From the NCBI GenBank assembly GCA_946699065.1, contig CAMPDV010001544.1, forward strand, positions 1 to 64,000: a stretch of DNA of 64,000 nt. Direction: 5' to 3'. This stretch comes from Loxodes magnus. Lineage: Eukaryota > Ciliophora > Karyorelictea > Loxodida > Loxodidae. The translations under genes were made by a program, and so were the position numbers. Positions 1 to 64,000 of the stretch are shown here, piece by piece (within the stretch, counting starts at the first letter, position 1; every line of letters starts with the position of its first letter). The notes under the pieces are model-generated. The model made no database searches. It was not told the DNA's origin and saw only the letters and a program-made list of their open reading frames with translations.

Positions 1-1318
1 AACTAACTCTTATATTTAAAATAAACTAACAATGGAGAAGTATTCATATATATTTAAGGATTAAAGAATACTAAGGAATTTAAAATACTCTTATACATAT
101 TAAAAAGGCTTTATTTGCTAAAATAGTTAGAGAAATTGGTAAATAAAGAGATAGTTAAGTTATATGAAGAAGTTTAGATTTATAAACTAATATTCTAAAT
201 AAAGCAAAGGCTATTAAATTAGTTTCAGTTAAAATTATCAATAGCTTATAATATATTTACTTTAATATTCTATTAATTCTTTGGTGGTTTATAGTAAATA
301 GCAGAAGAAAAGAGAATATTTTCTAATTAATGTGGCTATAAAATAATTAGTTTTGAGAGTGATTTTGGTAAATTATTAAGAAAAGGAATTGTATAATAGC
401 ATTAATTATGCTAGTAACTAGCAAGAAATAAGAAAGCTTGACTTGCAAGAGGAAGCCTTATTGAGTGTTTGCAAATTCAAATAAAAGTTCTAATATATAA
501 TGAAAGTTTATTAATAAAGAAGCTCACTAATTAAAGCTATGATTGATATTTAGATATCTATTTTTCTTTTTGTATACACTAGATTAGGAATCAAGAAACA
601 ATGAAATGCAACCCCTTTATATATTTAGCGTTATTCTAACTTCTTTAAAATTTAAAATGACCTTACAGTCAGCTAAAATACTATATAATTAGTAAATTTT
701 CTAAATTATCTAATAGCAATGATGTAATACCTAGAAACAAATTAAAAGTATAATTATCATTAATGACTCAAATCTCATTAATAGAAATATCTTTAATCAG
801 TTTCATAAAATATCTTTCAAAATCCTTCATCTTTGTAACCAATTTGTATTAATAATCTCTCTTCACTTAATAAGAATGAAAGTTGGGTATCTTTATAAAC
901 TTAAACAGAAACTAAGCTTTTTCTCTACTTTAGGAACATTAAATAAGATAGTTAATCCTTCCTTTTCTTCCTTTCTAAAAATTAGATAAAAGTTATATAT
1001 TTAGCAATTAAAGCAAAATTGTTCTACCAGCACCTTCTGTTCTATATGAAGTAGCTTATCAAAGAGAAATAAAAGAAAATCTGACTATTATATAATTATT
1101 TTGCTATGATATTTATTATTATAACCCTAGGTTTTAAAGAGGATTAATATCCTAAATTTAATAAATATATATATCATTCTTTAGAATCAATCCATCATAA
1201 ATAAGTCTAGCCATAAATCTGTATAATCTTAATAGTTAAATTTCTAGGTTTGCTTTAAAGCTTAGAAAACGTGTAAGTATGTATAGAAGGCAGTGTAATA
1301 AGAGAGATTGTAAATAAA
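1..1318. other. AT-rich stretch, no gene assigned
   Basis: No recognisable domain or RNA was seen. The frame of the following kelch gene stays open upstream to an ATG at 1106 and beyond, so the first part of that gene may lie here. The peptide in that extension does not look convincingly coding. Confidence 0.4.
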
Positions 1319-2278
1319 ATGGGAAATAAACTTTAAACAATATAAGAGAGCTAAATTTTATAGATTTTATATCTTAGGAAGCTTCTGAGAAATATTAATG
1401 ATATTACAGGAGTCAGAATTTTTGCAAAGTTTGGGATTGGAGTAGTTAAATATGAAATCTGCTCTAATTTCAAAGGGAAAAAGCACTTCAATAAAATTAC
1501 CTCTATAAGCAGGAATTCTTCACTTAAAATTACTTATTCTATTGTAGAGAATAAGTATATAAGATAGGATTTAGATATTGAGAAGATTGATAATTTTTAC
1601 TCCTAAATCGAACAAATTTATGAAGACAGTCTGCTTATAACAGGAGGAAGATAGTTTAACTAATAGAGGCTTACTATTCACTCTTAGGATAAGAATGAAC
1701 GATTTCAAATGTAATATAAAAGGTTTATGCATAGAACAAGCTTCAATAAAAAGCATTTAATTTACATAGTTTCAGGAGTTACAAATAGAAACAGTATAAG
1801 TATTGATGTAGCAGAGTGTGAAATATTCAATATGAAAACTAAGTCATTCAGTAATATACTAGCTATGCAAACTCCTGTTCATCTCTTTGGATGTGATTAA
1901 ACATGTGACAATGTGTATGTATTTGGCGGATTTAATTACTAATCAGTTTCTTACAAAGATGAAATATAAGCATATGATAGTATGATTAATAAGTGGATTC
2001 TATGTGATTAAAAGCTAACTTAAAAAGCAGAAAGCTCTGCAGTTTTCGTTCCTAGAATTTAGTCTTTTATTATATATGCAAATGTTTCAAATTTAGATAC
2101 TCTAATTTATGACCTTAAAAGTATAACTATACATGGTGAAAAGTATCCTTCAGAAATTTACGATGATTATGATTTCACTAAACCAGTCTTCAGTTGAAAG
2201 CGTGTATACTAGTTAAGCATTGAAGATGAGATACTCAGCTATAACTTAAGTTTGAAAAAATGGGAAAAGCTTAAGTGA
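1319..2278 (+). CDS. Kelch-repeat protein
   Basis: A 319-codon frame read with TAA/TAG=Q and TGA=W. Three degenerate kelch blades are visible: 'DSLLITGGRQFNQQR', then 'HLIYIVSGVT..EIFNMKTKSF', then 'NVYVFGGFNYQ..EIQAYDSMINKW', each with the hydrophobic strand, Gly pair or Ser-Gly, and later aromatic residues of the fold. Kelch domains are protein-interaction propellers; no catalytic domain is attached, so the role is unknown. The start is the first ATG before the conserved part, but the frame is open to 1106. One in-frame TGA (2195-2197) is read as Trp ('FSWKRVYQL'), and the TGA at 2276-2278 is taken as the stop. If the first TGA is the true stop, the protein is 27 residues shorter. The gene lies in tandem with the USP gene downstream. 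A decayed paralogue is at 39.6-40.1 kb. Confidence 0.75.
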
Positions 2279-3029
2279 AGTTTCCTTTGATTAAGAATTA
2301 TCTTAAGGTTTATGTTAATTTATATAGCAAGCAGCCTTAAAATCTCCTTATCATACTAAATTTTTAATATCTATTCATATTATTAATAGATGCTCAATAC
2401 CTCAAATCTAATATTCTCTTTTTAATTTCTTATTCTTGACTATTAACCTAAAAGTAGCTTTGAGAAAATTGAAATAAACGATAGAGTATAAATTATAAAG
2501 CTTTCCTAATTAGACTAAGGATTTAAGTAAATGGATTAAGGCTTTATTTATAGTCTAATATAATTATCCTATATTATGGTGAAATAATTTAAACCTTATT
2601 TAATCTATCCTACTATATTAACTATCACTCATTAGTCCTAAGTCTTACTAGATAAGTTATAATACCTAATATATATCTCAACTAAATCTGGCTTCATTAA
2701 CTTTATTATCACTTTTAGCTTTACTTTAGTCTAATTTTCGCATAGGCTAAATTCTTACTCTACTAGCAGAACTAGAGTTATTTACTCCATTATAAAAGCA
2801 TCCTTGATATGAATCACATCTAAAGCTCAATTTGATAGTACTTAAAGAACAGATTCATAAAGTATGTAAAATAGAGTATGCTTAATTGCTATTAGGTCCG
2901 TATATTATAATCCTTCTTAGTATCATAATGAAAGTAGAATAACTAAAGTCTTAAAGTCCTATTGTAGCTATGATTATAAATTAGACTATTCTAGCGCTTT
3001 TTATTTAATTACCTTATTTTTTAATTTCT
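2279..3029. other. Intergenic, AT-rich
   Basis: About 750 bp between two same-strand genes. I see no domain, RNA or repeat. It should hold the kelch 3' UTR and the USP promoter. Confidence 0.5.
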
Positions 3030-4994
3030 ATGGATTAAAAAGACATTAGTGAAGAAATCAAAAACTAAGGAGAAGATTCAAATCAATTAGATTCAAATCA
3101 ATAAGATTATAAGATAGCCTATCCTACTTTTACATATGACTATACAGGAAGCTAGAGTGAGGCAATAACATAAAAAGCTCAATAGTTTTAAAGTTTAGAT
3201 TTAGGCTAAGAAGATTAGATGCTTGGTGTTGGTTTGGAGAACCCTGGAGGAGAATAAAATTGTTTCCTTAATGTAGTTTTTTAGTCCTTTTGGAATTTAA
3301 CTTCGTTTAGAAACATAATTCTATAGAATAAATTTTAGTGTAAGCTTCCAAGTGAATAGTGCTTATTATGTTGCTTAAAGGAACTATTTGAGGAATATCA
3401 ATCTAAGTGCTACTAGAAAGACTAAAAAATGACCATTTCTAAACTAAGAGTCCTGCTAGAGAATATATACTAGAAACAGGAATTTAAATAGAAAACTATG
3501 TGCGATGCTGCTGAGGCTTTTGATGCATTATTAGTAAACATTCACAATAACGTTACTAACTGCTAAAACGATTGCCCTTAGCATAGTCTATTCTAATGCT
3601 AGTTATGTGAATAAAATATATGCTAATGTAGAGCCACTAGCGAGCCTTAGTCTTATGATAAGGACACTAACATGTTTACATTATATACCTAGGAGTTAGT
3701 TTAGCCAAATTTAGATGCTAAATCTCACTTAGGTAAAATAGTTGAGTTTAACTAGAAGAGTTTATAGAAGATATTTCTACCAATATGCCCTTCAGAAGAC
3801 TAATGTATTATAAAATAATCGTTTAAGAGCATAATCATGATGAATAGTCCTACTTACTTTTTAATTAATTTAGTATGGGATACTAAATAACCTGCTTAGC
3901 TATATGTACTAAAATCCCTTGCTTTAATTCCTTTGCAACTTAGGCTTTCTGATCTATTCTAGAATGGATCCACTGATAATTATAGCTTGAAAGGATTAAT
4001 AGTATTTTTCGGAGCTCATTACATTTGCTATTTCAGAACTAGCTAGAATAAATGGAGGTATTATGATGATGTTTTAGTACAAGAGCTTGAAAATTGAAAT
4101 TAAGTGGTCTTAAAATGCATTCAGTCACATAGTCATCCTACTCTACTGTTTTTTGAAAAATCCTAGGGACTGATTAATTAAGAGTTAACTCCTGAGTGTA
4201 TTTCAAAAATCTAGCTACATTGTGAAGAATTTGATTCCTTTAATTTTGAATCTTTAAACTTTGAAGGTTGGAACTGCTAGCATTGCACTTTTAAAAACTC
4301 AAAAGAGAACAAGCAATGTCAAGCTTGCGATCGCTTTTAAGATAACAATAGTAATTCCAATATGCAATAATCTAACGAAGCATTCAAATGTCTTAATGGC
4401 CATTAGTTACTCTATAAAAGTTAGCTATGCTAGATATGCTAAGAAGACTTTTTCAATTCTTAAATTAAAAAGTATAGTGAACAAGAAGGAATGGCATAAG
4501 CTTAGAACTAAGAAAATCCTGGTTGCAACTATTAATCAATTCTTGAGTAACTTATGAGTGGATAGTATTCAAGTTAGGATATATTTAAAGAATAAGATTT
4601 ATGCTAGCGAAACCCTTTGGAAGATTCCAAGTCTGATAATTATTAAAATTTGTATCAATTCAATTTTAATAACGCCAATACAACTTAATAAGCCTAATAA
4701 TACCCTTCTCAAAAATTAATCAAATGCTAAAAATGTAGCAAGGAATATGCTGGAATAACTTGTATTCAATGCCAAGAAAAAAAGAAGCCTACTTCATAAA
4801 ATGAAGTTAAATACTCTCAATCTAGTAATTCCAATGATTAAATATAATATCCTTATATAAAAGGAATGGCCTAGTTCTAGTATGCAAGCAGTTTCGGAAG
4901 TTGGAATTGTGCCTATTGTAATTTAGACAATTATTGTGAGAAATGTTTGATATGTCAAAGACCGAAGCCACTCTATTAACTTAAAATAAATTGA
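3030..4994 (+). CDS. Ubiquitin-specific protease (C19 family) with two RanBP2-type zinc fingers
   Basis: A 654-residue protein that should remove ubiquitin from substrates. The Cys box is 'GLENPGGEQNCFLNVVFQSFW', with the nucleophile at C78. The His box is 'GLIVFFGAHYICYFR..WRYYDD', with H330 and the following Asp pair. All catalytic positions are present, so it is probably active. The pattern is closest to the plant DUF629-type UBPs and USP53/54. A RanBP2 zinc finger follows at C416-X2-C419-X10-C430-X2-C433 ('GWNCQHCTFKN'), and a second near the C terminus at C627-X2-C630-X8-C639-X2-C642. In other proteins such fingers bind ubiquitin or RNA. There are many Gln codons of TAA/TAG type. The single in-frame TGA (4095-4097) falls on a Trp in 'LENWNQVVLKCIQSHSHPTLLFFE', a block typical of the USP C-terminal lobe. 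The TGA at 4992-4994 is the stop. The start is the first ATG of the open frame. Confidence 0.88.
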
Positions 4995-5342
4995 ATAATT
5001 TCTACTTTTAAGTTTTATATAAAAGGCTTTAAAATTAGATAGCTATTATAAAACCTGCTATTAATGATAAAGATTTTTAGGTACCTTTCGTAGATTTTAT
5101 TAATAGCTATAAATATCCTATATTTAAAGCTTTATTTTTAATAGTTTTATGTATGAACTTAATTTATTTACCTATTTATAGTGATTGCATAGTACTATTA
5201 ATTTGCATTTCCTTTAGTTTTATAGTGAATAATTGAATTTATTTATAAAGAAATATCTTTGCTAGATTCTAAGTTTAAATAAAAAATATTATATATAACT
5301 AAGAAACTTGAGTACTTAAACTCTTATAAAGTAATTTACTAA
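4995..5342. other. Intergenic, AT-rich
   Basis: About 350 bp with no recognised feature between two genes on the + strand. Confidence 0.5.
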
Positions 5343-5930
5343 ATGAGCAAAATCAGCTTCTTTAACTTCCTCTTCAAAAGTTAATCATTTTCTAAAAGTC
5401 TTAATGCTTATATAAACTCATCAATAAGAGGAAAGGTTATTTTTCTCATGCTATATGAAAATGAATCATATACTTCAGACTAAAAATCCCTTAGCTTCCC
5501 ATCTAAGTAGAAGCTTAGTTTCTTTAATGAGTATAAAATATTTCCTTTTAAGAAACCTATTTTAAAACCAGATAAATTAACTGATTTATTTAATTTCTTT
5601 TATATCCTTAATTTTAAATTCGTTTTCTCTCTTATTGATCACAAGAAGATAGCTAAATTACTAAAACTTAATTTAAGCTAAATAACTATTGTTTACTCAT
5701 TGAGTAAGCTTATGATGTTTACTACTTAGTTTATAAAAGAGAATACATTATAAACTTTTTAAATTAATGGTTTTTATTTAATTCTTACAAATGAATAAAG
5801 CTTTAGATTTAGTAGGTTATGCTTTATATATTTAGGATAGAAAAGGAAATTAGTGTAGGAACTTAAAGATATATTGATAACCTTTAATGTTTAAATAGCC
5901 TTTGTACTTCTTCACTTTGAATCGGACTGA
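5343..5930 (+). CDS. Hypothetical protein, 195 aa
   Basis: An uninterrupted frame from ATG 5343 to TGA 5928. The product begins 'MSKISFFNFLFKSQSFSK' and is rich in Phe, Leu, Lys and Ile, with no motif I recognise. It contains no in-frame TGA before the stop, which is moderately unlikely by chance at this base composition. It overlaps the 3' end of the convergent acyltransferase gene by 19 bp. It could be a real small gene or a chance open frame. Confidence 0.4.
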
Positions 5931-7960
5931 CTTTCTTCCTTATCTAAAAATGACTTGTTTAGCAGTAAATCTCCCTTCTATTTTTCGTAATCTGGATGAA
6001 TCATTTTGCTTCCCTGTTGTTTCTCCTTTTTTAGTGTAGACTTAGGAGGAAATAGAAGCATTTTTTCTATAGTGAGCAAAGGAGTTTCTAATAGAAAACT
6101 AAATGGAATTGAAAATATATAAGCTAAGCAAGCTGTTCCAAAAAATATATACAAGCAGTTTACATTTGTCATATAGAAGCCTTAGCGGCTTTAGTAATAC
6201 CATCAAATTATGAACAAGTAATGGATTAAATAGCAGGCATAGTTTAGCTTTGCAAATGGACTTCAGAAGTTATTTCCTAGAATCTATCTATAAACTTTAC
6301 CTCGACCTACTAAAAGTGGAAGTAAGAACATTATCAATCCTAAGACAAACATTTGCCTGCTAAATCCGTTAAAAATAGCATGCTCAGTTGTAGACCAGCA
6401 TTTACCGCTACATTTAAAAGCAGAATGCTAAATGAAAACGAAGAAAAAAGTTAGGGAAAATCCAGAAATATAGCAAAACCAGCCTAAATATTTGGCTTCT
6501 TTTATTTTTTTTAGTAAATGCTTTCCAGGAGCATAGTCTTGTATTTTGCTCTAATGTTTGTATTCAAAGTATATAAAAGCTAATTGTATACCTAGTAGAT
6601 AAGTTCCAATTCTCGCCCAAGGTTTGCTATAAATATAACCATTATAATCTTAATTATCTGGAAACATATCGCTGAACTTAAGATCCTTCTCTATGGAAAT
6701 AGCTATATTGTACACTATATTTTCAACATGAAGAATAAGTGTAATAAGCCATGCTGCTAGAGAACTTTTGCAATATAGAAAGCAGATGAAAGGAGTTAGC
6801 ACGAAAAATTGCATATCATTTCCTAAATACCAAAGCCATGCTAGACACTCATCTGCTGTTTTCCAAGGATAAATATTTTGAATGAAAAGCACAGTACTCC
6901 ATCAATGCTTTGAACATAAGCTTATACCTCTATTCAATCCAGTCATTCACAATGGACCATCTCCTAAATACAAATATACCCAGTTCACGAATCCCAATAA
7001 TAGAAGAATTGATGGAAGTAATCGATAAATTCTATGGAAAAATACTTCAAAGAAATTAGTTTTTCCTTATTTTGGATACATTTTTTCAATTAGAAGTAGA
7101 GTGGCTAAGAAACCTGATAAAAAGAAGAAAGAATCTACTGAATAAGTACCAGCACCAACAATAGCTCACCAAAAGTCTTTTTATATCTACGAGACTGAAC
7201 TGAAATTTGAAATTAATTATCCTCCTCCAGCATAAGAATGTCCCCAAATTACCCAAAGCATTGATAAAACTCTAACTCCGTTTAAAACTTTTAAGTTTTG
7301 GTCAAATTCTGCTTAGGTAAATAGCTTTCTTAGATTCCTTGTATAGGAAAAGCTGAGATAGAAGATTGCCCATTTTTATTTTGATTCCAGCAATAAATTG
7401 TCTTTTATTTTTCCTATCTATTCTTCTGTTAAACCCTCTGTTTAAACTTACTTCTCTTATCAGTTCTTTTTATTCCCTATTGTGGAAAACTCAATTATCA
7501 TACCCATAATTCCAAAAATCACTAGAATAGCTATAATGGAAACCATAAAAACAAACCATCCATTGTATCCATAATCATCTAGTTCTTGTTTAGGATAACT
7601 GAATGCAGAAGCAGTATCATTAGCACCTGATTATTTGAATAAGCTAATTCAAAGGTCACCAATAGGTTATATTTAGGTACTATTGCAAAAAGAAGGCACA
7701 CAGTATCCCATATGCATACTGAATCTTCCTTAAGCAGATCAAACGTTTAAAAGCGCGTATTTTTTATCAGGAAGAAGGTTACATCCATCATAATCACCAA
7801 GATCTTAAGGTTTAGGGCCACTGTTAAATAATATATTAGAAATCTCTTTAGCAGCTCAGGGTTAATTGTAGTTCTACGTCAAATTATTTATGTAATCACT
7901 ACATTTATCTGCTTTTCCTAAATAGCTTAATCACACTAAAAATAAACATCACATTTTCAT
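5912..7960 (-). CDS. NRF-6/OafA-type membrane acyltransferase
   Basis: A 682-residue multi-pass membrane protein of the acyltransferase-3 family, which transfers acyl groups to lipids, sugars or other acceptors. It begins with a signal-peptide-like stretch (about residues 1-17), then a Cys-rich NRF-type luminal domain with 'LGDYDGC' and 'GYCVPSFCN'. After one membrane span (about 130-150) comes the acyltransferase-3 core: 'LKVLNGVRVLSMLWVIWGHSYA' with the family His at about residue 241, 'GTYSVDSFFFLSGFLATLLLIEK', 'FFHRIYRLLPSILLLL', 'WYLGNDMQFFVLTPFICFLY' and 'FWSPFAKLNYACYLIHYLFIIWWYYQ'. Around ten membrane spans are apparent and the tail is charged. About 11 Trp are encoded by TGA and about 15 by TGG, often at family-conserved Trp positions, so it is a strong witness for TGA=W. 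The stop is TGA (complement of 5912-5914). It is convergent with the ORF at 5343-5930. Confidence 0.93.
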
Positions 7961-10709
7961 TATTCAATCTAACTTATTTATAGGAAATAAACAAACTAGA
8001 AAACATCTTAAGCATTTGCATTTCAGAATATAAAAAGAACTAAAATGAGATAAAGTTTGAAGAGAGAAAGAAAAGCTAATATATATGAAAGGGAGATTAA
8101 ATTATAGAAAATTAATAAATAAAAAAGATCTTTCCAAATTTAATTTACATACTTTCTAAGTGCTTCATTTAAGATATTATATTAAGCAAGTCTATCTAAG
8201 TAATTTAATAATCTTTTCTATAATTAAGAAAAATTAATTTAACTTTAAGCTTTATATGTAATCAATTCCAAAGGTAAAAAGAGCTAGGCTGATTAATATA
8301 TAATATCAACTTAGTTTAAATAAGAACAGTGAAATTAAAAGGTAAAAATCTTAAGGAAAGGCTAACTAAAGCAAAAAAATAAATAAGCTTACTACTATAT
8401 GTTTGATATACATTTTAATACTTAGTTTCAATTTAAACTAAAATGATTTAAAGGTATAATAATTTAACTAAAATTAGCTAAATTTATTTAAAGAGATAAA
8501 ATTAAAAATACAGAAGGTTAGATAAATAATAGAATGAAGAGAAATAAATCTATAAAGCTTTATTTATTTTATACTTATTTAAAAGAAAATAAATCATAAA
8601 GGGAGTTTAATTTAGACTAAATATATCTTTACTCTGTATAATGAAAGGCATTATTTGCATACTTTTTAGAAAAAAAATCTTTTAAAGATAAAATTCGTTT
8701 AATAGTAAAAATATAAAAAGAAATAGTTTAGTTTTATTTTTGGAAAAAGACTAGAAGGTAAAAATACCTCTAAGTTTAAATGAATAAAAAATTTGAAAAA
8801 TGGTCGCGAAGCAAAAGAAAAGGCTTTATATTCTTTAGCGCTATGAATTATTTTAAAAAAAAATTATTTTTCATAAAGTTTTGGTAATAAAAACATATTT
8901 ATCTTCTTTTTCATGTATACAATTAATATAAATTAAATTAGAGATCATTAAGAATGATAGCTTTTATCTTTAAACTAAATCATTATAAAATACACAATCA
9001 TTTAATAGACTTTAAATTTAAATAATTTAAATAATTTTTCTTTTTTACTTTTTTCCTTCTAAAAGATATATAATTATCCAATATAAAATACCTTAAGCAA
9101 TAAATTAGATTTGAAACCTTTTAATTAGGCATATAAAATAATAACTAGATAATTAAAAAAATTTATATCTTAGAGGTAAATTTAATCTAGCTTACACTCT
9201 TTCTCATAACTTTTAAATAATTGCTCCAAATTATTTAGTTTTTGGATTAAAGAAATAGGCTTCTATTAGAGATATAAAGTTAGTAAATTATTATAATTCT
9301 ACGATATTTAATTCCATAAGTTTGCTATATCTCTAAATAATATAAATTTGAATCTCCCTAATTTATTTTCTCATTTTCTAGTTATCTTAATTCTAATTTT
9401 ATATCCTTAATACTCTTAATTCTTTAAAAATTGTAAAGGTTATGTATATTTATAAATTTTTTGTTTTCCTAATTTTTATAAATTTAGCACCTTCTATTTT
9501 TCTATAAAAAACAGGGTAACCAAGAATTTATAAATTCCTTTTAGTTCTATCTTCATTGTATTTTGTACTTTTAATCTAATTTTGTAACTTTTTATTCTTC
9601 CTGCTTTTTCATGTAATTTATAATTAAAAAGAATTTCCTAAGAAACAAATTAGATTTTACCATATTTCTAAGATTTTACATTCTTTCAACTATTTGTTTA
9701 AATAAATTCTCTTTGCATCAATTAAAAAATTGGTTTCTTTAACTTTTAACTCAATAAGAGTAAAAAGGAATCTCTAGAAATATTCCTTAGATAAATTACT
9801 TACCTGTTATGAAATTATTAATCAAGCCTCTCAAATCTTTTATCTAGGTTATTTAAAGAATGCTTCTATCTTTATTTTATCAAAGCTAATAAACTATTTA
9901 AACATTTCAGCTAAATTTGTATATACCTATAATTTATACTTCAACTTTAGCTTTTATTATTTTAGAAAATGCTAACTATAATACTGTAAGATGAGAATAC
10001 AAATTTACATTGGCAATATATAATTGTAAGTAATAATTTAATTAATATACCTAAATAGATAATTTCTTAAATATGCTCTTAATTAACTTTTGGTAATGAA
10101 GAAAGTTATTTATAAAAGTTAAATATAATAACAAGATTATAATTTAAAATACTATGCTTTTCTGGTAATATTAGGCATTTAATTGGGGTTATAGAGGGAT
10201 TAGAGGCATTAATAATAGGTTGAAAGATGATAATAGTAATCTTTAAGGGTTCTGTTGGGGTATATCTATCAACTTAGGAATAAAAAAGGATAAAAGAAAA
10301 TAAACTAAGTTAATAGATATTTACCATATTTAACAAAGATAGAAACATCTAATCCTGCTTAATTTATTTTATTTCTTCTTACATTTTACTAATAAAGTTT
10401 AAAAGTTACTAATACAACTGAAGTATCTTATCTTACAAGATAGAGAAATTGAAAGTTAAATTTCAGTTTAAATCCTGACTACAAAGCAAGATAATTGACT
10501 CTCTAAAAGCAAGTGTAGCTTTTTTTAATAGATAATTGGATCTAAGAAAATAGAAATATTGTTTCTTTAAAGTGTGATTAGAAGTTGATAAGTATACTCA
10601 TTCAAATAAATCTGCTTACTCTATTCAACCATCTATTTCTAATTTTCCTTTACATCTCTAATCATTTTTTATTTCATATTTGCTTTTGGTTCTTACAGTA
10701 ATGGCTTCT
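7961..10709. other. Long AT-rich intergenic region
   Basis: About 2.7 kb of very AT-rich DNA with A- and T-runs. I found no conserved protein motif, structured RNA or tandem repeat. It contains the promoter of the acyltransferase gene, read leftward, at its left edge. Confidence 0.45.
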
Positions 10710-11835
10710 TAAGATATAATAATTATCTCTTCTTATATTTACTCTATTTAAGTATAGCGACTATCATTTATTTTTGGTTTAATCTTTTATTCTTCAACTG
10801 TCTAAGTTTTACTAATTAGTGAAAGCACCTGAATCAGTTCTTAGAGTTGAAATCTATTTAAGTGACAGATTCATAGCAAGTTAGGCAAAATTCATATTTA
10901 ACATTCTAATTTCCAACTTTCCAAAAATATAATTACTAACGAAATTTTTTATTTTCCTCAGAAATAGTATTTTAATAATGCCACTTAAAGGATTTTTTTA
11001 CATATATTGCACAAATCTAACCTCACTTTAAATATATTGTTATGCTTCACTAAAAAAGTAAACTGACTAATGCTGAAAAATTCAGAAAAAGCTAGGTTGA
11101 AATAAGTGGAAAATTGAAAACTGATCTATAAGAACTTAATGTTAAAATCACTGATGATAACTAAGGTAATGAGTTTAAGAGCATATATAAAGTAACCATA
11201 AAAGCTTGAAACGAATACTTTAGTTAAATTAATTATTAATTAACCCATATATCTTTAAAATGTTTATCATATAAATTGAAAGGAATTAACTAAGTACTTC
11301 AAAATATAATCAATTATATAAAGAGAGCAAATTAAAAGAAGCTAAAATTGTAATAATTGAAAACTTAAAAACAATTTTCTTTTTATTACACTAAAAATAC
11401 CTAAATCCATGAGAATTATAATAAATCTAGAGTATAAAGGATTTATAATTATCTTATAGTACTTTATTAGTTTATCACAGCTTTAAGAAATATATTTTTT
11501 GTTTGAAATCATATTAAAAAATAAAGCCAAATTATATGAAAAGAGAAGGCAAAATTCAGAATATAAAGCATGAAATATATACGAAGTTTTGAAAAAGCAA
11601 AACAAAATTTTATACTTTAAAGCTAAATAAGCTTGTAATTTCAGATATGAATTGAAAGAAGCATAGTATCCATCAATGCTAATATTTTTTACTATCTTAG
11701 TACATAATTTATTAATATAGCCTCATAATCCCTATCTTAACCCATTATTTTTTCTAAGCTTTAACTACCTTAAAATTTATTTAAATGAACATTTAAAATA
11801 TGAATAATAAGTGATAAAAGACTAATATTTATGTA
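10710..11835 (+). repeat. Diverged direct repeat, copy A (matches 40200-41330)
   Basis: About 1.1 kb aligned colinearly and in the same orientation with 40200-41330, for example at 'gatataataattat' (10713 and 40204) and 'taagaacttaatgttaaaat'. Both copies carry numerous substitutions and small indels. The right end abuts the outer boundary of the left arm of the inverted duplication. Confidence 0.75.
10823..11209 (+). pseudogene. Unrecognised coding fragment inside the direct repeat
   Basis: An open frame of 128 codons to TGA 11207-11209 with protein-like composition, including 'YIVMLHQKSKLTNAEKFRK', 'GKLKTDLQELNVKITDD' and 'NEFKSIYKVTIKAW'. No family was recognised. The equivalent stretch at about 40.3-40.7 kb has indels that break the frame. 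The 5' part may lie in another frame, starting at the ATG at 10701, so copy A is probably also damaged. Treat as a gene remnant. Confidence 0.35.
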
Positions 11836-12030
11836 TTTATTCTAATTTAATATTTATATTCATAAAGTTAATAGGAATTTGAGTTCAAATTTGGGCAAAA
11901 AGTCTGTAAATTTAAAATAGATAATAATTTTATTGCTAGTTAAGGGAAATTAACTATTATAGAAATTAAAGTATAATTAATCATTTTTATTTTTTATATT
12001 TAATTTGAATTAAAATTATTTATAAGAATT

Positions 12031-15000
12031 TCAAATCAGTCTCAAAGTTGCGTCATAAACCAAATTTCTATTTAAATCGCTTAGTTATGCATCTTAAAAA
12101 CTACATCCATGTATTACTAGTCCTTATTTTCCAAAAATTTATTTCAGCGATCCATTTGACTTCCTATTCCTTTAAAAAATTTATAAATTTTCTTCTTTTT
12201 CATCGTAACTACTGTTTTACTTTTATAAATCTCATAAATTAAATGTATTATCTTCACTTCCTGATATTATTCACTTATCACTTATAGCTACCGACGAAAC
12301 TCCCCTTTTATGCCCTTCTAATGTTTATTTTATGTTTCCCGTTTATAAATCTCATACCATTACTGTCTTATCTTCACTTCCTGATATTATTCATCTATCA
12401 GAAATTGCTACAGACAAAACTCCTCCTGTATGCCCTTCTAAAGTATATTTTATTTATCCTGTTTACAAATCTCATACCAATAAATTTTTATCATCACTTC
12501 CTGAAACTATTTAATTGATTGAAATAGCTACAGATTTAACTGGACTTCTATGCCCTTCTAATGTATATTTTATTTATCCCGTTTAAATATCTCATATCTT
12601 TACTGTTTTATCATCACTTCCTGATACTATTAATTTATCAAATATTGCCACAGACCAAACTACCATTTAATGACCTTCTAGTGTATGTTTTATTTATCCC
12701 GTTTACAAATCTCATACCTTTACTGTTTTATCATAACTACCTGATACTATTCATATATCATAAATGGCTACCGAAAAAACTCCCCTTGTATGGTCTTCTA
12801 ATGTATATTTTATTTATCCCGTTTATAAATCTCATACTTTTACTGTTTTATCAGCACTTCCTGATATTATTCATCTATCAGATATCGCTACCGACAAAAC
12901 TTCACTTTAATGTCATTCTAGTGTATTTTTTGTTTATACCGTTTGCAAGTCTCATATCTTCACTGTCTTATCTTCACTTCCTGATACTATTCATCTGTTA
13001 GATATCGCTACCGAAGAAACTTCGCTTTTATGTCCTTCAAGTGTATGTTTTATTTATCCTTTTTGCAAGTCTCATATCTTTACTCTCGTATCATCACTTC
13101 CTGAAACAATTCATTTATCGGATATCGCTACAGATTTAACTGCCTTTTAATGTCCTTTTAGTGTATATTTTATTTATCCCGTTTATAAATCTCATACTTT
13201 TACTGTTTTATCAGCACTTCCTGATATTATTCATTTATCAGATATCGCTACTGATAAAATTTCACTTTTATGCCCTTATAATGTATATTTTATTTATCCC
13301 ATTTGCAAATTTCATACTTTTACTGTCTTATCAGCACTTCCTGATACTATTCACTTATCACTTATAGCTACCGACGAAACTCCTCCTGTATGCCCTTCTA
13401 AAGTATATTTTATTTATCCCGTTTATAAATCTCATACCATTACTGTCTTATCTTCACTTCCTGATATTATTCATCTATCAGAAATTGCTACTGACAAAAC
13501 TCCTCCTGTATGCCCTTCTAAAGTATATTTTATTTATCCTGTTTACAAATCTCATACCAATAAATTTTTATCATCACTTCCTGATACTATTCATATATCA
13601 TATATCGCTACAGACAAAACTCCGCTTTTATGCTCTTCTAAAGTATATTTTATGTCTCCCGTTTATAAATCATATACCAATAAAGTTTTATCATCACTTC
13701 CTGATACTATTCATTTATCGGATATCGCTACAGATTTAACTGCACTTTTATGCCCTTTTAAACTGGGTTTTTATCCAAATGTTAATTTTAGCATATTGCA
13801 TTAATTGAAATTAACATTTCTGAGCCAAGCTTGACTTAGATTTATTTTTTCTAAATTAGATTCACTCAAATCACAAGAATCAATAATCGATTCGCTTAAA
13901 TTTGCTCCTTTTATTTAAATTCCTTTTAAATCCAATTATATAAATTAATAATCCATATAATTTAAAAGAGTTATTGCATTAGCAGATGCTTTCTCTACTC
14001 TATTTTCTTTTTTTGAGAGTTCTACTACTTTCAAAAGATTTTATTTAATATTTTCATTATTAGCCATTTCTTTTACGAAACTTATTATTTCAAAGTTATT
14101 TATAAAGTTAATTTAATTCATCCAGCTTTCAATAACATTTTCTATACTTACATCTAAATTTTTAATTCAATTAACTATATCTAAAGCTATATAAAAATCC
14201 TAAATCGAAGGATGAATAAATTCTATTATTAATTCTTTTTTTTCTTCATTATTTTCTTTTTCATTTTTTTCTTTGATTGTAAGTAAACATCCTTATTGAT
14301 TAAGATCTTTAAGCAAATTCTTTAATCAATCAACATCATTTTTTGTTTTACTTGTCACTGAAACTTTTTCTTTCATTAATGAATAGGCTGCTTGAGTAGA
14401 AATTTCTTCAAATATTTCTTTCTGAGGCATTTGATTAGCCTCTTTGAATGATGCTATTTTCTCTAAATTTTTATTATACCAGTTTTCGATAAAAGCTTTA
14501 TATAGTTTGGATTTATTTATTTTCTCATTAAAAGTTTAGAAGGATTTTAGTAAATCTTCCTAAATGCAAATGTAAAGTATGAAAGGGTTATTTAAAATTT
14601 CTAATAAGCCTGGAATAGAATAAATGCTCTTCATTATTTCTTCACTTGCTTTTGCAGATTGTTATTATTCATTTTCAGTTTATTTTATAGTTTAAACATC
14701 CTATTTGTCGTTATTTTTACACTTTAGAGCTATATAACTTTCAATTTGGTCTTTAGTAAAAGGTTTTATATATAATTCTTATAATTATTTAATTTAAGCT
14801 TCCTATCCTATTCAGGGGGCAAAGAATTTTTTGTAATCTTTTTATTTTAGTGCGTAGTTAATTCTGCTCTTAATTAGGATTCTCTGTTAGTCAATTAATT
14901 TATTGTTTTAAAATATTTTCTTTTAGTTATGAAGCCTTAGCTTGCTACTTCTTATCAATCGTTAGTTCTAGAAGCATTCTAAGCGCATAAGATTTTATCT

Positions 15001-16378
15001 TTCATTCTTTATCTGAACATAATTGCTCTAAAAAGTTATAAGCCTCTTTAGTCAAATCAAGGTTCTATTATTTTAATATGATTTCCTTAAGCAAAAAGCA
15101 AACCCTTAGTTTTGTTCTGTATTAATTCAAAGCAATTTTCTTGAAATCTTAGAATGTAAGTGGTTAGAAATCTTTCATCAGTTCCAAAAATTTAGCATCT
15201 AAAATATGAATCAAAATATGTTCTTTGTTGTTCGAAATATCCTCTAACTTTCCAAACCCCCATTTAAAGAAATCTTTTATTTTATCCAGCGTCTTAGTAT
15301 TTAAAACTCCTAATCCAAATGATAAATTAGCAATGCACTGAGCTACTTTTAGAACTTTCAGTCCCATATCAAAATAATCGATCTTTCCATTATTCTACAC
15401 CTTTTTTAATATTATATGGCTCTAAGAAAGAGCAAACTGGAGCTCAGGTCCTCCAATCCTATCGATTTTGACCAAATCTAACCCAGATTAAATTTAATCT
15501 TCAAGATCTTTTTTTGTTTTGCTGCTGTTTTGTAGGTTACCATTCTCTTAATCTATTAATAAGATTTCAAGTAATTCAGGTAGGTGCCTCACTAAGCTCT
15601 CTTTTAGTAATTGAGACCAATTTTCTGCTCTCTTATCAGAAATAAGTTAAACGATACTTAGAATCAGAATATGAGTATTATTTGCCTTTGTAAAATCTAT
15701 CTTTTCAATGCATTTAATTCCTTACAGTATCAAATATTTATCCAGTTATTCCAAACCTTATTTTATATATTATATTCCTTGCTAATATTCTTGCTATTCT
15801 TAAGTATCTATAATACTCTTTAATTATTTATTCTCAGGAACCTGCTTTTTATTTTTCTTGTTGTAATATTTTTCTTCTTAGTTTTTGCAAGCTCCACAAC
15901 CTCCTCCCTTAAGTCCTGAGTTATAAAATAGAAAACGATTCATATTAGTAAATTAAATTTATTTCTTTGTTGCATAATAAATGTACATTTGCTAGAATTT
16001 TCCAAATTACTATATTTCTTCATAGTCTTAATACTTCAGTTATTTTTCTTATTTTTTAATAAAGTTTAAGAGTGTTTTTATTTAGCCAAATTAATTTCCA
16101 TCTAAAGAACTTTTAGAACTAATCTATGTATTTTGTAAAATCTTAAAATCAGCTTTATTATTATGAACTGGATTTTAGCTAAAGACTTTTCCAAAGCCCT
16201 TTCCGTTTTTTTCATAATAAGGCTAAGTGCTTGTGGATTTTCAAGCTAGCTCTCCTAAATCATTTGAAGCCATCTCTAATTGATCATTTCTCTAACCACT
16301 TATGCAGTTTTGTTTTGTAGGAACTATTTAGATTTTTAAACGGTTTCCGTTACAAAGGCATTTGCAGGCCTCTGACAT
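12031..16378 (-). pseudogene. NACHT-WD40 gene, left copy, lacking the P-loop region
   Basis: Paralogue of the intact gene at 28959-33983, with the same order of parts: start 'MSEACKCLCNGNR', an alpha-helical segment, 'EFIHPSIQDFYIALDIVNW', pentapeptide-like 'GANLSESIIDSCDLSESNLEKINL', about 13 WD repeats, tail and 'ATLRLI'-TGA. Compared with the right copy (56439-60374), 560 bp are missing at the junction 14866/14867. This removes the Walker A and Walker B segments and shifts the frame, since 560 is not a multiple of 3. The total length (4,348 bp) fits this single frame lesion. The rest of the frame, including the whole WD array, is open when TGA is read as Trp. It might still yield a truncated N-terminal product or a propeller-only protein, but as a NACHT NTPase it is dead. 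Confidence 0.85.
12240..13760 (-). repeat. Tandem WD40 array, ~13 units of 120 bp
   Basis: Units of exactly 120 bp (40 aa) with no length variation. The consensus is '[34 protein letters not shown].SVAI'. Trp codons in the units are TGA. Some units are nearly identical over more than 100 bp, such as those around 12321-12440 and 13401-13520, which points to recent unit exchange. Confidence 0.9.
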
Positions 16379-18296
16379 TTTATAAAAAAATAGGAGAACA
16401 ATAATTTATATGCCCGAATAGAAAAATTTTAAATTTAGCAATATTCTAAGATAACTTTATAACTTTAAATTTGCTAACTAAATCAACTCATTCATTAAAC
16501 TATTTACCCTTATCTCTAAATTAGATTTATAACTAGAACTTTAAAAAATTAAGTTATAAACTTCAAATTAAACTGAATTTCTTAGCTCTTTACTTAAAAT
16601 AATTACAAGTTTTACCTTTCTACTTCTATCCTTAAATCTGTAAATATATTAAATAATCTATTTAGTTAAAATGCGCCTCTTTACTTTTTCGTTATAAGGT
16701 CTTTTAGTATACAACAATGTAAGTTTTATATTTAAAGTGAGTACAGGAATTAAAAAAATTCTATAAGTGATTAAATTAAATTAAATCAATTTTAGTTTTA
16801 AAAATAGATAAAACTTGCTATAAAAGAGAAAAAAGTGGCTAATTGATTGGATAAAGTTTTAATATTTATAATAATGAAGATTATAGTTATTTTTATCCAT
16901 TGCTATTATCTAAAAATTTAACTAAGGCAATAGAATTTTGCAGCTCCTATCAAATAATTCTTAAAATTACTTCTTTAATACCTTCTATCTATCTTTTATT
17001 GCTACTAGTATTCTTATCAAGTTAACTAAGGATTAAACATAGATGTTAGATTAATAATTGAAAATGATTTATTTGATGTATGCTACTTTGATGTAAATGT
17101 ATCTCATTTAAAAAATAAATTTAAAGATAAAGTTAAGAAAAATAGAGGATAAGCTCTAAGATTCTTAATGAGCAAATAAAAATTAATTTCTAGTATAAAT
17201 TATTAGATTTATTTATATAGCAACTTTTATTTTAAATGCTAGTGTTTATTTTTTTATTCTATTTTGTTAGCAAAGTAAAATAATTTCATCATTTTAAAAG
17301 AGTATAAGAATATAATTATAAGTTATGAATCAACTTAAAAAGCAACTTTAGAAGTATGGCTATGATTAAGTTGATGTAGTATAGCACTAAATAATGGATA
17401 TATTATAAAAATAATAGCTTAATTTTAGAAATTTTAGCTATTGTAAATAAATATTTTTAAAGTTTTAATTCCTTTAATTAGTTTTTTTAGAGAAACTCGC
17501 TATTAATTTTTATTAAAGATTGTACAATTTTTCTGTTTTATAGCAGAAATTATTTTTGATACGTTTCTTTACTGAAGAAGATAAAGATTAAAATATTTTT
17601 TTATTTAGATTTAATTAAAAAGGCTTTAACTATTCTTTTTTCTAGTTTGATCTTTCTTTGATATTATCATAGTGATAAATATAATTATTGTTCTACCATT
17701 TAGCTTTCATTGATATATCCATTTCTTAGTTAATCCTTTTTATAATTTAACTAGAAGAATAACTAATTCTGGATCATTTAATTATGAGTCAACTTAAAAA
17801 AATAAAATGAAAGCTCATGGAAATTTCTTCTATAAGTGTTTCTTGGTTTTATAATAGTTTTTGTTTAATATTGTTGAGTTACTGAGTTGAATCCTCAGAC
17901 AAATTTCGGCATTATTTTTATAAATTCCTTAATTTTTAGATTGAAATATTCAAATTTAAAAATACTATTTTTAAGAGGCAAACTATTCAGATACTTTTTG
18001 AAACATATTGCAGTGCTATTCAATTAAAATAAATGAAATAAAACAATTATTTAGATTTCGATGACTTTCTATATAACTAATCTGCTATATTTAATGTAGT
18101 TTTTTATTTTAATATTAGCTAAATATTAAATGATTATTATGCTTTAAGCATATTAAAAAAAGCTTATTTTCGATGTTTATTTCCTAGTGTCTTTGATGAA
18201 AAAAAATTATATTTGATACTGTTTCTATGATAATTACAAATTTGCTAAGGAATTTGTTTATGATATTTTTGAGAATAATTCTATTTAATTATAAGA
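16379..18296. other. Spacer between left NACHT-WD40 gene and U3 copy 1
   Basis: AT-rich, with no gene recognised. The part 16930-17460 is similar to 34340-34860 upstream of the intact NACHT-WD40 gene, so the upstream flank duplicated with the gene and may hold its promoter. A 10-bp inverted repeat (17329-17338 with 17366-17375) could form a hairpin. Confidence 0.5.
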
Positions 18297-18448
18297 ATCT
18301 AGTCAGAACCACTTTTTCCAATAGCGTCATCGAAACCTCCTGCTGGGAAAAGTGCGTTAATCATCTTCCTAGATTGGGTTGGAGTCTCGTTTGTTGGAGC
18401 AAACGAGTAGAATCTCCTATAGAAGTGATCCTGTACGAGTACAGTCTT
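18297..18448 (-). ncRNA. U3 small nucleolar RNA, copy 1
   Basis: The 152-nt RNA starts AAGACTG, like U3 5' ends, and carries the box-A-like block GGATCACTTCTATAG, close to the human U3 version GGATCATTTCTATAG. U3 guides 18S rRNA processing in the nucleolar SSU processome. Visible structure: a 5-bp hairpin with a CTCG loop just after the 5' end; an 8-bp hairpin (CTCGTTTG/CAAACGAG); a 10-bp stem near the 3' end pairing GGGAAAAGTG-type and CACTTTTTCC-type strands. C-box-like ATGATT and GATGAC and a terminal D box CTGA are present, the last 10 nt being CTGACTAGAT. At 152 nt it is shorter than the roughly 217 nt of human U3. It is identical to the other three copies. Confidence 0.88.
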
Positions 18449-18504
18449 ACTCTTTTCTCTCCTTACTCCTTTTATTCTATTATCTCTTTATTTCATTAAG
18501 GTTT
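18449..18504 (-). promoter_or_regulatory. Conserved upstream element of U3 copy 1
   Basis: Exactly 56 bp upstream of the RNA start are identical in all four U3 copies, after which similarity between the two different contexts stops. This is probably the snRNA-type promoter. It is purine-rich on the RNA strand and begins AAACCTTAATGAAATAAAG. Confidence 0.65.
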
Positions 18505-18949
18505 TAAAGGAAAAAATGTTAAAGTTAAAAAATTACAGAAATATTTATTTAATTTTAATAATTAATTAAATATTATAAAATAAATAAAGAACTATTTTTT
18601 TTAAGTAGGATTATTATATTTATTTTTATATAAAAATTGACTGAGACAAAGCTATAATTTTTATTCATATATTTTTAATTTTTTTCATTATTTATTTATT
18701 TTTTATAGTTTTTTATCTGTATAAAATATCAGACAGCAAAGCTTAACAAATAAATCGAAAAAGGAAAGCGGTAAGATGTATAAAAATAAAAAAGTGTTAT
18801 TATTAGGCTACAAGCTTTACAGTTATCTTGATACTGCAATCCCATAATTTCAGAAATATGAATTTCCTTCTTCACTATTTTATATCTTCATAAGCAAAAA
18901 AAAGAAATAAGTTCCTATAAAAAAGAATCTAAATTTTATTTTCTTACAA

Positions 18950-21425
18950 ATGGCTACAAAGAAAAATTTTACTGCTGAGAGTCCATCAAGATATAAGAGA
19001 GGTTCACTTTATCTTTCTGCAAAACTACACTATAATCTTTCAGTTCTGATGCTTAAACTTAGCTTTAATTCTATTCATTGGACTTCAGCTAAGATACAAG
19101 CTCTCCATAACTGACATCATAACTTAGAGATAAATTTCTATTCATAGTAGCTTTTACACTTTTAATTGGTGTCTATTTCATATTTTAAGAAAATTTTAGA
19201 GCTGTTATATGCTTCTTTTTATACTGCTTGTCTAGCAAATACTCAGTTTATTGCAAAATGCTCGAAGGAGCTTATCATATAAATTGGCTATATTATAAGA
19301 AAAAATTGACTAAGCTTTATTAATTTCTGTTCTGCTTTAGGTAGAATATTGGACTATTTGTTATAGTAAGGAAATGGGAAGAGTAATAAGAAAGTAAAGA
19401 AAAGGAAATAATAAGATGAACTTATAAGGTAGAAAGCTAAATGATCTGCTGATATAAAGTCAAAAGCTAACTTTGTGGTAAATTAAGCAAATAATTGAAT
19501 AGAGAAATGGGTTCTAGAGTATTTAAGATGATTTATATGATTTAGACCAATTTAATGCTTATAACTAAGAACTCGAAGAGTTGATTGTGAAATCTGATAT
19601 TATGAAGCTGCTGAAGAAAATAGACATTTGTCTTCTGAAGGATAGCAGATCTATATGTGTAGAATGTTAAAAGCCTAGAGTATATATAATAGCGATATTG
19701 AAGCAACAAAGTTAAAGAGCTAAGGAAAAGGTATCCGTATATTGAAGAAAATGGCTTGTTTTCTATTGAAAAAAAGGAAATCAATCTTTCAAGTATTAAA
19801 TCCCTCTAATATTTGCTAGATAACTGAGAGATCTTAGCTGAAAGGCAAGTCGAAAACCTTGATCTATCACTCTATATGAAAAAAGAATAAAACGGAGGAT
19901 AGAAGCAGCAAAAAAAGAGATGAAAGCATGTATTGAAAGATAAAAAAGAAAATTATAAAGTAATTAAACCAATTTAAGTTAAAGACCTATCATTCTTAAA
20001 TGAAATCCAAGGAGTAAAATACTATCTTCAAATGGAAAAATACCTGATGTAAGTGAAGAAATTTCTGGTTAAACTTTATAGTTTTTATGGAATTTGCTAA
20101 TTATTAACTGAAAGCCAAAAGAATGGCCAATGTTCAAGTTGATTTATCTAAATTAAGCTTAGCTAAATATTGAAGTCGAGGAATCAGACTCAAGGAATAA
20201 TAGCAAGAATACTCTTCTTAATTTTATGTTCCAAATACTTAAAATCTTATCACTGAAATCCTATCCTAAATCTTGCAGCTATGTAAAAATTTCTTGCTTA
20301 AAACTTTCAGAGGTCACTTTGATAAATTTATTTTCTCTTAAAAAGGTTAAAAAGCACTTGAGATTTTTTAAAGCTACCTATCCTTATCTCGCGAGATTAA
20401 AGGACTCAACAATATTATATAATCTTATTTAAACACAACTGTAAACGAAAATCCAAGCTGATTTCAAAATAAAGCAGCCAAACATTTTTTCTCTTATAGC
20501 AATCCAAATAATTTAGTTTCATTTCATCTATTTCTAAATCTTCTATAATCTCTATTATATCAAAGAGTAAATTATACTTAAGATATTTGCTTGAAAGCTA
20601 ATTTTTTATTTCAATCGATTGAATAAAAGCTTTACAAAGATATCCTGCATAGCTTGAAAAAACCAAGCTTGATTAGAAAAGAAGAAATATTAAATATATG
20701 AGAGATTAGAGTCTCTACCTCTAATTCTAGTTATAGCTTAATAAGTAACTTTAGTTTTCAGTTTAGATATTTAGTAGCATAAGCTGAAGATTAATATTAT
20801 ATTTAAGAAATGTATTAAGATAAATTATTAGCCTGCTTATTATATCAGCTAAGGTTTATTTATGATTTTTTAGCTTAGTTATTATAAGTTAAATCAAGCT
20901 TACTTTATATATCTTTTATATCTATTTATACTTTACTTTAAGTATTTGTAGAGATCTTTTATGCCTAAGACTTTTAAGATTTTTGTCTAGCAATCTAAAC
21001 CTTAGAAATATTTTTAATGCTGCTTGTCTTTTCTATTTAACAAGTTGCTGAAACACTTATAAAGAGTGATTTTATTAAAGTTAAGCTTGATATCTAGTAT
21101 CGTTAATGTCTAGTTCTTAATCTTTGCTACGTCTTTTAAAAATGACAATCAATACTAAGGCAAGATTTATGTTCTAAGCTATTAATTTAACCTCATTAAG
21201 AGCAAAGTAGCATTAGTTGCTTAGATTCTACTTTTCAATACAATTAAAAAGTTGCCTCAAATCTCATAGAATTATCTTACCGATTATTTCATTTTTTCTA
21301 GGCTAATTTTCCATGAATGTGATCTATCGAACTTTTAGTAAAGGATGAATATCTTAAGGAAGATGTAAATTTAACTTTTATGCTAACAAAATCAAACTTT
21401 CTAAAACGCTGATTAAAGGATTTGA
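18950..21425 (+). pseudogene. Unrecognised protein gene broken over several frames, left copy
   Basis: Coding-like peptide begins at ATG 18950 ('MATKKNFTAESPSRYKRGSLYL') and runs about 190 codons in one frame. It then jumps between frames: 'DDLYDLDQFNAYNQELEEL' near 19527; 'KELRKRYPYIEENGLFSIEK' near 19714; then a long frame from about 19885 with 'KIPDVSEEISGQTLQFLWNL' and 'HECDLSNFQQR'. That frame ends at a tandem TGA TGA (21423-21428). No domain was recognised. The jumps could be indels in a dead gene, tiny unrecognised introns, or assembly errors. The inverted copy shares the main frame jumps, so they predate the duplication or are real introns. It sits between two U3 genes on the opposite strand. 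Confidence 0.5.
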
Positions 21426-21709
21426 TGAGCAAGTATAGAGGAAGAAACTAAGCAGGAGTTAAGAAGGTAGGAAGGATTCTAATTAATATATAATGCATTA
21501 AATTTTAGAGATCATCGAAGTGCTTAGATCTTTAGAGTGGAACTGATTATAAGAGAATTTACTAACAAAACTCTATTAAAATGCTTAGCTTAAAAAGGTT
21601 TATAGTGCGTTTAGCAAATTTGATTTCAGATTGAGAATTTCGAGCTTTTGAAATTTTTATGAAACATGTATTTTTTAATTATTTTGCGATATTTTTTGTT
21701 GTTTCGAGG

Positions 21710-21861
21710 ATCTAGTCAGAACCACTTTTTCCAATAGCGTCATCGAAACCTCCTGCTGGGAAAAGTGCGTTAATCATCTTCCTAGATTGGGTTGGAGTCT
21801 CGTTTGTTGGAGCAAACGAGTAGAATCTCCTATAGAAGTGATCCTGTACGAGTACAGTCTT
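21710..21861 (-). ncRNA. U3 small nucleolar RNA, copy 2
   Basis: Identical over all 152 nt to copy 1 (see there for boxes and hairpins), lying 3.4 kb away in the same orientation. The sequence after the 3' terminal CTGACTAGAT is different from that of copy 1, which fixes the 3' boundary of the repeated unit. Confidence 0.88.
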
Positions 21862-21917
21862 ACTCTTTTCTCTCCTTACTCCTTTTATTCTATTATCTCT
21901 TTATTTCATTAAGGTTT
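21862..21917 (-). promoter_or_regulatory. Conserved upstream element of U3 copy 2
   Basis: The same 56 bp as upstream of copy 1, with unrelated sequence beyond. Probable U3 promoter. Confidence 0.65.
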
Positions 21918-22080
21918 CTAACTGAGTTTTATAAGCATCTTATTTAATTTAAATTTAGAGCTTTGGAAAATTTAAAATTTACATTATATGGATTAATCAA
22001 TTTTAAATGAGTGCGGCTACAAATAAATAGATTTTCGCTTATTTTAGTGAAAACTTAAGTGAGAAAAAATCAGGTTAAAC

Positions 22081-24159
22081 TTTAAGTTTATTTACTTAAA
22101 TTGAGTAAAGGACTTAGAGCTAAACTAAATTATTAATATTTCTCTATTTATGTAATTAATCTCAGTACATCATAGTTGATGATTAATATATAAATCCTTT
22201 CAGTTGTTTCATTAATCAACATCCTATAGCGATCTTTTAATATAAGGCTTTTGTACTTTCTTCTATTTTTTAGGTCTTAATCAAGAAACTATAATAGCTA
22301 GGTTTATGCTCCAAAAAATGTAATTTACCATGTAGCCTTATTAGCTTAATAAATCAAAGATTTTTAGTATAACAATTTTAGCTGAAAAATCTAGAAGTTA
22401 AGTTATTTTTATCTTTCCTTAATTCTTTAGTTCTATGTTTTATGAAAAGTTACTAGAGCTTAATTATTCGGTTTATATGCTTTGAGATTGAGTATGTAAA
22501 TATATACCGGAGTTGCATTTTAGACTTACTATTTAGATGCTTATCGAGCACTTCTTCCCTTTATTTTAGCTATTGTTTAAGTTAAGACGGAAGTATAACT
22601 TTTTAATTATCTTTCTAAACTAAAACTCTTTATAAATATCTTACCTTTCTAATCCATAATTTGATTATTATTAAGCATGTTCATTTAAAACAAATATCCT
22701 TATATTTACATCAAGATACTTAAGCTAAAATTTTCCCTTAGTTAGTCAAAGAATAGCTAGCTTAAACTCTAAGCCTTTTTATAAAATAAATTTACAAAGG
22801 CTCTTACTGAAAAAAGTGGTTAAGATAAATAATTAAATGAATAATATAATCAAAAGCATAGGAAGCAATAAGTATCATTATTAGTTAACTTAGACTACAT
22901 TATCTTTTCTAAGCTTTAATTATCGTATTAATGAAATTTTCTAACTTAAATTTAGGTTTAAACTAGCCTATTACTATTTAAGTGATAAGCCTATTTTATA
23001 ACTCTTATATAACCAATCCAAAAATGACTATTTAACTCTGAAGCTTTTTATAAATAAGCTACGAAAATAATTATTTAATAAGCTAAGAGTCATAAAAATC
23101 TATTGCTTTACATATCTCAAATATTTATACTTCGTCAAGAATATCTAAGTTTGTATCTTTCCAAGTAAACCTAATTACTTATCCTCTATCTTAAGCTTTT
23201 CTTTCCTTTGTTTTTATTAATTTTATGGAAGCATATTAATGGAATAAATTGAAAATGGAATTAAAATATTTTTTATAATCTGATTTAACTTAAAAAGTGC
23301 TGGCTTTTTATTTTAGTGAAGTGTAATAAACTTTATACCTTAAAATTTTTAAAGCTAGAGTTTGATTTTTAAATTGTTATTCCTTATATATTTTAGTTTT
23401 CTATCTCTTTTTGCAACTTTCTACCCCATCTCAAGTCTAAACTTCTCTAAGATATTTATATAAACTTATCCTCTAAAGCCATACATTAAGTTCATTTCTC
23501 TATCAGTTTAAAGCTATATAAGTGTTAAATATAAATTTATGTTTTTAACTTTTAAGAGTGAAAACTTTAACTTAATACCCTTTTGAAATTCTCTCTATCT
23601 ATTCTATTGAATCTGATTGTCTGTATTATTGCTTTATCTACATTTGAGCTACATCTATTTTAACTAATGTAATAAGATGCTACTTTCAGATTATGAAAAT
23701 TCCCTTGCATTGATATAATAATTGGTTCAATTTTTCTGATTTTCGTTTAGAGGTATTTTTTCACTCTTCGCTTAATCTATTTTAGATATTTTATTATATA
23801 TCTTGACTCAATCTTATTATAATGCTTGTAATGGAGATTTAGATAGAATATTATTTCAAATCGGGCCTTAATTTATAGTTTAAATCATATGGTTAATAGT
23901 CTATATAATGGTTATATTTTTAAGGTTCCATGTCATCAAGTGAAAACCCTTATGTTTTACTTTATCAAAATGAAGTAATAAACCTCTTACAACTGGACTA
24001 TAATAAAACAAACTTTAATTACTCTTTCAATTCAATTTTCCTTGAATTGCTTTGATCTATAAATGATTCTCTTAGTAGCTCTATTCTAAAATTAATTTCT
24101 TATTAAAACATCCAAAAAGTTCTAAGGTAAACCAAAAAATATTGATCGCTCTTAATTTA
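22081..24159. other. AT-rich spacer with weak inverted similarity to 49.2-50.7 kb
   Basis: No gene was assigned. Short stretches match the right side in inverted orientation, such as 22973-23060 with 49775-49860 and the 'gagcact'/'gtgctcg' region near 22545 with about 50280. The duplication is therefore older or wider than its well-conserved core. Confidence 0.5.
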
Positions 24160-27100
24160 TTAGTGTTAATTCCTTCATCGTTCAGTCTTTATTATATTTA
24201 ATTAGTCTCTATTTCTTAATATAATGTTAATGATTAACGTTCTTATTTATCTTCTTTCTCATAACTTGCTTAATATTATAAGCTATTGATCTTCTAATTT
24301 CTCTTAAAATAATAACTTCCAGCATTTTTGAAATTATGGGCTCTAGTCTGTTTCTGATGTTTATTATTTATCATATCCCTCTTTAAAAAATCCATTATGT
24401 TTAGGATAATTTATTATCCTGAGCTCAATTTTTCTTTATATTTATAACTTATTTTGCTTCTTAGCCATGCTTATAAAAATTCTTCATGAGCTTCCATCCA
24501 TCCTGCCGCTTTCTATTATCCGAATTGAAATATTTAATAGCATATCTTTTGATTGGAACTGATATACTTACTATTATAATTTGCTTCTCATAAATCTTAT
24601 ATCAATTTTGACTTAGCTTTCCTAATGCTTTTATTAAATGCATTATATCATTTCGAAAGTTTCATTTATTTAATTTTATTGTTTCCAAGTTTAGATTTAC
24701 TAATTTGCAGGGTAATCAAATATTATAAAAGGGTTAACTAATAATGATTACTCACTTTCTGACTGCTTTCTCTATAATTTACAAGCCACCAAGTTATTAA
24801 AGCAAGCTTTATTCAATTGACTATTCTTTGAGTAAGCAAAAAAATTTAAATTTCTACTAAAGCCAAGAATCCCATCTCTGAAATCCTTAATTTAGAGTTA
24901 TTTTCTAGTTTGATCAACTTGAAGTAGAATATTGGAAAATAATGTTGTAGGCAATTTTTTATAATTTGTATATTCTTTTTCATTATCAATTTTATACTAA
25001 CGCATTTTATACAATGATTGGATATTTTAAGTAAAGAAAAAAGATAATATTTTGCAAATAGCTTATGTCTTATGATTTATATGAGACTGTTATATTTTAA
25101 AATAGTTTACTTAGTATTCTTTATTTTTTTCTTAGATATCATGCTTCTATATTTTAATTCATTGATTTGGTCTTTATAAACTTGACTTTATAAGCTAAAA
25201 GCAAACTTTCGTTAAAGCTCTTATATCTTCTTATTATATCCTCTCTTGATACTCTTTTCTTTTCTATTCCATTCCTGAATTACCTTTAACTACTTTTAGA
25301 AATTAACTTTCTCTTATCTTCTGTTTTATCTATATAATAAGGAGAGATAATTATACTTCTAAGAATAAGATTTTACATTCTTACATTTTATAGTGATCAA
25401 CTGATCTCATTAACACTTATCAATATTTCTTAAAAGCAAAACTATTTAAATATGACTACCAAGATTTTCTATTATCTTCTTTAAGCTTTATTATTTGCTA
25501 ATTTCATGCTTTATCTTATGTCTACTTAAGCCTTTCTTTAGTTATGCCTGTTATACTTTAAACAATTTCTTTCGATGTTTGATGCTTAAATTTTTAATCC
25601 AGTATCTCCGATTTCTTATGGATAAAATATATCTCTTATAGCTTTTTGTGTATGCAATGAAAAATATAAAATAAGATGTGAAGCATATTTTGAAAATATC
25701 TTTAGCTTCCTAATTAGCTAGAAGCTGAGTATGTATTATGAAAAATAGCTTTAGGGAAGTTAATTTTAGATTAAATTAATATAGTTAATAGTTGGTCAGT
25801 CTGCTTCTTTCTTGTCTTAAATTCTCTTATATGCTAAATCATGTATAGTAGGATCATACAAGCAATAATATTTTATAAGCTTTAAATGTATAGTCTATTA
25901 ATACTGTATCATCACTTTCAATTCCAAAGGAAATTTCCCTACTAAATTATAGCGATTTAAGTCATAATCAAATACTAAAATTAAATCCCCTTTATTCATT
26001 CCACTTGGCATCTCTAAAGCTTCTAATAACTAATTCAAGCAGAACTGTTGCTAGGAGTTAGCAGTAACTTGGAAATTCTAGTATATCTCACATAGAGTAA
26101 CTTAATGATTTCTCTATATAAGGTTAACGTTAATAGCCTTATAATTTTACATTATAATCATAAAAATAACTATTATAGGTAATTTAATTATAGCTTCAAG
26201 AAATCCTTGCATAACACTATAGAAGCCGCTCATCATTTCAGAAGTAAAATCCATTAACTTTGATCTATTAACTTTAGAATACTTAAATAGAAAGTAAGCA
26301 GGGGTATGAAGCTATTTTCCGATAGAAAGCCTTCATTAAATTAATTATTTTGGAAATCATATAAATATCGGTTTTATACCGAATAAAGGAGGAAAATTAT
26401 AGAGTTAAATAATTAAAAGAATTGATTAATAATAAAGGAGGCTGGAATCCTAAAGAAAAGCTTATTGACTATTACAGAAAAGACTAATCATATACTTTCT
26501 TTAATAAAGCCATTTAACTAATAAAAATATTTGATTTATGGGTTTACTAAAGTAGTTTCAGATAATAATTTGACTATGAAAAATCAATTGAGGAATGTCT
26601 TAATGAAAAGAGTTCATTGTTTAAAGGAGATTAAATTGCTTATTGTAATAAATTAGATTTATAGTTTATGCTTAAATTTTCAAGATTACAGTACTGTTGA
26701 TAAGCTTCCAGAACATATACACTGATATTCCTGGTATCAATTGATAAAAAATGTTAGCTGATTGCGTTTCTCGTTAGATGCAATAAAAAATGTAAGCATA
26801 TAATCCTTAAAATTTTTATTGGTAGAATGGAAATTTCAAGATTATAGTAGTTTTAAGTTGAAAAATTCAAATATTAGAAAAGTTAAATTCCTAGTAATAT
26901 CATTGAGGAAAAAATTAGAGGGTAGTAATCTCATCAATAAGAAAAATGAGAAAAGAGTGATTTTTAGCAATTAATAATTAAATAAGTATGTAAAATTAAG
27001 GATTCAGGTATTTAAATTAACTTTAGATATAATTAAAAGTGTGTGCTTTAATATTTTTAATGGGTAAATAGCTCGAAAATATTTTCTACTAATTTTATGA

Positions 27101-27420
27101 AAAATTTATTAAACAGAACCAATTGGCTGATTTAGTAATTAAAGTTCAAAATCGGTTTTTCCCATAATAAATCAAATCTCTTCCTTAATGATTCTTTAAT
27201 TTGCTTGCCAACGTCATAGACGAATATTGATATAGTATAGTTAAATATTTGAATAAATCCAGATGGTAATGCTAAGCCAGTTTTAAATTGACTATCTATA
27301 TTTAAGATATTAAAATCACTCTCAATCATAGAATCAAATTTGTTAACCTCTAATCTCTAAATATCTAATTTTAATAATTTAACTTATACTTGATATAATA
27401 GAAAGAGTATGCTATTTATT
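24160..27420 (-). pseudogene. Large membrane-protein gene remnant, unrecognised
   Basis: Coding-like peptide on the minus strand in several blocks. The first, near 27.4-27.1 kb, includes 'LEVNKFDSMIESDFNILNI' and 'KESLRKRFDLLWEKP'. A long block follows from about 26.33 to 25.6 kb with 'QLHTPAYFLFKYSKVNRSKL', 'MDFTSEMMSGFYSVMQGFLE', a membrane-like 'IIKLPIIVIFMIIMQN', then 'MPSGMNKGDLILVFDYDLN'. A further block near 24.6-24.3 kb includes 'FQSKDMLLNISIRIIESGRM'. The blocks lie in different frames, so the gene has indels or introns. It resembles large ciliate multi-pass membrane proteins in style, but I cannot name a family. A more decayed direct copy is at 45.0-48.6 kb. Confidence 0.4.
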
Positions 27421-27750
27421 AACTATCTTAATTCCTTAATTGTTTGGTTCTTAATTATCAATGATAGTTTCTTTATATATGGCTTTCTAAATATATTAGG
27501 CAATAAACTATTTATGAGTACATAACTATCTTAAAAGCTAAAAAGAAGTATTAAATCTAACAAACTAGCAATAGAATATAGTGCATAAAAGTACTTATTC
27601 GAATGTAATTTAAGCTTAATACCTAATAATATCTTAAATTAAGAGCTAAGAAGAGTTGATAGTCAACAAGTACTTATAGATCAATCTTAAATAATAAATC
27701 TAAAGGACTTTGCTGAATAAGCTTAATTACAGAAATGGCAGAAAATGCAA
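24160..27750 (+). repeat. Direct-repeat module, copy A (matches 45040-48600)
   Basis: Colinear, same-orientation similarity along about 3.5 kb, mostly weak with many indels. One block, 25695-26150, is about 98% identical to 46460-46915, far above its flanks. Confidence 0.75.
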
Positions 27751-28958
27751 AGCTCTAAAGAGCTAAAACTAATAATTTATAAATAAAAACTCAAACAAAA
27801 AAATAATAATATATACCTTTAGCATTAGTAACTACTATAAAAATAAATTTTCTAAATTAGATTAACTAAGAAGAACTATAAATTACACTTAAAATTATAA
27901 AAAAAGATATTCTTAAGCTTTTTTATAAATTAAGGTATTTATAGAGCAAATGTGAAATTAAAAATGATTAAGCAAGATTTATCCTTTTTATATAGTTGGT
28001 CTTAAAATAAAATACTTTTCGGTTTGGAAGTAACTAAATTTATAAAGTAGATAAAGGAAATAAATGATCTTAAAAAGAAAAGAACATTTTTTTAAGTAAT
28101 AGTATGAATAATTTCTGAGTCTAAAATCATGGAATATATGAATGAATGAATAAATGAATAAAGTTACTCTTATGTATCTTGAAAAGAAAATATATAAGAT
28201 GCAATCTCTTATATAAGATTATAAATTTATTTAAGTCAATTTCAATTATCTTTTATTAGAAAAATTTTTAGTTTTCAAGCTAGATTAAAAAATTTTCCAA
28301 GCATATTAAAATAATCTAAATGCTAGAAAACATATCTTAAATTTAGATATGGAATTTTAAGAAGCTTATGCAGTAATAAAAAACTTGGACAATAATAATT
28401 TTTTATTTACCTTTTTATATGCTTAAGACCAAATAACTTTCAATAGATACTTCTTAGGAATTTCTTCTTTAAAGATTATTTGTTGAGTGATCCACCAAAA
28501 TCTTTCTCGAATTGACACAAATTTTTTGCCTCCTTAAAAGAAGCAGAAATTTTGATTTATTTTTATTCTTAATGACTGAAAGACAGCAAATCTATTTTTT
28601 TGTTTTCTTTATTAGCTTAAAAATTTAACAAAAGACCATATATTCTTCGCTCTACTTTTATTTTGAAGGAAGCAGCTTATTTTTATGATTATGAAAAAAC
28701 TTTTCCTTTAGTTGCCATATAAAATTTTTTAATTCAAAATTATTTGGCAAAAGAGATAAAATTTGAGAAAATAAGCTTCTAAAATCCTAAAAATTTATTA
28801 AAAGTTTATCTTGAACCATTTTTAACTTTGAATGAAATTTGTTATTATAAAAAATGTTTTTACTTCTATTTACACTAAATAAGGTGAATACACATAAAAT
28901 ATGGATATATAAACTTTTTTATAATGATTAAACTAAGTTTAAAGTATTTATGAGAGTA
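27751..28958. other. AT-rich region downstream of the intact NACHT-WD40 gene
   Basis: No gene was recognised. Contains a short run of GAATGAATGAATAAATGAAT near 28140. Holds the 3' UTR of the NACHT-WD40 gene. Confidence 0.45.
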
Positions 28959-31900
28959 TCAAATTAGTCTCAAAGCTGCTTCATTTACCAACATAATATC
29001 TAATCCGGATAATTTTGTTTCTAAAAAGCTACATTCATGTATAACTAGACCTTATCTTCCAAAAATTTATTTCAACAATCCATTTGACTTCCAATTATCT
29101 TAAACAAATTCAAAATCTTCTCGTTCTTTATCTTAACTTAATCTCAAAACTTATGAGTCTCATACCTTTACTGTTTAATCTCAACTTCCTGATACTATTC
29201 ACTTATCAGATATCGCTACCGAAGAAACTGCATTTTGATGCCCTTTTAGTGTTTACTTTATTTATCCCGTTTACAAATCTCATATATTTACTGTTTTATC
29301 TCAACTTCCTGAAATTATTCAGTTGTCAGATATCGCTATTGAAAAAACTTTACTTTAATGCCCTTTTAGTGTTTACTTTATTTATCCCGTTTACAAGTCT
29401 CATACTTTTACTGTTTTATCTCAACTTCCTGAAATTATTCAGTTATTAAATATCGCCACCGAAGAAACTTCATTTTAATGTCCTTTAAGTGTTTATTTTA
29501 TTTATCCCGTTTACAAATCTCATATATTTACTGTTTTATCTCAACTTCCTGAAATTATTCAGTTATTAAATATCGCCACCGAAGAAACTTCCTTTTAATG
29601 TCCTTTTAGTGTTTATTTTATTTATCCCGTTTACAAGTCTCATACTTTTACTGTTTAATCATAACTTCCCGATACTATTCAGTTATTAAATATCGCCACC
29701 GAAGAAACTTCCTTTTAATGTCCTTTAAGTGTTTACTTTATTTATCCCGTTTACAAGTCTCATACCTTTACTGTTTAATCTTAACTTCCCGATACTATTC
29801 AGTTATCATATATCGCTACCGATGTAACTTCCATTTAATGTCCTTTAAGTGTTTATTTTATTTATCCCGTTTACAAGTCTCATACCTTTACTGTTTAATC
29901 TTAACTTCCTGATACTATTCAGTTATTAGATATTGCTACTGAAAAAACTTTACTTTAATGGCCTTCTTGAGTTTGCTTTATTTAACCTATATGCAAGTCT
30001 CATAACTTTACTGTTTTATCTTAACTTCCTGATACTATTCAGTTATTAGATATTGCAACCGCCAAAACTGCATTCTAATGTCCTTCTAGTGTATGTTTTA
30101 AATATCCTGTTTAAAAATCTCAGATCTTTACTGTTTAATCATAACTTCCAGATACTATTCACTTATCAGTTATCGTAACAGAAAAAACTGCACCTTGATG
30201 CCCTTCTAGTGTTTGTTTTATTTATCCCGTTTACAAATTTCATACTTTTAAAGTTTAATCTTAACTACCCGATACTATTTAATTATTAGATATCGCTACC
30301 GATTAAACTGCACTTAGATGCCCTTCTAGTGAATATTTTAATTATCCCGTTTACAAACCTCATACCTTTACTGTTGTATCAGCACTTCCCGATACTATTC
30401 ACTTATCCGATATAGCTACCGAATTAACTTCCTCTTGATGCTCTTGAAATGTTTTTTATGATTATCCAGTTTTCAAGTCTCATTTTTTTACTGTTTTATC
30501 AAGACTCCCCGATACTATTCATTTATCATATATCGCAACCGACAAAACTGCACTTAGATGCCCTTTTAGTGTTTATTTTATTTATCCTGTTTACAAGTCT
30601 CATACATTTATTGTTTTATCTCAACTTCCAGATACTATTCATTTATCAGATATCGCTACCGACTTAACTTAATTTTAATGCTGTTAAAGTGTTTTTTTTA
30701 TTTACCCAGTTTGCAAGTCTCATATCTTTACTGTTTCATCATCACTTCCCGATACTATTCACTTATCAGATATTGCTACCGATGTAACAAAATCTTAATG
30801 TCCTAACAAGGAAGGTTTTTGTCCGAATCTTGCTTCTAGCATGTTACAAAAATTGAAATTAACATTTCTTAGTCAAGCCTTATTTAAATTAATTTTTTCT
30901 AAATTAGATTCACTCAAATCACAAGAATCAATAATTGCATCACTTAAGTCCGCTTCTTTTATTTAAATTCCTTTTAAGTCTAATTTTATAAATTAATAAT
31001 TCATATAGTTTAAAAAGGTTATAGCATTAGCCGATGCTTATTCTATTTTATTTTCACCTTTAGAGAGTTCTACTATTCTTAGAAGATTCGTTTTAATTAT
31101 TTCGATATCAGCCATTTCTTTTACGAAATTTATTATTTCATAGTTATTTATAAAGTTAATTTAATTCATCCTGCTTTTCATTACATTTTCTATATTTACA
31201 TCTAGATTTTTAGTTCAGTTAATTATATTCTTAGCTATATAAAAATCCTAAATCGAAGGATGAATAAATTCTATTCTTTTTTCTTTATTCTCTTCTTTGA
31301 TCGTAATTAAGCATCCTTATTGATTCAGATCTTTAAGCAAATTTTTTATTCACTCAATTTCTTTTTTGGTTTCGGTTGTCATTAATACTTTTCCTTTCAT
31401 TAATGAATAAGCTGCTTCAGTTGAAATTTTTTCGAATTCTTCTTTTTCAGGCATCAAATCTGCATTTTTATATGATGCAAATTTGTCCAAATTTTTAGTA
31501 TACCAATTTTCGATAAAAGCTTCATAAAGCTTGAATTTATTTATTTTCTCTTTAGAATTTAAGAAGGATTTAAGTATATTTTTGTCCTGAATACAAATAT
31601 AAAGTATAAAAGGGTTATTTAATATTTCTAATAAGCCTGGAATAGAATAAATGCTTTTTTTTATTTCATCACTTGCTTTTGCTGGTTGTTATGATTCATT
31701 TTCAGCTTATTTTATAGTATAAGCATTTCCTATGTTAGTATTTTGACACATTAGATCTATATATTTTTCTATTTAGCTTTATGTAAAGGGTTTTATATAT
31801 AATTCTTATAATTATTGAATTTAAGCTTCTTATCCTATATAAGGAGCGAAGAATTTCTTGTAATCGTTTTATTTTAGTGCATAATTTATCCTGCACGTTA

Positions 31901-33983
31901 TGATATACTTTGCATAAGGATATTTAGATGCGAGATTGTTTGTTGATATTAAAGATAAGAACTGGCAAAGCTCATCATAAGCATCAAAAAGGAACAAAAT
32001 CTTTCTAAACTTTAGTTTTTCAGAATGCTAGATTTTGTATTTTTCTAATCCTTACTCTATTAGACTATTTTTAAACTGATCTATCTAAGGAAGATAGACA
32101 TATATTGGTAAGTATTCGTTCATTTTTGTTAAAAGATCATGTGCTAAAATTTTCAAGAAAAGTGTTTTTCCTGATCCCGATTCTCCTAAAAGTAAAATGC
32201 CAGTTTTCTCATTATCGTCTAAGATTTTGTAAATGCTTTCTTTGAGATCCTTTTATTATGCCGAATCCGGAGTATCATCACAAAACAAACTCACATATAC
32301 ATCTTTTTTCTGTGATATTTCTTTATCTAAATCTTTTGTCATTTATTTATAAGTTTTTTCATCAATTCCTGTTAGCGATTGTCAATTTTCCTACAAAGTC
32401 TTTAAATCTTATATCACCTATTCCGTTTCTATAAGATATGTTATTATAATCTACTTTTATTTAGAATTTTTCTCTAGTTCATTTATTTATTACTCAAAGA
32501 TCTTTTCTTTTAGTTATACGGCATAAGCTTACTACTTCTCATCAATCGTTAATTCTAGTAGCATTCTAAGCGCGTAAGATTTTATCTTCCATTCTTAATC
32601 TGAACATAGTTGTTCTAGAAAGCTATAAGCCTCATTTGTCAAATCAAGGTTCTAAGATTTTTTTATGATTTCCTTAAGCAAAAAGCAAGCTCTTAGTTTT
32701 GTCCTTTGTTAACTCTCAACAAAATCCTTAAATTTTTTAAATGTTTGTGATTAGAAATCTGACATCAGTTCCAAAAATTTAGCATCTAAAATATGAATCA
32801 AAACATGTAGTTTGTTTTTAGAAATATCAGCTAAATGTTTACATCCTCATTAAAAAAAATCCTTTATATTAACTAGCGCCTCAGGATTGATAGATCCTAT
32901 TCCAAATGATAAGCTAGCAATGAACTATGCTACTTATAGAACTTTCAGACCCATATCAAAATAATCAATTTTTCAATTATTCTATACCTTATCCAATATT
33001 ATAAGGCTCTATGAAAGAGCAAATTCTAGCTCAGGTCCTCCAATTCCATCGATTTTGACCAGATTTAAACCGTTTTAAATTTACTAAACAAGATCTTCTT
33101 TTGTTTTGCTGCTGATTAGTCGGCAATCCTTCTCTTAATTTATTAGTAAAATTTCAAGTAATTCAGGTAGATGCCTCACTAAACTCTCTTTTAATAATTG
33201 AGGCCAGCTTTCTGCTCTACTATCTGAAATAAGTTAAGTAATACTTCAAATGAGAATTTGAGGATCATTTATCTTTTTAAAATCTACCTTTTCAATACAT
33301 TTAATTCCTTACAGAATTAAAGATTTATCCATTTTTTCCAAGCCTTATTTTATATATTATATTCCTTGCCCATATTCTTATTATTATTAAGTGTCCGCAA
33401 TGCTCAAGTTTGATGAAGTATCTTGCCTTATTTATGAATCTTTAATTTTTATTTAGTTTTTACAGCAACAGGAACCTCCTCCCTTTAGTCCTAAGTTATA
33501 AAATAAAAAGGTGTTTGTATTGTTTAACACAACTAAATTCTTTTTTGAGGGTCAGATGTTTGTTTATACGGGCTTTCCAAACTACTAGATTTCTAGATAG
33601 TCTTAATAGTTCAGCTGTTTTGATTCCTTTTTAGCCAAGTTTAAGTTTGTCTTTATTTAATCAAAGAGATAGCCACTAGAAGAATTTTTAGAGCTCATGA
33701 ATATACTAAGTTGTATATATAAAAGCTCTTCTATGTTTGGCCTATTAATAAGGCAAATTTTATTCCTATGTACTGATCTTAAGCTTAATACTTTTTCAAA
33801 GCTACTTGAGTTTTTGTAATCATAGAGATAAATGCTTGTGCGTTTTTAAGCTAGCTCTCCCGAATACTTTGAAGTTGCCTCCATGTATTAATTTCTCCAA
33901 TCACAAGTACATTTTTGCTTTGTAGATACCATTTAGTTTTTTAAACGGTCTCCGATACAAAGGCATGAGCAGTCTGGTGACAT
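28959..33983 (-). CDS. Intact NACHT-pentapeptide-WD40 STAND NTPase (NLR-like)
   Basis: 1,674 codons open from ATG (complement 33981-33983) to TGA (complement 28959-28961). Residues 1-60 are Cys-rich ('MSPDCSCLCIGDR', 'CTCDW'). Residues about 150-165 include 'LGLKGGGSCCCKN'. An alpha-helical region follows to about 560. Walker A is 'LLLGESGSGKTLF' (about 597-610). Walker B is 'ILFLFDAYDEL', with its first Asp at about 667, followed by 'YAKYIITCRINYAL'. The NACHT tail has 'GLLEILNNPFILYICIQ' and 'FIHPSIQDFYIA'. Pentapeptide-like repeats (about 1005-1050, 'ADLSDAIIDSCDLSESNLEK') precede 14 WD repeats of 40 aa, enough for two seven-bladed propellers. The conserved tail ends 'AALRLI'. STAND proteins sense a ligand through the repeats and oligomerise through the NTPase; the ligand and effector domain here are unknown. 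About 40 Trp are TGA and 5 are TGG. All needed motifs are present. Confidence 0.93.
29150..30795 (-). repeat. Tandem WD40 array, 14 units of 120 bp
   Basis: Fourteen units with no length change. The frame is fixed ('IVSGS.D.TVKVWDLQTGQIKQTLKGH'), and variation is concentrated at the positions before 'WIVSGS', after 'SGS', and after 'GH'. Units near 29460-29700 are almost identical. All 32 or so Trp codons are TGA and none is TGG. One unit has TAA (Gln) where the others have TGA (Trp). Confidence 0.93.
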
Positions 33984-36433
33984 TTTTTTAATAAATAGAG
34001 TAAAGTAGAATTTAAATAGCTGAATAGAAAAATTTTAAAGTTAGCATTAATTCTAAGATAACTAAATAACTTTTAATTCAATCAACTCTGCTCATTAAGT
34101 ACTTTACCCTTAACTCTCTAACTTACCCTTTTATCTAATCCTTAAAAGCATTAAAGTGTAAAACTTGAATTTAAATCTATTTCTTTCTCTTTACTTAAAC
34201 TAATGCTTTCTATCTCAAGCTGTAAAAGTGAGAATATATAAAGTGGTGTAAATAGTAAAAATAAGGAATGTGTTAAATAGTAGACATAGTGTGTATAGTA
34301 GTTATAGAAACTATTACAACTATTAAATCATTTTTCAAATTCCTTTTTTAATACCTTCAGTCTGTTTTTGTTTGTTACTAGTTTATTTTATCAAGTTAAC
34401 TCAGGATTAAGCATTAGATACTTAATATAATAGTAGAAAATTATTTGATGTCTGCTAATTTGCTGTAAAGAAGTATTTTAGAAAAAATAAATTTAAAGAA
34501 AGTAAAGATAAAGAGAGGATAAGCTTAAGAGTCTTAACTAATAAAAGTATTTTAGAATAGAAAAGATTAGATTTTAATCTAGCAGCTATTATTTTAAAGG
34601 TTAGATACTTTAATTAATTTTTCTTAAAAAAGTAAATAATTTTAGTATTTAGCATAATAATCCTTTTAAGTTGCTAAGGATAAAAGAATTTAATACTTTA
34701 TCAATAAACTAAATAGAAACTTTAGAGACATGAATATGATTAAGTTATGTAATAAAGAATTAACTATTGTATAACTTATAATAAGAATTATCTTAATTTT
34801 GATACTTTTAGCAACTTAAAATAAACATTCTTAGAATTTAAATTTAACTAGTTTTATTTAGAACTTCGGAGTAAAAAATGCTATAGTGATAGATAAAATA
34901 ATAGAAAGTCCAATTTAGAATTGATTTTAGAATCTTGATTGATAATAAATAGAATATAGATGCATGATTCCAATGTATTATTTAGAAAGCTAGTAGTTTA
35001 TTTAAAGCAGGATTATATTATTTAAATTAATTGAATAGTAAAATTATATGATTATAGCTGATTTTATTCTTTTATCTTTTTCCTTTCTGTTTGAATAGAC
35101 AATTTACCTTATATCTTTTTATTAAAATAATCTAAAAAAGCTGTAGATTTAACTTGATAAACTTATTCGATTTTACTTATTAAAATAGATGAAAGGATAA
35201 TTAAAAAATGAGGTTGAAATAAGCTTAAGAAGCAGATAGATATAGTTCTGTATTTAGATAGCTGATAACTAGAAGTTAGTTAGTTAAAGTGATATAAATA
35301 AATGATAGCTAGAAATAATAATTAGTTTAAAGTAACTTAGATAATTAAATACTTATATAGGATATTTCTAATAGCTACTTTATTTAATTAACTACTCATA
35401 ACTAATAGCTATTCCTTATTATTTAGATGTCTCTAATATAGTTCTAAGAATATAACTAAATTATGAGAAAAATCTAGAAATTCTTTAGAAATAATAGCTT
35501 GCTAATGCTAAATTTTTAGTTAAGATGATATTATTATTTTATAGCATATTACAGTCATTTAGTTAACACTTAATTTGATGCTTTTTATTTAAAAGAGAAT
35601 CATACATTTAATACAAGATTTTGATGAATAATAAACATGATTAGCAACATTCTATTTTTCTATGAGACTTTCATTATTTAATAACTCTAGAAATATTCTA
35701 AAAAGATATATCATTCAAGTATTTGGAATACTCTTAAACTTATTTATAAGCAACTATCTTTATATTCCTCTTAGTCTTATTATCCTATAAAGCTTATTTA
35801 ATACACTTTTATATTTCTAATTATTATATTTAGTGTTCTGAAGTATTGCTTATGTTTTAGCTTAATAATATAAAAGAATGAAATTGTATAGGCACTTCTA
35901 TAATAAACTAAATAGTTAAATATAACTAAATAGCAGCCTAAATAGTTAACACTTTAATAGCATCATAGTTATAATCTTATTACCTAATTTAAACTATTAA
36001 CACTAAATAGCTATAACTAATAAAATATTAGTAACCTTAAATTAACTTAATAGACAAACTTAAACTCAAAATTAAATAGTCAAACCTTAGTTTAACATTT
36101 CTCTACTTTAGAACAAATCAGTCTTAAGCTTCAAATTGCTTCTCATTTTTAATTTATGCAGTCCTTTATTGCTTCCATAATTATAATATGTTAACTGCCC
36201 ATAAATTAAACAAGCCAATCTTGCCTTTCTAGCAGCTAAAAGCCTGTTGCAAGCCCCAATCATCAGTCAAAATAAGGAGCAAATTGCTCTATGCTTGGTT
36301 ATAATAATAATTAGTTTAACCTGGAAGTTTAGAAAAGAATAATAAGATTTAGAGATATTAACTATATGATAAATACTATCTAATTTATCCTAGCTTCAAA
36401 ACAATCCTCTTGAGTTAGTGCCTTGCTTTTATA
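33984..36433. other. Upstream region of the intact NACHT-WD40 gene
   Basis: AT-rich. 34340-34860 is similar to 16930-17460 upstream of the left NACHT copy, showing that the upstream flank was duplicated too. The stretch 36200-36330 is less AT-rich and has protein-like codons on the + strand ('NLAFLAAKSLLQAPIISQ'), but it is too short to call. Confidence 0.45.
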
Positions 36434-36862
36434 ATGGAAGAATCTAATATTAGTGATGAGGGCTTAGCAATAAAATCTAATCAAACCAAAAAATAATTAC
36501 TATATGAAGGTTTTAAGAATCCTCTTCTTACAGAAAAGGACAAGAAGTTATTCAGAGAGTTAAAATATAGCTCAGAAGGCTTATTCTCAGCCCGCTGAAA
36601 TGGGATGAAAATAATATAGTAGATTAGAGAGGAATTATTTGATATTATAAATCTAAGGAACTTGCAAGAACATTTCAAAAATATCTATAAAGGAATGCTA
36701 ATAGGCACTCTGAGCTATGAAGCAAGACTCCATATAATAAATTCCAATATTAACACCTAAAAATAAAGAAATAATAGAAAAGTCACATATATTTAAAGCT
36801 AAAGGTACTTTAAGTAATTAATATCATTATGCAAGTAAGCAATTTACTAGCATAATAGCTGA
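36434..36862 (+). CDS. Hypothetical protein, ~142 aa
   Basis: The frame from ATG 36434 to TGA 36860 gives 'MEESNISDEGLAIKSNQTKK', 'LLYEGFKNPLLTEKDKKLFR', 'GLFSARWNGMKIIQQIREEL' and so on, with one internal TGA read as Trp. The first 110 residues look coding: mixed charge, few homopolymers. No family was recognised. The frame stays open past 36862 apart from scattered TGA codons, so the true end is uncertain. It may be a fragment of a decayed gene. Confidence 0.4.
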
Positions 36863-39639
36863 TAAATATTTACATTGTATAGTGTTTAACTTCAGCTCAA
36901 TTCTTTCTTTTTAAGTTACTAGGATTAAATTACTTATCTATAAAAAGATGCGAAAGGAGCTTATCTTAACATGCAATATAGAAGTAAAATACAAGAGAAA
37001 ATACCAGCTGACTGTAAGATATTTTAAAATTGGGATATAGACCTTCCATTCAATTGGACAAAGTAAAATATAAAAAGATGCTTAAGTATAAATTTATTTA
37101 TAAGCTTAAGGATAAGCATACAATATATGAGTATCATTTTTAAATGAGAGAGAAATAGCATTAGTATGTCTAATTTTTAAGTTACAGATAATGGAAAAGG
37201 GTTTATGAAAAGAAGCAAAAGCACTGTATAACTTTGCCAACTAAGTAAGTAATAGAAAATTTTAACTTTTGCAGTTTTTTTTAAATTTTTAAGATATTTC
37301 TCATATGATAAAGCTAGATAAATAAATAGGTATGATTCAAGCTTTTGTTTAGTAAAATAAAAAAGCTTAGCTAACTAAGAAAGATTTTGCATGATTGATA
37401 AAATTTTAGTTAGAACAAAAAAACTATAAAGGTGTATTAAGAAGGAAAGAGAGAATAGAGTTTGAATTGAAATAAATAGTATAATAAATATCTTAAATAT
37501 ATATAATAGGTATTTATAATGATTAGTACTCTAATTATTTAAAATATTAAGAGATAATAATTAGTTAAGTTGCTTAGAAGCAAATTTATCTAATAATAAA
37601 CTTAAGTTATTAAATTTAGTTATTAATTAAACAAAAAGGATTGCAAGTCTCTTATAATGACTAAATTAATAAAATAGTAAGCTATTTTATTATTATAGAG
37701 AAGGTTATTATAATTAATAGTTTAAAAGTATCTTAGTTTAGAACTTATAAATATCTTCTTAATATTACTTATAAAGCAAACATTATATAGAGATAATAAC
37801 AAGCATCTCAGTATATTAGTAAAAATAGTTGATCAGTAATAGTTTCTTAATAATTATATAAGCAAATATCATAGATTTCTTAAACAAAAGTGAGAGGATT
37901 AATAATAATTAAACTTAGATTACTAAAGTTGTGTTATAACTAATTATTATGTTAAATAGTGCTTTTACTTTATCTTTATTTAAATTTATTTATCCTTATT
38001 AGCTTCTACTTTTTATAAACATTAAATTAGCGAAACTTAATTTCATAGATTTAGAAATGCTAATTAAGACTGAAGCAGATGTATGTATGTTTATAATAAA
38101 TACTTGATTATAATTAGATGAGTAAGTAAACTATGAATACCATATTATTAATTTCTAAATAACACTAAATGTAGATAGTTTGTTGCATTAAAGCTTATTA
38201 ACTGTTTATTTACATTTTATTAATAAAATAAGTTTATCTCTTTATATTATTATTCTTTGTCTCTAATATCTAAATATACCTTTAATCTAAGAGTCTTATT
38301 TAGAACCTTTAAATTTATAAAAGCTAAAATAATTAGAAAGTTATCTAAAATAAAGTTATTAAATATAAAATATAAAAGTATTAGCTTTGTAAGAGTGTAT
38401 TCATTAATTTATCTATCAATTATTATTTAACCTAAATTTACTGTTTAATACAACTGCTATAAACATCCTATTGCTTGAATGATTTAAGAATTTTAGTATG
38501 CTAATTAATTATTAGACAGGCTATTATGTATAATAGACTCTTTATATTTATCAATAGTTATAAACTGCTTAATCTTATTATAATCATTTTGATTTTATTT
38601 AACTCTTATAACTTTAAATTTAATTATAAGCAAATAGATTAAAACCTCATAGTAGTCTCTAGTTATGATTATATTAGTAATGCTATATTAGTTTTTAACT
38701 ATTTCAATTATTTATCATTATAGTCAATGCTTTTATTATTTTAACTTTAGAAGTTTCGTATTTTAGGAAATTTAGTTTATCAAAAATAATTAACTGATGG
38801 TTAAGAATTAATTTAATAAAAAGCATATCCTTCTTTATGCTTTACTATTTAAATTAATGAAGAGACTAAAATACCCTTAATATAAGCTTATTTGATTTCT
38901 TTGTATATTATTTACATTAATTTCAAAAATTTGCTATTTTATCCTTTTATCATTCAAAGTTTTCTTAACTATTATAGATGAGTAGTTTACTCTTAAATAA
39001 AAGCTTATATTTGATTGTAGTTACTCTACTCTTAACACTTTTATTTAAATAAAGAGAAAATTATCAATATCACATATTTATTCTTAATCACTAACTGATT
39101 ATTTCAAACCTTTATTTAGTGTATTATCTATTACACTTCTAAAGCTTTAAACCTTCCAAATTATCAAATTTAACTTCCAAAAACCTAATTATTTTCCTAA
39201 AGCTTTTAAAATACTAAGCTTACATTTTTAAGCATTGTATGATAATTTTTTTAAAAGTGAAGTTTTAAAGACAAAAGATACTAGAAATTTAAATAATTTT
39301 AACTAAAATAAGATTAATAAACTTGATAATATAGCCTTCTCAATTAGCTTTGGATGATCTAGTTGTTAAAAAATAATTCTACTTCATTAGAAAATTGCTG
39401 TATAATAGTAACAGGCAAATTAAGTAAGCCTTCATTTGCAGAAACGATTCTATAATAATAGCATATTGCTCTTGCACTTAAACTCTCTATAATGTTTTAT
39501 TAATTGATATGTATATTAATATTCCTGAAATAAGACTTATTGACTGTTCATCTCACTGTTGCTGATTTTTCTAATTTTATAAATCATTCTATAAGAAATA
39601 TTTAACTATCTAAGCTTATAAAAGGTTATAGTAAAGTAA
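36863..39639. other. AT-rich region, nothing recognised
   Basis: No domain, RNA or tandem array was seen in 2.8 kb. Some short coding-like peptide continues from the preceding ORF to about 37.2 kb ('IPADCKIFQNWDIDLPFNW'), without a recognisable family. Confidence 0.4.
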
Positions 39640-40120
39640 TCAAAAATGCTTACATTTACGTAAAAATCTTTCTTCATTTAAGAATATTTGATGGACATTT
39701 TCCTTCTTGCTCTTCAATAGTTTTGAAATCCAAAGTTTGATTTTATGAATTAGAATTATATCAAAAACTAGAAATTATTAAGTATAAGGAATAAATATAG
39801 CAGAAGTAATTACTCCTACAGTCAGTAGGTTTTTACTTTAACTCTATGTGCTAGTTGTAACATCATATAACTATATTATATCACGATTGATATTTTAAAC
39901 TCCAAATATATCCAGCAAATATATATGCATGATAATCACATATTTCCACTTCAAAAACATCTACCGTCATCTTTTATTATTAGATACCTATAAATGTATT
40001 TAATTACATATCAAATACTTCACCTTCAGCTATGATTAGACCTTGTTCATTATAGTAGTATTTAGTAGCTCCAGAAAGTATAAATATTCAATATTTTTAA
40101 TAATGACAGTTCTATGTAAA
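39640..40120 (-). pseudogene. Decayed kelch paralogue
   Basis: Minus-strand peptide 'LSGATKYYYNEQGLIIAEGE' followed by 'VFDMQLNTFIGIQ' and 'CDYHAYIFAGYIW' aligns with the kelch protein at 1319-2278 ('VSGVTNRNSISIDVAECEIF', 'CDNVYVFGGFN'). Just upstream 'HRTVIIKN..YLY' matches 'HRTSFNKKHLIYI' but in another frame, so at least one indel separates them. The N-terminal part seen in the intact gene was not found. It is a relic of a duplicated kelch gene. Confidence 0.6.
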
Positions 40121-40199
40121 AATATTAGCTTCTATATTTGAAATCACATGCATTCATACAACAAAGAATAGTAAACTTTGTTGTCAGTTTATTATTTCT

Positions 40200-41330
40200 G
40201 CCAGATATAATAATTATTTCTTCTTATACTTACTCTACTTAAGTATAGTAGCTAAATTAGTATTTTATTCTTCAACTATCTAATTTTTAATATAGTAGGT
40301 AGTTAAACCATCTTAATCAGTTTTCAGAGTTTAAATCTATTTAAGTAACAATTTCATACCAAGTTAGGGTAAAATTCATATTTAACACTCCAATTCCCAA
40401 TTTTCCAAAAATACAAATACTACCTAAAATTTTTATTTTTCTCAGATATAGTATTTTAATAATAGCACTTAAAGGATTTTTTTACATACTATTACACAAT
40501 ATAACCACACTTTAAATGTATTGTTATGCTTCATTAAAAAAGTAAATTACCCTTTGCTGAAAAATTCAATAAAGCTAGCTTGATATAAACAGTAAATTGA
40601 TAACTGATCTATAAGAACTTAATGTTAAAATCATTGATGAGAAGCTCAGGCCATGAGTTTTGCAATAGATATAAAGTAAACATAATAAAGCTAAATAAAT
40701 ATTTATTTTAGTTAAATTAATTTTTAATTAACTTAGATAACTTTAAAATGTTTTATCATATAAATTGAAAAGCATTAGCTAAGTTCTTCAAAGTGGAATC
40801 AATTGTATAAAGATAGTAAATTAATAAAAGCTAAAATTGTAATAATTGAAAAACTTAGGAAAAATGCTTCTTTTATTACACTAAACTACCTAAGTCCATA
40901 AGAATAATTATCAAATCTATAGTATAAAATATTCACAATTTTCTTATATTACCTCACCAGTTTGTCACAGCTTTAAGAAAAAAAAATTTGCTGGCCAATC
41001 ATACTTTAAAATAAAGTCAAACTTATATAAAAATAGAGGACAAAATTACGAATATAAAGTATTGATTATATACGAAGTTATGAAAAAGCAAATACCTCAT
41101 TTTAAACTTTAAAGCTTAATAAACTTATAATATCAGATATGAAATTGAAAGAAGCATAGTATCAATCAATGCTAATAGTTTTTACTATCTTAATACATAA
41201 TTTATTAATTTAAATAGTAGCATAATCCCTATATTAACCCGTTATTTTTCTAAGCTTTTATTATTTTAAAATTTATTAGCTAAAGATTTAAAAATATGAA
41301 TAATAAGAAACTGAAAACTAATTATTATGT
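40200..41330 (+). repeat. Diverged direct repeat, copy B (matches 10710-11835)
   Basis: Same orientation and order as copy A, with many indels. The frame that is open in copy A is broken here. It lies directly beside the kelch relic. Confidence 0.75.
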
Positions 41331-42327
41331 TTATACTCTTAAAAAATTTATTTGCATTAGAACATACTTAATAAAAATATAGAAAATTTTAGATATGAGT
41401 TTGAGAATTTTAAGCTGAATCTTTGTGTGACTAGACAAACTTTTTTAATAGGTTTTAAGTGGTCTAATAAAATTTGATTATTCTAGCAAAATATTATTCC
41501 TTAAAACTATTAAAGTAGATCTTATAAATAAAATAAAATCCAAATTTTTTGTTTAGGCATTACAGAGTTTTTAGACTATACAGTTTAATATTATATAGAA
41601 TAAGGCTAAGAGATTTAAGGAAGACACTGTCATTTTTCATATTATAACTGCTTGTATAATAAAGATAAAATAAAATATTGCTATTGTAATAATTTATATC
41701 AAACTAAACTTAAATTTAGCAAGCACCTGATTTATAAGAGATTTGCTTATATCTCTTATACATCTTTATATGTAAAAGAATACCTTTTTAAATTTTAAGC
41801 CTATATGTTTATTTAGTTAAAATAGTAAAAAATATGCCTTTAAGAGATAATCCTAGATATATATGAAAAAAAGCTAAATAAGAGTAATAACCTTAAAATA
41901 GAGTTTTTTAATAAAATTATTAAAATTAGAAACAAAAATTTAATTTATTTTAAAGACTTCTTAGAACCAAACTCTAAATGGTTATTTTTTGAATATCTTT
42001 TTTAGTTTTTAATTTTAATTTCTTAGATATCTAACTCCCATTATTAAGCGAAAATATTAATATCTATTTTATAAATCAAATATCTAAAATTTTTGGTAAA
42101 TTTCACTAAACAAAATTAGATTATCAACTCAAATATTTACAAGATATATTCTAACCTGCTTTTGTATTTCTTCCTCTTTATTATAACAAATGATTACTTA
42201 GTTCTAAATTTAGTTAACTTTATAATCTTAAAATTGACTCTAACTATTTCATTTTATCTAGCATGATCTTATAATACTTATCTAAAATTGCTTAAATATA
42301 GTATTATTAAATTATTTCTTTAAAACC
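41331..42327. other. AT-rich region, nothing recognised
   Basis: About 1 kb without recognised coding or repeat content. Confidence 0.45.
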
Positions 42328-42465
42328 GCCATAGTTGTTCGAAGGTGAACTACAAGGTCATCTTCATCAGAGGTTGGGGAAGTTAAGTACCCATAATCGA
42401 CTTTATGTCTTCCTCTGCTTTGGTTTGGCCTCGAGACATAAGATTCTTAGACCTTCGACGTTGGC
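42328..42465 (+). ncRNA. Structured GC-richer element 1, possible non-coding RNA
   Basis: A GC-rich island in AT-rich surroundings. The ends pair (GCCA with TGGC, and TCGAAGGT at 42339 with ACCTTCGA at 42451). Inside, CAGAGG pairs with CCTCTG, GGG with CCC around AAGTTAAGTA, and GAC with GTC. The words GCCATA, AAGGTGAA and GAAGTTAAG occur in the same order as in 5S rRNA, but with about 11 extra nt between the first and last, and no clear 5S 3' half. It could be a 5S-derived element or an unrelated RNA. Strand is inferred only from that resemblance. Confidence 0.45.
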
Positions 42466-42520
42466 TTGACTTGGTTGCGTTTATTTTTAATACTGGAACT
42501 AAAAAGAAATAATATTGCGA

Positions 42521-42625
42521 GCTTCATCAGAGGTGGGGAATTTAAGTACCCATAATTGACACATGTCGTCCTCTGCTTTGGTGATGCAATGAGACACAAT
42601 CCTGCCATGTCCTTGGACCTCCAGC
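42521..42625 (+). ncRNA. Structured element 2, tandem paralogue of element 1
   Basis: Shares with element 1 the block CTTCATCAGAGG, GGGGAA, TTAAGTACCCATAAT, then TCCTCTGCTTTGGT and GAGACA. Substitutions keep CAGAGG/CCTCTG and GAC/GTC paired while the GAC/GTC loop changes. That is the pattern expected of a conserved RNA fold. Confidence 0.45.
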
Positions 42626-42655
42626 AAGTATTAAAGATTACGAGTATTCTAAAAT

Positions 42656-42770
42656 TATATCAGTATTGAACATTTTTATCAGTACTGAATAATTATACCA
42701 GTATTGAACAAGGATTATCAGTATCTGATAATTTTATCAGTAACAAACATTCTTGTCAGTATGAAACATT
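42656..42770 (+). repeat. Short degenerate tandem repeat, ~19-bp units
   Basis: Six imperfect units of the type TATCAGTATTGAACATTTT in a row, with the core CAGTA regularly spaced. Placed between structured element 2 and the GC-rich hairpin. Confidence 0.7.
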
Positions 42771-42778
42771 TTTTTTAA

Positions 42779-42812
42779 AGAGCTGCGCACCAACGAGAGT
42801 GCTACGCGCTCT
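42779..42812. other. GC-rich imperfect hairpin
   Basis: AGAGC pairs with GCTCT, GC with GC, GCAC with GTGC, around the 8-nt loop CAACGAGA, with small bulges. It follows a run of T. It may end or belong to a transcript from the preceding structured elements. Confidence 0.5.
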
Positions 42813-45039
42813 ATAATCAAATTTATTTATAAGTGGTCGTTTAAAAGTATTCTATTTTACTATAAAAGATGATTCTAATTTTTTTGGATTTTGGTCTTAG
42901 TTTTTTAAAGGGAATTTTCATTAAAGTTATATGTTTGCTTTATAAATTGTTGATTACTAGCATGATAAAGCAGACTTACAACTTGTATTTGCTAGTAGAT
43001 AAAAAGAGAGCATAAAGATATTGTTTAAATTTATCCTATCAGTTTATATCATAAACTTACAACAAGCCAAAAAATGATATATTTGATTCATTAGATTAAT
43101 TATTAAAACTTTTTAATTAAGATAGCATAACAAAGCATCAGTTAAAATTAAAGCTAAGTTATAAATCAGAGCATATTATATAAGTATAATAAACCACCAT
43201 CTAAGATTATAATTCTCATAGTCCTCTTATTTTTGCAAGTTGATATAAATTTTTGGTTTTATATAAATTGAGATTTTCTAAGCAAGCAAGAAAAGAAAGA
43301 TAAACTATAAAAAGATAGCATGCTCATATTGAACTTTTTTGATATATTTTCAAATCTTAACCTTCTCCTTGCATGGAAAATAAGTTTAAAATTATTGGGT
43401 TAATCATCAGATAAAAAAGTGTAAGCATTAGAATTTTAGGTTTCTCTTGAAGCATTTGGTTATTTTAATGATGCCTTATTACTTTAATCTTAAGTTTTCT
43501 TTTTTGAATTAGTCATTTAATTCTTAATAAAAAATGTGGCTTATTTTTGAGATAGAATATGTATTGGTAGTTATAAGCAAAATGGCTTTATCTTAAATAC
43601 ATAATTTGTTAAGTAAGTTTATATATCTTTATTATATTGACTCGTATTGTAAGATATGATTCAATTTCTCTTTAAGTTGAAAGTAAATTTAGTGTTAATG
43701 ATATTTGTATACCAAAGTATTTTATTTTCAGTCCAAATAAATAAGTTATAACAGTACCATACGTTAAGATCTTAATTAGTATCTTTTTGCAGAACTAAAA
43801 CTTACCTACTAGTAAAAAGGTATAATGAATATACCTTGTAGAAAAAGAAGGATGAATATAAAGAACTTAATCAATACCATATGAAATAGTCATTTCAACT
43901 AATTTATAGTACTAAAAAGAAAGCTTAGTCATTTGCTCAACAGCTTTATCTTACCTTATTAAGAGAACTTATTTAAGCTGCAAGCTTATTGACTATTAAC
44001 TTAGCATTAAATCTAAGAACAGCTTATGATATAACATGCAAGCTTATAAAAGATATAAAATGTAGATAAATCTAGTTAATGCATATCTACCATATCATTC
44101 CTATTTATAATAGTAATAAAATTATTAATTCATCTTTTATCTAAAATTCCATCTAAAAGCCCAGAAATTGCATAACCATTCTTAGGTTATAATCTAATTT
44201 CATTAATATAAATAATCCAGTGAAGAGTCTATCTGAGTAAATTTAATTTAAAGATTACATATCAAGTACTAAGCTAGAATATTTTGTAAGACATTTGAGA
44301 TTTGATATAAAAAATACATTTTGAATTAATCTAAAATAGAAGAGGTAAGTGTAAGTTATTATTTTAAGCTATGTAACAAATAAATAATTAGATCTTCAAA
44401 AGAGATTAATAATTAAATTTACCACTTCCTGAGATAATCTTTCTTTATAAATTTAATAATTTATATTTTAGCTTTTAAATATCTACTAATAATCTCATTT
44501 GAGTACATCATTAAATAGAAATACAGAAAGAACATAATTAAGTTATTATACTCTTAATATGCTTTATAAGAGTCATCAACGCTATCAAATAACTTCAAGA
44601 AACATAAATATATGAAAAGAAAGATCTCATTACCAAGTTTATATACATATATAGAATTTTTTATATTATCATATTTTAGATTATAATCAAATATAACCAA
44701 TTTAAAATATGGGGAATAATGCAACCATTTAATAATCATTCAAATTAACATTTTATTATCATGTGTTTCTATTTTCATTCTATGTAACTACATTTTTTTT
44801 AATGTAAGTTTATTTAATATCATTTACTTGATTACTAACAATCTCCTGGAATGTTATTTAACAATTTTATAAAAGATAGATGCTTTAAATTATTTGATTA
44901 TTTAAAGTTTATCATAGATTAATAGTCATAATGGAAATTATTTTCAACCAATATTGAATTTAGTTTTATATATAATTTTATAGTTGTTTTCCTGCTTATT
45001 AATAATATCCTTTATTTATTAAATCTCAAGCTAAATATA
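42813..45039. other. AT-rich region, one doubtful minus-strand frame
   Basis: A minus-strand frame is open from ATG 44739 leftward for about 160 codons ('MIIKWLHYSPYFKLVIFDYN'), hydrophobic and Lys-rich, with no motif. It could be chance given that only TGA stops. Nothing else was recognised. Confidence 0.35.
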
Positions 45040-48000
45040 TTTATTAGAATTTAATCCTCCATTATCCCCCTTTATTATATTTAATTTGTCTCTCTATCTT
45101 AATATAATGCTAATGATAAAATTGTTATTTATCTTCTTTCTCTTGTCTTGCTTAATATGATAGGATAATAATTTTCTATCATCTCTACATTAATCCTAGC
45201 AGTTTTTAATTTCTGGCTCTAATTTGTTTCTGATGTTTAATACTTATCAATGACCTTTTAAAAGCTTTCTTTTGTTTAGGATAATTCAATGTTCTGTCTT
45301 CAATTTTTCATTATATCTTATTTTGCTTATTTAATTCGCTCATCCAAAATTCTCTTGATCTTCCTTCTATCCTATAATTTTTAATTATCTGAATCAAAAG
45401 ATTTATTAATATATCTTTGATTTAAACTTATTTATTGGTTATTGTCATTTACTTCTAATAAATCTTATATTAATTTTAACTTAACTTTCTTCATACTTTA
45501 ATACAGGCATAATACCATTTCGAAAATTTCTTATTTATTTAATTTAAATGCTTCTAAATCTAAATTTATTAGTTAGCAGTGTAGTTAAAAATTTAAAAGG
45601 TTTTAGATGCCTATACTAATATATGCAAAATTTAAAGTAGCACAATTTTTCCAACATCTACTTCTTTTATTTCTTTCTTCATTTTGTTATTTTATCTCAT
45701 ATTTCCTAATTAATCTTAATTCTATTTAATTTATTTTCCCAAGACACTATTGCTTTTCTAGATACTAGATTTCCTTAGAACTTTTTAACTACTTTCACTA
45801 TATTTTTTGTAAATTCTTGCTAGTAAAGTATGCTTTATTCAACTGTTTTTTCTTTTAATAAGGGAAAATTTAAAAATCATTCTTTTTGCATCCTTAAGAT
45901 TTTTCTTTTATGAACTCCACTTTTAAATTCCTATTATACTTACTTTTATACCCTTAACTTTGTAAGCATAAAATTAAGTAAAGCTTTTAAATCTTCTTAG
46001 TATTGCTTATTTACTCATCTTCATATTCTTTTATTTTCTATTCTTGAATAATCTTGAAAGAATTTAAATTCTCTTAAGGTTTTATTTTATATATAATTAG
46101 GTGAATCAACTTTACTCATAAGAATAAGATATTACATTCATACATTTTTAGTTATAAACTGATCTAATTAATATTGACCAATGTTTTCTTTACTAGTAAA
46201 GTTGCTTAAAAAAAATTAACCATATTTTTAATTTTATCTTCACTATGCTTTATTGTTAGTTATTTTCACGTCTCTTTTTATGTCTACTTATGCTTTTCTT
46301 TAGTTATGCTTGCTATGCTTTAAATAATTTCTTAGACTTGTGAAGCTTAATTTATAAGTGATTTATCTCCTGTTTCTTATAGATAAAATACACCTCTTAT
46401 AACCTTTTTAGTGTAAGTAAAGAGAAAATTATTTAATACAATGTGAAGAGTATTTAAAGATATCTTTAGCTTCCTAATTAGCTAGAAGCTGAGTATGTAT
46501 TACGAAAAATAGCTTTAGGGAAGTTAATTTTAGATTAAATTAATATAGTTAATAGTTGATCAGTCTGTTTCTTTCTTGTCTTAAATTCTCTTATATGCTA
46601 AATCATGTATAGTAGGATCATACAAGCAATAATATTTTATAAGCTTTAAATGTATAGTCTATTAATACTGTAGCATCACTTTCAATCCTAAAGGAAATTT
46701 CCCTACTAAATTATAGCGATTTAAGTCATAATCAAATACTAAAATTAAATCCCCTTTATTCATTCCACTTGGCAACTCTAAAGCTTCTAATAACTAATTC
46801 AAGCAGAACTGTTGCTAGGAGTTAGCAGTAACTTGGAAATTCTAGTATATTTCACATAGAGTAACTTAATGATTTCTCTATATAAGGTTAACGTCAATAG
46901 CCTTATAATTTTCCATTATAAACATAAAGTAATAATTTATAGGTAAATTAAAAGTTTAAAGGTATCATAAGATAAACCTAAAGAAGCACCTAATAATTTA
47001 AGAGTAAAAATAATTAACTTTGATCAATTAAATTTAGAATAATTATCCGGAAATTAAATAAATGATTTATAGCAGTTCTGATAGAAAGGATTATAATGAA
47101 TTTAGTAGAGTCTAGATCAATAAAATTATTTTGTAATACTGTCGAAGGAAAAATCGTAAAAGCTAAATTATAGAAGGATATAGTTATCATCACAGAAGGT
47201 TGAGATATTTAAAGAAAAATAATTTTTTCGATTATGAAAAAAGACTAAATCATGTACTTTCTTATTAAAACCATTTAGTTAATATAATATTTGTTTTATG
47301 AGGTTAATTAAACATATTTAGTTAATCATTTTACTAATAAAATAATTTAATAGCAAGATTCAATTTTTAAAGGAAGCTAAGCAAGCTAAAGGTATTAAAT
47401 TAGATCATAGTTTATAATAAAATTTTTAAAATTACAATACTGTGAAATATCAGCATCCAGAACTCCTATTCCTGGTATCAACTGGTAAAAAATGTAAGCT
47501 GATTATTTTTTCATAAGATACAGAATTAAATTTATGCTTCTAGTTCTTAGAATATTAATATTGGTAAATTTAAAAAATTTATATTTCATATCTATTTTAA
47601 GTGAGAAAAAGCACAGAAAAGAAAAAAAATTCCTAGTACTTGGGTTGAGAAAAAGAGTAGAAAGTGATATTTCCAACCAAGAAAAAGAGAAGAAAGGTTT
47701 TTAAGTGATTCATAATTAAAAATAATATGAAAAATTAAGTTTTAAAAGAAGTTAAATTGTCTTTAGAAATTATTATACATGTTTGAATATGTTTAGTAGG
47801 AAATTATTATAGAACTTTTCTAGTAAATTGCTCGAAAAATTTTTAATTTAACCAATAAAGTCAACTTGCTAAATTAAAGACCAGATTTAGGATTCTCATT
47901 TGATTAACCCAGTTTCTTTCAAAAATTACTTAAGCTACTTACTAAAATTGAATTATAAATAATGACAGAAAGAATTTAAGTATCTGGAATAAATCAAGAT

Positions 48001-48600
48001 GCTTTCGTAGAGTCAGTTTTAAGCTTAATACTTGAGTTTAAAAAAATCTTAAAACATATAATAAAAATCTTTATTATTTATGTATCGATATATACTTACA
48101 CGTGCTAAAAGCAAACAGCAATATGCTTCTTTATTATCTTAAATATCTAATTATTTGGATCTGAATTATCAATTATAACTTTTTAGATTTATGGTATTAA
48201 AAGACATCTTAATATATCTCTAAATATGTAAGGTAATTAAAATATTAATAGGGCATAACTTGGCCTATAAACCAAAAAGCGATATTAAATCTAACTAACT
48301 AATACTTATTTACAATAGAATCAGAGTTTCAACTTCATATTCAATATCTGTTAATATCAACCTTTCTTATTAAATCCTTGGTATCAGAATATTAATTATA
48401 ATAAAAATCCTAGACAGAAAAAAATAAAAAGTGACTATAGATGCTTATGTACCAAACAAAATTAAAATAAAACAAGTAGACTTTAAAGTTAAATACTCTA
48501 ATGAGAGCTAAATGACTTTATAGGTAATAAGTAAACTAATCTTATATAATAAATCTAAATCTTTTGCTTATCTAAATTATTTTACAGAAATAACAGATCA
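45040..48600 (+). repeat. Direct-repeat module, copy B (matches 24160-27750)
   Basis: Carries the relic of the same minus-strand membrane-protein gene, more decayed than copy A except for 46460-46915, which remains about 98% identical. Peptide in that block ('KGDLILVFDYDLNRYNLVGK') is the same as in copy A. Confidence 0.75.
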
Positions 48601-50739
48601 TATAGAAGCCTTAAAGGACTTAGATTATCTATTTACTAATGGAATTAAAGCAATATAATTGTATATGCATTTAGTATTAAAAGCTGCTTTAACTTAACTT
48701 TCGAAATAGGTTTAAGTGGAACTTTTACATAATATAATAAACTTAAGTTGCTATACTGATGGTATGAAGTCTTGAGAATGTAGCGATTATAATAGACAAT
48801 TAACTTAAATGATTTAAGCTATAAATTAAAACTTAATATCAAATCATATTCTATCTAATTCCTATTTAAAGCTCTATAATAAGATTTAATAAAGGTATAT
48901 TTAATAAAGGATCTGAAATAGCCAAACCTTAGAGTGTCATTCTAAATGAAAATCTATAAAATAGTACACAAATTTTTATCGAAAGTAGCTAATTTTCGCA
49001 GTCATATAAAGTATCTTATGAATTTACTATAATAGAAATAGCTTTAATGCACCTATAGCAATGATAAAATAAAAGGATGCAATTAAATAGATAGTGAGAA
49101 GGATATTAAATATTAGTTATAATTATCATTCTTTAAGTAAAAAGCTTAAGTTTATATAATCATTTATATAAATATAACTGATGAGTGAAATTAACTTACT
49201 GTAAGGTTTTAAGTAGATAAGCTTAGTAAATATTTTGGAGAACTTTAAGATTTAAATCAGAGAGAAGTTGCAAAAAAGAATGTAGAAAGCTAAAAGTTTA
49301 TAAATATTTATAATCTAAAGATCAAACTAAAGCTTAGGAAAATAATATACTCTTTAATTAAAAGCACATCAATTAATTACATTGCAAAGACTTTCTTAAA
49401 CTAAGCTAGGCTTAGTTTTATTCCAGTGCATTTTATAACTATATTTCCATAAAATAGAATAAAAAAGACTGAAAGAAAAGCTAAATAAAGAGGATATGCA
49501 AATATAAGATTAAATGGATAAATTATACAATTAGGTTTATTGTGAAAATCTATAGGGCTTGATAACCTATAAATATCTTCTAATATTTTAGAAACTCAAG
49601 AATAAAGTTAAAAGCTAGCAGTTCTTGCTTTAACTGTAAAAGAAGGATTAAATGAGAGATATCAGCTAAGAAAGGTATAATAATAGTAATTCCTGTCGAA
49701 GTATAAATATTGGAGATATATAGAGTAATAGATTTTGATGACAATTAACTTATTAAATAAAATTTCCTAATTTATTCATAAAAAGCTTAAGTTAAATAGT
49801 TATTTATTTTATTGGTTATATAAGAAATATAAAATAGCTAATCACTTAAATAGCATTAAGCTAGTTTAAACTTAAATTTAGATGAGAAAATTTAATATAT
49901 ACGATTATTAAAGCTTAACAAAGGTAATTTGGCATAAGTATACTTTTAATGATATTAGTTGCTTTTTTTGCTTTTAGTTCTGCTATTAATTTGATGATTT
50001 ATCATAACTAACTTTTTCATTTGTAAGAGTCTTTGTTAAGTTATGTTCTAAAAAGTCTTAGTGTTGTAACTAGCTAACTTTCTGACTAACTAATTTTGAT
50101 TTTATGTCTCCTAATATAAATATCAAGTGTGTTCCTTTTAGAGCAATAAGTTTGATAATAATCATCATATCAAGGATTAGAAAGGCAAGTTAGTTCTAAG
50201 AAGTTATTTTTAGGAAAGGCAATAAAGAAAAGGTATTTAAATCTTAACTTAAAAAGATAGCTAAAATAAGGCTAGCACGTGCTCGATGGGCATCTAAGTA
50301 GTATGCTTAAAGGGCAACTTCTATATATTTACCTACTTAATTTCAAAGCATACAAACTGAGTCATTAAGCTCTAGTAATATTTATATAAACTTAGAAATA
50401 AAGAATCAAGGTAAGAAACAAATATCTCAATTTATTATTTTCAGATAAAATTGCTATTCTGGAAATCTTTTGTTTGTTAAGTCTAGTAAAGCTATAAGGT
50501 AAATTAAGTCTTTAATAGCATAAATATAATGCTTATAGTTTTTTTATTTTGATCTGAAAAATAGAAGAAAATACAATAACCTTACTTTAAAAAGTCCTTA
50601 TAGGATGTTTATTAATGAAAGAAGTAAAAGGATTTATGAATGAGACATCAGTTATGATACACTAAATTTAATTGATTATAGAGAAAAATCAATATTATAA
50701 TTGAGTTTTAAGTTATATCCTAAATTTAATAAATTAACT
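48601..50739. other. AT-rich spacer, inner continuation of the right arm
   Basis: No gene was recognised. Weak inverted similarity to 22.1-23.5 kb in patches. Confidence 0.45.
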
Positions 50740-50907
50740 TAAAAGTTAAGCCTCATTTATTTCTCTTCGTTTTTTACTAAAATAAGCAAAAATTAATTTA
50801 TTAGAAGCAGTGCTCATTTAGAATTTGATGAATCCATATAATGTAAATTTTAAATTTTCCAAAGCTCTAAATTTAAATTAAATAAGATGCTTATAAAACT
50901 CAATTAG

Positions 50908-50963
50908 AAACCTTAATGAAATAAAGAGATAATAGAATAAAAGGAGTAAGGAGAGAAAAGAGT
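50908..50963 (+). promoter_or_regulatory. Conserved upstream element of U3 copy 3
   Basis: Identical 56-bp block as before the other U3 copies. Probable promoter. Confidence 0.65.
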
Positions 50964-51115
50964 AAGACTGTACTCGTACAGGATCACTTCTATAGGAGAT
51001 TCTACTCGTTTGCTCCAACAAACGAGACTCCAACCCAATCTAGGAAGATGATTAACGCACTTTTCCCAGCAGGAGGTTTCGATGACGCTATTGGAAAAAG
51101 TGGTTCTGACTAGAT
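50964..51115 (+). ncRNA. U3 small nucleolar RNA, copy 3
   Basis: Identical to copies 1, 2 and 4 across 152 nt. Counterpart of copy 2 in the inverted arm: its 3' flank ('cctcgaaacaac') is the same as that of copy 2. Confidence 0.88.
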
Positions 51116-51391
51116 CCTCGAAACAACAAAAAATATCGCAAAATAATTAAAAAATTCATCTTTCTTAGAATTTGCAAAAGAGCACTTGTATCTAATTTAC
51201 AAAATACTTTAAAATCTTTCAATCTAAACATTTTAAATGAGTCTAGAAAGAGAATTCTATATAATCAGTTCCATTCTAAAACTCTAAGCGCTTTAGCAAT
51301 TTCTAAATTTAATGTAAAATCTATTAATTTTAATCTTTTTTAGCATTCTCATTTTCTAGTTCCTGTTTTGCTTCTTTTTTATATTTGTCCA

Positions 51392-53867
51392 TCAAATCCT
51401 TAATCAATATTTTAGAAAGCTTAATTTTATTAAGTATAAGGAAATTAATTTTACATCCTCCTTAAGATCTTCATCCTTTACTAAAAGTTCGATAGATCAC
51501 ATTCATGAAAAATTAGACTAGAAAAAATGAAATAATCAGTAAGATAATTCTATAAGATTTGAGGCAACTTTTTAATTGTATTGAAAAGTAGAATCTAAGC
51601 AACTAATGCTACTTTGCTCTTAATGAGGTTAAATTAATAGCTTAGAACATAAATCTTGCCTAGTATTTATTGTCATTTTTAAAAGACGTAGCAAAGATTA
51701 AGAACTAGACATTAACGATACTAGATATCAAGCTTAACTTTAATAAAATCACTCTTTATAAGTGTTTCAGCAACTTGTTAAATAGAAAAGACAAGCAGCA
51801 CTAAAAATATTTCTAAAGTTTAAGATTACCAGATAAAAATCTTAAAAGTCTTAGGCATAAAAGATCTCTACAAATACTTAAAGTAAAGTATAAATAGATA
51901 TAAAAGATATATAAAGTAAGCTTGATTTAACTTATAATAACTAAGCTAAAAAATCATAAATAAACCTTAGCTGATATAATAAGCAGGCTAATAATTTATC
52001 TTAATACATTTCTTAAATATAATATTAATCTTCAGCTTATGCTACTAAATATCTAAACTTAAAGCTAAAATTACTTATTAAGCTATAACTAGAATGAGAG
52101 GTAGAGACTCTAATCTCTCATATATTTAATATTTCTTCTTTTCTAATCAAGCTTGGTTTTTTTTAAGTTATGCAGGAATTCTTGAAAAGCTTTTATTCAA
52201 TCATTTGAAATATAAGATTAGCTTTCAAGCAAATATCTTAAGTATAATTTACTCTTTGATATAATAGAGATTATAGAAGATTTAGAAATAGATGAAATGA
52301 AACTAAATTATTTGGATTGCTATAAGAAAAAAAATGTTTGGCTGCTTTATTTTGAAATCAGCTTGGATTTTCGTTTACAGTTGCGTTTAAATAAGATTAT
52401 ATACTACTGTTGAGTCCTTTAATCTCGTGAGATAAGGATAGGTAGCTTTAAAAAGTCTCAAGTGCTTTTTAACCTTTTTAAGAGAAAATAAATTTATCAA
52501 AGTGACCTCTGAAAGTTCTAAGCAAGAAATTTTTACATAGCTGCAAGATCTAGGATAGGATTTCAGTGATAAGATTTTAAGTATTTGGAACATAAAACTA
52601 AGAAGAGTATTCTTGCTATTATTCCCTGAGTCTGATTCCTCGACTTCAATATTTAGCTAAGCTTAATTTAGATAAATCAACTTGAACATTGGCCATTCTT
52701 TTGGCTTTCAGTTAATAATTAGCAAATTCCATAAAAACTATAAAGTTTAACCAGAAATTTCTTCACTTACATCAGGTATTTTTCCATTTGAAGATAGTAT
52801 TTTACTCCTTGGATTTCATTTAAGAATGATAGGTCTTTAACTTAAATTGGTTTAATTACTTTATAATTTTCTTTTTTATCTTTCAATACATGCTTTCATC
52901 TCTTTTTTGCTGCTTCTATCCTCCTTTTTATTCTTTTTTCATATAGAGTGATAGATCAAGGTTTTCGACTTGTCTTTCAGCTAAGATCTCTCAGTTATCT
53001 AGCAAATATTAGAGGGATTTAATACTTGAAAGATTGATTTCTTTTTCTTCAATAGAAAACAAACCATTTTCTTCAATGTACGGATACCTTTTCCTTAGCT
53101 CTTTAACTTTGTTGCTTCAATATCGCTATTATATATACTCTAGGCTTTTAACATTCAACACATATAGATCTGCTATCCTTCAGAAGACAAATGTCTATTT
53201 TCTTCAGCAGCTTCATAATATCAGATTTCACAATCATCTCTTCGAGTTCTTAGTTATAAGCATTAAATTGGTCTAAATCATATAAATCATCTTAAATACT
53301 CTAGAACCCATTTCTCTATTCAATTATTTGCTTAATTTACCACAAAGTTAGCTTTGACTTTATATCAGCAGATCATTTAGCTTTCTACCTTATAACTTCA
53401 TCTTATTATTTCCTTTTCTTTACTTTCTTATTACTCTTCCCATTTCCTTACTATAACAAATAATCCAATATTCTACCTAAAGCAGAACAGAAATTAATAC
53501 AGCTTAGTCAATTTTTTCTTATAATATAGCCAATTTATATGATAAGCTCCTTCGAGCATTTTGCAATAAACTGAGTATTTGCTAGACAAGCAGTATAAAA
53601 AGAAGCATATAACAGCTCTAAAATTTTCTTAAAATATGAAATAGACACCAATTAAAAGTGTAAAAGCTACTATGAATAGAAATTTATCTCTAAGTTATGA
53701 TGTCAGTTATGGAGAGCTTGTATCTTAGTTGAAGTCCAATGAATAGAATTAAAGCTAAGTTTAAGCATCAGAACTGAAAGATTATAGTGTAGTTTTGCAG
53801 AAAGATAAAGTGAACCTCTCTTATATCTTGATGGACTCTCAGCAGTAAAATTTTTCTTTGTAGCCAT
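51392..53867 (-). pseudogene. Unrecognised protein gene broken over several frames, right copy
   Basis: Inverted copy of 18950-21425, with ATG at complement 53865-53867. The same frame jumps are seen. At the position of the tandem TGA TGA in the left copy this copy reads TGA TGG (complement 51389-51394). So either TGA TGG is Trp-Trp and the frame continues, or the first TGA is the stop and the next codon drifts. No domain was recognised. Confidence 0.5.
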
Positions 53868-54312
53868 TTGTAAGGAAATAAAATTTAGATTCTTTTTTAT
53901 AGGAACTTATTTCTTTTTTTTGCTTATGAAGATATAAAATAGTGAAGAAGGAAATTCATATTTCTGAAATTATGGGGTTGCAGTATCAAGATAACTGTAA
54001 AGCTTGTAGCCTAATAATAACACTTTTTTATTTTTATACATCTTACCGCTTTCCTTTTTCGATTTATTTGTTAAGCTTTGCTGTCTGATATTTTATACAA
54101 ATAAAAAACTATAAAAAATAAATAAATAATGAAAAAAATTAAAAATATATGAATAAAAATTATAGCTTTGTCTCAGTCAATTTTTATATAAAAATAAATA
54201 TAATAATCCTACTTAAAAAAAATAGTTCTTTATTTATTTTATAATATTTAATTAATTATTAAAATTAAATAAATATTTCTGTAATTTTTTAACTTTAACA
54301 TTTTTTCCTTTA

Positions 54313-54368
54313 AAACCTTAATGAAATAAAGAGATAATAGAATAAAAGGAGTAAGGAGAGAAAAGAGT
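54313..54368 (+). promoter_or_regulatory. Conserved upstream element of U3 copy 4
   Basis: Identical 56-bp block as before the other U3 copies. Probable promoter. Confidence 0.65.
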
Positions 54369-54520
54369 AAGACTGTACTCGTACAGGATCACTTCTATAG
54401 GAGATTCTACTCGTTTGCTCCAACAAACGAGACTCCAACCCAATCTAGGAAGATGATTAACGCACTTTTCCCAGCAGGAGGTTTCGATGACGCTATTGGA
54501 AAAAGTGGTTCTGACTAGAT
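54369..54520 (+). ncRNA. U3 small nucleolar RNA, copy 4
   Basis: Identical to the other three U3 copies. Counterpart of copy 1 in the inverted arm, with the same 3' flank ('tcttataattaa'). Confidence 0.88.
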
Positions 54521-56438
54521 TCTTATAATTAAATAGAATTATTCTCAAAAATATCATAAACAAATTCCTTAGCAAATTTGTAATTATCATAGAAACAGTA
54601 TCAAATATAATTTTTTTTCATCAAAGACACTAGGAAATAAACATCGAAAATAAACCTTTTTTTAATATGCTTAAAGCATAATAATCATTTAATATTTAGA
54701 TAATATTAAAATAAAAAACTACATTAAATATAGCAGATTAGTTATATAGAAAGTCATCGAAATCTAAATAATTATTTTATTTCATTTATTTTAATTGAAT
54801 AGCACTGCAATATGTTTAAAAAAGTATCTGAATAGTTTGCCTCTTAAAAATAGTATTTTTAAATTTGAATATTTCAATCTAAAAATTAAGGAATTTATAA
54901 AAATAATGCCGAAATTTGTCTGAGGATTCAACTCAGTAACTCAACAATATTAAACAAAAACTATTATAAAACCAAGAAACACTTATAGAAGAAATTTCCA
55001 TGAGCTTTCATTCTATTTTTTTAAGTTGACTCATAATTAAATGATCCAGAATTAGTTATTCTTCTAGTTAAATTATAAAAAGGATTAACTAAGAAATGGA
55101 TATATCAATGAAAGCTAAATGGTAGAACAATAATTATATTTATCACTATGATAATATCAAAGAAAGATCAAACTAGAAAAAAGAATAGTTAAAGCCTTTT
55201 TAATTAAGTCTAAATAAAAAAATATCTTAATCTTTATCTTCTTCAGTAAAGAAACGTATCAAAAATAATTTCTGCTATAAAACAGAAAAATTATACAATC
55301 TTTAATAAAAATTAATAGCGAGTTTCTCTAAAAAAACTAATTAAAGGAATTAAAACTTTAAAAATATTTATTTACAATAGCTAAAATTTCTAAAATTAAG
55401 CTATTCTTTTTATAATATATCCATTATTTAGTGCTATACTACATCAACTTAATCATAGCCATACTTCTAAAGTTGCTTTTTAAGTTGATTCATAACTTAT
55501 AATTATATTCTTATACTCTTTTAAAATGATGAAATTATTTTACTTTGCTAACAAAATAGAATAAAAAAATAAACACTAGCATTTAAAATAAAAGTTGCTA
55601 TATAAATAAATCTAATAATTTATACTAGAAATTAATTTTTATTTGCTCATTAAGAATCTTAGAGCTTATCCTCTATTTTTCTTAACTTTATCTTTAAATT
55701 TATTTTTTAAATGAGATACATTTACATCAAAGTAGCATACATCAAATAAATCATTTTCAATTATTAATCTAACATCTATGTTTAATCCTTAGTTAACTTG
55801 ATAAAAATACTAGTAGCAATAAAAGATAGACAGAAGGTATTAAAGAAGAAATTTTAAGAATTATTTGATAGGAGCTGCAAAATTCTATTGCCTTAGTTAA
55901 ATTTTTAGATAATAGCAATGGATAAAAATAACTATAATCTTCATTATTATAAATATTAAAACTTTATCCAATCAATTAGCCACTTTTTTCTCTTTTATAG
56001 CAAGTTTTATCTATTTTTAAAACTAAAATTGATTTAATTTAATTTAATCACTTATAGAATTTTTTAATTCCTGTATACACTTTAAATATAAAACTTACAT
56101 TGTTGTATACTAAAAGACCTTATAGCAAAAAAGTAAAGAGGCGCATTTTAACTAAATAGATTATTTAATATATTTACAGATTTAAGGATAGAAGTAGAAA
56201 GGTAAAACTTGTAATTATTTTAAGTAAAGAGCTAAGAAATTCAGTTTAATTTGAAGTTTATAACTTAATTTTTTAAAGTTCTAGTTAAAAATCTAATTTA
56301 GAGATAAGGGTAAATAGTTTAATGAATGAGTTGATTTAGTTAGCAAATTTAAAGTTATAAAGTTATCTTAGAATATTGCTAAATTTTAAATTTTTCTATT
56401 CGGGCATATAAATTATTGTTCTCCTATTTTTTTATAAA
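54521..56438. other. Spacer between U3 copy 4 and right NACHT-WD40 copy
   Basis: Inverted copy of 16379-18296, nearly identical, with no gene recognised. Includes the same 10-bp inverted repeat seen near 17.33 kb. Confidence 0.5.
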
Positions 56439-59400
56439 ATGTCAGAGGCCTGCAAATGCCTTTGTAACGGAAACCGTTTAAAAATCTAAATAGTTCCTAC
56501 AAAACAAAACTGCATAAGTGGTTAGAGAAATGATCAATTAGAGATGGCTTCAAATGATTTAGGAGAGCTAACTTGAAAATCCACAAGCACTTAGCCTTAT
56601 TATGAAAAAAACGGAAAGGGCTTTGGTAAAGTCTTTAGCTAAAATCCAGTTCATAATAATAAAGCTGATTTTAAGATTTTACAAAATACATAGATTAGTT
56701 CTAAAAGTTCTTTAGATGGAAATTAATTTGGCTAAATAAAAACACTCTTAAACTTTATTAAAAAATAAGAAAAATAACTGAAGTATTAAGACTATGAAGA
56801 AATATAGTAATTTGGAAAATTCTAGCAAATGTACATCTATTATGCAACAAAGAAATAAATTTAATTTACTAATATGAATCGTTTTCTATTTTATAACTCA
56901 GGACTTAAGGGAGGAGGTTGTGGAGCTTGCAAAAACTAAGAAGAAAAATATTACAACAAGAAAAATAAAAAGCAGGTTCCTGAGAATAAATAATTAAAGA
57001 GTATTATAGATACTTAAGAATAGCAAGAATATTAGCAAGGAATATAATATATAAAATAAGGTTTGGAATAACTGGATAAATATTTGATACTGTAAGGAAT
57101 TAAATGCATTGAAAAGATAGATTTTACAAAGGCAAATAATCCTCATATTCTGATTCTAAGTATCGTTTAACTTATTTCTGATAAGAGAGCAGAAAATTGG
57201 TCTCAATTACTAAAAGAGAGCTTAGTGAGGCACCTACCTGAATTACTTGAAATCTTATTAATAGATTAAGAGAATGGTAACCTACAAAACAGCAGCAAAA
57301 CAAAAAAAGATCTTGAAGATTAAATTTAATCTGGGTTAGATTTGGTCAAAATCGATAGGATTGGAGGACCTGAGCTCCAGTTTACTCTTTCTTAGAGCCA
57401 TATAATATTAAAAAAGGTGTAGAATAATGGAAAGATCGATTATTTTGATATGGGACTGAAAATTCTAAAAGTAGCTTAGTGCATTGCTAGTTTATCATTT
57501 GGATTAGGAGTTTTAAATACTAAGACGCTGGATAACATAAAAGATTTCTTTAAATGGGGGTTTGGAAAGTTAGAGGATATTTCGAACAACAAAGAACATA
57601 TTTTGATTCATATTTTAGATGCTAAATTTTTGGAACTGATAAAAGATTTCTAACCACTTACATTCTAAGATTTCAAGGAAATTGCTTGAATTAATACAGA
57701 ACAAAACTAAGGGTTTGCTTTTTGCTTAAGGAAATCATATTAAAATAATAGAACCTTGATTTGACTAAAGAGGCTTATAACTTTTTAGAGCAATTATGTT
57801 CAGATAAAGAATGAAAGATAAAATCTTATGCGCTTAGAATGCTTCTAGAACTAACGATTGATAAGAAGTAGCAAGCTAAGGCTTCATAACTAAAAGAAAA
57901 TATTTTAAAACAATAAATTAATTGACTAACAGAGAATCCTAATTAAGAGTAGATTATAATAACATATCTTACAAAAAATAAAAAGGTGCTAGATTAATTA
58001 AAGATTTTGTAATAAAATTGGAATTCACTAGCAGGAATTGATGTCAATACTTATAAATATATGAAAAATGGATTAGAAATAGAGGTATCATAGAAAAAAG
58101 ACGTATATGTGAGTTTGTTTTGCGTAGATCCTCCGAATTATTCTTAATAAAAGGATCTCAAAAAAAGCATTTACAAATTCTTGTACGATGATTCAAAAAC
58201 TGGCCTATTACTCTTAGGAGAATCAGGATCAGGAAAAACACTTTTCTTGAAAATTTTAGCTCTTGAGCTCTTATCGTAAATCCATGAATATTTACCAATA
58301 TATATCTATCTTCCAAAGATAGATCAGTTCAAAAATGATCTAATAGAGTAAGGACTAGAAAACTACAAAATTAAACATTCAGAAAAATTAAATTTTAGAA
58401 AGATTTTGTTCTTGTTTGATGCTTATGACGAGCTTTGTGAGTATTTATCTCTAATATCAACTAACAATCTCACAACTAAATACCCTTAAGCAAAATATAT
58501 CATAACTTGCAGAATTAACTACGCACTAAAATAAAACGATTACAAAAAATTCTTTGCCCCCTGAATAGGATAGGAAGCTTAAATTAAATAATTATAAGAA
58601 TTATATATAAAACCTTTTACTAAAGACCAAATTGAAAGTTATATAGCTCTAAAGTGTAAAAATAACGACAAATAGGATGTTTAAACTATAAAATAAACTG
58701 AAAATGAATAATAACAATCTGCAAAAGCAAGTGAAGAAATAATGAAGAGCATTTATTCTATTCCAGGCTTATTAGAAATTTTAAATAACCCTTTCATACT
58801 TTACATTTGCATTTAGGAAGATTTACTAAAATCCTTCTAAACTTTTAATGAGAAAATAAATAAATCCAAACTATATAAAGCTTTTATCGAAAACTGGTAT
58901 AATAAAAATTTAGAGAAAATAGCATCATTCAAAGAGGCTAATCAAATGCCTCAGAAAGAAATATTTGAAGAAATTTCTACCCAAGCAGCCTATTCATTAA
59001 TGAAAGAAAAAGTTTCAGTGACAAGTAAAACAAAAAATGATGTTGATTGATTAAAGAATTTGCTTAAAGATCTTAATCAATAAGGATGTTTACTTACAAT
59101 CAAAGAAAAAAATGAAAAAGAAAATAATGAAGAAAAAAAAAATTAATAATAGAATTTATTCATCCTTCGATTTAGGATTTTTATATAGCTTTGGATATAG
59201 TTAATTGAATCTAAAATTTATATGTAAGTATAGAAAATGCTATCGAAAGCAGGATGAATTAAATTAATTTTATAAATAAATATGAAATAATAAGTTTCGT
59301 AAAAGAAATGGCTAATAATGAAAATATTAAAAAAATCTTCTGAAAGTAGTAGAACTCTCAAAAAAAGAAAATAGAGTAGAGAAAGCATCCGCTAATGCTA

Positions 59401-60374
59401 TAACTCTTTTAAATTATATGGACTATTAATTTATATAATTAGATTTAAAAGGAATTTAAATAAAAGGAGCAAATTTAAGCGAATCAATTATTGATTCTTG
59501 TGATTTAAGTGAATCTAATTTAGAAAAATAAATCTAAGTCAGTTTGTCTCAGAAATGTTAATTCCAATTAATGCAATATGTAAGAAATCACATTTGGACA
59601 AAAGCCTACTTTAAAGGGTATAAAAGTGCAGTTAAATCTGTAGTGATATCCAATAAATAATAGATAAGGAAATGAAGATAAAACAGTAAAGGCATGAAAT
59701 TTGCAAATGGGATAAATAAAATATACATTAGAAGCATAAAAGTGAAATTTTATCAGTAGCTATATTTGATAAAATAATAGTTTCAAGAAGTTATGATAAA
59801 ACAGTAAAGATATGAGATATTTAAACGGGATAAATAAAATAAACACTAGAAGGGCATAGAAGTATATTAAATCTGTAGCTATTTCAATTAATTAAATAGT
59901 TTCTGAAAGTGATGATAAGGTAGTAAAAGTATGAGACTTGCAAACTGGATAAAAAAAATATACTTTAGAAGGGTATGCAGGAGGAATTTTGTTAATAGCG
60001 ATATCTGATAGATAAATAATATCAGGAAGTGAAGATAAGATAGTTAAGATATGAGATTTATAAATGGGAAACATAAAATAAACATTAGAAGGGCATAAAA
60101 GGGGAGTTTCGTCGGTAGCTATAAGTGATAAGTGAATAGTATCAGGAAGTGAAGGTAATACATTTAAATTAAGATATTTATAAAAGTAAAACAGTAGTTA
60201 CGATGAAAAGAAGAAAATTTATAAATTTTTTAAAAGAATAGGAAGTCAAATGGATCGCTGAAATAAATTTTTGGAAAATAAGGACTAGTAATACATGGAT
60301 ATAGTCTTAAAGATGCATAGCTAAGTGATTTAAATATAAATTTGGTTTATGACGCAACTTTAAGATTAATTTGA
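56439..60374 (+). pseudogene. NACHT-WD40 gene, right copy, with P-loop but frameshifted
   Basis: Starts 'MSEACKCLCNGNR' and keeps Walker A ('LLLGESGSGKTLF', about 58.2 kb) and Walker B ('ILFLFDAYDEL', about 58.4 kb), both absent from the left copy. Against the left copy and the intact gene it lacks one T near 57687 (GCTTGAATT for GCTTTGAATT), has lost a G in an A-run near 59140, and has another 1-nt loss near 59335. The WD part (about 59.62-60.18 kb) has only about five degenerate units with further indels. The end matches the other copies ('LRLI'-TGA, 60372-60374). The damage makes a full protein impossible without frame correction. Long-read homopolymer errors could explain the A-run losses, but not the decayed WD units. 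Confidence 0.85.
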
Positions 60375-60565
60375 AATTCTTATAAATAATTTTAATCCAA
60401 ATTAAATATAAAAAATAAAAATGATTAATTATACTTTAATTTCTATAATAGTTAATTTCCCTTAACTAGCAATAAAATTATTATCTATTTTAAATTTACA
60501 GACTTTTTGTCGAAAGTTAAAATCAATTTCCTATTAACTTTAGGAATATAAATATTAAATTCTTT

Positions 60566-63500
60566 AGATTCTAGTTTTTTCTCAACTAGATTACTTTTGC
60601 AATATATTTATAAGTATTAAAAATTTTTAATGAGCAATAAGCTAAGATTTTTTAAGGTGATAAATGTAATGCTTTAATTAAAAATAAAAGTAGTTTGAAT
60701 AAATATTAATCATAGTTTTTGCATTCTTGACTAGGAGTATTTCATATCTGATAAAATATAATAGAAATAATTAAATAGAAAGTAAAAAGGTTTGAGGTAA
60801 AAGACTAAATTGGAAACTTATCATTCTCGAAATAAAAAAGGTTTTTTCAAAGAATCTTGAATAAATATCTCTTTAAATAAAAAATTATGTTGATTTAAAC
60901 CTCAAAAAGTAATTCCAAATTATTTCGCATTATTCTAATATCACACAAACACAACTGAGATAGTTCGATATAAAAATAATATTTTAAGTACGTTTCAGTT
61001 GCAAAATGGAATTCATTTGAATTATCTAAAACTGAAAAATGCAAACTAATTGCTTTATTTCCCTTCTAAAATAAAATTTAAAAATAAAAACATTTATTCT
61101 ATAGTGAAAAGCTTTAAATTTATCAAATTTATCTAAAAGATAAAAGTAAAAAGATAGATATTTAGAGAAAAATTGCAAGAAGGTGATATTGAATTAATAT
61201 TATTTTATATTTGGAAGAATAAAGAAAATCATTTAGAAAGAGAGTGTCGTTACATAATTATATATCGATAAAAATGCTTAAATTCTTTTAAATTATCAAA
61301 AATAAGTCTGCTAATATTTGGAAAATTATTATTCAATACATTCTTACATTCTTTAAATATTAGTTTTAGTTTTGTATACATTATGACTACAATAGCCTTC
61401 ATGTTAATAAGTATTATATATCCAACTGTACTAAGAATAGATTCCTTTTTTGAAATATCAACTTTTGTTTTAATAAATTTTTAATCTATCTGTTTAGTGT
61501 TTATAGTGAGATATATTGAATTAAACATAAGATAAAACTAGATAATTATACTTACCAAAATAGATCTATTTAACTTGTTTTTAAAACTTATGTAATTAAA
61601 TTCTATATCTTTATAAAGACTTAATTATTTAACTGAAATAGTGGATAACTCAATAAAGTTTATTGCCTTATCTCCTCAAGGCAAAAGTATCACTTCTTCT
61701 TATCATATCTAGCATTAATAGAAATCCAAATGGTTATGATCTTCGTACCGTTCTTAATCTAACTTTCTTCCCTTACTAGGATGGTGCGTTTTTTTAGATT
61801 TTAGCAGATTTTCATTTTTAGTATTTTTACTAGTTTCTTTATTTCTTAAAGGCCATTTTTTATATTAAATACCTTATTTAAAATTCACTTTCTTTAACTC
61901 CAAAGGAATTGATTTTATTGATTATTGCATAAATAGAAAAAATTTCTTAAAACTTAAAAGGACATTTTATAACGGTAAAAGATTGTGCCAGAGAAATATT
62001 AAATAAGCTTTTATAAATAATAAGCAAGCAAAAATTTAAGCTTAGATTGCTAGAAAAATATTGTGATACCTATATCTGTTAATGTAATATAAATAATTAT
62101 ACCATAAAAAGCATACATGTCTTCCTTAATCTTAAACCTTAGGTTTTAATAATCAATTAATAGTATTTAAGCTCTTTAATACTTAAATTAATTTTGAAAT
62201 TAAGAGCTTTAATTATCGTTTTTTGGACTTTGTGTAGCAAATAAATTTTGCTGAATTGATAAATAAAATCTTAATAAGAATATACTTATATTTTCAAAGT
62301 AGTATATAGATTTTAGCATTTTATCACTTAATAATCATGCTTAAAAAATGTAAAGCTCTTCAATTTTAAACCGTAAAAAATGAGAATACCATGAACTATA
62401 AAATCAGGAATTAATACATTTAGCACAAAAGCTCATCTTTACTTGAATAAAGCTAAACTTTGATTATTTATTATTTTATTAATATAAGTTTATATTAAAC
62501 TAAAGTTAGTATGAATGTATTAAATTACCATTAATTTAATCTTTTTGATATAAATTGCTTTCCAATAATTTAAATCAAGTTGCTTTGTTATCTTTTACAA
62601 AAATAAAAGATTTTTGGTTTACTAAAAAACTAATTCCATATTTTCGATACTTAATTTTTTCTTTATATAAAATTTATCTTTTATGATCTGATTCTCCTTT
62701 TTATTTTTTTTGAAAGACTTAGATTCATTTTTTTATAAATAAATCTATATTTCTTTTTTAGAATATTTTAGCTTTCATTCTTAAAGGATGAATTTTTTAA
62801 AGTTTTCTCTATCTTAAAATTTTGATTTTAGTTTGATTTAAAGAAGCTAAGCTTTACGATATTTGACTTATAATATTTCTTCTTTTTAAAGGTAGATGCT
62901 TTACTTTTGATTAAGCTTAATAATCATTAATTATCTTTAAGCTTCATATTAACAAATTTTGGATTTACTAGTTTTCTTTACTCTATTCTTTCATCATTGT
63001 TATTATATTTTCCAATTAATTGTAAACATTAAGTCTTACAGTTTCTCTTTACTTTTTCACCTTTATTAATTATTTTTGTATATTATGGTAAATTGATCTA
63101 AAGATAATTAAATCTATTCAATTTCTTTTTATAAATAATGATCTGAAAATGCATATCAAAACTATATATTCATAAACTTACTTATTCTATCTTTTATTCT
63201 TACTTATTAACTCATTTTACATTCTCTTACTTCTCCACTGTTTATTAAGTGATAAATAATGAAGTTCCATAAGAAAATGTGTTATTTTTATTTAATTATA
63301 TATAATTTATCAATTTTTTGCTATCTTACATCACTATTTTTTAGTTACTAGATAAGAAGAAAATAAATTGTGAACATAGTCAGATTAATTATACTCTAAA
63401 AGTTTAAAAATATATAGCTTCTATTACTGTGTTTATTATATTCTTCTACTCCAAAAGGTTTTAAGAGGAGAATTATGATTTTCTTATCTTGTAAACCAGA

Positions 63501-64000
63501 AAAAATTAAAAGTTAAGCTTCTCTTAAATCCATATTTAAGAGCATTATTATCCTTTATTCTCTAATTTAAGCATAACTACTTAAAAAAACAAAATTAAAA
63601 GATTCAATATCAAGAAATAATTACTTTATTTCATGGCCAGAATTAGATAAGATATACTCATTTAAATAAATCTTTAACTAGATCTCATCATCAGTTTTTT
63701 ACATTTACTTCTTTAAAATCCCAATAAATGTTAACTTTATTCTTACTTTGAGTTCTTACTATAATTTTTTCTTTTGCAATTTAGAAATTTTCAAATGATA
63801 TTTAATACTTTTAGTTAAATTTTATTATGGTTATTTTAAGGAGTTTAATTTGTAAGAAAAGAATGATGTAATAGTCACAGCGAAAAGTGAATAAAAAAAG
63901 TTATTAAAGATTTGATAAAAAATAATTGAATAATATGAAAATTAGATTTTTTCACTATTAAATGTAATAGAAAATCAAAAACTAAGTTAATCCTTTTTTT
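60566..64000. other. AT-rich region, nothing recognised
   Basis: Unique sequence beyond the inverted duplication. A slightly less AT-rich stretch at 61660-61800 has protein-like codons on the + strand ('FIALSPQGKSITSSYHIQ'), but I could not extend it into a gene. Confidence 0.4.

Follow-up and report, generated by a model that had tools for sequence, protein, structure and literature searches.

A candidate family of NLR-like NACHT–pentapeptide–WD40 receptors in Loxodes magnus, a ciliate

Gene B lies on the minus strand of the window (the whole 64,000-nucleotide stretch of Loxodes magnus DNA analysed here) at positions 28959–33983. It is read from 33983 to 28959 as 1,675 codons, corresponding to 1,674 residues and a terminal TGA stop. 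The frame is open only in a code where TAA and TAG specify Gln and TGA specifies Trp, the final TGA acting as stop, and this ciliate code is used throughout the gene. The final TGA excluded, Trp is encoded by 40 TGA and 5 TGG codons. Within the WD repeats, the conserved Trp is encoded by TGA at repeat position 17 in 13 of the 14 units and at position 30 in all 14. Plain table 6 (TGA as stop) and the Euplotes and Blepharisma codes (TAA and TAG as stops) are rejected, because the frame of B is not open under any of them. A Condylostoma-type code with three ambiguous stops is disfavoured relative to the karyorelict code, because TGA ends all three copies of the gene in the window (A, B, and C) and because the last 30 codons of B contain neither TGA nor TAA.

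The single frame of B encodes a tripartite architecture of the NLR type (N-terminal domain, NOD, and C-terminal repeats), all parts being on the minus strand. The N-terminal part is composed of a fast-evolving, Cys-containing segment (residues 1–165; 33489–33983), the motif GLKGGGSCCCKN, which has a counterpart in paralogues (residues 165–176; 33456–33491), and a family-wide, probably helical domain (residues 190–560; 32304–33416). It is followed by the Pfam NACHT match (residues 596–743; 31755–32198), which scores 33.6 bits against a curated cut-off of 26.7. Walker A (GESGSGKT, residues 600–607; 32163–32186) and an acidic Walker B-like motif (KILFLFDAYDEL, residues 661–672; 31968–32003) are both present, as in STAND NTPases of the NACHT clade, and KYIITCR (31890–31910) is located inside the same match. 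Further along, FIHPSIQDFYIA (residues 906–917; 31233–31268) presumably resembles a motif of NACHT proteins. Pentapeptide repeats (residues ~998–1057; 30813–30992; 31.1 bits against a cut-off of 20.2) link the NACHT module to the array of 14 WD40 repeats of 40 aa (residues 1059–1618; 29130–30809). The C-terminal tail (28959–29129), which ends in the TGA, has a counterpart in several paralogues. NB-ARC is not among the best 25 of the 35 Pfam families listed for the B core, and no NACHT protein is among the 18 sequence matches of the core to solved proteins. Pentapeptide proteins and two helicase loaders are included in those 18. The preliminary description had proposed a complete, NLR-like NACHT–pentapeptide–WD40 ciliate gene of 1,674 aa with 14 WD repeats; the frame and the Pfam matches, with WD40 in 14 stretches, bear this out.

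Comparison with A and C gives dN/dS values of 0.17–0.28 in the NACHT core, indicating at the codon level that the core is under purifying selection. The values are 0.38–0.39 over residues 1 to 1030–1070, and dN/dS between B and A is 1.09 in the 60 C-terminal codons. Between B and A, the net frame shift upstream of a 560-bp deletion in A is zero (a nucleotide-only alignment breaks one 12-nt difference into 2 + 10), and 21 of the 24 gaps upstream of the gene, end gaps counted, are not multiples of 3. The frame is kept in residues 1–165 with slight, nearly absent codon-position constraint, so the exact start of B is less sure.

The two relatives that had been described as broken are indeed broken. 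Copy A (12031–16378, minus strand, read from 16378 to 12031; 13 WD repeats) is open except for the 560 bp missing. The deletion removes residues ~511–697, including the P-loop, and breaks the frame at the junction. Copy C (56439–60374, plus strand) carries several small deletions and a shortened WD array. Aligned with A, it shows short gaps (eight of 1 nt, one of 2 nt) and two large ones in the array; past residue ~1150 the alignment of C is forced, and this part was left out. On contig C888, which is near-identical to the contig of the window (C1544), A is intact and B is truncated, so that each contig has one of the two genes intact, B on C1544 and A on C888. The number of WD repeats differs between C1544 and C888 (13 vs 14 in A; 14 vs 4 in B), with chimeric units. 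C888 could represent either a second haplotype or a segmentally duplicated copy.

The N-terminal region was said to contain no known domain. This is true of B, where residues 1–580 match zero Pfam families at E ≤ 5, with neither the HET domain of a subset of HNWD proteins nor the TROVE domain found, and it is less true of the family, in which weak HEAT signatures occur. When members are scanned one at a time, HEAT (PF02985) is found in 7 of 11 at E ≤ 1. It is above the cut-off only in L035 (24.1 bits vs 23.5), below it in L034, L036, L038, L039, L040, and L042, and absent in B, A, L031, and L037. A profile search of the PDB with one N-terminal alignment gives no match up to E 10; with another, of 11 rows, the best match is to a short stretch of the PP2A PR65 HEAT repeats (E 0.015). 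The AlphaFold2 model of the region from a three-row alignment has a mean pLDDT of 39.9, which is uninformative on disorder or novelty, because the NACHT core, a known fold, scores only 37.2 in the same set-up. In a PDB fold search, the predicted region has 0 matches at E ≤ 0.001 among 583 at E ≤ 10. Many of the top rows of that search are HEAT/ARM proteins or designed repeats. Residues ~190–560 of B correspond to a probably helical domain common to the Loxodes family, for which a role as helical scaffold or adaptor would fit as well as an effector role.

The Cys-containing start, also pointed out earlier, has a narrow distribution. Of the 73 places scored, only B, A, C, and the two C888 copies (5 in all) match this segment of approximately 160 residues from its first residue onwards, and the GLKGGGC motif is found more widely in the family than this segment. 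An intron joining the ATG to GG... at the GLKGGGC start was considered and dropped, because members differ in reading phase. In B, such an intron would also far exceed the length of Loxodes introns, for which the available text of the genome paper gives a mode of 17 bp (PMC11441545).

A gene family had been claimed from three copies, and a genome-wide search confirms a family that is far larger. The N-terminal query gives at least 73 matches scored among 765 candidates (all E ≤ 6.3e-68), and a short query gives at least 150 among 475 (all E ≤ 1.8e-18); the control gene, ribosomal L3, gives 2 matches. These are six-frame counts, lower bounds that include near-identical copies. By eye, three pairs among the 73 rows have equal bits, range, and stops. 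A high-copy group of near-identical members accounts for part of the total. Of 31 NACHT places found in the genome, 11 were left out of the architecture count, and the architecture of B is present in 6 of the 20 fetched. It is also present in 4 of 6 further members drawn from the 73; in the other two, L039 and L041, the ~5.3 kb covered contains no WD units. Scores with the NACHT profile (cut-off 26.7) are 36.1 in L034 and 28.5 in L037, both above the cut-off, and 23.7 in L042, below it. Eleven of the 14 prokaryotes used as controls also give matches in the PF05729 search, three of them above the cut-off.

A single frame runs through the N-terminal domain, the NACHT domain, and the WD array in 7 of the 14 members checked: B, L031, L034, L036, L037, L042, and the C888 version of A (a second list of the six besides B gives L043 in place of the last). 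Frame changes are present in the other seven (L029, L033, L035, L038, L039, L040, and L041). These may reflect short introns, assembly errors, or decay. GT..AG stretches of suitable length lie near 4 of 6 listed frame changes, and such stretches are common by chance. The frame changes, the broken copies A and C, the lack of WD units near L039 and L041, and the many near-identical matches are what would be expected of a decaying or amplifying multicopy family in which B is one intact survivor without present function. The low dN/dS of the NACHT core and the existence of seven single-frame members argue against such a history, which we consider very unlikely.

A recent transfer of a bacterial NACHT–WD40 gene is extremely improbable. 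Bacterial plasmids do encode NACHT proteins and WD arrays with high internal identity, but the NACHT cores of the plasmid matches listed (10 of 11) are only 22–29% identical to that of B. In addition, the N-terminal region of B is unmatched in plasmids and in viral and prokaryotic contigs, in scans that read reassigned stops poorly, and the ciliate code is used from one end of B to the other.

The pattern of similarity among repeats indicates that the Loxodes WD arrays evolve in concert. The nearest neighbour lies inside the same array for 24.7 of 27 WD repeats, a value reached in 0 of 2000 shuffles, and for 133.9 of 162 repeats over 11 arrays (lowest in L036, 7.5 of 14, and L037, 7.8 of 14). 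Fungal NLRs with internally conserved repeats have been delimited by identity above 85% over at least 100 aa, according to the passages available (PMC4986451). Repeats 10–12 of B exceed this threshold, with a mean identity of 90% over 120 aa, and the repeats of L029 are 95% identical over 18 units; the best identity in A is 80%, below the threshold.

Four sites in the WD unit were set beforehand from the codons reported to be under positive selection in Podospora HNWD, as given in the accessible part of the source (PMC1805685). By pairwise counting (not FEL), dN/dS at the four sites is greater than 1 in 11 of 11 arrays (1.05–11.9), compared with 0.25–0.63 elsewhere. The bootstrap interval is clearly above 1 in only three arrays, L029 (11.9; 6.0–18.1), L035 (1.99; 1.21–2.80), and B (1.76; 1.17–2.76), and reaches 1 or less in the other eight. 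L029 and L035 lie in frame-changed genes, so B is the only single-frame member clearly above 1, with L042 touching 1.00. The value for the broken copy A is 1.05. L033 (99% like L031), the array of copy C, and the first and last repeat of each array were left out, as were paralogue units without Val, Ile, or Leu at position 8 or Asp at 24/26. The units used were 12/14 in B, 11/13 in A, 18/20 in L029, 11/14 in L031, L034, and L042, 10/13 in L035, 12/14 in L036 and L037, 9/13 in L038, and 7/20 in L040. Among eight bacterial control arrays, three have intervals wholly above 1, including one of the three kinase-linked arrays, indicating that the signal marks recently amplified arrays and not NLRs alone.

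The latter result is consistent with B being a NACHT–WD40 scaffold or a stress or quality-control protein in the manner of TEP1 or NWD1, with neutral repeat turnover and relaxed exposed loops accounting for the variable sites. The HEAT-like N-terminal signatures of relatives and the eight Loxodes intervals that extend to 1 or less agree with this, and accelerated divergence is, in the text at hand, a general property of repeats (PMC5120217). However, relaxed constraint alone gives a dN/dS of 1 at most, which the values for L029, L035, and B exceed, and the number of genes is far above that of the single control gene. We regard a scaffold or quality-control protein as unlikely.

We favour, with somewhat better than even confidence, the reading of B as an intracellular sensor of the NLR-like (STAND/NACHT) type, belonging to a large receptor family of Loxodes magnus, most likely for the recognition of non-self, be it bacteria, viruses, or conspecific cells. 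The 14 repeats of B would form two 7-bladed propellers, the top face of which would bind a protein ligand. Ligand binding would release the NACHT switch and lead to oligomerisation, and the helical (HEAT-like) N-terminal domains, now clustered, would recruit a downstream response. Repeat shuffling, together with selection at contact positions, would renew specificity, as proposed for fungal HET-D and HET-E. On the predicted surface, the WD repeats change most at the positions that also change most in fungal recognition genes, a pattern suggestive of molecular recognition by a free-living single cell.

A use in allorecognition specifically, in which the receptors would detect conspecific cells as het-d and het-e do in Podospora, is rather improbable. 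The alternation of intact A and B on the two contigs would suit it, as would the four positions and the kind of repeat instability that the Loxodes arrays have in common with hnwd (PMC1805685, PMC2873952); pathogen sensing predicts an identical sequence pattern. Returning to the non-self sensor, a fuller version of it is tentative and in our judgement less probable than not: the ciliate would keep NLR-like receptors numbering at least in the dozens and perhaps in the hundreds, their helical N-terminal domain being specific to the lineage and their specificities being renewed by WD-repeat shuffling and diversifying selection, with alternative receptors intact on different haplotypes (A on one, B on the other). 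This would be innate recognition on a scale like that of plants or fungi.

Plants, some animals, and filamentous fungi are known to have large NLR repertoires. Those of fungi have been suggested, in the part of the source available, to accompany multicellularity (PMC4986451). A single-celled ciliate with a large NLR-like family that diversifies would, if the reading is true, test the link between NLRs and multicellularity and allow the recognition needs of a lone cell to be studied. The WD contact surface is a concrete target, with the same four positions varying in fungi, some bacteria, and Loxodes. No paper on ciliate NACHT or NLR genes is among the matches listed from the accessible text of open-licence PMC papers, and the main text of the Loxodes genome paper has no words starting with NACHT, WD40, or NLR.

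Several known systems share parts of this architecture. APAF-1 has two WD40 propellers (7 and 8 repeats) after its STAND NTPase, with an NB-ARC and a CARD N-terminus and, to our knowledge, without pentapeptide repeats; B differs in having a NACHT instead of an NB-ARC, plus pentapeptide repeats. TEP1 and NWD1 combine NACHT and WD40, with a TROVE domain before the NACHT in TEP1; B has no TROVE match, has a pentapeptide linker, and belongs to a large family. Bacterial STAND–WD40 proteins, such as the NB-ARC protein L001 of Acaryochloris and the NACHT protein L003 of Haliscomenobacter, resemble B in joining a STAND NTPase to near-identical WD arrays with a strong excess of change at the same four positions.

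The likeness to fungal HET-E/HNWD proteins that had been proposed holds for the NACHT, the WD40 array, and concerted evolution; it does not extend to the HET domain, and the site signal is clear in 3 of 11 arrays. Unlike Podospora HNWD, the Loxodes family has its own N-terminal domain, the ciliate code, no HET domain found, and a pentapeptide linker, which we know of in no HNWD protein. Like B, the NWD/HNWD proteins of Podospora anserina (HET-D, HET-E, and HET-R) combine NACHT and WD40 with internally conserved repeats that evolve in concert. The codons with excess change are 7, 9, 25, and 27 in Podospora HNWD and 7, 9, 23, and 25 in the 40-aa unit of B, and differences in repeat number with chimeric units are common to the Podospora and Loxodes arrays.

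Gene B lies at 33983–28959 on the minus strand of the window and comprises 1,674 codons followed by a terminal TGA. The frame is open if TAA and TAG are read as glutamine and TGA as tryptophan. TGA falls on both conserved tryptophan columns of the WD repeats (13 of the 14 repeats at one column and all 14 at the other), indicating that the reassignment is not arbitrary. Over 28959–33983, TGA encodes tryptophan 40 times and TGG five times, though TGA is also the stop codon of the gene. In PMC11441545, L. magnus is described as using code table 27 with UGA as both tryptophan and stop, UGA and UAA being scarce for about 20 codons ahead of the stop and the 3′ UTRs being short and AT-rich; the macronuclear assembly is given as 706 Mbp. 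The end of gene B fits the pattern described there: neither TGA nor TAA occurs within 30 codons ahead of the terminal TGA, and the G+C content of the 60 bases 3′ of it is 16.7%. We infer that the DNA of the window is macronuclear.

Pfam identifies NACHT (33.6 bits; cut-off 26.7), pentapeptide repeats (31.1 bits; cut-off 20.2) and 14 WD40 stretches in this open frame, in agreement with the preliminary description of a complete 1,674-residue NACHT–pentapeptide protein with 14 WD repeats. A sequence search of the PDB supports the WD array and the pentapeptides; no solved NACHT protein is among the matches to the core.

Gene B belongs to a genomic family that extends beyond the window, which holds B and its two broken relatives, copies A and C. 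Residues 1–600 of B, searched against the whole genome (an assembly of 705,730,643 bases in 7,843 contigs), yield 765 first-look candidates and at least 73 matches, all scored ones with E ≤ 6.3e-68, so the gene family claimed earlier exceeds three genes. A 113-residue query (residues ~499–611), covering the end of the N-terminal domain and the P-loop, yields 475 candidates and at least 150 matches, all scored ones with E ≤ 1.8e-18. Ribosomal protein L3, searched by the same method as a control, returns two matches, indicating no many-fold redundancy of the assembly at this gene. Some members are near-identical: by visual inspection, three pairs among the 73 scored matches agree in bits, range and stops, and a larger set is closely similar in score. 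A high-copy near-identical subfamily (L039, L041 and many scored matches of both queries) shares the N-terminal domain and P-loop. Among the 73 matches, only five start from residue 1, those at B, A and C plus a pair on C888, a second contig matching the window; the others start between residues 131–157 (a few) and 241.

The Pfam NACHT profile finds 31 places in the genome, all above cut-off; it also matches 11 of 14 control prokaryotes, three of them above cut-off. Twenty of the 31 places were taken for an architecture check. Six (L029, L031, L033, L034, L035 and L036) combine the same N-terminal domain with NACHT and 13–20 WD repeats; the other 14 lack WD units by the WD-repeat profile, among them L022, with NACHT and pentapeptides. 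L022, L025–L028, L030 and L032 form a second NACHT family, 39–51% alike in most pairs and 79% for L026/L030. Four of six further members from the 73 scored matches have 12–20 WD units; in L039 and L041, the ~5.3 kb retrieved contains no such units. The N-terminal domain, NACHT and array lie in one frame in B, L031, L034, L036, L037, L042 and L043. The frame changes somewhere in L029, L033, L035, L038 (a single WD unit), L039, L040 and L041, which may result from short introns, assembly errors or decay.

Residues 1–580 of B, searched alone in Pfam, match no family at E ≤ 5, and NCBIfam gives weak CcmM (0.012) and CpcF (0.045) matches on B. HEAT (PF02985) is found in seven of the 11 members of an N-terminal alignment (best E 3.4e-5); only this best match, in L035 at 24.1 bits, exceeds the curated cut-off (23.5), and the member-by-member scan finds none in B, A, L031 or L037. 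The best PDB match of the alignment profile is the HEAT protein PP2A PR65 (E 0.015), and a low-confidence predicted structure is all-helical. We tentatively regard the N-terminal domain as a HEAT-like helical module. The homology of the family starts at a GLKGGGC motif (33456–33491), which has a counterpart in paralogues and is preceded by unrelated sequence in several members. At a guess, the motif could be a lipid anchor.

Comparison between copies shows purifying selection on the NACHT core, with a dN/dS of 0.17 around the P-loop (B versus C) and 0.26–0.28 over residues 698–1070 (B versus relatives). The ratio is 0.38–0.40 for residues 196–510, 0.63 for 511–600, 0.57–0.58 for 1–195 and 1.09 for the C-terminal 60 codons. 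Between B and A, the net frame shift is zero until a 560-bp deletion; in the 1 kb upstream, 21 of 24 gaps are not multiples of three. Residues 1–165 keep the frame and change nearly equally at the three codon positions, indicating that this stretch is fast evolving and that, of all parts of B, the true start is placed with least certainty.

The two relatives are broken, as claimed earlier. Copy A (16378 to 12031, minus strand) has 13 repeats and is open apart from a missing stretch of 560 bp that includes the P-loop. Against A, copy C (plus strand, from 56439) shows nine small gaps (eight of 1 nt, one of 2 nt) and two large ones in the array (362 and 600 nt). Both are carried by an inverted duplication of 8.3 kb (14859–23142 versus 57956–49689; 94% identity). 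Each arm also holds two U3 snoRNA genes (18297–18448 and 21710–21861, minus strand; 50964–51115 and 54369–54520, plus strand; Rfam RF01848, 70.5 bits each), the listed pairs being 99.1–99.5% identical over ~212 bp. Self-comparison also reveals direct duplications (10712–11834/40203–41330 and 25298–27035/46059–47775). Neighbouring genes encode Kelch repeats (1106–2197, plus strand), a ubiquitin carboxyl-terminal hydrolase (2313–4097, plus strand) and an acyltransferase 3 (6200–8398, minus strand).

A second version of the locus lies on C888 (G000:C888:123400-149990; L043–L045), with A intact and B cut to four WD repeats; in the window, B is the intact one. Identity to the window is 99.5% (14859–19048), 99.15% (23670–27669), 94.2% (27670–29604), 92.6% (30359–31713), 96.3% (45317–51115) and 99.3% (54310–55882). 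The match skips from 31713 to 45317, indicating that the P-loop and N-terminal domain of B are lost on C888. A on C888 (L043) has one frame, NACHT and 14 repeats, versus 13 repeats and the 560-bp deletion in the window; gaps and ends aside, the two differ by 24 mismatches, 16 of them in 12000–12499 (WD array and tail). C scores 430.6 bits on both contigs. The two versions may be haplotypes or duplicates. By eye, two of the four repeats left of B are chimeric. Together with the unit differences of A and B, this resembles the gain and loss of hnwd units through fusion of neighbours described by Chevanne et al. (PMC2873952).

WD repeats are more alike within genes than between genes. For B and A, the nearest neighbour of a repeat lies in the same array in 24.7 of 27 cases, a value reached in 0 of 2000 label shuffles; across 11 arrays it does so in 133.9 of 162 (lowest, L036 with 7.5 of 14 and L037 with 7.8 of 14). 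Repeats 10–12 of B are 90% identical over 120 residues, versus 80% for the best three of A. Test positions were fixed in advance from Podospora, where PMC1805685 gives codons 7, 9, 25 and 27, flanking conserved 8 and 26; the equivalents in the 40-residue unit of B are 7, 9, 23 and 25. The dN/dS at these four positions against all-site dS (bootstrap interval in brackets) is 1.76 (1.17–2.76) for B, 1.05 (0.78–1.33) for A, 11.9 (6.0–18.1) for L029, 1.10 (0.75–1.48) for L031, 1.29 (0.81–1.66) for L034, 1.99 (1.21–2.80) for L035, 1.40 (0.97–1.83) for L036, 1.36 (0.94–1.70) for L037, 1.34 (0.80–2.15) for L038, 1.47 (0.90–2.28) for L040 and 1.38 (1.00–1.71) for L042. The ratio exceeds 1 in all 11 arrays, and in three of them the whole interval is clearly higher than 1 as well; at other repeat positions it is 0.25–0.63. 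Two of the three clear arrays, L029 and L035, belong to genes whose frame changes; the L029 array itself is in one frame, and that of L035 is not. In the first 19 of the 20 L029 repeats, amino acids vary at only seven of 42 columns, including all four predicted positions. L029 (G000:C108:80600-90500) is a gene with two frame changes and 20 near-identical 42-residue WD repeats that vary almost only at ligand-face positions.

The same test was applied to eight bacterial plasmid WD arrays, hand-picked among 40 listed of 261 records. The ratio is 10.8 (6.8–19.0) for an NB-ARC array, 4.2 (2.7–5.6) and 0.38 (0.25–0.68) for two NACHT arrays, 1.48 (0.91–2.13) for a WD40-only array, 0.92 (0.50–1.39), 0.94 (0.13–2.90) and 1.79 (1.20–2.68) for three kinase arrays and 0.94 (0.74–1.20) for a caspase array. 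The signal is present in one of three kinase arrays and absent from one of two NACHT arrays, indicating that it goes with recently amplified arrays and is no proof of an NLR. A general repeat study (PMC5120217), which reports accelerated divergence of repeats as a general feature, points in a similar direction.

Building on the observed architecture, family, repeat evolution and contig differences, we propose that the 14 repeats would form two propellers binding a ligand on the top face, that NACHT would act as a switch with oligomerisation, and that the N-terminal domains would thereby cluster. Among the open-licence PMC matches listed, there is no report of NACHT or NLR genes of ciliates. 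HNWD proteins carry a HET domain and TEP1 carries TROVE; residues 1–580 of B match neither in Pfam at E ≤ 5, so gene B is neither an HNWD gene nor TEP1. The likeness to fungal NWD genes lies in the sensor, and the overall plan resembles that of APAF-1-type STAND proteins.
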